Both the position numbers and the translations under genes were made by a program. A DNA stretch of 64,000 bases, taken from Diphasiastrum complanatum. Taxonomy: Eukaryota; Streptophyta; Lycopodiopsida; Lycopodiales; Lycopodiaceae. Location: positions 10,006,364 through 10,070,363 of the forward strand of contig CM055113.1 of assembly GCA_029204225.1 (NCBI GenBank), given 5' to 3'. Shown piece after piece: positions 1 through 64,000 of the stretch. The notes under the pieces were generated by a model. The model made no database searches. It saw only the letters and a program-made list of their open reading frames with translations, and was not told where the DNA came from. Positions within the stretch are counted from its first letter, which is position 1. Each line of letters starts with the position of its first letter.

Positions 1-1281
1 ATGCTTAGTGCATTTGAGCAAAAGTGAGAGAGATGGCAAAAGTGGGAATATTGTGAAATGGCATATACAAATTTTTGGTATTAATGATGTATTTTCACTT
101 TACCCGTGGAAAAAAAATCTAGAAAGTGTGTTGTGACAAATCGTTGTTGATCTTCGTGACAAAGGGAGGAGGGCGGGTTGCATACTGTGTGACCAATGAC
201 AAGAATCTTCGTTTCTTGGGCTCAGGCCCACTTTTGTCACCTTGCGACGGGGGGGGGGGGGGGGGGGTGGTTCCTAACAAATGCAAATGCAGCCTTTTTT
301 TTAATTTTGAGCAAAGCAAGCCCATAAATCAACGTGACCCTCCTTCCCTTTGGGCCAATGGGATGGGGCCCCCTTCCGACCAATGAAGCCACTTATGCCA
401 GTTGTCGGGCCCAGACTCCAGACATCGGGACAAAAGATAACGGAATATTCGATGTAGCCCGAATCTCTGGTAGGTCGAGGAGTTTGATACCGGCGTCAGG
501 CAAAGGAGAGGGAGAGAGAGGACAAGAAGGAAGTAGAAAAAAAGGCGGATGGATGGAGCTGGGATGGAGCTGGGTTGGATGGATGCATGTTTTTTGGTAT
601 TCAGAAGCTGCAGTATAGTGTGAGAAGCTTAGGCGGAGTTTAACTTTTGGTGGGGTTTTTGTTTCTGTTAATTTGGGCATTTGCTTTGATCTGCTGAGGG
701 AGCTCGGGAAGCTCCTTGTATCATCACTCTCTGCTCTTCCTCTCATGAGTGCTATAAGCTTTTTTGTTTTCCCTTCATCTCAAGCAGCGCTTGTCTTGGG
801 AAGCTGTTTCACCTAAATGGCATTCTTGTCTCATCTGCTTCTTCGCATGTCTCTAGCATTTCAGTAGCTGACGCGGGCTTTTTCTGAGAAAGGAACATTT
901 GTTGTTAAACTGATCGCTTTTCGAGTGCTTCAGCTGAAATAATAAACATTTTCTTTCTGTATTTTTTGTTGTCTCTTTTTCCAAGAGCACAGGTTTGTAC
1001 GCTTTATGCTCAATTCCCTTGCGTCCTATGTTATAGCCTCACTTCATTTAGCACAAAATCAAGTCTACTGTTCGCAGAAGTGACGAAATCTCTTGGTGGG
1101 CAGATGCTTTCTCTGCCAATTTCTGAAATTTACCAGCCACAGCACTTTTGCCTAGTAACCCAGGACAAATTTGGAGTGGCAAGTTTGAGGTGAAGTGACA
1201 GACAGCAAGCGATGAGGCTCTTTTGATGCCACTTAATTTTGGGACGAGCAGCTCCAGGCTGCTGGGATAATAGCAGTCGTT
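1..1281 (+). promoter_or_regulatory. Upstream region and probable 5' leader of the response-regulator gene
   Basis: No convincing coding sequence lies here; the short ORFs on both strands look like chance. A run of 19 G residues spans 249-267. The stretch around 500-540 is purine-rich and 640-960 is T-rich, as in many plant leaders. I could not fix a transcription start or a TATA box. Type-B response regulators often have an intron in the 5' UTR, so part of 600-1281 may be intronic; this is inference from the family. The first in-frame ATG of the downstream gene is at 1282. Confidence 0.45.
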
Positions 1282-4200
1282 ATGGTGATGGAATCTCCCA
1301 AGGAGCACTTTCCGGCGGGTTTAAAAGTACTGGTGGTCGACGACGATCCAACTTGTCTGTTTCACCTAGACGCGATGCTTCGTCGCTGCTCTTACAGTGG
1401 TAAATATAATATCCTGTTCACATTTGTTTTTGGAATGGCATACGAATTAATTTTTTTGGCATTTAGTTTTTGAATGGCTTTTTAACGAAGTGTAGATCTA
1501 GGTCCACAGTAGCTGTGAATAGAATCCTTCGAGAACATAACATTGCTGCTCTTGGTATATATGGTTACTGTCTGGACTAAAGCAGTATTTGCTATGTTAT
1601 TTTGTAGCATTAGCCTTAAGTTGCATGACAGTAGAGGATCGACAACAAAAGCTCTATACTATCACCCACTTCATTTACGATGTTCTGGATTGGCTTTGTT
1701 GGTTGTTAGGTTGCCATCCAAAGTTTCTTTGGTCGCAAGTTCGAGCCTCCCCTTGGAAACCAAGAAGCATTTACGATGTTCTGGGAAAGAGCAGCTACTT
1801 GCTTGTGCTTTGTAAAACCTGCTTCTATTTTTTGTTTGAAAGAAATACGTGAGAATGCTTTCATTAGAAGGGAGATAATACTACTAGTATCTCTGCACAT
1901 CATAATAGGTAAACTGAATAAGTGTTCATTCCCTTCTTCATTGAATACAAAGCAGGAAAGAGAGAAGCATAGAACGGCCTCTGTTAATATTCTCGTTGGT
2001 ACCTTTAAGTGAAAGTTTGCTTCAAGCTCTGGGGGTGGTTTTTCTAGGGAGAATGAATTGGTGGAAAATGGTGAGCATCTATGGGTGGTTAGCACAACTA
2101 GGGTTATCGTAGGTGGGTAACAGAATAGTACAGTACTGGGTATGGAAAGGACCGGAAGAAATGCCAATCGGCAGGATAGGAAGACAATTTAGTGGGCTTG
2201 GACTTGGAGCGACTTGGCAGTGAAGGCAAACTTGAGGAGAATCTTGAGGCTGAGACTCTTGTGCTTCAAAACAGGGTGCCACTTTGCTTGGGGTGATGTT
2301 ATTGGCTTGAATCCTTTGTGCTTGTTAGAGTTGCAGAGAAATTTTTTAGTTCTGTGCCTGCAAACATCGATGCTTGGTTATTTCTATTTAACATTTTGCG
2401 GATATACGCAATCTTAGACTTTTGCTGCGTGCTTCCTTCTGAGGGCTCCGTAACCAGTGGGTTCATGGGAGCATATAGTCACAGAAGACTTGCTGAGGAT
2501 GCCTACGTGAAGTAAAGATTTGCACACTTATGTCATAACATTTGGTTTGTCCTATGCGTGGAGCTGTCTGAGACTTTGTGGGTGGACTCCATAAGGTTGA
2601 AGATGCAGCCCCCTTTATTACGTTGGGTACCATCCTAGACATAGCATGATATATGTGTTTATGGTTTAATATCTGTATTAAGGACTTGAAGTAGGATTTG
2701 CACACCGACTTCCCAGAACCTTTTTGTTATAAGTTTCATGAGTATGGAAAGGTTAACCTTTAGATTCTTGAAATTTTATGGTTGAGCTTTTATTTGCACT
2801 TCTCAATTGAGTTGAAAATTGTTTCACTGAATTTTTTGCTTAAGTCACTTGTCTATTTTCAGTCAATGATACAACCAATTTCATGCCAAATATCCTTCAA
2901 AGGAATCTTGGTTGGGTTAGTTACGAAAATCTTCTATATTGTAACAATGACAAAGGAAACTTCAATTCCTAGTTGGAGATGCACTTGAGCATTAGATTGC
3001 CATCGTCTAGTAGATACTTCGAGAACTGAGGAATTGAAAGTCATAACCATTTAACATAACAAAAATTCTTGGGAGCTTTATTAAATAATGAGATCGGTTA
3101 CAAGTTACTTTTTTTTTGTCATATTATGAGTATTTGCATGGCACAATCAAATCTATGAGAAACTCAAGTATGCCATCGTTTAGGATATACTTGGAGAATT
3201 GAGAAACTGAAAGTTATAACCATTCAACATAATGAGAATTCTTGGGAGCTCTATTGAATACTGAGATCCGTTACAAGTTATTTTTTTTTTGTGTCATATT
3301 TTGAGTATTTACATAGCACAAGTAAATCTCTGAGAAACTCAAGAAGTGCTATGTATTCTACTTACAGCTTGCAATAAGTTTTATTACAGGGATTTTATAT
3401 TTTAAAAGGAGGTTAGAGTACATTTTCTTGTTTTGCCTTTGCTCCTCTTTGTTTGTTCAACTGATTAGTGGATTCTACTGCATTGTGCTAATTGAAGGCA
3501 TAAAAGTTAGTGCTAGCATTGCCAACTGCTGATACTTTTCGGGTTAAATGAATGGGAATCTGGATGATATGTTATTTTTTTGGAATGACTGTTACATGTT
3601 GTGATGCTCACTTTCAGAGTTGAGTGCTTCATTTTTCTGTAGGTATTTTGTTTCCATAGAGCTTGGCATGAAGAGTCTCCTGATGAAAATCACAATTGAA
3701 ATGTGAAACTTGTCACTATTTGATTTGGCTTGTTGCTTGATAGTGATATTTATGGTTGGTTGTACTATAGCAAGCAGCAAATCTGATACATGGAAATGGA
3801 TGTGGTCTGCAGTTACGACATGTGGTCGGGCTACGAAAGCACTTGAAATGCTAAGAGAAAACAAGAAGAGATTCGATTTGGTCATCAGCGATGTTTACAT
3901 GCCAGATATGGATGGTTTTAAGCTTCTTGAACTTGTTGGCTTGGAGATGGACCTTCCAGTAATTAGTAAGTTACAAAATATTTTTTGAAGTTTACCTGGA
4001 CAAGTTACCAAAAGTTATAGCTGTTTTTTCTTCAGAAAGTTTATGTAATGGTTGCTTTCCAAAGTTATGCCTTCAGTCAAATATCATTACAGAATGTGAC
4101 CAGTTCTTTTTCATAAGGGTCATCCAAGTGTGTTGGGGATTAGATTGTCCATTCTCCAAGAAGTAGAGCCATCAATGAAATGGTTACATGATGATGCAGT

Positions 4201-7169
4201 GATGTCAGCTGATGGAGAGACAAGCCTTGTGATGAAAGGTGTCACTCATGGTGCTTGTGATTATCTTCTGAAGCCGGTACGAATGGAGGAGCTCAGAAAT
4301 ATTTGGCAGCATGTTGTTAGGAAGAAGAGGATTGAAGCTAAGGATGTTGAGGACAGTGAGAGACAAAAACGAGAATTTGAGGATGGTGATCATGCATCAT
4401 CAAGCAACTCAAAGAAAAGAAAGGATGTAAAGACCGAGGAGGAGGATGATGATAATTATGTTGACGATCCTTTGACATTGAAAAAACCAAGGGTGGTATG
4501 GTCGGTGGAACTTCATCAACAATTTGTCCGTGCTGTTAACCAGCTGGGAATAGACAGTAAGTTTGGTGACGTCAGAGTTATTAACGTGTCTTTCATTCTG
4601 GAAGCTGAGTTGGAATTTAGTTCTACTGAAAGCTTCTATACATATAATCTCCACATCGCTTCGACAATTACCAACAAGACATAATAATGTACACCTATGT
4701 TCCAACTGGCATCGCCAATTGTTGGTTTATGGTCTGAAAGCTGCAGTTTTTCGTGCATTGCAGAGGCTGTTCCCAAACGTATTTTGGAGCTCATGAATGT
4801 TCAAGGTCTCACAAGAGAGAATGTTGCAAGCCATTTGCAGGTGAAATTAGCTTTGCCTTCTCTAGCTATGGCCTTTGCAAAGTTTTATTGACTGATCTTT
4901 TAGTGCCACTCACAAGGAAGTATCACTGTAATACAAAACATTAGAGATGGAAATGGCCAGCCATTGCATCACTGTTTGAGTACAGATATTTATCTACTGC
5001 GTACTTGTAATTTTTGGGTTCATAAAACTAATGGAAAGTAGTCCAATCACTCTAGTTTTGTTTCGATCATCTCTCTAAGCTTTTATATCATGCTCTGCAG
5101 AAGTTCCGACTATATTTGAAAAGGATCAGTGTTCAACCAAACAACAGCACGAGTTTGTCTATGGGCATTGCAGAGGAGTCTCCATTTGGTCCTATGAACA
5201 CAATAGACATTCTTGGGGATCTAAGATCTCTAGTTGCAACTGGTAGTATGTCACCACAGGCTTTTGCAACATCTCAGTCGAGTGCTTTAAGCAGATTAAG
5301 CTTGCCAAATGGCTTGGTATCAGGTGGCTATAATGCTTCTGTGTTGCGAGATTACGCAGCGGCGGTTCAATCTGGAAATTATAGTCGCCTGAACAAGCCA
5401 CTGACTAGCACAGGAAACTTTGTGCCCAACATAGCTGGTATGGAACTAGACCAGCTTTCTCATACACAGCTTTCTTCACCTAGGCATCTTGGTTCTCCTA
5501 TGGATAATAGCACTGGACTTTATCCATTACAACAGCAGCTTGTTACCACGTGTGGGCCTCCAGTTACTGGGACTTCAGGAACCTTAAGTTCAAGTCAAGC
5601 CAAAAGCATGATGCAATTCCTGCAGCAGCAGCAGCAACAACAACAACAGCAGAAACATAATTTTCATCAGCAACAAGACGTGGTTATTTCCAATCTGCCA
5701 GTTGCTGGGGGGCTGGCATCGGAGACAAATTTGGCTCAAATGAATACCATAAGTACTATGGGTATAGAAAATGGTGGTATGAGAAGTGAAGCTGGTCTCT
5801 CAACCTTGGTTGCTTGTGAGAACAAACTGTTTGTTGAACATAAAGATTCTCGTCTTTCAAATGCCGCTGACAGTAAGACAACCAATATGGAAGCCAAAAA
5901 TTTAAATTCATTTGCTGTCTCAAAAAGTTCTGAACAAGCTGGGAGCTCAGCAATCTCAACTTTCAAAGGCACTTCAGGATTACGATGTACTGCTATGAAG
6001 AACCTTTATCTTGGCCAGCATAACACGATCAATAACAGAAGTGGAGGAAGTCATGCAGACATGTTGGTTGGTTCCAACTGTGGCAGCCAAACCACAAAGT
6101 TAGGGCTGCAAAATCAAGGCTTGACTGTCTGGCAGGCTTCAGGGAAGCCCTTCAATCTAGATTTATGCTCACCTTTTTCTCAAGTTTCAATTGGAAAACA
6201 AAATACAAGTACACAACTGAGCAATGGTCGAGGACAAGCCCAAGCGTTTGTTAGTACAAGGGTGGATTTAACACAGAAGCTTCCTGACAGTGAGCTCATG
6301 AAGCATTTAACTGGAAGCCATGGTTACAATGAGAACTTTCTAGTGGATAATAACCTTCAAACAATGGAGGACCATTTCTTTGGATTGAAAGGCAGTGCAA
6401 GACTTGAAGCAGGTGTACCTTTGGTCCAAGGTTTATCATCAGAGGACCTTATGAGTCTTTTCCTAAAGGAGGTACATCGAACATCCTTTTGTTTTTTGGC
6501 TTATGGTGTTTGATAAATATGCTTGAACAAAATCTCGATGTCAGTGCTCATCTTTCAAGTAGAAAATGGATGATTTAAACTGCAAGGTTTGACGTCTCTT
6601 GTATCACTCGTGACCTTTTTAAAACATTTTTCTTCTTCACTGTCATAGTGCGTATAACTTTTAGATAATGGGGTGTAACTTTGTATAGTTTTCTCAGTAG
6701 GAAAAGCTAACATGGTTACTTGGGAGAAGTGCTCTTTTCAGAGTGGTCTCTTGGTCTGTACTAGCTTTACATCTTCACTTAAAGACTGTGGTGTCATGCT
6801 CTTAGACATGATGGTGACATCAGAAAAGGGCCTGGAGGACATATTAGGTGGGTGTTGTAGCTGGTCTTTTGTGTGTTGTAATCCTCGAAGATATCGTAAA
6901 AGTAGAGCTTGGGATGACTTTTGTGGTAGTTTGCTACCTTCAACTTAACTAAGCAAGTTCAGTAGCAAGTTTTGACTTTCAAGCCAAAGAAATTTCCATT
7001 TTGGTGTGATGTGGCTTATCAGATGTTCTGGCTCAGTTCAAGCTTGCTGTGCAAATCAAAATTCTCATAGCTATTTTGTTGACTGCAGCAACAGACAGGT
7101 GCATTTATGGAGGGTGACTTTGGAATAGATGCGCTTCATCAAGTAATCTCTTTGTCAAGTGAAAGCTGA
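1282..7169 (+). CDS. Type-B two-component response regulator (ARR1/ARR2/ARR10/ARR12-like), six exons
   Basis: Nuclear transcription factor of the cytokinin His-Asp phosphorelay. My exons are 1282-1399, 3813-3965, 4200-4556, 4764-4840, 5101-6471 and 7089-7169. All junctions are GT-AG, phases agree, and the total is 2157 nt, giving 718 residues. The receiver domain is residues 14-130, with acidic pair D20/D21, phospho-acceptor D66 (motif [11 protein letters not shown]) and conserved K115 (LLKPV). A basic/acidic linker (KKRK near 162-165) may hold a nuclear signal. The GARP/Myb-like DNA-binding domain is about 185-243 ([30 protein letters not shown]). The long C-terminal exon is Gln/Ser/Asn-rich with a polyQ run near residue 410, as expected for the activation region. 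Intron 1 is 2.4 kb. The start is the first ATG; a second ATG two codons on is also possible. The last 26 residues are the least certain part, since they rest on one small terminal exon. Phosphorylation by His-phosphotransfer proteins is known for the family. Confidence 0.93.
2998..3345 (+). repeat. Diverged tandem duplication in intron 1 of the response regulator
   Basis: Two copies of about 173-175 bp lie head to tail (2998-3170 and 3171-3345). Both begin TGCCATCGT and share blocks such as AAAGT(C/T)ATAACCATT, AATTCTTGGGAGCT and a T-run before GTCATATT. Both end in GAGAAACTCAAG. Scattered substitutions show the duplication is not recent. Confidence 0.85.
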
Positions 7170-9990
7170 GGAGGAGCTTGTATCTTAGGCATCTGTCTTT
7201 TTTGAGACAAAGAAGGCTTTGAGCTTTTTTGGCGTGAAGTGGGAAGATATTCCATAGATTTTACGCAAATGGCCGAGGACAAAGTTACGTACATGTTGAG
7301 ACATTATTCTATTTCAGATCAAAGATGTCTCTCCATATTGCAACAAAAACTCATTGAAATTCAGGTTTTGGGCACATGTATGATTTGAGCATATTTGTAT
7401 ATAGGTTCATGATATGTCAGATGAACTTATAGCTGCTGGAGCAATGTGAAAGACTTGTGCTGGAACAGTGTGGGAGACTTCCTAACAGCTTGAAGATTAT
7501 GCAATTCTATACCCGAGATGCAAACAGAAAGATCAGGCATAGTGGTTTTTTAGTTGCTACACTTCTGTTTTAAAGAGGTCATCACAAGTCATCAAGAGTC
7601 ATATGCAATTCCTCAAATTGCACTGTATTATAGTTCTAATTATTTTTATTTTAATCAGCTGAATTTCTGAGTAGGAAGCTAGTGATTATGGTTGCAAGTA
7701 GTGAGCACTGTATTACGATTTTCTAAATCCTATCCTTTTGTTCACACATGTTTCCATTATAAAGCAGACATGTGGACTTACCTTCTTGTTGTTGAGATGC
7801 TTGGAGAGCCGCCAGTGTCAACCATTTGGGTTATGAATGGGGCAGGTGGTTGGCCTATGTTTATGTTCAGATTTGCAGAGATCTGTCAATGATTTTGCAA
7901 TGAATGATGTACATTAATGGTGGATATCAGCTGGGCTTGAACAAATTGCATTTTTCAGTGATGCGGGTTGCTCTTTGGCCTATGGAGTAGGTTTATGCAA
8001 AACAATGACCAAACCTTGGTGAATTTGAGCTTATGCTGATATAGAAGCTGAGCCTTTAGGTATGCTTGATTTGTAAGGCAAGTTCTGGGGCGTTTCTTCC
8101 TTGACTAGCACACTGCAACAGGTATAATGCGTTGCTTGGTTTAAGGAGAGTTCTTTCAGAAGGATAGTTTTCAGTCAGCACTTGCTCTACCTACCCAAGA
8201 GCATCTGGAGTCAAAAGCTAGATGGTCTCTTATTATGCTTGGGTTACTGACAAGACCATTAGATGACTCTGTTTTTGTGCTATTGGTTTGATATGGATCT
8301 GATGGCAGTGTGCACATTTTGTGCTAAGGATGACCTGAGGACACAGCATAAATAAGCTCTTAGTTCGTAAATCTGAATTGGAATGTACTCTAAGATATTT
8401 TTGTTGGAGCTAGCATTCACCAGGCAGGGCTTTTATATGCTAACAATAGAGAGCCTGATGTGAAATGAATAAAACAAAAACTCTAGAAATCATAACATTG
8501 ACATGTTTTCCCTTTCGAATATAAGACAGCCATCAATGCGCCAACAAATTTTGAAATGAAACAAAAAATAATTGTGACTGGAAATAGAGTAAGGAAATGG
8601 GAAGTGAGTGGCTGTGGCTCAGGTAGTGTTTAGATGGATGGATTCTAATATTGTAAACATAGATTAATGTAAGTGGATGAAAAAGAGGACATGGGTTCTG
8701 GAAGTTGAGTCTTTAAATGAGATGAGATTCAGGGGTAAGCCACCCCTTAGCTCACTGTTTACTCTGGGGTAGAGTGGTTTCAGGATTGATTACATGGGGT
8801 TGTGAAGTATTGGCTACACAATGCTATTTAGTGGCCACAATGATCAGTACCTAGATCATAGGTGCATGGCTCGTAGACATCTGCTAAGGAAACCATGCAC
8901 ATGCAATGTCAATTTGTGTATAGTTAGCTGTACAACAGAGAAGTGAAAAGTAAGCTACTTCTAGGAGGTAACAGCTTGACAGAGAAGTGTGCATGGTTTT
9001 CCAAGAGGGAGTTTAAGTAACCAGAAATAGTTATAAGAATGTGGTTCTTTGGGTCAGAGCATTAACACCTAGAAAGTCTCAAACATGACTTTTCATGTGT
9101 TATTAGATTTTTCTATGCAATACCAATCATGAGCTTGTCATTCTTTGAGTAGGGTACCTGATTTTAAGTTGAGGCAAGCAGTGTTGAAATGTGACCTTCA
9201 GAGTCACTATGCAATTTTGAGGTAGGAAACTTGATGCCCTTCATTTGTTGTTTAGTCCTGAAATCTGCCAGGCCAAAATAATCTCAAAATTTCCAAAATA
9301 GAGGCATTGAAGTATGAAGGTGATCTGCATACACCTGACAATTCAATATGAAGTGTGATTAGCTTGACTTTATATTATGCGACATTCTTATAATGTAGAC
9401 AGACTACTATGAGAAGTTTAATAATCTAGACTAGTATCAGTACTTTTATGGTGTAGACCACAGAACCTAGAACTTTTAGAATTAGTACCTCCATATTGAG
9501 ATTTCAAAATAATATCTTTGACAAATTTTCATTAGAGCTATTAGAATTAGAATCTCTATATTGCAACCCAGAAAATTTTTATGACAGCGCGCTGTTGTTC
9601 ACATTATTTTCTTGCCTTTTAGATGAGATTGGAAGGGGCTTTCATGTGCAAATAGCCCATTGAATTTAACCCTTCAGGTGAAGGCTTCTTTAATCTTGTA
9701 ATGGCTTGTGAACATATGCCTCACACTATTATATCTGCAGTAGGGTGAGAAAAGGGAGACATAAAATTGTCTGTTGTAGGTAGATGTGGAGATGTGGATG
9801 TGTTTTGAAGTTGACTCAAGTGCTTTGAGAATGTTGCAAACTTCACAAATCTTAGAGCCAAGTCTAGGCGAATCTGTTTAAGTTAGGGATATATATTTGG
9901 TATAACAGAGTCCATGATTTGTTGACAAAGCCAATCACTCAATTGTTGTAGTTGAATTAGTTAAATAGCTTAGGGAAATAAAAAAGATGA
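7170..9990. other. 3' flank of the response regulator, no gene seen
   Basis: The first few hundred bases should hold the 3' UTR, but I could not place a poly(A) site. Beyond that the DNA is AT-rich, with stops in every frame and no transposon motif I recognise. The ORF at 7692-7892 shows no domain. Confidence 0.5.
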
Positions 9991-10004
9991 TATGTCCAAT
10001 AATG

Positions 10005-10515
10005 TCAACAAAAGTTATTATCTATATTGTAAGTAGGCAGAGTAATTAGGCATTTATCACTTGGAGAAAGAGTGGTGGCAATTTTAGGGCCTATAAACAA
10101 AGCCCTATTTTGAGCAGGATCAAAATATGTACAATCATTTTCACTAACTCTTGTATCAACAAAAAAAGATTCAAATTCTATAGGCTTGGATTTGTCAGCT
10201 TTTGTACTACTTGAAAAAGCAGCTTCAAATAAAGAAGGGGAGGCAATATCAGAATCCTCTGAAATATTTAACAAGAGATAAAAAAAACAAAGGCAGATTG
10301 AAACTCCAAAAAATAACACTTTTTATTGTGTATTTGGTAGGTATTTACAGACTTGAAATTATCATGCAACTTGGTGAATATTCTATCAAGCTTGGATTTA
10401 TATTTGTTCATGTCGAGGTTTACCAAGTCTTGATAATGAATCATGTCTTTATTCTGAGATCCGGACAAGGGGATACTGAGCAGAGGCTTAAATTTGAGAT
10501 AAATCTCAAAAAATG
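10005..10515 (-). pseudogene. Possible minus-strand coding remnant, two exon-like blocks, unknown family
   Basis: Reading right to left, a pyrimidine-rich tract ending ATATAG (about 10540-10515) precedes an open block with motifs such as FKPLLSIPLSGSQNKD and YKSKLDRIFTKLHDNF. A GTAAAT donor follows near 10350. A second open block to the stop at 10005 carries PSLFEAAFSSSTKAD and IGPKIATTLSPSDKC. Phases can be made to agree if the acceptor is the second AG of CAGAG. Residue content looks protein-like, but I recognise no family. It could be a host gene fragment, a captured exon or a decayed element. Low confidence in the exact joins. Confidence 0.3.
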
Positions 10516-11754
10516 TTTCTACACCAAGACCCTATATGATAAAAGATAGAACAAAAAAAAATGTCTTGAAATAGTCTATATATTCGGTAATACCAAATTC
10601 ATGCAAAAAAGACAGGAGACTAGAATTGAAATTAGAAATTGCTATCAAAATAATTTGACAGAAGAAGAGAATCCAGATATCGATTTCAAGCGCATAATAG
10701 GATGCACAGGCGACTTGAACGTTGCTTCGCGCTCATAATCAATGTCAGGTGATCGGATATTGGTTTTGAGCATGGATGTGCATGCAAAAGAAATAGAAAA
10801 ACACGATGCGTGTGTTAAATTTCACACGTGCGAGACACCCCAAAAGTGTGATTGATCTCCTAAGTATGGGTGATTGCACAAAGTTCAAGCATAGATTGAA
10901 TTCCAATATCTAAGGCAGAAGCACATTGGAACAAGCATTTATCATTCATCAAAGTATATACACAGGTGTGGAGACTTGTGGATGAAAAAACTAAGTATAA
11001 AAAAGCCTTGCTCTCGGGGTAGAGAGAAAAATCTAGTACAAGCTCTCGAGTAGAGAGAGAAAGTAAAAAAAGCTCAAAGTGTAGAAATTCTCAGTAACTT
11101 AAAAAAACATTCATAGAATTGATCTAAGACTCATCATATAAGTAGCAACTCGAGGTGGAAGGGAGAGATGTGATTGGATCCCTTCTTTTTCCTCCTAATT
11201 TGATTGGCTTAGTGAGATATTGACCCTCAAACTTGATTGGACCAATTTCATGGATCTTTTGCTTGTGATTGGCCACATGATCTCAATACAACACAACACA
11301 TAGAAAGGTGTCACTAGCCCTCTACCATCATGCCGTGTGTTTTCAAGTGCCTACTTACTCTTGGATTTCAAATTGGCCTAATCAGCTTGTAGCATGTGTA
11401 CTTGCTCGAGTTACCTCTAATGTGTACTAACATGTGGATTGACATAAGAAAGTCAACATACCCCCTAACTCAACATAGATGACTTTTGTAATTTTTCACA
11501 GCACGCTCGAAAGCAATACTCGAGCAATATCGGTTTCAAGCGCAAAAGTAGGCAGCACGATTATCCAAAACGAAGAGTGCGCTTGAAAACGATATCAAAC
11601 ACAAAAATCCCAAAATTTTGGTGAAAATGTGCACCAGAAAGCATCCATTTAAAAAAAAAAAATTCACACGTGGAATCCGATCGCTAAACACATGGCATCT
11701 GATGATTGTTTGTCACCGATTGGTCGTACAATCAATGATTAGATGCGATCGTTC

Positions 11755-11813
11755 ACACGTGTGGAATGATGCGTGTCGATTTTTTATTAGTCCACATGTC
11801 ATTCCACACGTGT
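11755..11813. repeat. 15-bp perfect inverted repeat with 29-base loop
   Basis: ACACGTGTGGAATGA at 11755-11769 is answered by its exact reverse complement at 11799-11813. Related CACACGTG words occur at about 10823 and 11664. CACGTG is the G-box core, so the cluster could also bind bHLH/bZIP factors; that is inference. Confidence 0.6.
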
Positions 11814-12159
11814 CGATAATCCTTACACCATAATGACATTTACGGACGAACACGGTGACCTGTAAAATTATGCCATACGTCAACAACCGACTTTCACCCC
11901 TGCAATTTTGTTTTATAAATACTTCGCGTGAAGAACTTAGAAAAAGTTACTTAATAGAAATTTCAATTTTATAGGATTTGAAGCATACATAAATGTGTAC
12001 ATATTACCATCAAAAAATGGATACAATCTTACATGTACACAACCCATTTTTTGGACTTTTATTGATAAGAATATGGATTCTTACAATCAAGTTGTGTCCT
12101 TAGAACAATACTATATCGTAATTTCTTAAACTGACAAGAAACAAGGATCTTGTTTCAAT

Positions 12160-12596
12160 TCAATAATGATGATGGACATGCAGTTTTTTGGTAATAAATC
12201 TCAGTGTTCTTCCATTAGATAGTTTTGCCAATATCTCTGCATTTGATCTCGAGCTCATGTCTTTTATGTGCCTGCAAAAATGTAACACAAAGTATATTAC
12301 ATTTAGTATAGCTGTTACATGAGCAATTTCCATAAAAAAAAACTATCCAGGAAGAATAAAATGTTCACAGTTACTTTAGGGTTTGTACGAGTTTACCATT
12401 GGAAATGAATTTGAAATATGAGGGTACATCATATTGTAGGAGCAATTGTTCCCGCCTGATGTAATTCAAGCTCCAATCTTCTTTGACCTCAATACAAGTC
12501 AAAAGTGCATCATTGTATATTATGTCAATATTCTTTCGTTCAGAGTGTTCACTGTCTTCAAGGTCTCGATCGAGTGGCACCCATTGACTTTTAATC
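12160..12596 (-). CDS. 3' end of an unidentified spliced gene (two exons), probably partial
   Basis: Exon 12375-12596 reads SQWVPLDRDLEDSEHSERK, then ALLTCIEVKEDW and LLQYDVPSYFKFISNGK. A GTAACT donor leads to a TTTTTGCAG acceptor, and exon 12160-12271 continues IKDMSSRSNAEILAKL, ending HVHHHY and a stop. The split AAG codon rejoins correctly across the junction, which strongly favours a once real spliced gene. About 110 residues are visible. I found no clear upstream exon: an in-frame stop sits just before the left-hand codons and the acceptor near 12597 is weak. I do not recognise the family. It may be the end of a host gene, or exons carried here by a transposon. Confidence 0.5.
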
Positions 12597-12599
12597 CTT

Positions 12600-14005
12600 T
12601 TTCATCTTGGTAATGGAACTATAGACTCAGCATTTGTTTTTTATTTAATAACGAAAGCACATGGAAGACATTTTGATTCTGTATTCTATGGAATTTCTTT
12701 TAAAAAAAGGGGAGAGAAGAAATGGTAGGAATAAGACTTTCGATGAATCAGCCAGTTGCATAGATTTTTTTGTGAAAAATCCAGTCTGTGTGCAAAGGTT
12801 AAACTATCCAGTTGAAATAGAGGAACTCTCTAGGGATTGTTTTGAATAATATGGAACTAGAGGAATTTTGGGGGTAATGAGCTGTGAGATATTTTGGATT
12901 CAATATCGGTAAAAGTTGTGTGCATAGAATATATGAAATTCTTGATATAGAATATTTTTTGAATGAGAAATATATCCCAAGTTATTGACTATATCCCAGT
13001 GAGCTCACATAGGATGACAGAGTTTAACTAATGTCAAGGATTACCACTGAATTAGGTTGGAACTCATCATGATTTTGTTTCTTCTAGATGTTGTTTCTGG
13101 TGATTGTATAAAGTTTACGTTGTTAAAGACGAGTGTTAAAATGGTCTTTAATTACTTGGTTGATTGTAGAATTAGGATAACTCATAATCTGATTAAGAAT
13201 CTAGTTGGAAGAATATTCTTGGAATCTAGTAATTTTCCTTGAGAAAAAGATTTGAAAAAGATTTTTATATTTCCTAAGTGGTATGTTATACATTTACTCC
13301 AATATCTTTCAGCGATTAAGTATGGTTTTGGAATCCTATAAATTATGATTGACGAATCATAAGATTCTAAATTTTTATGATTGACAGATTATAAATTGAT
13401 ACTTAATTATGAATGAAGATTATAAGGAGATACGATGATTCTTAAGAGATGAGTAATTCTCGATCTATTGAATGAGTCAAGAATCTAGATCAGTCAGAAG
13501 TTTGGATCAATCATTTGAGAGCTTAATTAGGTCGTTCTTAGGCTTCTTGAGGTCCTAAAATACACCTTTTCGATTCAAAACAAGTGTTTTGATGATTTTT
13601 TCATCTAAAAATGCAAAAGTAGTGAAAATTGTGTTTCTATTCTAGTCGGTTTCGGATATGTTTGTGATTGAATATGTCAATGTGATTCAATCTGAATTTA
13701 AGAGGCTTTATTTGTAAGACATTTGTGTGTTATAAAGTGCTTTTGGTTCAGTATAGGTGGATTCACCCTTCTTGTGAAGTCGGGATCAAGGAGGAGACTA
13801 ATTTTGATAAAATCTATAGTAGATCGAGCTAGGTTTGGATATAGTTTGGATCTTGAAGATTGACCAAGCTCGAGATCACCTTAGATCTTGTTGAGAAATC
13901 AGAGAGTGATTCATCTCAAGTCCCAAAGAGAGTGGGATAGCTAGTAGTGATCATATCTTGTACAATCTATCTTGTTTCATTGAATCTATCTCCCTATCAT
14001 TGAAG
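12600..14005. other. AT-rich interval, possible 5' LTR/leader of the copia remnant
   Basis: No coding domain seen. The part directly upstream of the gag start at 14006 is a candidate for LTR and leader sequence, but I found neither a TGGTATCA primer site nor a matching downstream copy, so the element's left boundary is unknown. Confidence 0.4.
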
Positions 14006-15799
14006 ATGACATCCATAAGTGCCTATCTTTTGGAATCTAGTGATAGATTGAACTCTTCAGATTATTCAATTTGTAAGTTAAGAATGGAATCCATCCTTAT
14101 CATGCAAGATTTGATGGATATTGTGAATGGAAAGGAAGATGAGCCAATCCATCCACAAGAAGCAACTAAATACAAGAGAAGGTGCAAGATTGCACTCCAT
14201 TGTATTAAAATGATTGTTGCAAATGATTTGCTCAAAGAAGTAGGAGCACATACCTCATATCAAGAGGCTTGGGAGACTCTTTAAAAGATCTATGAGTCCA
14301 AGAATACCTCAAGATTACTTTCCTTCTAGGACCAAGTTCTTCAATGCTTCCAAGGAAAGAGTGAGAGTGGACATCAACTTGTTTTGAGAGTGAAAGATTG
14401 GAACAAAGAGCTTACTTATGTTGGTGAACCTATTAAAGAGAGTGAGCTTGTGCAAATAGTTTTGAATGGCTTATGTAGTGATTTTACTAACCTTGTCCAA
14501 AGCTATGCCATCATGGGAAACTTGCCTACACTTGAAGACTTTCAAAGTGTGTTGATGGCCGAGGAGAGGAGGAAGGCTCATATCAAATCAAGGATGGAGA
14601 GGCTCTCCATCAATGATGATGATGACAAAGCCTTATTTCTCAAGAGCAAAGGCAAATCAAAGAGCAAGGGAGGAGCATTAAAAAATGAGCAATCAAATGA
14701 TGGAGATCAAGGAGGATCTACATCATCATCATCACAAGTCAAGCCCAAGATGGTGGACAAATCAAAGATCAAGTGCTACTATTGTAACAAGATGGGGCAC
14801 TATGCCTTGGAATGCTTCAAGAGGAAGCAAGATCAAAGTCAAGCCAAAATTGGACAAGAGGAGGAAGAGAGTTATCATGAGTACTCACTCATGATGTCGA
14901 CTTTTTCATCATCAAATGTCAAAGCTGAAGGTCCTTGGTGGATAGATAGTGGGGCTAGCTCCCACATGTCGGGTAGAAGGGAGTATTTTTCTCAACTCAC
15001 ACCTTATGTAAGACCTATAAAGTCCATTTTTACAAAAAATGATCATGAATGTAAAGTTGGAGGTGTGGGATCCATTCCCTTATGCTTAGGATCTTCCAAG
15101 AAGGCTAAGATAGATGGTGTTCTCTTCATTCCTAGCATCACTAAGAATTTGCTTAGTGTTGGTCAACTTTTAGATCATGGTTTCATTGTGGAGTTCTCTA
15201 CTAATATATGCAACATCAAGAAGAATGGGAAGATCATAGAAAGAGAAAGAAGGTTTGGGAGGTTGTTTAAGCTTGATGCTTTTGCAGATCCTAACCAATT
15301 TGTGATAGTAGCCAAGGAGGACAAGATGACCACAAATGATTTGTCACACAAGAGGCTTGGTCACATCAACACCAAGTCTATGGAAGTCATGTGCAAGGAG
15401 AAGCTTGCTCTAGGCCTTCCAATATCCATGGAAAAGGAGGAAAAGGTTTGTGAAGCATGTGCTTTGGCTAAAGCACATAGGTTGCCTTTCTCTAACACTA
15501 TCACTAAGACTACTCATCCTCTTAAATTGATTCATTTGGATGTACATTTTGCTAGAACAAAGAGCAATGGTAGAGCCACAATGTTTGTAATCTTGAATGA
15601 TGAATCCTCTAAGAATCATATTGTCAAAGATATGGTTGAGATCAAGGATGAGGCTGATCAAGAGGAAGAGCAAAATTCGAGAGCTTCAACTATTCCAAGG
15701 AGAGCCACAAGAGCAAAGATGGAGCTATCAATGCTCATTTTTGTGGACAAGGAAAGGCAAGTTGGAAAGGTGGGGTACATTTTGTACTTCATTTGCTGA
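14006..15799 (+). mobile_element. Decayed Ty1/copia element: gag, protease, truncated integrase
   Basis: The gag (UBN2 type) starts at ATG 14006 and is broken by a TAA at 14282, where family members read Gln, and by a second in-frame stop and frame change before 14384. From 14384 a single 471-residue frame carries the end of gag (LVQSYAIMGNLPTLEDF), a CCHC zinc knuckle (CYYCNKMGHYALEC), the aspartic protease motif WWIDSGASSHMSG, the gag-pre-integrase region (NLLSVGQL, LSHKRLGHIN) and the first zinc-binding part of integrase (CEACALAKAHRLPF, LIHLDVHF). It then jumps into unrelated acidic sequence; the DDE core, reverse transcriptase and RNase H are missing. The protease residues DSG are intact. 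Copia elements normally encode all these domains in one polyprotein of about 1300 residues, so this copy is non-autonomous. Confidence 0.9.
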
Positions 15800-16905
15800 G
15801 TTTTTTAATGAAGTCCCTTTGAATTCTAAAGTATGGAATGAAAGGTGGTTGTCATATCTACTTACTCTTGAGTGTGCTAGAAGTAAGCATGACATTTTCA
15901 TTCATAAGTTGAAAGAATCTGATTTCATTTTCAAAGAGGCATATTGTGAACCTTGTATGAGAGTAAGTGAATCATCCTTGAAGGACACTTATATCCATAC
16001 AAGATTATTTGGCCTCATTAGTTTCAAGTTCAACAAGTATGTAATGCAAATTGCTAGTGGTAAGCAATTGTGGACTAGTAAATTTGGTATAAATAATCTT
16101 GGTGATTGTTTTGTTGACTTGAAAGATCATATTGAGAGGGAGAACATTCAGTTTTGGAGACTTGAAAACAATTTCCTTGAGAGTTTTGAAGAAGATTATG
16201 GTTTGGATCCGTGTTTTCATCATCAACACCAAGAGGGAGTGAGCATGATGAAGAAAAAAGACATCAAGGAGGAACTCGAGAAGGAGCACTTGTCTCAAGG
16301 GAAAAGAGACCTGAATCTACATCAATATGAAGGTTTGGGTAAAGAGAAACGATCAGCAGGGAATATCCATATCTACCTTTACTCGTCTTATTTTGTGTTT
16401 GATAAAAAAACATGTCATGTATTTGACAAAGTCCTTTGATGATGCTAATATGAACATTGTTTTTCATCCTATATCTTATGATGATGAAATAGTGATCATT
16501 ACTACTTTGATTGGAGTTTCAAATATATATCAAAAGGCCTCATCTTGTGATCCATTCACTCTTGAATTTCCAAGGAATGAAGACCTTCATTGGAAGGATG
16601 CCAAGTTGGAGTTCGTTGTTTTGGTGGATAAAGTCCAAATGGTGATATCTCAAGCTTTGGTTGTGTGTGTTTCATACAAAAGTTGGATCTTATGGAAAGT
16701 TGTTGTTTTTCATGTTTATTTTGAGGAGGAGTCTCACATTTTGCAGCCCAAGGTGATCATAAAACAACCTACCAAAGACAAAGCTTGGATCTTGAAGACA
16801 ACCTCTAAGGAGCTCTCACTACATTTGACAACTTGGAGCTCAAATTATGTACTTGGTGGACTGGTTGTAATCCCTCTACTTCTACATCTGGCACCAGATT
16901 GGTAG
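15800..16905 (+). pseudogene. Unidentified coding-like sequence downstream of the copia remnant
   Basis: Two overlapping frames stay open for most of 1.1 kb: one to 16439 (motifs NEVPLNSKVWNERWLSYL, LKESDFIFKEAYCEPC, KFGINNLGDCFVDLKDHIE) and one to 16905 (FHPISYDDEIVIITT, LEFPRNEDLHWKDAKLEF, VVIPLLLHLAPDW). Switching frame near 16400 would make one product of about 360 residues. The left part continues the frame that begins inside the copia integrase end (15597). No retrotransposon domain is visible. It may be an extra 3' ORF of a non-autonomous element or captured host sequence. Confidence 0.4.
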
Positions 16906-17101
16906 GGTGCGCTTTAGGTTTCTCACTGCTTGGTCCATCTATATAAGTTTTTAATCCTTCCTAGAGGGTTGGATGCGTTTTGAGCAGGGTGCCTAAGGGT
17001 ATTTTGACATTACTTCTCAATAGGTCGACTAGGATAGCGGTGTGGTCCGTTTTCACCTCCTTGCTATGGAAATGTGCATTCTATCCAGTCTTGCAGATGA
17101 A

Positions 17102-17356
17102 CTACAGTAATCTTGGATTTACTATGGAGCGAGGGGAAGAGGTAGGCCATTGATCATTATCACCCTCGGGCTGGTCTTGCTCTCGGGCTTCCTCTCTACC
17201 TTGCTCAACTGTGGGGTTCGGGCATTCACCTACACAAAGAGAACCGGATGATCCACCAGCAGGATCGGTAGCAGTGGGACAGATATCTCTCCTTGCTTTT
17301 TCTTTCTCATTGGATGCGTTAGATATGGGTGTTTGTACCGCATAGATTGAAATATC
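17102..17356 (-). pseudogene. Minus-strand open block, Glu/Asp/Pro/Gly-rich, unknown
   Basis: Eighty-four sense codons without a stop read on the minus strand (motifs PISNASNEKEKARRD, GECPNPTVEQGREEAREQ, SPRSIVNPRLL), ending at a TAG at 17102. It has no ATG, so start-based ORF calling would miss it. Upstream on the minus strand (17357-17590) similar protein-like text continues with stops. It may be the gag-like part of a retroelement; I cannot name it. Confidence 0.35.
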
Positions 17357-17599
17357 TTAATAGCTCTTGCGGGCTATCGTCTTCATAGGCCCTACACGTT
17401 TGGGTGTAGATCTGAAGAAATCATCATGGATCTCCCTTGTCATCAAACCTCGGAAGGTCACCAGACTGCGTGGGATACAAATGACCTAGGATTGTCCCTC
17501 GGGAGTGGATCTACATCAACGGGTTTGTAAAGTATTTCTATGGGTGCGTTGATGAATTCCTCAAGGTCGGGAGGATCCAGAATGGATAGTCTCCTACCA

Positions 17600-19327
17600 G
17601 ATTTCCAGATGCATACAATGGAATGCAAAATAGCGCTATTTTTGTCTTCTTGTCTTTCTCTCCTATTTTTGGTCTTTTTCTTGTTCTTTTTTTCTCAAAT
17701 ATTTTTGTAGTTATTTTCTATGTTTGGGTGCTCAAACGATGGATCTGAATGAGGATTAAACCGAAGTGATAATGAACTTAGATCAAGATCAGATCGGGAT
17801 CTAAATAAAAGTTAAATGGATGAGTTGCGACATAATTGCAAATCCAAAAGGCAATCGGAGAAAAGAAAAAGAAAAAAAAAATATACATATATATAGATGG
17901 GTTTCGATTGTCAAATATTTTAGAAAAAATTTCTAACTTTCACTATTGGCGAATAAAGTAGGGTGAGTAATAACAGACGTGAGTACAGGTTTTTAACTCG
18001 CCATGGATGAAAGCAAGAGCTAATGATCCTTCTAGAATGTGGTAGCATGATTAAACAATAACATTCAAGCATTCATTCATCCACAATCAATCATACATGA
18101 ACAAAAAACTAGGGCTTCACAATGTAAGAAAGGTAGGAGGAGGCTTAGCTTCTCTCTCTCAATCTCTATTATTGACAATGAAAAAGTGAATAAAAAATAG
18201 TATCACATCCCTACTTATAGACAAATCTAGGGCTAGAGTTTTTGGTTCACCCAAAGCCCATGTTTCATAAGAACTTGACTTTTAAAAAGTTATAAACCAA
18301 ATTGCATTTTTAACTACCTTGGGTCCTTTTTTATTTTTAGCCCAATGGAGTATAGATCTATTTCTACTTCTCGCTGTGAAAAGTACAGTACTAAGGACCA
18401 TAAATGGATCTTTGAATGATCCACAAGGTGATTGTATGCTTGTTAAACAATCTATCAGAAACTAGTCATCAGAAAACAAGATCTAGTTTAGCAGCTTGAT
18501 AGGAAACAAGTAGAGACAATCAAAGCATTGATCAATTAGTATAATCCAACTCCACACGTGTTTAAATAAGGCTGTAGTACAGCCTGTAGACAGTGTTTAC
18601 AAAGTGCCAAAGCTGGGTTTCATTGGAAATCAAGAGTAATCACCATACAATGAGAGGAAACTCGAGTTTCTCCTTGAGGCTCCAAAAAGTTTCTATCTTC
18701 TCACTATGGAGAATGGGAATACATAGTAAAACACACTTCCTTTGCAAAGTTAGGTGAAAATTTAGCATGTTATAAGGCAGTAGACTCCACTTTCTTGCCC
18801 TAATGTGAAAACCCTAGCCTAGATCCAAGAGTCATGCTTGGTAGGTGCATGGTAGGTACAAATCTCATCATAAATCATGGTCTAGATCCTACAAAGTAGG
18901 AATCACTACCAAATGGACATAACCACTCCTCTTGACTCGTGGTAACCTACTTTAGGTGTGTATGTACAAGTGGCACTTTGGCCATTCAAGTAACCAACAA
19001 ACAATATTGACAAAATGTACAATATTCTACATGGATAGATTTGCCAATGTAGGCAATTTTTCACACTCGTGCCATTGGCTTACGAGTACAGTGCACCTCT
19101 CAAGGGTGTATGACGTTATATTACAAATAGATCTAAGTCATTATGCCGACTCGGCCACGCTTTTGTTCCCATCGTCATAAAATATGTTGGGGAGGCGCTA
19201 GGCTTTATTTTCGCTCATTGGCCGTGACTTGTCGACTTTTTGGTATTGGCGTTCCCGGTACATATGGATTTTGGAACTCCTCGATGATTCATCAATTCTC
19301 CTTAATGTAGTTTGGCAATTTGATTCC
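17600..19327. other. Non-coding interval between element remnants
   Basis: T-rich and pyrimidine-rich DNA at 17640-17700, then mixed AT-rich sequence. No coding domain, LTR pair or tandem array was recognised. Confidence 0.4.
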
Positions 19328-19332
19328 TTCAC

Positions 19333-20244
19333 TGTCGCAAAATTGCATGTGGGCGTGAGTGGTAGCAGAAGCTCGAGGACTGGAGCGCGACGTGTAGGAA
19401 CAAAAATGCAACAGTTAGCAACATAATTATTCAAGTGGAAGAATTCATACAAAATGTGCAAATGAACGACGTAGTAGTGAGAGAAAAATTGCACTATGAT
19501 AAATATCAACAGTGAGTACAATAGCTTGAAGTTATAACTTCAGCTTGCTGAGCGTAATAACGCTCGCTATAGAAAAAAAAATTGATTGAAAGAGAAATTC
19601 AATTAACTCAATTCAAAATTAACACTTACATAGCTTGAATCAGCTAATATATAGATTTACAAGTGTCGAGGAACAAAATATCTTACAAGCCTTTAATACT
19701 ATTTATGCCAATCTTAGCATATGTATAAAGTTGGTAACCGCCGGCCTTTGGAATATTTGTTTCTCCAGCTGTTTTTAGGATTGCTGATAAGTTAGCGACG
19801 TCGGTTAGTCAATGTAACAAAACGCAAAAAGCTGAAAAATTTGAAGGTGCCTTTGGACTGAAGGTATGCAACTCCTGAAGGTGCCCTTACACTAAAGGTA
19901 TGTAAATCCCTAAGGCGCCTTTAGATTCAAGGCAACGAAGAAGGCAAACAAGCCAAAAAAAAAGTGCCTTACACTGAAGGCAATGAAAAAGGAGAAGGTG
20001 CCTTAGATTTTAAAGACAGCGCAAAAGACGAAGGTGCCTAAAAATGATTTCTAAGGCATTCTGGCCACTTGGCCAGTGTGTCGCATTTTTCACTAAGGAG
20101 CAAAAAGGACGAAGGTGCCTAAAGATTGTTTTAAGGTGAAAGAAGGAAAATGTGAAGGTCCAAAAATATGAAGTCGGCCTTCGGATTTTCAGGATGCTCA
20201 TTACTTGAATGATTTGTTTAAGCCTGAGCATAAAAAATCTAACA
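19333..20244 (-). repeat. 3' LTR of the minus-strand copia element
   Basis: 912 bp, reading TGTTAG...GCGACA on the minus strand. It aligns along its length with 23862-24791; shared landmarks include CATACAAAATGTGCAAATGAACGA-like text near 19450 and a CTCAATTCAAAATTAACAC block near 19606. It contains several AAGGTGCCT-type words in 19840-20120. Confidence 0.92.
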
Positions 20245-20259
20245 CTTTCCCTTAATGTG
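20245..20259 (-). promoter_or_regulatory. Polypurine tract of the minus-strand copia element
   Basis: Minus-strand AAGGGAAAG sits immediately before the TGTTAG start of the 3' LTR, the expected position for priming plus-strand DNA synthesis. Confidence 0.8.
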
Positions 20260-21790
20260 GATCCTACCTTTGAACTTCAATTTTAACATATCGTTAAATC
20301 TGAGATGTTGCTCCTTTGATAGAGTCTTTGTGTCTGCTGCCATGTAATTTGTTTTGCAGAAGATCAATTCTACTTCCTTACTGTGCACTTTCTCTCTAAG
20401 GTAATGATACATGATTTCAATATGTCTGCTTTGAGAGTGAAATCTGAGATTGAGAGATAGTGCTATTGTGCTTTGATTGTCAAAATAGATTGTTGTAGGA
20501 AGTGTTTGTGAAAGATTGAGGTCTGCAAGTAGTTGCCTAAGCCAGATCGTCTCTTTGGTTGCATTTGTGGTAGCTATGTATTCAGATTCCATTGATGATA
20601 ATGCAACTGAAGTCTGCTTCTGGCTGTTCCATGAGATTGGACCTTGGTTGTATAAGAATACAAATCTAGAAGTTGATTTTGTGGTGTCGACATCTCCTGC
20701 CCAATCTGCATCTGTGTAGGCTTTAAGGATGTTGGCAGTTTGGCTATCTCCATAGCAAATGCTGAGAGTTGTCGTTGTTGGATGTACTTCATAACCTTTG
20801 TTAGCACTTTCCAATGAGCTATGGCTGGATTTGACAAGAACTGACTGAGTGTACTGACCGAATATGGAAGGTCTGGTCGAGTGCTAATCATTGCATATAT
20901 CAGTGAGCCGATGATGGATTGAAATGGATAGCGCTTCATCTCCTCCTTTTCTACCTCAGTTTGAGGAGACTGTTCCTTTGATAGCTTTAGTCCAGGCTCG
21001 AGTGGAAAGAGACTGGGTTTGTAGTTGGCCATTCCATACTTTTTCAACACGTTGTTGAGACATTGTTGTTGATTGATAAAGATCAGTCTGCTGGGTCGAT
21101 CTTGTTGAATATGGACTCCAAGACAACAGTGGGCAGAGGACCCATGTCAGTCATCTTGTATTCTTGGGCCAGCATGCATTTTGTTTCCTTCATCAGATTC
21201 AAATTATTACTGAATAAGAGTGTATCATCTACGTAGAAAGTGATGATGATGAAGTAATATGATATAGACTTGAAATAGACATTCGAGTCTACTGAGTTTG
21301 GAATGAAACCATTCTCTATCAGAAATGCGTTGATCTTCTGGAACCAGGTTCTAGGTGACTATTTCAGCCCATAGAGCACCTTGTGGATTTTGCATACAAG
21401 GTGTTGTTGCTTGTCGTTGAGTTTGTATCCCTTTGGCTGCTTCATGTAGATTTTCTCTTCGATGGTTCCATTGAGAAAAGCGGTCTGGACATCCATCTGG
21501 AGGACTTCAAGGTTTGTCGCAGCTACAAAGGAGAGGAGTAGGCGAATCGATGCATGTTTGACAACTGGGCTGAAGGTTTTTGAATAATCCAGAGATTGAA
21601 TCTGGAAAAAAGCTTTGGCGACTAGCCTGGCCTTGTAACAATTTAGCCTTCTTTCAACGTCATATTTTGCCTTGAATATCCATTTGCATGGAATTGGTTT
21701 CTGGTCCTTTGGTAGCTCAGTGAGTTTCCATGTTTGATTCTCCATAAGAGAATCGAATTCGGTGTCCATGTAGTAGGCTGGATCATCCAT
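20245..21790 (-). pseudogene. Copia reverse transcriptase and RNase H, decayed
   Basis: The reverse transcriptase begins near 21790 (NQTWKLTELPKDQKPIPCKWIFK-type start, then KTFSPVVKHASIRLLL and QMDVQTAFLNG). An in-frame TAG follows VLYGLK near 21361. The YVDD catalytic box (FYVDDTLLF) is readable at about 21220-21240. Frame changes separate it from RNase H in 20239-21050, where YTDADWAGD, SSMESEYIA and the DNQSTIAL box supply the three acidic residues. The RNase H frame ends inside the 3' LTR. Family RT/RNase H copies the element's RNA into cDNA in cytoplasmic particles; this one is broken. Confidence 0.88.
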
Positions 21791-22233
21791 AAATCTGGAT
21801 GGAGGTTGTTTGGACCTATTTGACCTTCTGGGTTGAACTTCATTCTTCTGATGTGGGTTGACTCATTGAGGTTCTAACTCATCGTATGAGTCAGCGTTGA
21901 GATTCTACAGCTGACTCTCTGGATCAAAATTGACTAGTTGTTCGATCCGTGAGTCAGAATTATCAACAGTTTTTCCTTTGTGGTCGATGAACTGGTCTCC
22001 CACAAAAATGACATATCTACTGGTGAATGCCTTCTCGGAACCAAAGATAAACAATTGAGAAATTGTTCTATCTCTGAGTGCTTAATTTGGTGGAAGGGTC
22101 GTATTGAGGATGATGATTCATGGGAGAGTGTTGATAGCATAAAGAAGAATTTCCCTAATTTTAGTTTCTAAGGATAGAAACAGTTTAAGGAAGCCCTTGG
22201 ACTATGTGGACTGAGTCTGAACTGAAGGGACTT

Positions 22234-22809
22234 CTAGCATGTTTGTTGATAATACAACTTTCGCATGGAGAAGTTGGCTTGCTGATTGAAGGTAGGTCTT
22301 GTACTAGACTCTGAGCTGACATTTGCTAAATACATGTTGAAATTAAGATGGCCAAGTTTGAAATGCCACAACATATCAATTGATTCAAAAGTGGTTGTGT
22401 GAAGAGCTTGACTGTAAGAAGAATAGCAATGGCTAAGTTTGTACAAATATCCGCTTCTTCTTCTATAGGCTAGAACCTTTCAGGATTTGTCAAGAATTGT
22501 GCAGCCTTTTGTATCGAATTCGACCCTCTAACCTGAATCGGTGATTTCGCTAACTGAGTGCAGATTCTTGGTCAGATTTGAAACGTGGAGAACATTGGAC
22601 AACAACTTGACTTCACCCTTTTTGAATTCAACTCTGACTGTTCCTTCTCCTTTGATTGAATGTGATGAGTTGTCTCCAAGTTGCACATCTCGAGAGTGGG
22701 TGAATGACTTGTAGTCTTTGAACCAGTCGCGATGCTGAGTTATGTATTGAGTTGCTCTGAAGCCTAGATACCAAGAATCAATATCTTGTTGTTCTCCGAC
22801 TTTGATCAT
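22234..22809 (-). pseudogene. Copia protease and gag-pre-integrase remnant with mutated catalytic motif
   Basis: The protease region reads WYLGFRATQYITQHRDWF where family members have D-S-G before ATQHIT. The catalytic Asp-Ser-Gly is therefore replaced by Gly-Phe-Arg. Downstream are LSNVLHVSNLTKNLHSVSEI and the pre-integrase text LWHFKLGHLNFN. The CCxC part and DDE core of integrase are absent before the sequence resumes with a post-integrase linker near 22150. Confidence 0.85.
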
Positions 22810-22899
22810 GAAAGCTGCTTCATCTTCTTCTTCTTCTTGTCGCTAATTTGAGTGACTAGCTGTAGCACTATGTGCTTGTTTTTAGAACTGCTTTTTCTT

Positions 22900-23718
22900 T
22901 TTGTTGTTGTACTTCAAAGTTTGGTAGTTCTTGATTTCATGGCCAGTCCTCTTACAGTATCTGTAGAAAAGTTTCTGCGCTAGCTGGAATGATGAAGAGC
23001 TTGAATTTGATCCCGAACAGGAATTTGGTCCAGACTACATATTGCTCTTCTTGTCAGTAGAGCCTTACTTTGTAGATCTCTTGGATCTAAACTTTTGATT
23101 TTTTTGAATACAGGGCTTGAGGATCCGATCATGAGCCTGAGGAGGATGGTGATCTTCTGATCTCCTCTTGTAGGAGTAGCGAGATTACTCTTGATAGAGT
23201 GAGGTGCTCCTGGGTAGAAATTGCCATTACCCAATTTTCATAGGCATTAGGTAGACTCTTTAATAGAGTCATGAGTGCATCGCAATCTTCTATGACTGAG
23301 CCGGTTGCAGTCATCTGCTCTCTAAGATTCTTGAAAGTGTTGAGGTGACTTGAGACACTATTTGCATCAGACATTCTGAGGGTGAAGAATTTCTTCTTCA
23401 GATGAAATTTGGATGTAACGTCTCTAATGTCGTAGAGAGTTGCTAGGATGTCCCATGCATCCTTAGATGTCTGAGCAGTACGTATGTGGCTGATCTGAGT
23501 GTCTTTGATGTTGAGGGTGATCATGGCAAATGCTTTGTCGTCTCTCAGTCTCCACTTGGTGATGACGGCTGCATCACCTTCTGGTTTGAGCTCTGTGCCA
23601 TCAACGATGTCCCACAGTTCTTTGGCTAGAAGCGTAGCCTTCATCTTGAATTCCAAAGATTGTAGTTATTTCCATCAAGTTTGTTGTCACTGAGAGATGA
23701 ACTAGATGATGGATCCAT
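22900..23718 (-). pseudogene. Copia gag (UBN2 type) with zinc-knuckle remnant
   Basis: ATG at 23718 (MDPSSSSSLSDNKLDGNNY), then a one-base loss near 23670 shifts frame and the main body continues 23656-23129 (WDIVDGTELKPEGD, ISHIRTAQTSKDAWDIL, AYENWVMAISTQEHLTLSR). The zinc knuckle near 22950 reads YCKRTGHEIKNY; the first Cys is changed to Tyr-rich text. The gag would form the element's virus-like particle. Confidence 0.85.
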
Positions 23719-23849
23719 TCTGGTTGAACGAGTTCGTTGGTAGAAACAACGAATGTCAAAATATTGTTGGTTGCGCGTTTGCTAGAAAGACGTCTTGGTA
23801 GAAATAAGACTGATAATCCGCAGTAGAAATGCAGATTACTGAAATGTCT

Positions 23850-23861
23850 GTTTTGATACCA
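23850..23861 (-). promoter_or_regulatory. Primer-binding site, initiator Met-tRNA
   Basis: Minus-strand TGGTATCAAAAC directly follows the 5' LTR end. The first eight bases match the usual plant copia primer site complementary to the 3' end of initiator tRNA-Met. Confidence 0.88.
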
Positions 23862-24791
23862 TATCGTAAAATCGTGTGTGGGCATGAGCGGCAGCGGAAG
23901 CTCGAGGATTGGAGTGTGGCATCTAGGAACGGAAACGCAACAATCAGCAGCAGAATTATTCAAGTAGAAGAATTCATACAGAATGCGCAAATGAACGATG
24001 CAGTAGTGAGACAAAAATTGCACTATGATAAATATCAACAGTGAGTACAATAGCTTGAAGTAATAACTTCAGCTTGCTGAGCGTGATAACGCTGGCTACA
24101 AAAAAAAAAAAAAAAAACTTAGATTGAAAGAGAAAGTCAATTAACTCAATTCAAAATTAACACCTACATAGCTTGAATCAGCTAATATATAGATTTACAA
24201 GTGTCAAGTAACAAAATATCTACAAGCCTTTATGTACAAAGTTGGTAACCGCCAACCGCCTTTGGGATATTTGTTTCTCCAGCTATTTTTAGGATTGCTG
24301 ATAAGTTGGCGACGTCGGTCAGCCAATGTAGCAAAACACGAAAAAGCCAAAAAAACCCGAAGGTGCCTTTAGGCTGAAGGTATGCAACATCTAAAGGTGC
24401 CCTTACACGAAAGGTATGTAAATCCCTAAGGCGCCTTTAGATTCAAGGCAGCGAAGAACGAAAAAGCTGAAAAAAGTGCCTTACACTGAAGGCAGTGAAA
24501 AAGACGAAGGTGCCTTAGACTTTAAAATCAGCAAAAAAGGCAGATTTTAAAATCAGCGAAAAAGACGAAAAAGATGAAGGTGTCTAAAAATGATTTCTAG
24601 GGCATTCTGGCCACTTGTCCAGTGTGTCGCATTTTTTGCTAAGGAGCGAAAAGGGCGAAGGTGCCTAAAAAAATGTTTTAAGGTAAAAGAAAAAAAATGT
24701 GAAAGTCCGAAAATATGAAGTCGGCCTTTGGATTTTCAGGATGCTCATTATTTGAATGATTTGTTTAAGACTGAGCATAAAAATTCTAACA
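23862..24791 (-). repeat. 5' LTR of the minus-strand copia element
   Basis: 930 bp. Its terminal dinucleotide on the internal side reads TA where the other LTR has CA, probably a point change. It aligns with 19333-20244 with scattered substitutions and a longer A-run near 24100. Confidence 0.92.
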
Positions 24792-24796
24792 TTCAC

Positions 24797-25465
24797 TTGA
24801 TATCCGTTACACTCTTTTAGCATATGAAATCCGTTAGAAGAATCTTCACTAGAATCTTCTAACAGGGGAAAAGAGAAAGTGTGACCGGAACTCTCGTCTT
24901 CGAGCGAGTGTTCGACTGAATTTCTTTTTAAAAGAAAATACATGTGTGGGCCAAAGTGACTTGTTTTTTTTTTATAAAAAATAACAAAATAGTAAAAAAA
25001 ACACACTTGGAAACACTAGCGTCGCCATGCAATTTTACATTTTTTTTCAAACCGAATTTTAAATTGAAGGCCGTGAATTTCTTTTGCAAAGAAACAAAAC
25101 TTCAAAAAAGGGAGGTGCTTCTCTCCCAAAATTCCTATAAAAATTGGAGTTGAATCACTTTCAGAAGAACATGCATATCTTTGTCAAATTTTCACCAAAT
25201 TGGCTGAAAATTGACTAAGAATTCATACAAAAAAAAACAAAGATTAATAGGTCTGAAATCAAATCAAAGCATTTTGAAATTTGAAAAAAAGACTATGAAC
25301 TATAAAAAAAAATACTACAAACACAAATAACTCTTCAAAACTAATGAGATTCACATAAGATCATGATGAATCATGGATCTATGGCTCTGATATCAAGAAT
25401 GTCATGTGTCAAATCCAAGCAAATAGAAATAAGTATAGAAGTAGTAATCAATTTCTGAACTAAAT
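24797..25465. other. Spacer with a degraded primer-site-like sequence
   Basis: AT-rich, non-coding. At about 25384-25397 plus-strand GGCTCTGATATCAA resembles the complement of a copia primer site with one or two changes. It may mark the edge of an older minus-strand element whose LTR was interrupted by the next insertion; this is speculative. Confidence 0.35.
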
Positions 25466-26137
25466 GAATGTCAACAGACACCAGCCAATCGCATTTGATG
25501 ACCTAATTGCTTAGTATATATAGTTGTTCATATTCATACATTTTTCTTAAGTTCTGAAATTATCAAGATCTGAAATATTATTGTGAATCGTGAAGGGGCT
25601 GAGTGTTATTACACGACGATTCCTGCGCTCTTATCAAGCAGATCATTCACAATCAGAAAGTATTGTAGTTAGCTCTCTATCAAGCTTTCAAGCTTGAACT
25701 CTCTTGAGCATACTAGCTCAGTCTTTTAGATTTTAGAGTTGCTATTGCGCTACTGCTTATCAACAAAGCTACTTATTATCATACTTATTCTCAGTTACTC
25801 AGAGACAACTTAGAGTGCGCAATTTCTATCTGCTATTGTTTTGCGCTCATTAGCATCTGATTTTTGTTTTTCAAAATCAATACTATCTTCTTATTGTGTT
25901 CAATATATGTCAGAATGCATGCATCTCTGTATTTCTTTTGTAACTAATAGAAATTGTCTGAGAATTCAATACTTTATGTTTGGCTACGTAATCACTTAGT
26001 ATCTAGCGATTTCAAAGCTAGTTGCTAAAGATTGAACGTGATTTTTATCACTATTGCTTTGTTCAATTTTTTATAGACGTAGTCATGCTTTGGAAGTAGG
26101 ACGTTTTCGCATTACATTATCTATCCTATTTCTGACA
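25466..26137 (+). repeat. Truncated left LTR of the deleted copia
   Basis: Homology with 27210-27892 begins near GAATG at 25466 and runs through CCTAATTGCTTAGT and GGGGCTGAGTGTTATTAC to TCTGACA at 26137. Confidence 0.85.
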
Positions 26138-26394
26138 TGGTATCAGAACAATCTTCCATAGTATCAGTGCTAGATCACTACTTCTTTATCTGAATCATTA
26201 CGGTATCAGACTTCTGATTTCTACTAGGGCCTAATACTATTTCGATATCAGAGTGAAAGCTCTAATACTTGATATCTTTCGCGATATCAAACTCTTCAGT
26301 TCCTTTCAATCTTTTAGTATCAAATAATTGATTTACTGTTGTTGGCATTGCTACATCTTAGCGTCATCGATACAATCGACAGACTAAGTTTCAG

Positions 26395-26775
26395 ATGGAT
26401 TCTCAAAGTAAAGCTAGTCTTATTGTAGACAAGCTTAATGGATCCAATTATCATTTGTGGAAATTTAAGATGAAGACCTTGCAAATCACCAACGAGTTAT
26501 GGGATGTTGTTACAGGTACAGAAGTAAAACCTGAAGACGACACAAAAGACTCAAAGTGGAAATTGAAGGATGGTAAATCTTTCACACTTATTATCCTCAA
26601 TATATCAGATACACAGATTGGACACATAGCTAAGGCTAAAATGTCAAAAGATGTTTGGGACATCCTGAACTCACTATATGACATGAGGGACATAACTACT
26701 AAGTTACATCTATGAAGAAAATTATTCACATTCAAGATGTCTAATGGTGATTCTCTTCAGAGTCACATTAACTAG
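26395..26775 (+). pseudogene. N-terminal copia gag fragment
   Basis: ATG at 26395 opens MDSQSKASLIVDKLNGSNY, then LWKFKMKTLQITNELWDV and a stop after TTKLHL (26715). Family text continues to about 26770 (the SHIN-Q-F region). The same start occurs at 43974 in the nested copia, where three Trp codons have become stops but here remain Trp. Confidence 0.85.
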
Positions 26776-26955
26776 TTTAGCGTAGATACCTCATGATCTC
26801 AAGAAGAATCTCGACTTCCAGAGTATCAAGTGTGTATTCATCGGCTATGCTACTTCAGATCAAGCCTACAAGTTGTTCGATCCCATCGAGTCAAAGATAT
26901 TCACTAGCCGAGATGTCATCTTCATCGAAGATCAGTTTCAAGACTTACGAGTAAA
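26775..26955 (+). pseudogene. Copia post-integrase fragment fused to gag by deletion
   Basis: Reads PHDLKKNLDFQSIKCVFIG, YKLFDPIESKIFTSRDV and EDQFQDLR. This is the segment following the integrase core in the relative at 45904-46080. The jump from gag to this segment marks an internal deletion of about 1.5 kb relative to that relative. Confidence 0.85.
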
Positions 26956-26956
26956 A

Positions 26957-27892
26957 ATGCAGAGTCGCATCTTTCTAAGTGCCTCAAATGTTAAGGAAAT
27001 GACTCTGGCAAAGTTTGGGACAACCCTAAATGAGATTTAAGAGCACTGTCGCATTTTTCGCAAAAACCCGACACTGTCATTTTTTGCGACATTGTCGCCT
27101 GTGGCAGTTTTAGTTCATTTTTGCAGAGTAACAGTTTTAGTTCATTTATGCAGACAGACTATTTACGGCCAATTTTCACCGCTTATCAGCAATCAACAAA
27201 AATTGGATGAATGCTAGCGGACACCAGCCAACTGGCAATCACATTTGACGACCTAATTGCTTAGTGTATATAGTTGTTCATATTCATACATTTTTCTTGA
27301 GTTCTGAAATGATCAAGATCTGAAATATTATTGTGAACATGAAGGGGCTGAGTGTTATTACATGACACTTCCTGCTCTCTTATCAAGCAAGTCATTCACA
27401 ATCAGAAAGTATTGTAGTTAGCTCTCTATCAAGCTTTCAAGCTTGAACTCGCTTGAGCATTCTAGCTCAGTCTTTTAGAGATTTATTTTAGACTTGCTAT
27501 TGCGCTACTGCTTATCAGCATAGCTGTTTATTATCAGACTTATTCTCAGTTACTCAGAGACAGCTTAGAGTGCGCGATTTCTATCCGCTATTGTTTTGCA
27601 CTCATTAGCATCTGATTTCTGTTTTTCAGAATCAATACTATCTTCTTATTGCGTTCAGTACATGTCAGAATGCATGCATCTCTGTATTGCTTTTGTAACT
27701 GATAGAAATTGTCTGAGAATTCAATACTTTATGTTTGGCTAGGTAATCACTTAGTATCTAACGATTTCAAAGTTAGTTGCTAAAGATTGAACGTGATTTT
27801 CATCACTACTGCTTTGTTCAATTTTTGATAGGCGTAGTCATGCATTGGAAGTAGGACGTTTCCTCATTACATTATCTATCCTATTTTCGACA
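26957..27892 (+). repeat. Right LTR of the deleted copia, 5'-truncated
   Basis: Begins in the family block GCCTCAAATGTTAAGGAAATGAC, preceded by a GTCGCAT word as in the intact LTRs at 42890 and 48130, and ends in CGACA at 27892. Confidence 0.85.
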
Positions 27893-28679
27893 ATTTCTTT
27901 GTTGTATAGGTCTCAAAATGTCATAAGCATAAATACCGCTCCAAGGAATGCACAGTTGTTCAATCAAAGGTGCAAGGTACGTCCATATTCTTGGCCTTAT
28001 GTTTTTCTGGAATCAATAAAGTTAATAACAACTGTCATGTTTTATATACTCAACCATGTAGGAGTATTATAATTAATAAGCACAACTGACCATGTGGACC
28101 AAGTTGAGGCTTGTACACTAAAACGATTTACACCATCCATTACAAGACAAAATCTATAATTATAAGGCTCATTATAATCGGGCCATTGCTCTTCAATATG
28201 CTTCCTTGAATTACCTCATTCGTAGATTGATTTTTTGGCATGCTAATCCATTAATTGTGCCATTGAGTTGTATCGAAACAATGTTGCAATTTCGGGATAA
28301 TTGGAAAATGACATAACACTTTTGGTGGCACTTTATGTCATCGTACGTCATCTCTATAATGTGACAAATCACATCTTGGACATTAAAGCTTTTTTGAATG
28401 CTCACCTTGATATAAAACATGATATTATGAACATGCATGTATTCTCTTTTTTTGTAGGTATTTTTGGCAATAAGCTAAAAAATAATAATTTGTGTTTTAA
28501 AAGGAAAAAACAAACTTGTACATTAGTTATTGTATACCTACGTTGTGTTACATATTAGGTACGTACCCGGATAATGATGTGACAGTGCGGTCACTCCATT
28601 TGTATGTTGCTTGAAGGTTTAGACTAAGAATTGATGTCACCCATCAAGAAATTAATGCTCTTGGATACAAAGGATTATC
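27893..28679. other. AT-rich spacer, no gene recognised
   Basis: Two short open frames (27845-28072, partly LTR, and 28301-28558) have no recognisable domain. Confidence 0.4.
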
Positions 28680-30010
28680 TATATTTTTGTGGAATGAAAT
28701 CTTGTCCTCATTCATATTTGTTGTTTCACGGACTTTATCTTCATTAAGAGGTTGTGTGTAGAGTCATTATTTGTTTTAAAATAAGATTCTAACATATGAT
28801 GCATGTCTACAATTCTGCATGCTCTTTGTATTTCTTGAAGAACTTGAAAGCTTCAGATTCGTGCTTCATAAAATATACAACAATCCTTTAAGAATAATCA
28901 TCAATAAATGTAATAAAGAATTTTGCACCAAACAATGATGATGTTTGCATTGGGACACTTATATCAATATGAATTATGTCTAGCAAATCTTTAGATATAT
29001 GTTCTTGATTCGAGTTATATGGCTACTTTCCTACAATACAGCTTTGGCATACAGGAGGGTCGACAATTCGATAGTCAACATCAAGAACTAAAGAACGCTT
29101 AGACATGCTAGCAATTGATATATGATTAATGTGGCCAAGTCTATAATGCCAAATCAATTCTTTATTCATAGATACCGAACTACTTAAAGCATGATTAGTC
29201 ATAGAGTAACAATGAGTGAGCCTATAGAGATATCTTTGTCTCTTTTCGAGTGCAAGAATCCTCTTACATTTATCATGAATCCTACATGAATCTGTCTCAA
29301 ACTCTATCTTATGTCCTAAATCAATGATTCGACTGACTACTGACAATAGATTTGTCGTCAGATTCAAGACATACAATACATTTGGTATTAGCTTTGATAA
29401 TCCATGCTAAAAATCTAGTCTGACAATATCTTCACCTTCGATTGTATGTGAGCTACTATCTATGAGGTGAACGAACTTCTTGGTGTGGTAGGCCAAATAG
29501 TTGATAGACCATTTTTGATGGCTTGTCATGCGTTGTATCGCTCCAGAATCGAGGAACCATTCCTCAACTTGATCGACATGGTGATGATTAACCATAAGGC
29601 TTCATGCTCGTCATCGTCTTCAACATTTTAGTTCGTGTTGACAACTGCATTGGCTTGTTGATCCAATTGTTTCTTCTTCTTGTTGTTAAACTCCAAGATT
29701 CGACAGTCTTGGATCTCGTGATTCATCCTTTTACAATAGTTGCAGAACATCATTTTCTTATTCTAAGCGGGTTGCTTATTCTGGTTCAAACCTTGCTTCT
29801 GTGACTGATTCTGATTGTTGTCGAATTGTCTGACAACTTTTATCTTTTGTTGTTTTTCTGAATTCTTCTTGGAGAGTAGAGCCTACAAGTCATTGATGGA
29901 GGACAAGGATGCTCCATTCCTTGGATTTTCCTCCTACAACAACATAATTATGACTTTGGACAAAGTTATATCTGAATGGCACTATGTGCTATTAGTAGTC
30001 GTCGTTGGAT
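28680..30010 (-). mobile_element. Minus-strand copia fragment: gag end, protease, pre-integrase, integrase start
   Basis: On the minus strand, from 30010 leftwards: decayed gag, zinc knuckle CNYCKRMNHEIQDC (about 29720-29760), protease WFLDSGAIQRMTSHQ (29407-29595, catalytic DSG intact), pre-integrase NLLSVVSRIIDLGHKIEFE and LIWHYRLGHINHIS with the CQSCIVGK zinc-binding Cys pair (29023-29376), then integrase start ITFIDDYS near 28890. The sequence decays by about 28680. No LTR pair was identified. A 26-bp-period repeat of AATAGTCGATGAATGATTGAT lies just beyond its right end (30109-30155). Confidence 0.85.
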
Positions 30011-30019
30011 AGGATCTAA

Positions 30020-31985
30020 TTCTATTAGAGATTCTATCTGGATGTGATAAAGGTACTATTGAGATGTCGAATGTCCGAGTTGACTATTCGAGTCGATGGT
30101 GGCATGTGAATAGTCGATGAATGATTGATTGCCAAATAGTCGATGAATGATTGATATAATGATGGTACTCGGATCAATGGTGATTCGATAGTTTGGCTAT
30201 GTCGATAGAACACTGTCATCGAATCCTTTGTATTTCTGTAGACTGTCAGAAAACAAGTGTATTCTACAGAGTATTACAAGCTATAAGAGATGGTGAAACA
30301 TCCATCTACTCTCTATAGAAAGCTGATTGGAACTCTCATGTGGTTAACGATTTCTAGACTTGATTTAAGTTTTTGCATTCATAAACTTAGTCAATTCGTG
30401 CAAAGTTCTAGCATAAAATATTGGCATCTTGCCAACTCAAGATGATCCTTTGAACAAATGTACAAAGTAAAAACAAAAAAGGCAAAAAGAGCTAAGAAGC
30501 CACCAAGTGTGATCTTTTCCAAGGTGACAACAAGAGGCCCTCTGTCTCTAGCACTACCATTCTAGGTGAAATGACAATATTACGTACTTTTTAAGAGGAG
30601 ATCATTAAAGATTCCATGCCTCCCTTCTACCTCAAGTATCACTTGCCAATCTATGAAAAAAAGAGCTCTCAATTTTATTCTTGTATTTATTATATTACAT
30701 CTAAACAATATATTTGTGTGTATATTTTTGGTATAAAAGAAAAACTTTTTCATGGCCCACCAATGTGAAAGTCTAACTAGCATAGGAAGTCTATCTTGTT
30801 CATCATCCACTTAGTAATGTATATGTTCTATTTTTACCACATGGTGAGCATGCCGCATTGAGTGGAGGATATGTGCATTGTACACCAATAACAACCTATG
30901 TACATTTGATAAAGGGAGAATAACCATGGGCCACAGAATTAACAATGTGCATGTTAGTGTAAGTATATTCCATGGCCCCCACGATCGATGTGATAATTTT
31001 AATCACTCAAGCAATAAGCTTCTGTAACTCTTGCATCCAAGAAATAAAACAATCTCTCTATATGGACTAGTGAACAAAGATGATTTATAACTACAAATGT
31101 TGTGAACACTCATCAAAATTTACTTGTTATGAAAATAAGTGGACATGGCCCACACATAAATACCTATAATTGTTGTTTCCTTGTGGCTAAGTGCTTTCAT
31201 TTTTAATGTAATGGTGTCACATCACATACCTCCACTTCTTTGAAGTAGATTGAACTTATTTTGGTAAAATCTTTTGTTTAAGAAAGTTATGTGTTCACAC
31301 ACACAATTTGTGTACACCTAGAATAACATATGAGCAAACAAAGTGCCTTTTTGACAATGATGTTGACTATAAAAGAGAAAAAAAAGGCAATTACATTATC
31401 CAAAGAACACACAACAAAACCTGAAGATATTTGTTACAAATATAAGAATATCTTGATGTGTGATTGTAGGCCTTTAGACCATATGAATTGAGAAAATATT
31501 TGGAAATTGTAAGATCGTAATCATAAAACATTAAGTATATATGGATGTGATTGTAGGTCTCATGACCATTTGAGGGTTATTTTTCCCTCTTGTATACAAA
31601 CCCTATGAGTCAAGGACATCTACAAACTATAACTTCATACTTTTAACACACGCATTGGTGCATGTATGTCAAATTTTATAAAACAATGTTGTGTGAACGA
31701 GAAAAATAAAAATTAAATAAAAACCCTTAATTGAAGGCTTTGATTACATCAAGGTTGAGAGGCTATGCTAAATATGCCACAATACTCATCACTTTCAACC
31801 AGCCATGCATATATTCTAGTGAATGACAAGGGTCTAGTAAAAAAAAATTATGTCCTTTAGGGTGTAGTAAATCTTGAAATCATACATCATAAGATGGAGA
31901 ACAAGAAAAATTGTAACCTATGGGGTGATGAAAGTTTATATCCAATAGATTCAAACTCAATTGAACATCCTAACTTTGGATCAGT
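30020..31985. other. AT-rich interval without recognised genes
   Basis: Contains the short tandem repeat at 30109-30155. Otherwise stops are frequent in all frames and no element boundary is visible. Confidence 0.45.
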
Positions 31986-31989
31986 CACA

Positions 31990-33020
31990 CAACTCATAGT
32001 GTTTTTGTGTGAAGGACAAAGTGGTCTATTTGGATTATTGTGAAAAATTAAAAAGTTATGGCATTGGTAGCTCTATGCAAAAATTTCATAGGTTGGAGAA
32101 TGTGCTGAATGGTTTGCTTACTGACAACAAAGAAAACGAGACTTTGTTATTGAAAACAAAAAAAGATAACGAAATTCAATTTAGATAATTCTCTTTTGTA
32201 GAATCTTATATTGAACCTTATCAAGAAAATGACAATATGAAACTAGTTATACAAACATTGTGTGGCTCATATTATTAGATAAATGAGAAAATACAAATAT
32301 CGGGTAAGAAACTACAAAGCAATAAGCGAAAAAGAGTTGTGTCAAAAGGCATTAATGAACTTTCATCAAATGGAGATTCCCAAAAACAAAATTGCTTTCA
32401 AGTAAGATTTTGTTTTGAAATATTTGTGTCTTTCAGTTTTATTTTGTGTGCCATTGATTGTCACTTGTTTTTCTAGATCTTATTTCATTTTGCATATCAG
32501 CATCAAAATATGAAAGACAAAGACATAATTGGAAAATCTTTGAGTGTCATACTAACAGCCAAGTCAACATCGAGTCTACTAGGCAATCAACGATATTCTC
32601 AAATCAAGTCCAAGATTGGTGAGGACCTTATGAGTGAAGTCGAGAAGATGATTGATAGAAAATTGGTACAAGGAGTATGTGATTTTTTTGGTATTAGCAG
32701 GGATAAGTATGCCGCAATTTTCAAAATTTATTCCTCGACCATTTCAAATCAAATTAGAGAGGGATGCATTAGATAGGGGTATGCAAAAAATAATCGTTGA
32801 AACTTACAATTCGAAAGTTGGCACTCTATCATATGATTGTACCAACATGTTTGTAGATTTGAATAATGTACTCAAATTTAAAGCAAAATTTTGTGGGATC
32901 ACAAATGAAATTGTTGCAAAGTTGATTTTAGTGCTCAGGTTAGTTGGATTAGAAGTAATAAAGGGGCAAAAGCTAAAAAGAGTTAGTGTGTCAACTCATG
33001 AATGGAGTACTTAGCTATAC
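31990..33020 (+). pseudogene. Decayed spliced coding sequence of unknown family
   Basis: An open block at about 32000-32190 reads GIGSSMQKFHRLENVLNGLL and NKENETLLLKTKKDNE. A second carries KRVVSKGINELSSNGDSQ up to a GTAAGA donor at 32402. A TTTTTCTAG acceptor near 32476 leads to the block 32510-32776 (TSSLLGNQRYSQIKSK, DLMSEVEKMIDRKLVQG). Coding text continues in another frame to 33014 (RDALDRGMQKIIVETY, SYDCTNMFVDLNNVLKF). The splice-like boundary and protein-like composition suggest a former gene, broken by frameshifts. I do not recognise it. Confidence 0.4.
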
Positions 33021-33279
33021 AACAAACTCGGAGGTTCTACATTTTAGTGTGCAGTCTGAAAATAACATATGGTGGTTAGCAGCTTTTTAGGCAAAACTAA
33101 TTTGTTATTAATACCCTAAGATTTAAATATATTATGATTGAGTAATACTAACTAGTTTTCCTGGTCTAATCCTGACATTATATCTTATTTTTGTTATTAT
33201 CTGGAATTTAGATCTATTTGATTAAGTGATGAAAACCAATTTTGTTGTTATAATTTATGATTCTATGTTTTGAGCAGGT

Positions 33280-33990
33280 TTTAAAGGAAGACATGATGTT
33301 TTTTTCAGGGTCTTTAGTAAAAAAAAAAATCCGGAGATAATCAAAGACCTGAAGTCATTGAAGTGTAATGTCTCTCATGGAGCAACTTCAAAACATTCAT
33401 GCCTATATTACATGAAAACTTTAAAAGACATGTCCAAGAACACAAGAGTTTCAAGGGATACAAAAGACCCAAACTAGAAACTAGTATTGCCAATTCCTCT
33501 AAAAAAATGTCCATATTTGCACACTCCATGGGGAGGTAAGGATCGTAGAGAAATTGATATACATTCATATTTTATTTGCTTGGAATACTAAGCCAGAGTC
33601 ATCATCCAGACAAGCAATAGCTCGCTTAGAAGAAGTTTTGTCCAAAGTAGGTCTTCATAAGGGACATGTTATAATACAAAAGAATGAGAAGCTTTAAGCC
33701 AAAACGGAAAACATCCCTTGCAAACCAAGCATCGGAGGAGCCAAAGCTCGTCATTTTTTATCAAACCATTATGGGAAATTAAGATCCAATACTCGGTTTG
33801 GAAAAATGTTATTTCTACCACACAAGATTTTGAGAACAAAGGAACAACAAGGCTTAAAAAGACTGAAGTTTGGAGAAAGCCTGACAACATGGTCAAATTG
33901 ATCTGATATTGATGTCTTGTTAATTAAGAAATCAACAATTGAATTTGTGGATGCAATTAAAGAAGCTTGGGGTGTAGGCAATATTACACA
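33280..33990 (+). pseudogene. Decayed coding-like sequence, unknown
   Basis: Short frames on the plus strand read SSRQAIARLEEVLSKVGLHKG (33600-33665), then ARHFLSNHYGKLRSNT and GKMLFLPHKILRTKEQQ (33740-33850), and IEFVDAIKEAWGVGNITHYM (33940-34000). They lie on one strand in order with frame changes, so they probably descend from one protein. It could be the upstream part of the retroelement whose reverse transcriptase starts at 34821, but nothing seen proves this. Confidence 0.35.
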
Positions 33991-34685
33991 CTACATGGTA
34001 AGCAAATTGAGAATGTGAATCTTTGAATTATAATTTCATTGCACATGTACTGATTTTAAACTGAGCAATGCTTGAATCTCTAATATTGCAGCATATTTTA
34101 TGACATCATGCATCATTCTTTGCAAAAACTTATGGCAGTCTAAGTATGTGGTCATCACAAGGAATGGAGACATCACACTAGCAAGCAAGAGCAACATTTC
34201 ACCGAAATACACAACACAATGGAACATCTTCAAAAAATAATGACATCATACAACTATTTCAGTGGTTCTCTAGACATGCTCAAATTCGATACACAACTAG
34301 ATCAAAACTGTACTGGGTATTTCCTATCCACCTTCAACCCTAGATCCTAGCACATCAAGCATCAAAACAGATGAAGAGGATTAACATGTTGTCACGTAGA
34401 TATTTCTTCCCATGAGAGCGATAGCATAGTTCATAATCAAGCACATGCTTATGATCCACATCTAACTCTAACCATTAACACTACGACCCATTAACACTAG
34501 CAGTTAGCACTACTCAACAATGATAGATCTTACTCTTCTCTCTCTCTCTTTCTCTCTCACAAAAAGTATAATAAAGATAAACTCCAACAAGCATCAAATT
34601 CAAAAATTAGTAAATCCAAAGACAACATAGAGATAGAGAAATCTATTGGCCAGTCTTCACCTCCCTTATTATATGAAAGTTGCAT

Positions 34686-34820
34686 GATCAATTCAAACTA
34701 ATATCAAATGTTTTGTATGTTTCTAAAATTTCTATAAATCTGCTATCAGTAAGCAGAATCACTGATTTAGGTCATGAGGTAGAGTTCGAGTCTAATCAAT
34801 GATGAATTATCGATAGGACA
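34686..34820 (+). pseudogene. Copia protease/pre-integrase fragment joined to a foreign reverse transcriptase
   Basis: Reads LISNVLYVSKISINLLSVS and ITDLGHEVEFESNQ, then two TGA codons and IIDR. This matches copia text at 44940-45075 (VLYVPKLSTNMLLVSTI, VEFESNQCKIVDR). It stops at about 34820, exactly where a reverse transcriptase of another type begins in the same reading frame. Confidence 0.8.
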
Positions 34821-35690
34821 TGGGTTGCAGATATCTCTAAGTGCTATGAAAACATACCTTTAGATGGCACTGATGGGTTGAAAACTATCATGAATAAATC
34901 CATTACATATGCGTTCAAACATTCTAATAAGTTGTTTTCGAGTTTCAATTGGGAACTAGAAAGGGATGCCTTTAAATGGTCATGGAATAATGAAAAATCA
35001 AAGGGGTGGTACAATATCGATAAAAATCGCTTATGCTTGTGGAATGCCTTCCTAATAGACAATTGTATTGTCAGGCTAGGAAACAAAACCTAGAGACAGA
35101 TTCGTGGTATACCGATGGGTTTTTCATGCTCACCTACTTGGTGTAACTGGTACCTTGCGTTCTTTGAAGCTCAATTTATTAAAAGACTGGCCAAGTTAGG
35201 TCTTAGAAAGGATATGAATGTTTTCAATCACTCGTTTAGATATATTGATGACATTTGCTTCATAAATAATCCTCTTATTGATGCGTTTATGGACAAAAAT
35301 CAGATTAGAGTACCAGATAACCCTTTCTGGATTTATCCTCTAGAGTTTCTTGAAATCGAAAAAAAGTCTTGTGAAGCAAACACCACCAGTTTTTGAAACA
35401 TTTTGATTACTTTTAATCCTGGCACTGGTGTTTATTAGCTTTCAGAGTTTGATAAAAGAAGAGACTTACCTTTTCAATACTTACAGTGCATACATCTGGC
35501 TTCTAATAGGCCAGTCTACAACTCGTATAAAGTGATCATTTCCTAGGTTATCTCTGTTATGTATTGTTGCAATGATCATGATACTTTTATGAATCTTACT
35601 AGACGCTTTTCAAAAAAATGGTTTTATGAGGGAAAAGCTATGGCTTATCATTAACAAACTGCTTTTGACTAGTACTTTTCCTAGTTTTTC
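34821..35690 (+). mobile_element. Penelope-like (non-LTR) reverse transcriptase remnant
   Basis: One reading frame runs for 870 bases with only TAG/TGA/TAA point stops (35091, 35394 and later). It shows the reverse-transcriptase motifs in order: motif A with catalytic Asp (VADISKCYENIPL, from 34824), motif B (GIPMGFSCSPTWCNWYL, from 35106), motif C (FRYIDDICFINN, catalytic DD near 35247), then IYPLEFLEIEK and a conserved tail (EFDKRRDLPFQY, NRPVYNSYKVIIS). The YIDD box, G-I-P-M-G motif B and the tail differ from copia (YVDD) and from plant LINEs. They resemble Penelope-like and related reverse transcriptases of algae, protists and animals. No GIY-YIG endonuclease was found nearby. The RT assignment is firm; the Penelope-like assignment is from memory of the family pattern. 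Confidence 0.6.
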
Positions 35691-35796
35691 CTATGATCTA
35701 CCACAGTGTACTAAAGGTCTGATGGTGGGCAGTTAGCTATCCCTTATGGGGAGCTAACTGCCTCCTAAGGGATTCACTAGTTGTGGGTCAGTTGGT

Positions 35797-35962
<166 letters not shown>

Positions 35963-36300
35963 GGAAAATTCTCACCATTTTTGGTTGAGGGGGAGCTTCC
36001 ACGATACTTTCTATGGAACCACTATATGTAGCCTATTCTCGAAGGAGTTTCTTCTACTTTACGGTGAGAAGAAGTTTGGAAGACATGGCGCCCTCCCTGG
36101 CCTGAAGTTATCTGTTTTATACCCTACGGTATCTGGTTTTGATCATATCATGTATTTGCATTCATCTCTTGTATACTTATGAATGTTATCTGATGTGGTT
36201 GATGATAAATAGGAAGGTATGAATCCACTGTCCAATGATGGATTAGTGAGGGTTCATATTACCATTTTTGGCATGATTTTTATTCCATATTCTATCCGTT

Positions 36301-36550
36301 GTCCAGCGGTGGACCAGCGATGAAGCTCACTCAGTAATGGAGAGTCTTGTTGAGGATGGATAGGTTGTTGTCCAGCGATGGACCTGCAGCGATCTATCAT
36401 GAGCAAGATAATCAAAATATTGATACTTATGGGTAGCTGTCCAGCGATGGACCAAGATTTCCTTCCGCATACTTCAAAAAGCATGATAATGATAGCTATA
36501 CATCGTGTGTGATAGATTGAGGCAAGTGCTTCATTATGACCAGCGATTAA
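36301..36550. repeat. Dispersed copies of GTCCAGCGATGGACC
   Basis: Near-identical copies occur at 36301, 36370 and 36439, with a partial CCAGCGAT at 36540. Arms GTCC and GGAC are complementary, so each copy is a small hairpin. Similar degenerate words recur at about 40020 and 40240. Confidence 0.6.
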
Positions 36551-37259
36551 GCATTTCCTATCTCATAAATAGTTATACGGATTCAAACTCCATATCATAG
36601 ATATGAATGGATGATAATGCTAAAGGACAACATGAATATGTGGTTGTTCCATAAGTAACTAAGGGTTACATACATACTCCATTTCAAAGTTTTCCAGATT
36701 TCTAAATTCCTCAATTTCCACATTTCCAAGTTCACCTCTCCAATGGCCTAAATTTCCGAAGTTTTCCGTTTTGTTTTGGACTTTGATGGTCAGAGTGAAA
36801 CTTGGAATGGTATTCACTCATGAGTTGACCTTCACTCAAAGTGTCATGTTGAAAAACTGACAGCTGCAACATCATCTTGCTCTTTGAATTTGTGGTCAAA
36901 CACCATTACTTGGACACTGCATGTTAGATTCTTGATGTGCATTCTACATTTGGTTGTGGACTAGTTTTGCATGTTGAACATCTTCATTATTGTGGCCAAT
37001 ATTCTCTTTCGTTCGATCTTCAGTTGTTTTAACCTACTTGTCCTCATAACCAAATTGCTCTAGTTGTTGAGCCTACCCATTTGATTCGTGAACTTTCTCT
37101 TGCTTAGGAATTTACAGTTGGTAATAATCACTATAGAGAGTTGCAACTTGACTATCATTTGATTGACTCCCATGGTTACCATGTGTATCATAAGTTAACT
37201 CATCCAATTGACCAATATATGTATCTAGAATTTGTTCTGTTAATTGACCATAATTTTTT

Positions 37260-37725
37260 TCGCTTATACAATATCATCCCCATGATCAGAGTCTACATTT
37301 TCAAATGAAGGACCATGGTGCTTAGAAAGATATGGGAGATCTTTTTCTAGAATAAGTTGACTTAGCAAATCAGTCAAATATTTTATTGCCATTGAAAACA
37401 TTTTTTTGGTTATGTAAATTTCTTGATCATAAACCTCTATGGCTTACATGGCAAGTAAATTAACGACCAGAACCTTTTTGTCGTGGAATAAATTTTCAAT
37501 TTTGTTCAAAGAATTTGAAAAAATCATTTACAATGACTTCAAGATATTGTTTAATGGGCTTTTGGTGAGCTCTTCATTGTGTAAAATGGTCATAAATTTG
37601 TGGCAAGGCTATCAGCCTGAACAATGAATGAAACTTGTTGGAAAGGTCACTAGATTATTCATAGTCAAAAGGATGACATCATAGCTTGAAGGTATTTTAT
37701 TGGCCACACATTATGACTTCTTTTG
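37260..37725 (-). pseudogene. Minus-strand degenerate coding remnant, unknown
   Basis: One minus-strand frame stays protein-like for about 150 codons with four isolated stops: SSYDVILLTMNNLVTFPTSF, FMTILHNEELTKSPLNNIL, NSLNKIENLFHDKKVLVV, MAIKYLTDLLSQLILEKDL, HHGPSFENVDSDHGDDIV. Further text (QLTEQILDTYIGQLDEL) continues leftwards to about 37100 in a shifted frame. It has the look of a decayed gene or captured exon; I recognise no domain. Confidence 0.35.
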
Positions 37726-37729
37726 GTGT

Positions 37730-38715
37730 AGTTTGTGGTGTAGTTTGTTTTTGAAACTTATTTATCTACTTTTTATCAATTCTGATATACTTCATGAATT
37801 CTTTTTTGGGATTTTAGATATGTATATACCTCTTGAATTTTTTTTTTAATTCATTTTCTAGGGCCTTATTAGCCATAATCTTTCTATTATTCCATGTGTT
37901 TTGTTATAATGTCCTGGTAAAATTTCTCATCAAGCCCTATTCTTTTACAGCAATTTTTATAAAGACACCCAATGACAATTACATCGATTAAAGCTCAAAA
38001 TTTGGGTACTACGCAACTTCAAGAAAATAAAGCCATGTTAGTTTTCTCTCTCATAATCTTCGCTTTTATGAAGGTTTCTAGGGAGAAAAATAACATATGC
38101 AAGCTAAGCCTAGGTTTTGTTAAACCAAGGCCATCATGATGCTTAGGGCCAGACTCCAAGAATGGTCATATTAGTTTCTAAAAAATAAGTTTAGCTGCAA
38201 AGTTTATCCACAAGCAAAATGTGTAGTCAAAAGATGAGCAATTTTTCTACTTTGCAAAATGTATAGTCGAAAGATGAGCAACTTTTTTACTTTGTTGGTA
38301 CTCAATGCAAATGAATGGGATGTCTCAACTTTCAAGGCATCCATTGTTGGAAGTATAATCAACACATCCATTCAAGTTAATCATTTAGCATACTCACAAT
38401 GGGATCAACATATTCTACACTTTGATTGGTAGTTCAATCATAGTTCTAAAATAATCTTAGGGTGGTAGAGGGGTGTATCACAATTATCTCCCCTCCATTC
38501 TATCTTCCCCACCATCGGATATTGCTTGGGCCCCTCCATTGTAGCACAATGGAGGTGCAAAATAAGGGATCAACATATTGTGGCAGTGCTAGTGACCTTC
38601 CATTCAATGATGGAAGGGCAAGGAGAGATGGGGAGAAGAAGGGAGAGGTGGTGGAATTCCCACCACCACCCTTGGATGGTGTCTGCACCATCACTAACTT
38701 GTCAATGGTGGTGCA
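37730..38715. other. Non-coding interval with small GC-richer palindromes
   Basis: Mostly AT-rich. At 38534-38554 CTCCATTGT and ACAATGGAG form a 9-bp stem. At 38647-38667 GGTGGTGG and CCACCACC flank AATTC. They may belong to a small transposon, but no ends were found. Confidence 0.4.
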
Positions 38716-38900
38716 AAATATGTTAATCCCAAAATAGTGGAGCTAGGTCCAATTAATGTTATATTGGGAGTGGAATGGCTCAAAACTTTGGAAATGTGAC
38801 AATCAACTTTGATCAAGAAACAATGAGCTTCAGCAAGGGGAACAATGGTACAAACTACAAAGTGCTAAATCCACATGAATCCATGCCCTTTCCATTCATT
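38716..38900 (+). pseudogene. Ty3/gypsy protease C-terminal scrap
   Basis: Reads VELGPINVILGVEWLKTL, then, after a one-base deletion, GNVTINFDQETMSF. This is the typical segment after the gypsy aspartic protease, D-x-I-L-G-x-x-W-L followed by a beta hairpin. No reverse transcriptase follows. Confidence 0.6.
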
Positions 38901-39329
38901 TGTAATCATTTTCTACAAAGGCTTCTACAAAGATATGCTCTTCTAAGTTTTCATTGATTGCATGTGCTTATCAACTCAATGTGATGTCAATCTTGTAGGT
39001 GGATTTCTTCAAAAGAAATAAAAAAGAACGAATTGGAACCCATGAAATACAAATGGTTGAAATGGTATGTCTGTTAGAAAGAGATTTTCCATCTTCATGT
39101 TTGGATATACAAGTTCATCTTCTTGTGCATTTGGTTGAAGAGATATCCATTGTTGGACATGTGTAGACAAGATGGACGCTTTACCTTGAACATTTAATGA
39201 AAGTTTTAATGGGCTTTGTGAGACAAAAGGCAAGGCTAGATAGAAGGTAGCATTGCAAAAGGTTGGTTTGTCCAAGAATCTTTGTTTTACATCACATAAA
39301 GAATCTCACAATTGCATCCTATAAGTCCA

Positions 39330-39695
39330 AAATTTTAGTGACAAAGAAGATCAACATGCTAAAAGTGAAGTTCCACAAGAAAATTGTGTGGTAAATAACT
39401 TTCTTCTCAATTACGTGAAAAAATTGGTACTTTCATCTTATATGATTGCGGACACATCGAAAAATTGATCTCAAGATATGAAAAAGCCAAAAAGACAAAC
39501 ATAGCATTGAAACAAAAAAGGAATTTCAATAGGACAAGAAGAAAAGCATTGACAAGCCATACTTTGGAGAATGACGAACCCTTGGAACCTTTACCTTCAC
39601 AACGTGCATGTGAATGGGTTTTTAACACCATGTTGAAGGCATCAAAAAATGGAGAAGTGCCTGATTTGGAGTGGGAATTTTCTCATGGAAGATAA
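39330..39695 (+). pseudogene. C-terminal coding fragment of unknown protein
   Basis: An open frame ending at 39693 reads IEKLISRYEKAKKTNIALKQ, then RRKALTSHTLENDEPLEPL and VPDLEWEFSHGR before the stop. The upstream half in another frame (DQHAKSEVPQENCVVNNFLL) suggests a longer product. Basic then acidic composition; family not recognised. Confidence 0.35.
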
Positions 39696-39699
39696 TTAA

Positions 39700-40431
39700 T
39701 CACAATAATTTGAACACTATTTTGTGTTTGTCATGTTTTATTTCTCATTTAAGATACAAATAAAATTTTCATTCGGCTAAAATTTTTAATCTTACTATGT
39801 TTCCACACAAATCATACGTTGCTATGTGGGCATCACTATCGTATTGAGAGATTTGACAGCAAGCGACATACATTTGATTGTGGCAAGGGAGTTCTAATAT
39901 GAGGGACAATTACGTCATTTCAAGTGACCTAGAAGTGTTGGAGCACAGCCTCCTATTCACCATAGAATGTTGTTTTTTATTGCAACGATTGATTGGCAAA
40001 AACTTCACATATTGTATTGGATCTCTCCATCGTTGTCCCAACGATGGCAGAGTGCTACAGATGGTAGAAAAACATTATGCTTTTGCATAATAATCATTTT
40101 GCGTATGCTGTAAATTGAATCATATGCATAATAGCTAAGAGTCTATGCATGAACAACAATGGGGACAATTGCTATTTGAATGTGCTGGAATGCTTTCTAT
40201 CATCATGCTTTTCTGATTTCTAACTCAAAGTGCACTTTTTAGTAGTCCATCATTGATGGGACAACAATGGACCATCTTCTTTTTATCTACATTAGTGGCG
40301 ATCTTAAGTTTTCACCATGTTTTTTTGGCTCCTTTGATTTATGTGTTAATTGCCAGATCCATCATTGTGCATTTCACGATATTCAAGATTTTGAATATTA
40401 TAAGTTCACTTATCGATGACATTAAGTAGCA
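39700..40431. other. Interval before the LARD-like element, no gene seen
   Basis: AT-rich DNA with several CCATCATTGATGG-type small palindromes; no recognised coding sequence. The expected bulk of the element's left LTR is absent here. Confidence 0.4.
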
Positions 40432-40473
40432 TATGATCTGCATACTGCACTAGATCCTAACAAGATTTTAACA

Positions 40474-40487
40474 TGGTATCAGAGCGG
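40474..40487 (+). promoter_or_regulatory. Primer-binding site of the LARD-like element
   Basis: TGGTATCAGAGCGG immediately after the LTR end TTTTAACA; complementary to the 3' end of initiator tRNA-Met. Confidence 0.85.
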
Positions 40488-42714
40488 CAGGGTGATGCAT
40501 GAATGCACGATCCAGTGGAGCTGTGGGATAGCATCTTTCACCAGGAAAAATGACACGAGAAGCATCTCAGGAGAGAGGACTCCATATGGGGTATTGGCAG
40601 TTTGGATGGCAGGAGATAGCAAAGTTCCTTTGATTGGAACTTTGGGGAAGATCAGAATGATCTTTGTAAGGTGAATTTCGGGGAGGATTCACGAAGAAAC
40701 TTGCAGTTCTGGTGATTTTGGAGAAATCATCAATGATGGCTACGTAATTGACTGTGTAGGCAGCCAGCTGACACAATTGGATTTGCAAGAGAGCTGCAAA
40801 GATCAGTGTTATATAGCCAGGGCAATTTACAGGAATTAATTAGGTGGAAATCGGTGGAAGTTTTGAAAATTTTCGGTTTCGTGGGGTATTGACGAATTTC
40901 TCATGCTGTAAATTGGATCACAAAGCCAGAGGTAGGGCGACCTCAGCTCGGTAGGTAGCTGCAAGAAAAATCTCAATAAATGACTAAGCAATCCCAAAAA
41001 AAACTCCTCTTCCTCATAGCTAGAGTTCTTGCATGGAAAACCTTGCATCTCACTTTGCAAAAGATAATTTTTAGATCTGTAAACGCATGTTGGTAGGCGC
41101 CCTAGTGTGTAGAATCTATCTGTACACAGCCATGCCAGGTTGTGGAGTAGACAGAGCACGATCCAACGAGGAAGCATGGGTAGTAGGGCGGCCATAGCTA
41201 GCCTTGGTAAAGGAGGAGATGAAGAAAGGAGCGTAGGGCCGTGTAGGAGGCTCGCGCGCGTTGTGAAGGAGGGAAGTGTCTATGTTTGGAAGAGAGCCGC
41301 AGCCAGAGGACCTTGTTTTAACGTGCCAAACGCACATCATCCATCAGATTAAGTTTCTAGCAAATCAATGGTGGATATAGTGAAGGACCTGGACCATTAA
41401 ATTAGATCAAACCATGGGATATAGTTGAAGAGGGCCATGAAGGGCCATTTTGAAGAATTTTCATTAAAAAATTTCAAAAGAAATGGCAGAAGAAATGCGA
41501 AGGGCAGGAAATACTCTTTCCTCATTAAAAATTTTCATATTGAAGTTATAGTTCATTTTGCAAGGGCATTTTTTTGAAGAGCCTATCTTTGGCTAGAAGA
41601 CACCTATTTTGGCCATCTTTGGGCCAAAATGGCCCATGAAACTAGTTGCTCAAAGACAACGGATAGAGTGACATCACAGAGCAGGGAGAAACATGTTTTG
41701 GGGTGTTTTCATCACCATTCTATTGAGCGGAGTGTAAGTGATGGGCTACATTCGCCATTTGGGTACCGTAGGGCCAAATTTGGGGCAATGTTTGGCTGGT
41801 GAAACCTACTACAAGGCAGTAAAATGAGGCATAATCATTTCTAAATCATTATTGCTTACTTCTGACAAGGTAACAGGGTGTTTGGAAGCTGGTAAGTGCA
41901 GTATGGGGGCGAATGATAGCAGAATTGTGTGGAGAAAGCTAGTATTGGCGACGAAAGGACAGTTTGGCAGCGTGACTACTCACCATTGGCAACAATTTTG
42001 AGAGGGCAAGCAATCACAGGTGAGTAGTAGGCATGGTATGTCAGTCACAGGTTAAAAATTCTTGTGATTAGATTCAACTCTAGGGGTTAGAACCAACCAA
42101 CGTCAAGTGGCATTTTGGGGGAACGCTCTCACAGGCATGATCGCGGCAGTGGCATTCTTGAGTAAGGTGATAGCTGCATTGACACAAGCATATGTAGCTT
42201 GGAAATTTTTCGTTCTGAGTGAAATATGGGCTAGGTTGGAGGTACACATTTTGGTGGTCACAGGTGATTGAAGTGTGAGGTGGTGTCAGTTGGAAGCCCT
42301 TGGGCAAGATAGTGAGCTTGCATTGGACGAATTGTATGTGGGACACATGGAGGATGAAGAACGGGTCAATAATCACACTTTGGATGCTCGTGGCGAGTGG
42401 TGATTTTGCAGTTTTGTAGTTGGTAAGTCAATTTTGATCAAGTCATTGTAGTTGTGGAATAGTGTATCAGGTTTGTCATCAAGGAGATACACTTCAATAG
42501 CCTATTTTGAGTAAGTCAAGTTAATTTGTCGCATCAGTGAGGAATATTGGCATGTCACGTCATGTGAGGGACTTGATGGTGGCTTTGGAGTTGACATCTC
42601 AGTGTATTCTCAGGAAATTCATAGGAGCAGCTTGGAGCTAGCTTGGGAAAATACAGGTGGGGCACTATAGGGTAGATGCTCAGATCTTTGAGATTAGGAA
42701 TGGCATGGGATACC

Positions 42715-43768
42715 TGTTGGATTATTCTCTTTCTTACCATCAGTTTTAATCTTCATCCATTGATAATCCAGTTCTGCGGATTTTCTCGTGTGTTTACATA
42801 GTCTGCAGAATTACAAGTGTTTTTACACACTTTGTAAAAATACACGGAGTTTACGACAGTGTCGCATTTTTTGCTTGACAGAAATCTCATATAAAATCGT
42901 AGTGTCGCATTTTTCACTTTTTTCAAAGGGCCTCAAATGTTAAGGAAATGACACTGGCAAAGTGTGGGGCAACCCTGAATGAGATTTAAGGGCACCTCCT
43001 TCTTTTTCACGTTTTTTGCCTTTTTTGCAAAAAACCCGACAATGTCGCTTGTGCTGTTTTAGTTCATTTCTGTAGAACTATAGCTTTGGTTCATTTATGC
43101 AGACAGAACGTTTACGGCCAATTTTACCACTTATCAGTAATCAACGACAAGGACCAGATGGATGCCAGCTAATCACCAGCCAACTGGCGATCGCAATTGA
43201 CGACCTAATTTCTTAGTATAAATAGTTGTTCATATTCACACAGTTTAATGATCAGATTTCAAGATTATCAAAAGCATTTGAATAGTTAGCTCTCTCTCTC
43301 TCAAGCCTGTGAGCTTGAACACTCCTGAGCATCCTAGCTCACTTCTTAGAGTTGTTTTAGAGATTGCTATTGTGCTACTGCTTATCAGTATTGCGCTTAA
43401 TTCAGACTTTCATTTTAGCTGCTCAGAGATAGCATAGAATACCCGGCTGCGATCCGCAACTTATTGTACTCATTTAGTTCTATTATGTTTTCATATTGAA
43501 TCAATACTATCCTTCATTGCATTCAATTTTCGTCTCAGAATGTATGCGTTTATGTTTTTCTTTGTGATTTCAACGTCAGTTACTATAAGTTCAAATGTGA
43601 TTTCTATCACTATTGTTTTGTTTGAAATTGATAGGCATAGTCATGCATTGTGAAAGAGAAAGATAGTTTATTTTGCCGTGCATGAAAAGTTTTCTTTCTA
43701 GACACTCAAATCTTTTTCATTCGTTTCTTTTCGAGCTAGACCTATCTTTTGTACACCACTTTCCGACA
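42715..43768 (+). repeat. 5' LTR of the nested copia
   Basis: 1054 bp, TGTTGGATT...TTCCGACA. It lacks about 60 bases present in the 3' LTR near 48785-48860, so it has a deletion. Confidence 0.93.
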
Positions 43769-43780
43769 TGGTATCAGAGC
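43769..43780 (+). promoter_or_regulatory. Primer-binding site of the nested copia
   Basis: TGGTATCAGAGC immediately after the 5' LTR, complementary to initiator tRNA-Met. Confidence 0.92.
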
Positions 43781-43973
43781 TATTTCGCTACTACTTTATC
43801 TGATTCCAACATGATATCAGAGCGAAAGCTCTAATACTTGATATCTTTCGCGATATCAAATTGATATCATACTCTCAGTTCTTTTCAACCTTTCAGTATC
43901 AGAGAATTGATTTTCTCTTGTTGGCATTACCACATCTTAGCGTCATCGATATAATCGACAAACTAAGTTCCAA

Positions 43974-44705
43974 ATGGATTCTCAAAGTAAAGTCGGTCTT
44001 ATCGCAGACAAACTAAATGGATCCAATTATCATATGTAGAAATTTAAAATGAAGACCTTGCTAATCGCCAGTGACTTGTGAGATGTTGTTACAAGTACAA
44101 AAGTGAAACCTGTAGACGATGACTCAAAGTGAAAATCGAAGGATGGTAAAGCTCTCGCGCTTATTATCCTCAATATATCAGATACAAAAACTGGACACAT
44201 AGCTGAAGCTAAAACGTCGAGACGTTTGGGACATTTTGAACTCACTATATGACGTGAGGGATGTAACTACTAAGTTACATCTACGAAGGAAATTTTTCAC
44301 ATTCAAAATGTCTACTGGTGATTCTCTTTAGAGTCACATTAACCAGTTTAAGAATCTCTTGCAACAGATGGCTGTTGTTGGATCAGTCATAGACGATCAA
44401 GATGCAATTATGACATTGCTTTCAAGCTTGCCCTCTACATATGAGAACTGGGTGATGATCATATCGACACATGCAGATTTAACTCTTACTAGAGTTATCA
44501 CTATATTGCTGCAAGAAGATAATAGAAAAAGTCAAGACACCAAGAAGGCTGCAATGAATCAGAAGCCGACTCAAAGTCAAGAACAATCATCGAATTCACA
44601 ATAGAAGAAGAAGACGTTTTGCAGGTATTGCAAGCGCAATAATCATGAGATCAAGGATTGCCAAATTCTTCAAGCAAAGAATATAGCCAAGCAATCTGAT
44701 CAATA
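43974..44705 (+). pseudogene. Copia gag with multiple Trp-to-stop changes
   Basis: The ATG at 43974 opens MDSQSKVGLIADKLNGSNY. Where the relative at 26395 has Trp, this copy has TAG (about 44037), TGA (about 44079) and TGA (about 44131). The body continues at 44359 (MAVVGSVIDDQDAIMTLL, YENWVMIISTHADLTLTR), and the zinc knuckle near 44625 reads CRYCKRNNHEIKDC. Confidence 0.88.
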
Positions 44706-44714
44706 AGCAAACGC

Positions 44715-45910
44715 AGTTTCATCATCTCCCTAAGTTGAAGTGGACGAAGGCGCATTCATGGTCAAAGATCAAAGCATATTTTTGGATGATTCATGGTTTC
44801 TGGATTCTGGAGCAACTCAACATATGACCAATCAACATGAGATCCTCAACTCCTTACAGCATAAAGAAATTTGTTCATCTAAGTGACAATAACACTTACA
44901 ATATTGAAGGTGAAGGTAATGTAAGACTGCGGTTCCAACATGATCAATTTAAACTACTATTAAAAGTTTTATATGTTCCTAAACTCTCTACAAATATGTT
45001 ATTAGTGAGTACAATTACAAATTTAGTTCATAAGGTAGAATTCGAATCTAATCAATGCAAAATTGTTGATAGGAGTAATAAGATCCTTGCACTCGGCAAG
45101 AGGCAGGCTAACTTATATAGATTGGCACATTGTTATTTTGAGTCTAGTCAAGTCTTAAAAACCTCTGTTCTAGTCAATAGTCAATAAAGCATTACTATGG
45201 CATCATCGCTTAGGACACTTGAATCATGCATCTGTTTGAACATGTCCAGACAATCCATGGTTCTTGATCTTGACTATCCTTCTGGTAAAGTCGACCTCCA
45301 TGTCTGTCATAGCTGCATCTTTGGAAAGCAAGCTAGGATTCCTTTTAGATCAAACCATATGCATGCAGCAAAAGATCTGTTAGATTTATTCATATAGATA
45401 TATGTGGATCTATGCAAACTCCCTCATTGCTAGATGCAAAGTATTTCATTACCTTTATTGACAAATTCTCTAGAAGAACAGCTGTTTATTTTATTAAACA
45501 GAAATCAGAGACTTTCATCAAATTTAGACAATTCAAAGAGCATGCTGAGAATCAAACTAGCAAACAAATCAAAGCACTGAGGTCAGATAACAAGGGAGAA
45601 TACATCTCCAACGAATTCAAGGACTATTTCCTTAACAAGGGCATTGATCAACAATATACTACCTCCTATTTGCCTCAGTCAAATGGTCTTTCTGAGAGAA
45701 AGAACAGAACCTTAGTTGAATCGGCAAAGTGCATGTTATCACATGCGACACCTTTAAAGTCCTTCTGGGTTGAAGTTGTTTCAACAACAACCTATATTCA
45801 GAACAGATGTTCTACTAAAGGCCTCTCAAACAAAACACCATTCGAAGTTTGGATAGGTACCAAGCCTTCTTTATCAAACTTACGAGTTTTTGGACGTACT
45901 GCTTTTGCAT
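44715..45910 (+). pseudogene. Copia protease, pre-integrase and integrase, broken
   Basis: Protease WFLDSGATQHMTNQ with intact DSG (about 44797) ends in a frame change. Pre-integrase text (VLYVPKLSTNMLLVSTI, ILALGKRQANLYRLAHCY) runs to 45187. The Cys pair CHSCIFGKQARIPF follows near 45307. The integrase core in 45412-45912 has its three acidic residues in ITFIDKFSR, LRSDNKGEYIS and SNGLSERKNRTL, ending at a TAG after GRTAFA. Intact, this enzyme would insert element cDNA in the nucleus. Confidence 0.9.
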
Positions 45911-46125
45911 AGATACCTCATGATCTCAGGAAGAAGCCCGACTTCTAGAGTATCAAGTGTGTTTTCATCAGCTACACTACTTCAGATCAAGTCTACAAGT
46001 TGTTCGATCCCATCGAGTCAAAGATATTTACTAGCCGGGATGTCATCTTCATCTAAGATCAGTTTCAAGACCTCAAAGGAAAGGGCAGTTCCCATGTAGC
46101 TGACCTATAAGATTCTCCTGACGCT

Positions 46126-47932
46126 TTGAACTTTCCAGTTTCTCAGTCGACTATTCCTATTGAAGGTCCAAGCTCCTCTACTCTTGATGAACAACAAATC
46201 AACGACAGATCAGAAGACGATAATGCTGCAGATCAGCAACTACAGTATGATGGAAATAATCAACTTCCTGTATTACCTAGAAGATCTTCAAGGACTAGCA
46301 GACCACCTAACCGGTATATCAACGAGTTTGCAGCTTATCTTGTTCAGGAACCGATATTTGTCCAAGAGGCACTCAATTAGCTTGATTCAGATCTCTGGAA
46401 AGAAGCTATGGATAAAGAGTATTCATCTCTTATCAAAAACCAAACGTGGACAATTGTCGAATTACTTGCCAGCAGAAACGTAGTTGATTGCAAATGGATT
46501 TTCAAAGTCAAGTACAATGCAGATGGAAGCATCAACAGAAGAAAGGCACAACTTGTAGCCAGAGGATTTTCTCAGGTATGCAACGTCGATTACACTGAGA
46601 CTTTTAGTCCAGTAGTCAAGCATTCTTCTATTCGACTCTTGTTATCATTTGTCACTGCAGCAGATTTGGAAATACATCAAATGGATGTACAGACAACATA
46701 TCTCAATGGAGTTATCGAAGAAGACATCTACATGGTGCAACCCAAAGGTTATATTATCGAGGGTAAACACAATCATGTGTGTAAACTCCATAGGGCACTT
46801 TATGGCTTGAAGCAATCTGCTCAAGCATGGTTTCAAAGGACCAATACTTTTCTTATTGATCACGGCTATACACCTAGCTCTTCAGATTCAAACGTTTACT
46901 TCAAATCTGTGCATCAGTCTTTTATCATTATGACTTTGTACGTGGATGATATTTGCTTTTCAGCAACAGTACCGATTTGATAAAAGAAGCCAAGACAATG
47001 CTATCTTCCGAATTCGACATGATCGATCTGGGCGAAGCTCATTTCTGCCTTGGTATACAAATCCATAGAGACAGAAAACAAAAGTTGGTCTACAATACAC
47101 AACAAAGGTACATCTACAACATGTTAGTTAAATGTAATCTGAATAGCAAGTTAGCTCTCTCACCAATGGAACCAGACTCAAATTGTCAAAGGACCAGTGT
47201 CTCCAAACAATTCATGAGAAGCAGTAGATGCGTGAGTATCCTTACCATTCTATCATAGGATCTCTTATGTACGCCATGATATGTACCAGGCCAGACATAG
47301 CTTTTGCAGTAAGCTCTTTCAGTCAGTATATAAGTAATCATAGCATAACACATTGAGAGGCTCTTATCAGAGTCATGAGATATCTTCAAGCTACTATGGA
47401 CTTTTGCATTTGTTATGGAGTAGTTGGCAATGACAAACTCAATTCACTCAGTGTTTACACAGATGCGAGTTGGGCAGGAGATGTAGATACTCGAAAATCC
47501 ACTTCTGGATTTACATTCTTCCTCAACAATGGTCCAGTTTCTTGGAATAGTCGCAAGCAATCTTCGATAGCTCTATCTTCCACTGAATTAGAGTATATCG
47601 TAGCCTCTAAGGCTACAAAGGAAGCAATTTGGTTGAGAAACTTCCTCTCAGATATCGGTTTGAATCAATATGCTATGACGATATTATTTTGCGAAGATCA
47701 AAGTGCCATCACTTTATCAACCAACCCTAGATTTCATTCCAGGAGTAAGCACATTGAACTGAAGTATCATTTTGTCAGAAGCAAAGTTCTCAACGAAGAA
47801 GTCAGATTGCAGTACTGTAGAACGCAAGATATGACAACAGATGTTTTTACTAAAGCATTAAGTTTGGAGTCAAACAAAAGATTCTATGTAGAACTAAGTC
47901 TGAAGGTCAAGGCATTCAAGGATTTAGATTAA
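46126..47932 (+). pseudogene. Copia linker, reverse transcriptase and RNase H, broken
   Basis: A linker rich in Ser/Asp (46126-46380) leads, after a TAG at 46378, to the reverse transcriptase 46408-46980: WTIVELLASRNVVDCKWIFK, ETFSPVVKHSSIRLLLSF, MDVQTTYLNG and YVDDICFSA. A frameshift follows near 46960. The middle part is in 46953-47258, and RNase H in 47375-47932 carries YTDASWAGD, SSTELEYIVA and EDQSAITLS. The stop at 47930 abuts the polypurine tract. Confidence 0.9.
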
Positions 47933-47939
47933 GGGGAAG

Positions 47940-49053
47940 TGTTGGATTATTCTCTTTCTTACCAATTGATGAATCGGTCTTAATTTTCATCCATTGATAA
48001 TCCAGTTTTGTGGATTTTCTCGTGTATTTACACAGTCTGTAGAATTACAAGTGTTTTTCCATAGTCTGCAGAAATACACGGAGTCTATGACAGTGTTGTA
48101 TTTTTTGCCTGACAGAAATCTCGTGTAAAATCACAGTGTTGCATTTTTCTGCTTTTTCCAAAGAGCCTCAAATGTTAAGGAAATGACACTGACAAAGTGT
48201 GGGGCAACCCTAAATAAGATTTAAGGACACCTTATTCTTTTTCGCGTTTTTCGTCTTTTTCACGAAAAATCCGACAATGTCGCCTGGCAGAGCTACAGTT
48301 TTGGTTCATTTATGCAGATAGAACGTTTACAACCAATTTTATCACTTATCAGCAAGCAATGACAAGGAACAGATGGATGCCAGCTGATCACCAGCCAACC
48401 GGCAATCGCAATTGACAACCTAATTTCTTAGTATAAATAGTTATTCATATTCACACAGTTTAACGATCTGATTTTAAGATTATCAAAAGCATTTGAATAA
48501 TTAGCTCTCTCTCTCTCTCAAGCCTGCGAGCTTGAACAATCCTGAGCATTCTAGCTCACTTCTTAGAGTTGTTTTAGAGATTCCTATTGCGCTATTGCTT
48601 ATTAGCATTGCACTTAATTCAAACTTTCATTTTAGCCGCTCAGAGATAGCATAGAGTACGTGGCTTCGATCCGCAACTTATTGTACTCATTTACTTCTGT
48701 TACGTTTTCATACTGAATCAATACTATCATTCATTACATTCAGTTTTTGTCTCAGAATGTATGCGTTTCTGTTTTTCTTTGTGACTAATTATTTGTCTGA
48801 TAAATTTCAATGCTTAATTGTTTGGCTATGTAATCACTGTAGTACTAGTGATTTCAAAGTCAGTTACTATAAGTTCAAACGTGATTTCTATCACTATTGT
48901 TTCGTTTGAAATTGTTAGGCGTAGTCATGCATTGTGAAAGAGGAAGATAGTTTATTCCGTCATGCACAAAAAAGTTTTCTTTCTAGACACTCGAATTATT
49001 TTCATTTGTTTCTTTTCGAGCTAGACCTATCTTCTGTACACCACTTTCCGACA
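47940..49053 (+). repeat. 3' LTR of the nested copia
   Basis: 1114 bp, TGTTGGATT...TTCCGACA, preceded by the polypurine tract AAGGGGAAG. Confidence 0.93.
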
Positions 49054-50774
49054 ATACTTGATAGGGATAGCACTACAGACTAACATTGGATGATCATTAG
49101 GGGGCAACTATTTCATGTTGGACTTGAGTCACTTGATGGACAGGACTTACATGGGTGATTCATGATGGAATCAGGACATTGCAACACAAATGGAAAAAGC
49201 GTGAAGCTTTGGGGGCCAGCTCTAGGTTGGAGACGTGATGGAGATCGCATGGTTGGGTGTGATTGGAGGGCAAACACTATGATGGGTGTTTTGAGCGATC
49301 TATTGGAGGGGACACTGATGGCAAGGACTTCATGGTGTGCTCATTTGGGAGTACAGGATGGCATTACAGCAGGGGTCCAGGCATTGGCATCGATGGGGAG
49401 ACATCTACTATCATGGGTGTGGATAAGCAAGCTACCTATAGCTTTCATGCATTTGGCTATATTTGTAGGAGGCTAGGCTTGGTACAAGTGTTGAACTTGT
49501 ATGGTTCGGATCCATAGGTGGTGAGATCAGAAAGCCTAGAAGAAGTCACTCAAAGCCATATACCTCAGTACGGTCAGGGATACATTAGTCTTGGGATTCT
49601 GTGAGTGGCGACTCATGGATGAGCTTGCGTTGGCATGGTGTCGGGTGACACGTAGCTAGGGAGAGCGAGTAGATGGTAGGAGCGAGTGATACTCTGGAGA
49701 TTGGCTTGTCTAGCAGGATGGTGACCAGGATCAGAGACATCAGGTGAGCATAGTATGTGGATGACGAGTCCATTGGAGTGGCACTCAAGGAGATGCTATA
49801 GTTGCTCCGGTATGATACGTTTTGTATGCATAGTGGATGTTCTTCAGCTGGTGCATCATATGTGGGGAGATAGGCTCCTTGGTGGGAGGCCTATATACTG
49901 GTCAATTGGCAACGTCAAGTATGGAAAGTTGAACCTAAATGGGATGTAAGACAGACATATCATCATTAGTATCTCTTGGAGATGGGCGAGCTATTCAGGT
50001 ATAGCCTATGGTGAGGTTTGCATACATTCATTCATTGAGTTCTTGGTAGACTCTTGTGCTTTTTGGAGCATGGATAATGGATGAGAATCAGCTTTCAGGA
50101 CTTATTGGATAGTTGGATATGCTTGGACGTGAGGGCATCTTGGTGACAGGTGTTGGCCATGGTTGAGGACCTAATTTGGTGACCAGTGGTGTAGCTGTGG
50201 ATCTACATGTGACAGGTGCTGATACGATAAGATACCACAGTTTGCGCAAGCCTGGTCATGTATGTGATGTATTCGTGCTGGTTTGCATGGATGTGTGCTT
50301 GCATGTTATCTTGTCACGGGAGTCTATATCTGAGTCAGAGTTTATGTGTTTATGCATTTGCTACAGTGAAACAAAATAGTCATTGGATGCTCATTGACTT
50401 GTCATTATGTCTACTAGCTGTCTATCTAGTGAGGGTATAGTCTTATGGTGGCAGTAATATTTCCTCAGGTTGAGTCGCTCATTAGCCTAGCTAGATGGAG
50501 GATGTAAGTCTCATGGTGGCAATGGGATTTCCTTAGTTTTAGCCATGTCGCTCATGTGTTCAAGTCGGATTGAGGACAAGTCAGTTGGTCGAGAGTGTGG
50601 TAGACTCTCTACATGAGCACTGTGTTTGCATGATACTTTGTGTGCCAAACCCGATGGTTTGATGGTGTGCTTGAGTGTGAGTCAAGTACAAGGTAGCAGA
50701 GATATGCATAACATCTTTTGGACATTCCAGACGCTGCTGCAATATATATTTTTACTCCTACTGCATTTGATCTT

Positions 50775-50783
50775 AAGGGAGAA
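50775..50783 (+). promoter_or_regulatory. Polypurine tract of the LARD-like element
   Basis: AAGGGAGAA directly precedes the TGTTAAGAATC start of the right LTR. Confidence 0.8.
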
Positions 50784-51270
50784 TGTTAAGAATCAGATTT
50801 GATTTGATATGTTTTTATTGTAAGCTCGAAATGCAGTATTGTAATTAACTATACATATCTTCAGTTAATTAGGATTTACAATTTTCAGTAATAATCGGGA
50901 CTGGACCCACACTTGTCATATCAGCCACAGTCATTTGTCCCGTAGACGGCTACTTGGATTAGCCGAGTAGCCACATTGGTAGGAAATCAGCCTGTACAGT
51001 GGATTTTGGCTTCGTTATGCTATACTCGAGGGCATGTCTCGAGTTTGTCAGTTATTTAGGCCATACCGGGCCTTGTTCTAGTTTGGCAGGTGGTAGGCCA
51101 ATTTTAGGACACTTGTCCTTTCATGCAGTTGGTGTGTTTCCTATATGTACAGTTTTTTCTTTGTAATACAAAGCTTTTGCTTTGCCATCTTTAAGAGCTT
51201 GTGAGGAGTGTCTATGGTGATTGATTCATGTGATCTGCATACTGCACTAGATCCTAGCATGATTTTAACA
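50784..51270 (+). repeat. Right LTR of the LARD-like element, 487 bp
   Basis: Begins TGTTAAGAATC and ends GATTTTAACA, so its termini TGTTA/TAACA are inverted repeats. Only its last 42 bp have a counterpart on the left (40432-40473). Confidence 0.82.
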
Positions 51271-51730
51271 GCTTCATAGATGCTAGAAGGTTTGTGCTTA
51301 AGCTTCGAAAAACATAAAAAATTATCAACAAAGTAGAAGTTAAACCCACACTCCCCGTACATGCAAATCAGTGAATGACTAAAAGACATTTTAAGTGATT
51401 TTTTTGGCTTTTGAGAACTCTAAATATACGTGTATGAAAATAGGAACTCTTGTCATGCCCAAAACAAAACATACATAGTGGAGAACCAACATTGTTGGCT
51501 CAATGCATGGGCTCTAGGACAGACCAAAGAACGACATCATAGAAATCATTTTTCTAGGCATAAATAATGAACTAGGCAAACATTACATGCCAAGTGAAAG
51601 GCTTGGACATTGTGGCTTAGAGTATTATTCTTCGAGTAAAACGCTATAGTTGGAGTATTGTTATCCGAATAAAAGGTTGGACACGTCGAAAGATTTTGCG
51701 TACCGGAGCTGGTTCCGAGAGATTTTGCGT

Positions 51731-51929
51731 CTTGTTTTTGGCCTTGAATGGATATGGCGTGATCATAGAGAGACGGAATGGAAAAGAGAGAGGGACGGAA
51801 CAGAAAAGAGAGAGAGCATTTTTTATTGCTTGTTTTTGCCCTTTAATGGATCTGGTGATGGTAGAGAGACGGAACTGAAAAGAGAGGACAGAACGGAAAA
51901 GAGAGAGAGCATTTTTTATTGCTTGGCTG
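51731..51929 (+). repeat. Tandem duplication, about 98-bp period, GA-rich
   Basis: Two copies share CTTGTTTTTG(G)CC(C)TT-AATGGAT, then GAGAGACGGAA and AAGAGAGAGAGCATTTTTTATTG. The open frames across it are repeat artefacts. Confidence 0.8.
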
Positions 51930-52261
51930 GTTAGAGCAGCAAAATCTGAAAATTGTGGCCGCCAAACAAAGAGCACGATGTAGCAGTTGATTGATAGTTT
52001 GTTATCCTACGCTGAAACTTCCTCATGCACACAATAACCTATGCTGCAGAGCCAACGACTCACTAAGAAAAATTTCACATGCCATCGTCAATATCAAAAG
52101 AAAGAATCATAGAAAAGCAAACAAAAATACAGAGAAAAACATGATAGAGAACATTACCTTCTTCGTCTTTCTACTGCAACACCAGGTCATCTCTCACCCC
52201 ACCACCGTCTTCCTAATGTGAACAGTAGGTTGTCTCTCACCCTCTATTGGGTTGAAAATTC

Positions 52262-52548
52262 AGATTCAGTAGTTGACTACCACTCAGCTGCAGAAGGGAA
52301 GATATTGCTCTGAAAAGGTTCGTTGGAGAACAATGCAAATTGTCATGTTGGAGACCTCTGCCACTCTATCTGAGAGTTTAGATTCTGCAAATTGATTTTG
52401 AGATATCTACTTTTTAGCCTTTATCTGACTACCACTCAGTTGTAGAAGACAAGATCTCTCTGAAGGGGTGCGTTGAAGAGAAGTGCAAATTGCCACGTTG
52501 GAGACCTCCGCCACTCTATCTAAGAATTCAGATTTGCAGATTTCAACA
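52262..52548 (+). repeat. Tandem duplication, about 155-bp period
   Basis: Two diverged copies share GACTACCACTCAG, GTGCAAATTG and GTTGGAGACCTC(T/C)GCCACTCTATCT. An additional short pair (GTC(A/G)TCTCTCACCC) precedes them at 52187-52240. Confidence 0.8.
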
Positions 52549-52979
52549 TATTTAATTTCTCTCACCTAACTGTTTTCAAAAGGCTGAAAAGTCGGTCATA
52601 TCTCTATATGCTCTGCTAATCATGCACAAATGAGGCGTTGCATGAATTCGTTCCTATGCACCTCCTTCCTCACAAGTTTCTAGTTCCATGCAAACTACAT
52701 GTTTATTTCTCATGGCTTGATTGCACATCACTTCTGCTTTTTCCAATCCATGCATGCTATTGGAGACCTCCCACAAAAGTGCAGGCTGACTGGGACAACT
52801 ATATAGCTATACACACAGACCTTAGTTAAACCATTGGGCGTCCGCCACATGGCAAATGGCCATTGTTGGCCAAATGACCTCGGCAGTGTTTTGCACACTG
52901 TCCACACGTATTGGTATTAGATGCTAATCAGCATTATGGGAGAAATATAATCCATATGCTTAGCGTTAATAAACATAGT

Positions 52980-53250
52980 TTAATTGGCCGAGGCTGCCCC
53001 CTCTCGTGGCAGCAGCTTCCTTCTTCTTCGCTGGGCTGGCAGCAAACCACCGCCACCACCACCATCTCCTCAGCCTCCGCCTCTTTTTGCTTTTCTCTCG
53101 TCATGTTCGATCTTTTTTCTTTTCTCTATTTGCGATCCAGTTCTTCTTCTGATCATCGCATCTTGGGAGTTAACTTCATCGATTCCTCGGAGGCTAATCC
53201 TTTCGGTGTGCACTACAATCCACCTGTTTTTGTTTAGCTTCGAGGTGCCT
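52980..53250 (+). promoter_or_regulatory. CT-rich leader-like segment, possible 5' UTR exon
   Basis: A pyrimidine-rich stretch with CCACCGCCACCACCACC and many CTTCTTC words, unlike the surrounding AT-rich DNA. Two overlapping frames (52911-53237, 52984-53325) are open, but both encode low-complexity text with no domain. In plant genes such DNA often marks a first, non-coding exon; the BRO1-like exon at 55643 follows a good acceptor and needs such an upstream exon. Link not proven. Confidence 0.35.
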
Positions 53251-53259
53251 TTTCTGAGC

Positions 53260-55140
53260 ACATGGATAGCCGAAGTTTCAATTGTCTGGAAGTTTGAGCA
53301 ATGCACAAAGATTCCTGAATCCTAAGTTTTGAAAGATGAATTGTTGGTTTGTTTTTTGTTTAGATCTTCGATGTTATGCATAATGAGCTGTTGGAACTAT
53401 ATCTACGGACGCACGTGAACGTAGTAGGCATCATAATAAGCGTGCTCTTTAACTGAGCTGTGTTGATTTCTTGTTACCAGTTCAGATTCTGTTTAGGCAC
53501 GTTTTTAGCTACAGGCTGGTCGCTTTAGTCAAACCTTGCTGCTTTAACGTAAGCATTATTTTGCCTAAGATATTATAGTCGTATTGGACGTATCTCAAAA
53601 ATCTTTTAGCCTGAATAAAGTACTGGTTCAGAGATTTCAATCCGCTGTCTGTTTGCCTTTCAGTCAACTCAACCATCAAAAGCTGAGCTTCACAATTTCT
53701 TATGCAGAAGAGCTTTTTCAATCTTCACCTACTACACAGGCCTGTTAGAAAGAATGTTTACGTCCGAATAGTTTTCAGGGGATCTAAAGGTTCATTCGCT
53801 TCAAATAAACCACGAATTGCTCTTTATTTCCCATTAAAAGGCTCGTTCATGTGCTGATAATCAGTGCTCATTGTTTCATATCCTTTGCTTATGTAGATTG
53901 AAGAAATTGGATTCCATCAGCCGAGAATAAATCCATTTCTCGATATTTGCAACGGGATAGCAGGTGTAGATCTATTTAACTTTGTTAATTATAGTATAGT
54001 CTGCACTGTGGCAGGTACCTTCAGATATTGAGATATTTTGAAAGTTCAATAAAAAGAGGCTAAAGGTTGTGCGGCTATAGCTGCTCCTGTCAAGTTCTTG
54101 TGTTTATTCCTTGCATCTTTGTACTCCTTACAATGTCTAAAACAAGTTGACAAGAGTTGTATTCATACACGTCGGGAGGTATACTCAAATATAAAAGGTT
54201 CTTCTTTATACCGAGCGTTGTTCCAGGTAAAATTTCTTACTGGTTGAAAGGCTTTGGTGGGAAAGCACTCGTCGGACCTCTTGAGGCTTGAAGCCTTCAG
54301 AATCACCCTCTGAAAAGCGAAAACTGGTTTTGTTGATGAGCATTTCTACGTTTCTTGTAATACAGACATGTACGGTCCAGGCGATTTTGAAATTAGACCT
54401 AAGCATTTGCAGTCTACAGATTTTTGTTGCATGTCCTCTGGTGTGTGGCTGATTGGAGTTGAACTGCTGATTTTAAAAAGAGTACAAGCAACGAGCGTTC
54501 TTCACCATTAGGCCACTCATTGGAGGACTGGACTCTAGAGAGTTGACGATGTAGAGAGACACATATGCATATGTATATCAAGTAGTTTAGCGCACTGGTG
54601 TTTTGAATAGGTAAGTCAAGGACTAATGTATTTTTAATAAGTAGACTATTTGTTAGGCGGTGGACTGCACATGGGCCCATGCATTCATGAGCCTGATTAC
54701 TTTTTGGCAGCTCTTAAAGTTATTGATTCGGTTTTATGGAATGATGCTAACATGGAGCTAGGAGATTGAAGGTGACAGTTCATATGTCAAATCTTGGGGC
54801 ACGATAAGCAATCTAAATAGATAAACTCTCCAGAATCCAAAGTTTGTGCTGCTTCATTTGCTTTCAAGCTGATCGTGGCCCTAAGAGTCACAGTTTGTAA
54901 ACGAGTAGATAATGTAAGCATTGCAGCCATTTATTTCCAAGGGCAACTTGTCTTCTAGGATTTTTTGTCCTCAGCCTTACCTTTCTTTGCTAAATTGCTA
55001 TCCTGTCCATTCAGGATTGTTGTTTTTGTTCATATTTCTGGCTCTATAGCTTTCAAGTACAAAGGTCATTTCTTGGGTTGCCTTACTTCTTTTCACACCC
55101 TACTGGAAAATGATTTCCTGAGTAATAAAGTGTAGGTTTT
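53260..55140. other. Probable intronic or intergenic DNA
   Basis: No coding domain. A strong donor-like AATAGGTAAGT is at 54604-54614 but has no assigned exon. Confidence 0.35.
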
Positions 55141-55142
55141 TT

Positions 55143-55492
55143 CCATAGTTGCCCAGAAACGCGTTTCTGGGCAAAAATGTTCCCAAAAACGTGTTTCTCA
55201 GAAATGCATTTCTGGGAGCAGAATGGTGAAAAAAAAAACAGATTATATATATTCTTTGCCCTAAAATTGCCCTAAACTAGACCTAAACCATGCTGTAACC
55301 AACCCAACTGTAACCACAACACCTGGCAACCTAATAAAATACAATGCCCTTGATCAGAGCTTTTAATCTGATACCCATATTGCCCACAAAAATCCCCAAA
55401 AAAAAAACGTTTATAAGAAACGCTCCCCATTTCAGAAACGTGTTTCTTACCGCGTTTCTGAACACGTTTCTGAAATGGGGGTGCAACTATGG
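55143..55492. mobile_element. MITE candidate built of AGAAACG/CGTTTCT palindromes
   Basis: Ends CCATAGTTGC and GCAACTATGG are exact 10-bp terminal inverted repeats, 350 bp apart, with T-rich flanks (possible TTT duplication). Inside, CCAGAAACGCGTTTCTGG (55153-55170) is a perfect 18-bp palindrome, and related AGAAACG/CGTTTCT words recur near 55186-55212 and 55409-55472. No coding capacity. The family is not identified. Confidence 0.6.
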
Positions 55493-55642
55493 TTTCTGCA
55501 TTTAGATTTTGTAGTTTGGTGTATGCTCTTAGAAGAATCTTTTGTTTGTACTATGAGCCATCACTTTGAGTTAATTCTGGTCTTTTGGTTTGCAGAAGGT
55601 TTCATAGTCGGTTGGTGATGCTTAGGTTTGCCATTCAAAAAG

Positions 55643-55939
55643 ATGGGTTGCACGTTGTCCAGGACACAGGATGAAAATGGAACAGAGCCACATCAATTAC
55701 AAGTTGCAGATATCTTTGTTTTTGTACCGGGCTTGCGTATCCCAAAGAGGATAGGTGCTGCAAAATTTTTAGAGGGGCGCAACTCCGGCACCCTGTCAGA
55801 AAGGCTGAAAATGCGCACCCGCATTCTTTTTCTGTTAATAAAATTTGTTTTTCCTAAAGAGAAAGAGAGGAGGAACTTCACAGATCATGGTACTTCAAAA
55901 TGCCTTTATTGTGCATACAATGTCACGTGTTGTTATTAG
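55643..55939 (+). CDS. Probable first coding exon of an endosomal BRO1-like-domain protein
   Basis: A TTTGCAG acceptor at 55595 precedes ATG 55643, giving MGCTLSRTQDENG, then VADIFVFVPGLRIPKR and LSERLKMRTRI. Plant BRO1-like-domain proteins begin with MGC, where Gly2 is a myristoylation candidate and Cys3 a palmitoylation candidate. They then carry V-F-V-P-G-L-R-I-P-K and a L-x-E-R-L-x-x-L-R-T-R-I motif, which this exon follows. After RTRI the similarity stops and the text (FLLIKFVFPKEKERR) does not fit the family, so either I miss a splice site or the gene is truncated. No later BRO1 exon is seen before 64000. The family is thought to act in endosomal sorting; the assignment is from memory of the N-terminal motif. 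Confidence 0.45.
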   Translation: MGCTLSRTQDENGTEPHQLQVADIFVFVPGLRIPKRIGAAKFLEGRNSGTLSERLKMRTRILFLLIKFVFPKEKERRNFTDHGTSKCLYCAYNVTCCY

Positions 55940-56393
55940 TTAAGCACTTTGTGATTGGGAATGAATATGTTCCCATAATGTTGCTATTAATAATGCAGCA
56001 TGGCTATGATCAACTAGGTGTTGATTTCATATGCAGCATACTAAGTATCAAAACCCTGAAGAACCATGTGCAACAATGTTTCCAGCCGATTTGAATTGGC
56101 CGACTGAAACTGATTCGGATCGGGAACCATTTATTTATTTATTTTAAATTCTGCAATTTTGAGTCCTGACTAATGTTTTTGAACAAAAGGCCAATATCAA
56201 ATAGTAAATACCAAATACAGTTTAAGCAATGGTCAACCCTGGTCCCTAAAATAATTTATTATTTTACTGTTTTTTATACTAACTACTAACTAGTAAGTAC
56301 TAACTTCTAAGCTCTAACTTGAAAGTAGAAACTTCTAAGTTCTAACTAATAACTTACAAGTTATAATTATGCTTGCAACTTTAGCCCCTGCTG

Positions 56394-56414
56394 CCCCCCC
56401 CCCCCCCCCCCCCC
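56394..56414 (+). repeat. Run of 21 C residues
   Basis: A homopolymer followed by TCTCTGTCTCTC; likely length-unstable. Confidence 0.95.
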
Positions 56415-56610
56415 TCTCTGTCTCTCTTCCTAGTTTATTAGTTTGTTTTAGTTATTGGTTAAGTTGCTTGACGACATTGGTTTGTCTAAGTTCCATCTTA
56501 TCCGATGCACTGTTTGGTCTTATATGCCTTGGCCCTTAATACTTATGGTATGGAAAAGAGTCAAGACGTTAATAAATCTTTCTTTCTTTCTGTCTTTCTC
56601 TTTCTATAGT

Positions 56611-58473
56611 CTAGACTCTAAGCTCTCCTGGCTCTGAGCCTCCTTCAAATAGGTCCTGAACAGTAGGGATGAAGTCCGCATCAGATAGAGTGGCAGATTC
56701 AGTGGCAGGATGCCCCTCGTCCTCATCCTCATACTCACCCTCACCCTCATCCTCATCATCACTCTCCTCGGACCCCTCCTCATCTCCCTCTTCTATGTAT
56801 TCCTCTAATGATGCCGAATTCAATGATGCCTTTGATTCATTGTCGGAGTTGTGAGCACGAGAGCTCACAACCTCTCTTGCATTCCTACGCAATGCCTGTG
56901 CTCGAGTGATAGGTCTTGCACACAAGGATTCACAAACGTATCACTTTTCACTCAAGTCTCACAAAGTTCAAATTACAATTCACTGTTCAGAAATGTATCT
57001 CAAGTTTCAACTTTCAAGATTCATAGTTAATACTCACAAGTTCTTACAAGTTAAAGGCCTCAGAGCTTTCAAGTCTGAAGTTTCAACTTAGCTAATACTA
57101 AATAGCGACAAATGGTCTTATTAATGAGCCTACCCATGGCAACGCTATTTGCCGCATTGTCTGTGACAACCTGTATTGAACATTCAAGAATCAACACTGT
57201 CAATTGATCATTCGATTGTGAACAATGAACATTATACAATGCATTGAGCAATGAGAATATCAGAATCTTAGTAGATACTAGAGTGACGAGTTGACCTGCC
57301 GTAATGAACTGTAGCTTGTTGCAACTTGGAACTTGGAAGTTGAAAGTTGAAAGTTTTGAATTGGAACTATAAGGAAACTTAATCTAGGCTTGAGTGAAAC
57401 TTCTAAGTAATAAGCTCAAGCCTCATATAAATGTTTATTACAGTTTGGATTGATTATACCTTTACAATGTGCCGTGGCCCCACCTCCTCAATGGCAGCTC
57501 GAATATGAGTAAACATATACTCGCCAGTCACTGCCTCCCTAGAGGTGTCGATGGATCTCAAAAACATCATCCCCATGCAAGAAGACACCAAGATATTCAA
57601 TATGTGGCACTTTCGTGCATCGCTCCAACCATCAGATATGATGGTGCAGCCATACCTAGGTCACAACAATGAGCATTGAAAATTGTAGCAATCATCAACG
57701 TCAAATGATCAAGATTCAAGATTCCATTTTGATTCTTGAGAAATTAGAATTGAAAGTTAAATGTTCATATGAGTATGAAGTGTTCACATACGTCATTTTA
57801 AAAGTTACTAGCCACGACTTCGAAGTTAGAACTTTCAACTTAGTACTTAGTACTTAGTACTTACTACCTAATACTTAGAAGCAAATTTGAAACTTGAAAT
57901 CAGAAAGACAAAACTTAAAAGGGAGCAACCCGAAAATGGGCCATGGGCATAGACTCTAGAGTATTAATAATTAGAGTGCTCAGTGCATAGTACATACTGG
58001 GCCCATGCCCTCTTGAGGGGCTCTCGGTTCTTTCAATTGCTACTCGCTTAGCAACAAGTCCTCTCGTCTTGAGATACTGCCCTATCATGCTTTCTATGGT
58101 AATCATCTTCCTCCATGTCGGGGTCTTAGCAAGATGAAATGGGAGATAGCATGTGTAGAAGCATTGTCGGACTGCAACCTCTGGCTCTGCCATTGCTCTA
58201 GGATCAATGTTGGATACATAATAAATCCCTACCCCCTAGTTGTGTAGTGCGGCGGCCTCCCTGTCCACCTCTTCCTCTCGATGGTGGTTGTGGTATGGTG
58301 GCTTAAGAAGGTCGTGGTGGTGGTGCCATCGAAGATCCAATACGGGCACTCTGAGTACTAGGCCTTGCCTCATCTGGAGCTCTGACCTCTCCATGAGAAG
58401 AGAGGGGGTGTGCGATGGGCAACTGCAGGGCATGCTGTGGTAGCCTCTAGTTGTGTCATTGTCGCATCCCGAT
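56611..58473 (-). pseudogene. hAT transposase A, decayed, minus strand
   Basis: Exon-like blocks on the minus strand, right to left. About 58473-57990: Pro/Gly/Arg-rich linker, then YLPFHLAKTPTWRKMI, preceded by a TTTGGCAG acceptor. 57655-57460: YGCTIISDGWSDARKCH and MGMMFLRSIDTSREAV, the DUF659 core, with a CTAG acceptor and GTATAA donor. 57170 leftwards: VVTDNAANSVAMGRLI, ending soon after in ICRY. 56914-56611: an acidic C-terminal tail (ITRAQALRRNAREVV, then Glu/Asp runs). The segment after VVTDNAANSV up to the dimerisation region is missing, and no BED finger was found. Such transposases cut hAT elements at short inverted ends; this copy cannot. Confidence 0.78.
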
Positions 58474-59117
58474 CTGCCAAAAAAAAGCAATTTAATTTAG
58501 TGATTTAAAAAGCACATTAAACATTTTGTAAGTCATGACTCATTCTTCAAGAATCAAAATTTAAACTTCGTCAATTAAAAACTACTTAGTCCTTACAACC
58601 TAATACGGTATACCTTTTACCGTATGCCTATAGGCTATTACTTAAGTCTTGGCTCTAGTCTCTTACTATAATTAGAATTTAGAAATTAGTAGTAACTAGT
58701 AACTAGCAAGTTCTAACTAGTACAAATTTCTAATTTTTAACGTCTAATTAGAATCTAGATAGTTATAACTTATTAGTAGATACTAGTCTCTAGATAGTAG
58801 TGAGTACTTACGAGTTACTACTAAGTAGATAGATGTTGGAACTGTCAACTTACCACTTATAACTTAGATAGATCATAGACCTAAGACATTCAGAATCCAA
58901 CTTACTAGATTAATCATTAGAATCTTCCATTCAAATTTCAATTAGATTTATCATAATAGGTAACATAATCCAGATTATATATATGAACAATTATATAGTT
59001 ACAACTTACAACTTACTGGTTAGTAGTATATACCTACCATATGGCATATAGTATATAGGTAAATCATAATAGTACTATTATGTATATAGTGTATACATGC
59101 AACATTATATCATGGTT

Positions 59118-59176
59118 CCCACGACACTAGTGCCGTGGGACTGCACGACATGGCACGTGTGTACGGCACACGTGCC
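59118..59176. repeat. Two adjacent hairpins, CCCACG and GGCACGTGTG types
   Basis: 59152-59161 GGCACGTGTG pairs with 59167-59176 CACACGTGCC (loop TACGG). Just upstream, CCCACGACACTAGTGCCGTGGG is a near-perfect palindrome. Such structured subterminal DNA is common in hAT elements. Confidence 0.7.
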
Positions 59177-59281
59177 GTGGCACAGTACCTTTTTTGAAAT
59201 TTTTTTTTTGATCTTCTTTTAAAAAGCTATTTTTAAAAGTTTTTTGGCCTTTTAAGTATACCATAGTGGCTGGTGGTAACG

Positions 59282-59310
59282 CCATTATGGTACCGCCGGT
59301 ACCATAATGG
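59282..59310. repeat. 13-bp perfect inverted repeat with 3-base loop
   Basis: CCATTATGGTACC at 59282-59294 is answered by GGTACCATAATGG at 59298-59310 (loop GCC). A third related copy, GGTACCACCATAATGG, follows at 59312-59327. Confidence 0.8.
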
Positions 59311-59461
59311 TGGTACCACCATAATGGCTTTAAATACCAGGGCGGCACCAATAAATAACATTTTTTATTATTATTATTTTTTTAATTTTCTAATAAAAAC
59401 CCCTTTTATTATTGTAAATTAGGGTAAAAAATTCAGAAAAAAAAAGGTTTAGGGTTACAGG

Positions 59462-59716
59462 GGGCACTATGGGGGAGCAAACCTTGGGGTCAATGGGAGT
59501 GCAGCATGTGGGGGAGCAACAAATCCGGACAGGTACACCGTCACATGGGCACTGTGGGGGAGCAGACCACGGACCCAATTGGAGTGCAGCACGTGGGGGA
59601 GCAACACATGGGGCAGGTACAGTAGCACATGGGCACTGTGGGGGAGCAGGCCATGGGGCCAATGGGAGTGCAGCACGTGGGGGAGCAACAAATGGGGGCA
59701 GTTACAATGGCACATG
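59462..59716 (+). repeat. 84-86-bp tandem repeat, three copies
   Basis: Units start at 59462, 59547 and 59631. Each begins GGGCACT(A/G)TGGGGGAGCA and contains GTGCAGCA(T/C)GTGGGGGAGCAAC. Copies 2 and 3 keep a plus-strand frame open with a repeating GHCGGA / SAARGGAT pattern. Confidence 0.88.
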
Positions 59717-59775
59717 GAAGGATCATCAACATCTGCACATGGGGAAACAGGCTGTGGGGTTAAATAGGCACTCAC

Positions 59776-59893
59776 GAGGCTGTGAGTGAGCTAGTGAGAG
59801 GCTGTGAGAGAGAGGCTGTGAGAGGCATTGTGAGAGGCTGTGAGAGAGCCAGTGAGAGCCATTGAGAGGCTGTGAGAGGCTATGAGAGCCAGT
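59776..59893 (+). repeat. Minisatellite of GAGAGGCTGTGA-like units
   Basis: About ten irregular units of GAGAGGCTGTGA/GAGAGCCAGTGA follow the 85-bp array. No reading frame across it looks genuine. Confidence 0.8.
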
Positions 59894-59899
59894 TTGAGA

Positions 59900-60359
59900 A
59901 ACAGGGTGTCGTGAGATGGCGGCATCGGAAGCAAGAGGCAGACATTGCAGAGATGCTGTGACAGACTCGACAGAGACACCCAGAGCTGCAGATCCTCGCC
60001 CCCGCTGTGGCCCCTGCCCCCGCTGTCGAGCTGGATTTGGATGAGCAGACGACAACTCATCATGGTCAAGGAAAGGGCGGCCCGCCGTCGGGCTAACTAT
60101 AACTAGGAGGCAGATTGGGCTAACCGGGAGGCAGAGCGAGAGCAACAGAACAATGCACTTGACGAGGGCGAGGAGTCAATGGAAGATCCGTAGGAATGTT
60201 TAGAATAGATAGGATCCAGCCGTATGTGGCTGACTGTTGTTATGTAGTTTTTGGCATAAGATGAGGCAGCATTTAGTGTTTAACACAGTGTAAAGAACAG
60301 CCCCAGCCGTATGTGGTGGGATACGTATTGTTATTTTGATACAACTGTTGAATTAATGT
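59900..60359. other. GC-richer segment with transposase-tail-like scraps
   Basis: A short plus-strand frame starts at ATG 59917 (MAASEARGRHCRDAV, 42 codons). Another frame at 60100-60190 reads NREAEREQQNNALDEGEE and a stop. They may be pieces of another DNA transposon, but no domain is visible. Confidence 0.3.
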
Positions 60360-60723
60360 TCAATGTGTTTTTTGTGCAACGCGTGCCCAGGAAATTGCAA
60401 TGTAATATGTGTGTTTATGAAATGCTATCAAGGGGGGTGTATTTCTGTGTAGTGCATCCTCCATCATATCGACATAGGTAGGTATGCCACTGGCCCCCCC
60501 TGTGTGCCCTGCCTGTCTCCCGGTATAACCTGTGCCATGTGCCCCACCTCTGCCACGTGATGCACCTGTGACCCCTGCCCGTGGCATGTGCCCAACACCT
60601 GTATCATATGCCTCATCCCATTCTGATCTGGCGAACACAACCCGAATGGGCTCATCCTCATCCTGGTCATCCTCTGGCACTGGCTCATCTGCCTCGTACA
60701 ATGGAGGCTCTGTGTGCTCAAGC

Positions 60724-60794
<71 letters not shown>

Positions 60795-61412
60795 TCGGCA
60801 AGCTCCCTCTCTCTCTCTCTACCATCAGCTGTGTGCCCAAGTCATCTGCAGGCATGGAATGTGTGCTGTCCGTAGGCAAGTCAACCTGGCGCTCCAAATC
60901 AGATATCTTCATCTACAAGGTTTAAAATTTGCAGGTTAGAGAGACAACTTGATTAGGAAATGAAACCAACATACTAGTCGTCAACCAACATGCTATGGGA
61001 GAATAGCTTATCACCTGCAGTGCGCTCGTAATGGTCGAAAGTCTCCTGGCGAGACGTGCGTTGGTGCATGAGTGCCCATGTGCTCCAATTACGCTCACAC
61101 ATGGAGGCAGCACAATCCTGTGGTACATGCAATGAAATGCTTCATCACATGTGCACGGGTGGAACGTCAACGAAACACAGCAATGGAGGATGAAATGAGA
61201 TGCATACCTGAGAAAGGACCCGCAGTGCAAGACGCTGTATGGAGGGATAGGTGCTACCGTAGGTGGCCTTTAAGGCGAGTGAGGGTGGCACTGAACTCGA
61301 CCAGGCAATATCAACAGCGCACGATCTTTGCACCGGACTTGTTGGACTTGTCAGGAACCCGCCTGACAATGTCCACCTCGTCCCACAGATCGGCAAGGTT
61401 GGAATGCACCAT
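60360..61412 (-). pseudogene. hAT transposase C: BED start fused to dimerisation end by internal deletion
   Basis: Minus-strand exons 61412-61208, 61117-61015 and 60912-60360, each with GT-AG borders. Exon 1 opens MVHSNLADLWDEVDIV after a CTACAG acceptor and carries a BED-like finger end (YCLVEFSATLTRLKGHL) with a TGA at 61311-61313 between two expected Cys. It passes at once, in a shifted frame, into GSTYPSIQRLALRVLSQ, the start of the hAT dimerisation domain. Exon 2 continues CERNWSTWALMHQRTSRQ. Exon 3 is the acidic, Gly/Arg-rich tail (EADEPVPEDDQDEDEP, GASRGRGGAHGTGYTG), interrupted by a GA microsatellite. The whole DUF659/catalytic centre is missing, so this is a non-autonomous, Ds-like derivative. 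Confidence 0.72.
60729..60790 (-). repeat. (CT/GA)31 microsatellite inside a transposase exon
   Basis: Sixty-two bases of pure CT on the plus strand lie within exon 3 of hAT C. On the minus strand they read as Arg-Glu repeats. Since 62 is not a multiple of three, the flanking text is in different frames. Confidence 0.9.
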
Positions 61413-61779
61413 TTCTGTAGAGGGAACGGGGGAGAAAAGGCAGAGATGATCGTGAGTGCGATAGGAGGCTTAAGGCTGGAAAATCCACAGCAATGGCCGA
61501 AGTAGCAGTAGCAGGGGCGGAAGCGATCTGTGCAACGCGAGGACAATGTGATGGCGAGGAGTGTGCGGATAGCAGGGAGGGCGCGAACAGCAGGAAGAGG
61601 GCGCGGATAGCAGCGCGATGGGCAGGGAGAGAGATGAAGCGAGAGGGGGGGGGGGAGAAATTAGGGCAAAAAAAAATATATACCGGGATCCGCGGATCCT
61701 GGTACCGCTGGATCTATGAAGTATACATATATATATATATAGGTGAATCGTACCACAATTCATGAACCATGGTACGGTT

Positions 61780-61845
61780 CCTGTATTTAATTAATTAATT
61801 GATTAATCAATTAATCAATTGATTAATTGATTACTCAATTGATTT
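61780..61845. repeat. AT-rich palindromic TTAATTGATTAATCAATTAA tract
   Basis: Repeated ATTGATTAATCAAT words form overlapping palindromes. Nearby at 61760-61784 CATGAACCATGGTACGGTTC resembles the motif in the 90-bp array downstream. Confidence 0.7.
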
Positions 61846-62050
61846 TTTCCCCCCCAAAACCCTTTTTTGCATGTGGAAAGCTTCTCTCTTAAGCTTTATA
61901 TACCACTAGCAGTCAGTGACCTCTAACAACATCTTAAGCAGATTGTTAAGCAAAATATTCCTGTGGCTGTCAACAACCCATCCAACAAGTGAAACATTTG
62001 TGATACATGTGAGAATCCTGCGCGAATTCAAATAAAATAAAATAATAACT

Positions 62051-62282
62051 AATTAATTATCGTACGGTTCACCACGGTTCACCCTTAAAATCTCTGTGAA
62101 CCGTGGTGAAACGCTCACGGTTCTCAGATTTTTTTACACAAATTAATTACTGTACGGTTCACCACGGTTCACCCTTAAAATCTCTGTGAATTGTGGTGAA
62201 ACGCTCACGGTTCTCAGATTTTTTTACACAAATTAATTACTGTACGGTTCGCCACGGTTCACCCTTAAAATCTCTGTCAACA
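62051..62282 (+). repeat. 90-bp tandem repeat, about 2.6 copies, each a hairpin
   Basis: Copies begin AATTAATTA at 62051, 62141 and 62231 with an exact 90-bp period. In the first copy TTCACCACGGTTCAC (62068-62082) pairs perfectly with GTGAACCGTGGTGAA (62096-62110). The third copy breaks off inside the stem and is followed by AACAGTTTTTTTGG. Confidence 0.92.
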
Positions 62283-62432
62283 GTTTTTTTGGCCTATATT
62301 TGCGTTTTTTAGTGAAATTTAAAAAAAAAATTTAATTAACTGTGGATTTTTTGTCCACGACACGTGCATGAATTATAATTGAAATTTGATTCAATATATA
62401 TATCAGACATGAGGGTCTGGGCCAAAATGGCC

Positions 62433-62526
62433 GCGTCCGACCCCAGATGCGTGGTCGGACGCGTCCTTTTTTTTTTAATTTTTTTTTTTAAAGGCTGGAC
62501 GCGTCCAGCGTCCGGGCCCCGGACGC
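62433..62526. repeat. Cluster of GC-rich GCGTCC palindromes
   Basis: GCGTCCGACC/GGTCGGACGC (62433-62442, 62453-62462), CTGGACGCGTCCAG (62495-62508) and GCGTCCGGGCCCCGGACGC (62508-62526) lie within 94 bp, separated by T-runs. They are a candidate transposon subterminal region or transposase-binding array. Confidence 0.8.
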
Positions 62527-62637
62527 TTTTTTTAAAAAACAAAAAAAAAAAAAAGCAAAAACCCGCGGGCCCTTGCGGACAATCCGCAGGACCCGAGAGC
62601 AGGCAGAGGGCGGAAGAGGGAGAGTGTGGGAGAGCAT

Positions 62638-62645
62638 AGAGAGAG

Positions 62646-62727
<82 letters not shown>

Positions 62728-62815
62728 TGTTTGTGTGTGTGTGTGTGTGTGAGAAAATTGTGTGTGTGTGAAAATTGTGTGCATTCAGGTGTGTGTTGAT
62801 TTGTGTGTGTGAGAG
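62638..62815 (+). repeat. Compound (GA)n-(GT)n microsatellite in the hAT B leader
   Basis: GA repeats to about 62724, then GT repeats to 62750, then interspersed GTGTGTGA and GAGAGAGAG. A further GA run (62982-62998) abuts the ATG of hAT B. Confidence 0.93.
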
Positions 62816-62920
62816 AGAGAGGAAGAGACAGAGAGTGTGAGGAACGTAGAGAGAGAGGATTTGTGTGTGTGCGCAGTGTGTGTGTGAGTTTAGGATTTAG
62901 GTTCAAGGGTGCTTGGGTTT

Positions 62921-62938
62921 GGGGTTTAGGGTTTAGGG
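62921..62938 (+). promoter_or_regulatory. Telo-box-like TTTAGGGTTTAGGG
   Basis: GGGGTTTAGGGTTTAGGG lies about 60 bp before the hAT B start codon. Two TTTAGGG units equal the plant telomere repeat and contain the telo-box known from leaders of some plant genes; here function is inferred only. Confidence 0.6.
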
Positions 62939-62998
62939 CGGGAGAGAGCTTGGATTTCCGTGCTTCTGTGTGTGTGCGTGCGAGAGAGAGAGAGAGAG

Positions 62999-64000
62999 AT
63001 GGCTGCTCGTCCCATTTGGGATGAGGTGGAGGTCATGCCCGACAAAAAGTGGCATTGCCCTTTTTGTCGTAAGCAGTTCACAGGGAACGCCTCTCGGGTT
63101 CGAGCACATCTGGGGGGTTTGCGAGTCCGACCCACGGGCGGACGCTATGGGATCGGCATTTGTATGGTCATCCCCGTTGCGGAGAGGGCTCGCATTATGG
63201 AGACATATTCTGAGATAGCTGCTGAGCCCGGCGAGCTGTCCACAGATGTCGCGGACTCTATTTCTACTGGTGCACCCACTGCCACCGACCCTGCCACTGG
63301 TACACCCAGTGCCACCGCCCCCACCGTCGCATCTGCACCCGCCACTGCCGCTGCATCCGCATCCGCACCCGCCCCCGCCACCGCCACCGCCACCGCCTCC
63401 GCCAGTACTCCCCATGGATCCACGGCCTCCACTGCTGCACCTACGCGTCTGCCATCACCGTCAGATCTGCACGACCCGTCCACATCCTCCGCTTTCGCAC
63501 CTGCACCTATGCCACCACCTCCACATCCGCATCGTCCATCCGCATCCTCCCAGCCATCCACATCCCGAGGCACCAGACAAATGTCCATGTCGGGATCTTT
63601 CAGAGAGGGGCAGCACAAAGAGGCCACCAGGACCATAGCACAAATGTTCTATGACCTGAACCTCCCATTTATCATGGCATCATCCCGCATCTTTGGAGAG
63701 GCTATCTCGAAAGTTGCAATTTGCGGGCCCGGCTACACACCACCCACAGCCGACGCACTACGAGGCCCTTTGCTCCAGGACCGGGTTGCATCAGTCAGAG
63801 AGAGACTGGCCGCACTACACGAGGCTTGGGATAGATACAGCTGTTTCATCATGGCTGATGGGTGGACTGATCGTCGCAGACGTCCACTCATCAACATGAT
63901 TGTTTTTAGTTGTTACGGTTCCATGTTCTTGCGCAACATCGACGCCTCCGAGGCAGGGAGAGTGCATTCGGCCGAGTACATTTACGGCATCATTCGCGCG
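62999..64000 (+). CDS. hAT-family transposase B, intact N-terminal part, runs off the window
   Basis: ATG 62999 opens 334 codons without a stop to the window edge, so the ORF has no 3' end here. Residues 7-55 form a BED-type zinc finger (WDEVEVMPDKKWHCPFC, C20/C23, H37, and C55 or a nearby residue as fourth ligand). Residues about 85-175 are a low-complexity Ala/Thr/Pro/Ser linker. Residues about 190-334 match DUF659 of plant hAT transposases: TIAQMFYDLNLPF, FIMADGWTDRRRRPLINM (from residue 283) and GSMFLRNIDASEAG. The catalytic and dimerisation regions should follow beyond 64000. Codon use is GC-rich, unlike the AT-rich surroundings. Telo-box and GA repeats precede the start. An ORF this open suggests recent activity or a domesticated hAT gene. 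Confidence 0.85.
   Translation, partial: MAARPIWDEVEVMPDKKWHCPFCRKQFTGNASRVRAHLGGLRVRPTGGRYGIGICMVIPVAERARIMETYSEIAAEPGELSTDVADSISTGAPTATDPATGTPSATAPTVASAPATAAASASAPAPATATATASASTPHGSTASTAAPTRLPSPSDLHDPSTSSAFAPAPMPPPPHPHRPSASSQPSTSRGTRQMSMSGSFREGQHKEATRTIAQMFYDLNLPFIMASSRIFGEAISKVAICGPGYTPPTADALRGPLLQDRVASVRERLAALHEAWDRYSCFIMADGWTDRRRRPLINMIVFSCYGSMFLRNIDASEAGRVHSAEYIYGIIRA

Follow-up and report, generated by a model that had tools for sequence, protein, structure and literature searches.

A decayed reverse transcriptase (RT) frame beginning at 34821 of the window (the whole 64,000-nucleotide stretch of plant DNA analysed here) raises the question of what kind of retroelement left it, whether relatives of it persist in the host genome, and how such an element could have inserted. 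We conclude, with a probability of roughly 0.7, that positions 34819-36681 are a dead member, shortened at its 5' end, of a Penelope-like plant retrotransposon family, an assignment drawn from the anatomy of its copies and from the lack of a copia RT domain rather than from an RT tree.

The window copy and its host family

Re-translation of the plus-strand frame from 34821 bore out the reading of RT motifs A, B and C, together with KRRDLPFQY and NSYKVIIS, at 34821-35690. All three motifs stand in one frame, which is interrupted by seven stop codons in 290 codons, a feature that the original prediction does not mention. The features at this locus are listed below.

34303..34676, plus strand: dispersed repeat of unrelated sequence, CT-rich at about 34533-34558, element absent
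34683..34818, plus strand: copia-type fragment adjoining the truncated 5' end; flank, outside the element
34819..35690, plus strand: palm region of the RT with motifs A, B and C and the sequence beyond them, truncated on the 5' side immediately ahead of motif A, seven in-frame stops
34830..34862, plus strand: motif A, DISKCYENIPL (frame translation)
35106..35156, plus strand: motif B, GIPMGFSCSPTWCNWYL (frame translation)
35241..35252, plus strand: motif C, YIDD (frame translation)
35454..35543, plus strand: conserved region downstream of motif C, KRRDLPFQY (35454-35480) ... NSYKVIIS (35520-35543)
35800..35960, plus strand: (CT)80 tract 3' of the RT frame
35965..36681, plus strand: opening part of the 3' pseudo-LTR, about 74-92% against other copies

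The start originally placed at 34821 was correct to one or two bases, as homology with other copies sets in at 34819-34820. Position 35690, by contrast, is not the end of the element: the (CT)80 tract follows at 35800-35960, family sequence persists beyond it to 36681, and several other copies extend further. At its 5' junction the window copy meets a copia piece instead of a CT tract, and on the 3' side it is incomplete. Within its pseudo-LTR part a hairpin-like motif, GTCCA(N4)TGGA, occurs four times (36230, 36301, 36370 and 36439) at a spacing of 69-71 bases, and these four copies are a possible RNA structure.

The copia-type fragment at 34683-34818 is 80% identical to 44939-45074, which lies within the window's own copia element (42715-48784), an element with LTR-like ends at 42715-43567 and 47940-48784 (86%) and with RVT_2 (5e-54) and integrase domains. 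Flanked by repeats that are 82% alike, a probable second copia element lies at 19335-24801 in minus orientation. Elsewhere in the window, 62930-64000 holds a frame matching DUF659 (3e-16) whose start looks BED-like by eye, a hAT-type transposase running off the window. Frames at 4100-6513, which we take to resemble a plant type-B response regulator, gave no Pfam match at E ≤ 0.001 in the two stretches scanned.

Against Pfam, the window RT matched RVT_1 with E 5.1e-6 and 26.8 bits, the curated cut-off being 29.6. RVT_2, the criterion for Ty1/copia, was absent from the window RT by Pfam, whereas the window's own copia RT matched it at 5e-54; a Ty1/copia identity was rejected on this ground. The best library matches were generic bacterial or phage RTs (NCBIfam, E 0.0038; PHROGs, E 2.2e-5). 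Profiles of six and three copies gave no PDB matches; DBF4 entries matched by a single sequence (E ≥ 0.55) did not appear with the profiles and were rejected as chance. No relative of the window RT was confirmed in viral contigs and no exact pattern match occurred there, while genome contigs gave no match to one exact degenerate pattern of this RT. Two animal RT sequences used as baits found nothing. A single-sequence fold of the window frame was unusable (pLDDT 34.5).

A search of the host genome produced a match at all 40 places scored, with 100% for the window itself and 88-93% for the 39 others; these places are a subset of 1,664 candidates in the 1,744,706,496-base (1.745-Gb) assembly. 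Four same-contig pairs (C2, C4, C6 and C23) have equal scores and may be duplicated segments, so that distinct insertions are somewhat fewer than 40. Copies were read in detail at 20 of the 39 other places, 9.9 kb each. Loci L012 and L013, which form one of these pairs, are 99.8% identical over nearly the whole fetched stretch and are counted once wherever loci are called distinct, which leaves 19 distinct copies in this set. All 20 fetched copies are interstitial, lying at least 1.6 Mb inside contigs, whose ends need not be chromosome ends.

These matches dispose of the reading of the locus as a single-copy RT-related host gene (rvt type) or as contamination. Nothing was found in its favour. 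Forty scored places on many contigs, decayed copies and joins to copia pieces all stand against it, and copy number excludes it to a degree that we regard as close to complete. Contamination, which the original prediction had named as a possible refutation, is itself refuted because the host genome contains many related copies.

The copies differ from one another in the RT region by a mean of 7.8% (2.6-11.0%, pairwise), and the two pseudo-LTRs within a locus are separated by a K2P distance of 0.022-0.076 in the five loci measured. The tree of copies has long tips and mostly short inner branches, a pattern as after a burst.

Anatomy and coding past of the unit

All loci were mapped to the copy L028, and element positions are given in L028 numbering relative to 34821 = 0. 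One unit is about 6.2 kb long, running from a body start, GCACCC, at -2639 to an end, GTGTAT(CT)n, at about +3552. Its internal features are as follows.

about -2544 to -1142: ORF1, about 467 codons by coordinates
about -1188 to +924: ORF2 (RT), overlapping ORF1 in the -1 frame
about +979 to +1140: inner CT tract, then about 2.5 kb without evident coding up to the 3' end

Self-blast revealed direct terminal repeats within loci (L028 -3694..-2639 equals 2500..3552 at 92.5%) and, in L014, a second RT copy in tandem. Upstream of the body stands the 3' part of another unit, and in 12 distinct loci the two are linked by 6-16 bases of CT. The direct terminal repeats, or pseudo-LTRs, arise from the tandem presence of a second unit that is truncated. 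An inverted pseudo-LTR piece was seen in one of the 20 fetched loci (L022 2765-4317 against L028 3719-2189, minus strand). The CT tract at the inner position is present in 18 of 21 rows (the window plus 20 loci), L012, L013 and L024 being without it.

The 5' ends, readable in 17 distinct loci, fall at scattered points; L010, L016 and L017 run off the fetched piece. Many loci continue upstream past an indel when mapped to L028, and some individual 5' ends may be later deletions. Three of the 17 (L009, L011 and L021) begin within the CT tract preceding the pseudo-LTR, and the complex locus L015 may be a fourth such start. At the other side, the end of the 3' pseudo-LTR is reached by eight rows of 21 (seven distinct loci), 12 rows stop earlier and L014 runs off. 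In every one of the seven distinct loci with a 3' end (L010, L012, L015, L017, L026, L027 and L028), the sequence after the pseudo-LTR, where a short Penelope-like 3' 'tail' extension would stand, is a CT tract followed by unlike flank.

Two loci carry additional material. In L015, the stretch -4435..-3423, counted from that locus's own RT start, is about 73% similar to the pseudo-LTR and belongs to an older related family beside the copy. L016 is cut off from about +1284 by sequence that by eye is like a LINE-type RT (LFGLYIDELE...).

The hallmarks of Penelope-like elements, as given in a curation guide (PMC8969392) and in PMC3846280, are 5' truncation and a truncated tandem copy that forms a pseudo-LTR and is sometimes inverted. 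The examined copies display both 5' truncation and tandem pseudo-LTRs, and L022 displays the occasional inversion.

The distribution of variants across codon positions carries information on the coding past of the family. In the RT, counted over 20 aligned copies after L013 was dropped as a near-duplicate of L012, variants common to at least three copies fell at codon positions as 22/18/52, and rarer variants as 79/88/95 (chi-square p = 0.002). Regional counts, with L013 and the window left out, gave shared variants of 15/10/30 in the N-terminal part of ORF2 (18 copies), 18/17/48 in the RT (19 copies), 10/7/16 in ORF1a (14 copies) and 7/3/6 in ORF1b (15 copies; too few to say). The two pseudo-LTR controls gave 27/24/25 (16 copies) and 48/59/51 (17 copies). 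Shared variants concentrated at third positions, with the rarer ones spread, point to purifying selection on ORF2 in the source elements followed by neutral decay of the copies. The coding signal of ORF1 is weak.

The compared C-terminal part of ORF2 has no stop in 2 of 21 rows (L017 and L023). ORF1 has no known domain, and no copy was seen with ORF1 open throughout. Fifteen of 20 loci share the position of its stop, and 11 of the 15 have the -1 frame opening exactly 15 codons upstream of that stop; in L014, L015 and L016 the ORF2 frame is open past the ORF1 stop to the end of the examined piece. Within the overlap upstream of that stop, an ATG in the ORF2 frame is found in L012, L013 and L015, the other 12 loci having none. 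ORF2 could be made by frameshifting, splicing or re-initiation. A 3'-splice-like TTTTAG stands just before ORF1, which carries CRCGDKC; ORF2 carries CEC before the RT (HSCECL...GHVIS), a segment that we take to resemble the CxC-GHV stretch of the Chlamys/Naiad clade.

Taken together, multiple copies, purifying selection on ORF2, truncation, pseudo-LTRs and an inverted piece give the original prediction, that an old member of a Penelope-like lineage was active here, support at the level of anatomy.

CT tracts, endonuclease searches and a possible insertion route

The dispersed repeat at 34303-34676 is informative on where the family lands. At L011, the left part of a relative of this repeat and a CT tract precede the element on its 5' side; at L026, a CT tract and the right part of a relative follow it on its 3' side; and L009 contains another unoccupied copy of the repeat. 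Identities in this comparison are 71-78%, and the repeats are paralogous copies, not an allelic empty site. Because the unoccupied copy has the CT tract, the tract predates the element, at least in that dispersed repeat, and the family probably targets CT microsatellites. Against this reading, neither an exact empty site nor a target-site duplication was seen; tract length cannot separate target from element, since CT tracts grow and shrink. The inner CT tract was rejected as the target of the window copy, since many loci carry the same element sequence beyond it.

The original prediction also proposed looking in the host for longer copies carrying a GIY-YIG domain. Longer copies exist, as the unit of about 6.2 kb demonstrates, but Pfam found no GIY-YIG in the scanned pieces: none in the ORF1 and ORF2 pieces of single broken copies (E ≤ 1), none at the start of ORF2 (E ≤ 5), none in the L009 pseudo-LTR frames and none in the part missing from L009 (three L028 frames and one L015 frame). 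Matches to other families in these scans were at chance level (E 0.045 and above). As the search used Pfam on pieces of single broken copies, a diverged or split GIY-YIG could be missed. Neither the window nor the 8 of 20 loci scanned held an Rfam match reaching the gathering score, hammerhead included. The hammerhead ribozyme is not known to be universal among Penelope-like elements.

An insertion route can be proposed as follows. RNA from a tandem unit, with a (CU)n 3' end, would pair with (AG)n where a CT microsatellite is nicked or broken, and the 3' end of the (AG)n strand at that point would prime reverse transcription. Copying would often stop early, leaving a 5' truncation, and the inner CT tract might sometimes close the 5' junction by microhomology and so set the start of the pseudo-LTR. 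Tandems would arise when a new insertion enters the CT tract at the end of a copy already present. The nick itself might be made by an endonuclease that escaped recognition, or breaks already there might serve.

Among published systems the nearest analogue is the telomeric Terminon, in which 3' repeats pair with chromosome ends (PMC6431247). The one Penelope-like element studied in vitro begins copying within the RNA, at a site without homology to the cut DNA (PMC11167929), which argues against a pairing model for the whole Penelope-like class. The complete scheme, namely an endonuclease-free Penelope-like land-plant element whose (CU)n RNA end primes on breaks in internal CT/AG microsatellites in the manner of its telomeric relatives, and whose RT is made via a -1 frameshift from ORF1, is speculative and, as a whole, unlikely.

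Class placement and comparison with known systems

The pointers to a subgroup differ. The CxC, microsatellite bias and lack of a canonical hammerhead point to Chlamys/Naiad, and the two frames without an endonuclease point to the endonuclease-less members. Craig et al. are said to have reported in 2021 that the Chlamys/Naiad clade has a microsatellite bias, a green-lineage range and no canonical hammerheads, all of which would suit the present family. A Chlamys/Naiad-type element, with an N-terminal GIY-YIG, CxC and RT and with an endonuclease that is too diverged for Pfam or lies in an unscanned exon, is a serious candidate at somewhat less than even odds. The CEC before the RT is like the CxC-GHV stretch of that clade, and the splice-like TTTTAG just before ORF1 speaks for the same type; the lack of a GIY-YIG in the scanned ORF1, ORF2 and pseudo-LTR pieces, and the position of ORF1 in a different frame from ORF2, speak against it. 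We hold more tentatively, and consider rather doubtful, a two-ORF endonuclease-less element for which breaks in CT microsatellites take the place of telomere ends. PMC6431247 describes endonuclease-less members in terms that suit two frames lacking a recognised endonuclease, and a 3' repeat end matching the landing site parallels the Terminons described there. Such members are, however, largely confined to chromosome ends according to PMC3846280, whereas each of the 20 fetched copies sits 1.6 Mb or more from the ends of its contig, which does not fit a location at chromosome ends with telomeric repeats; the use of ORF1 as coding sequence is also weakly supported.

Both of these are forms of the Penelope-like reading. 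A divergent LINE-like (non-LTR) element would explain the 5' truncation and the weak RVT_1 match too, and it gains some room from the fact that the Penelope-like class here rests on anatomy, not on an RT tree. LINE-like ancestry is nevertheless improbable: no A-rich 3' end occurs in the seven distinct loci read, and the family shows direct terminal repeats, units joined in tandem and in inversion, and a 3' end of CT.

A plant family that has many copies, CT landing sites and no recognised endonuclease would connect the telomerase-like RTs of chromosome ends with chromosome-internal ones, and it allows a test of whether breakage at a microsatellite can stand in for an endonuclease. Should the host be a lycophyte, the family extends the known lycophyte elements rather than the seed-plant ones. 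No report of a CT-ended plant family was recognised in the openly licensed literature, among the matches listed.

Chlamys elements (N-terminal EN+; Craig et al. 2021) reportedly have CxC before the RT, pseudo-LTRs, tandem and inverted joins, a microsatellite bias and no canonical hammerhead. The present family is like them in these respects; it is unlike them in that no GIY-YIG was found here and in that ORF1 and ORF2 lie in different frames. Chlamys is described from Ectocarpus in PMC12477816. In the relevant portions of PMC9033089, PMC10473749 and PMC12477314, land-plant Penelope-like elements are named from spike moss and conifers only. Among these are the endonuclease-less elements of Selaginella moellendorffii, Pinus taeda and Picea abies (PMC9033089), those of Selaginella having a telomeric link (PMC12477314). 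The present family resembles them as an RT element in a land plant with no recognised endonuclease and two frames, and differs in the interstitial position of the 20 fetched copies and in complete 3' ends that lead into CT tracts. Dryad, the conifer Penelope/Poseidon group, is EN+ according to PMC9033089 and PMC10473749; it shares with the present family the status of a plant retroelement of Penelope-like kind, 5' truncation and direct or inverted repeats, and differs in being EN+ where no GIY-YIG was found here. Athena and the Terminons of rotifers, which are telomeric, offer the likeness of a 3' end of repeats matching the landing site and may work alike (PMC6431247); the present family differs from them in that its site is an internal CT microsatellite and not a telomere, and in that no hammerhead was found here.
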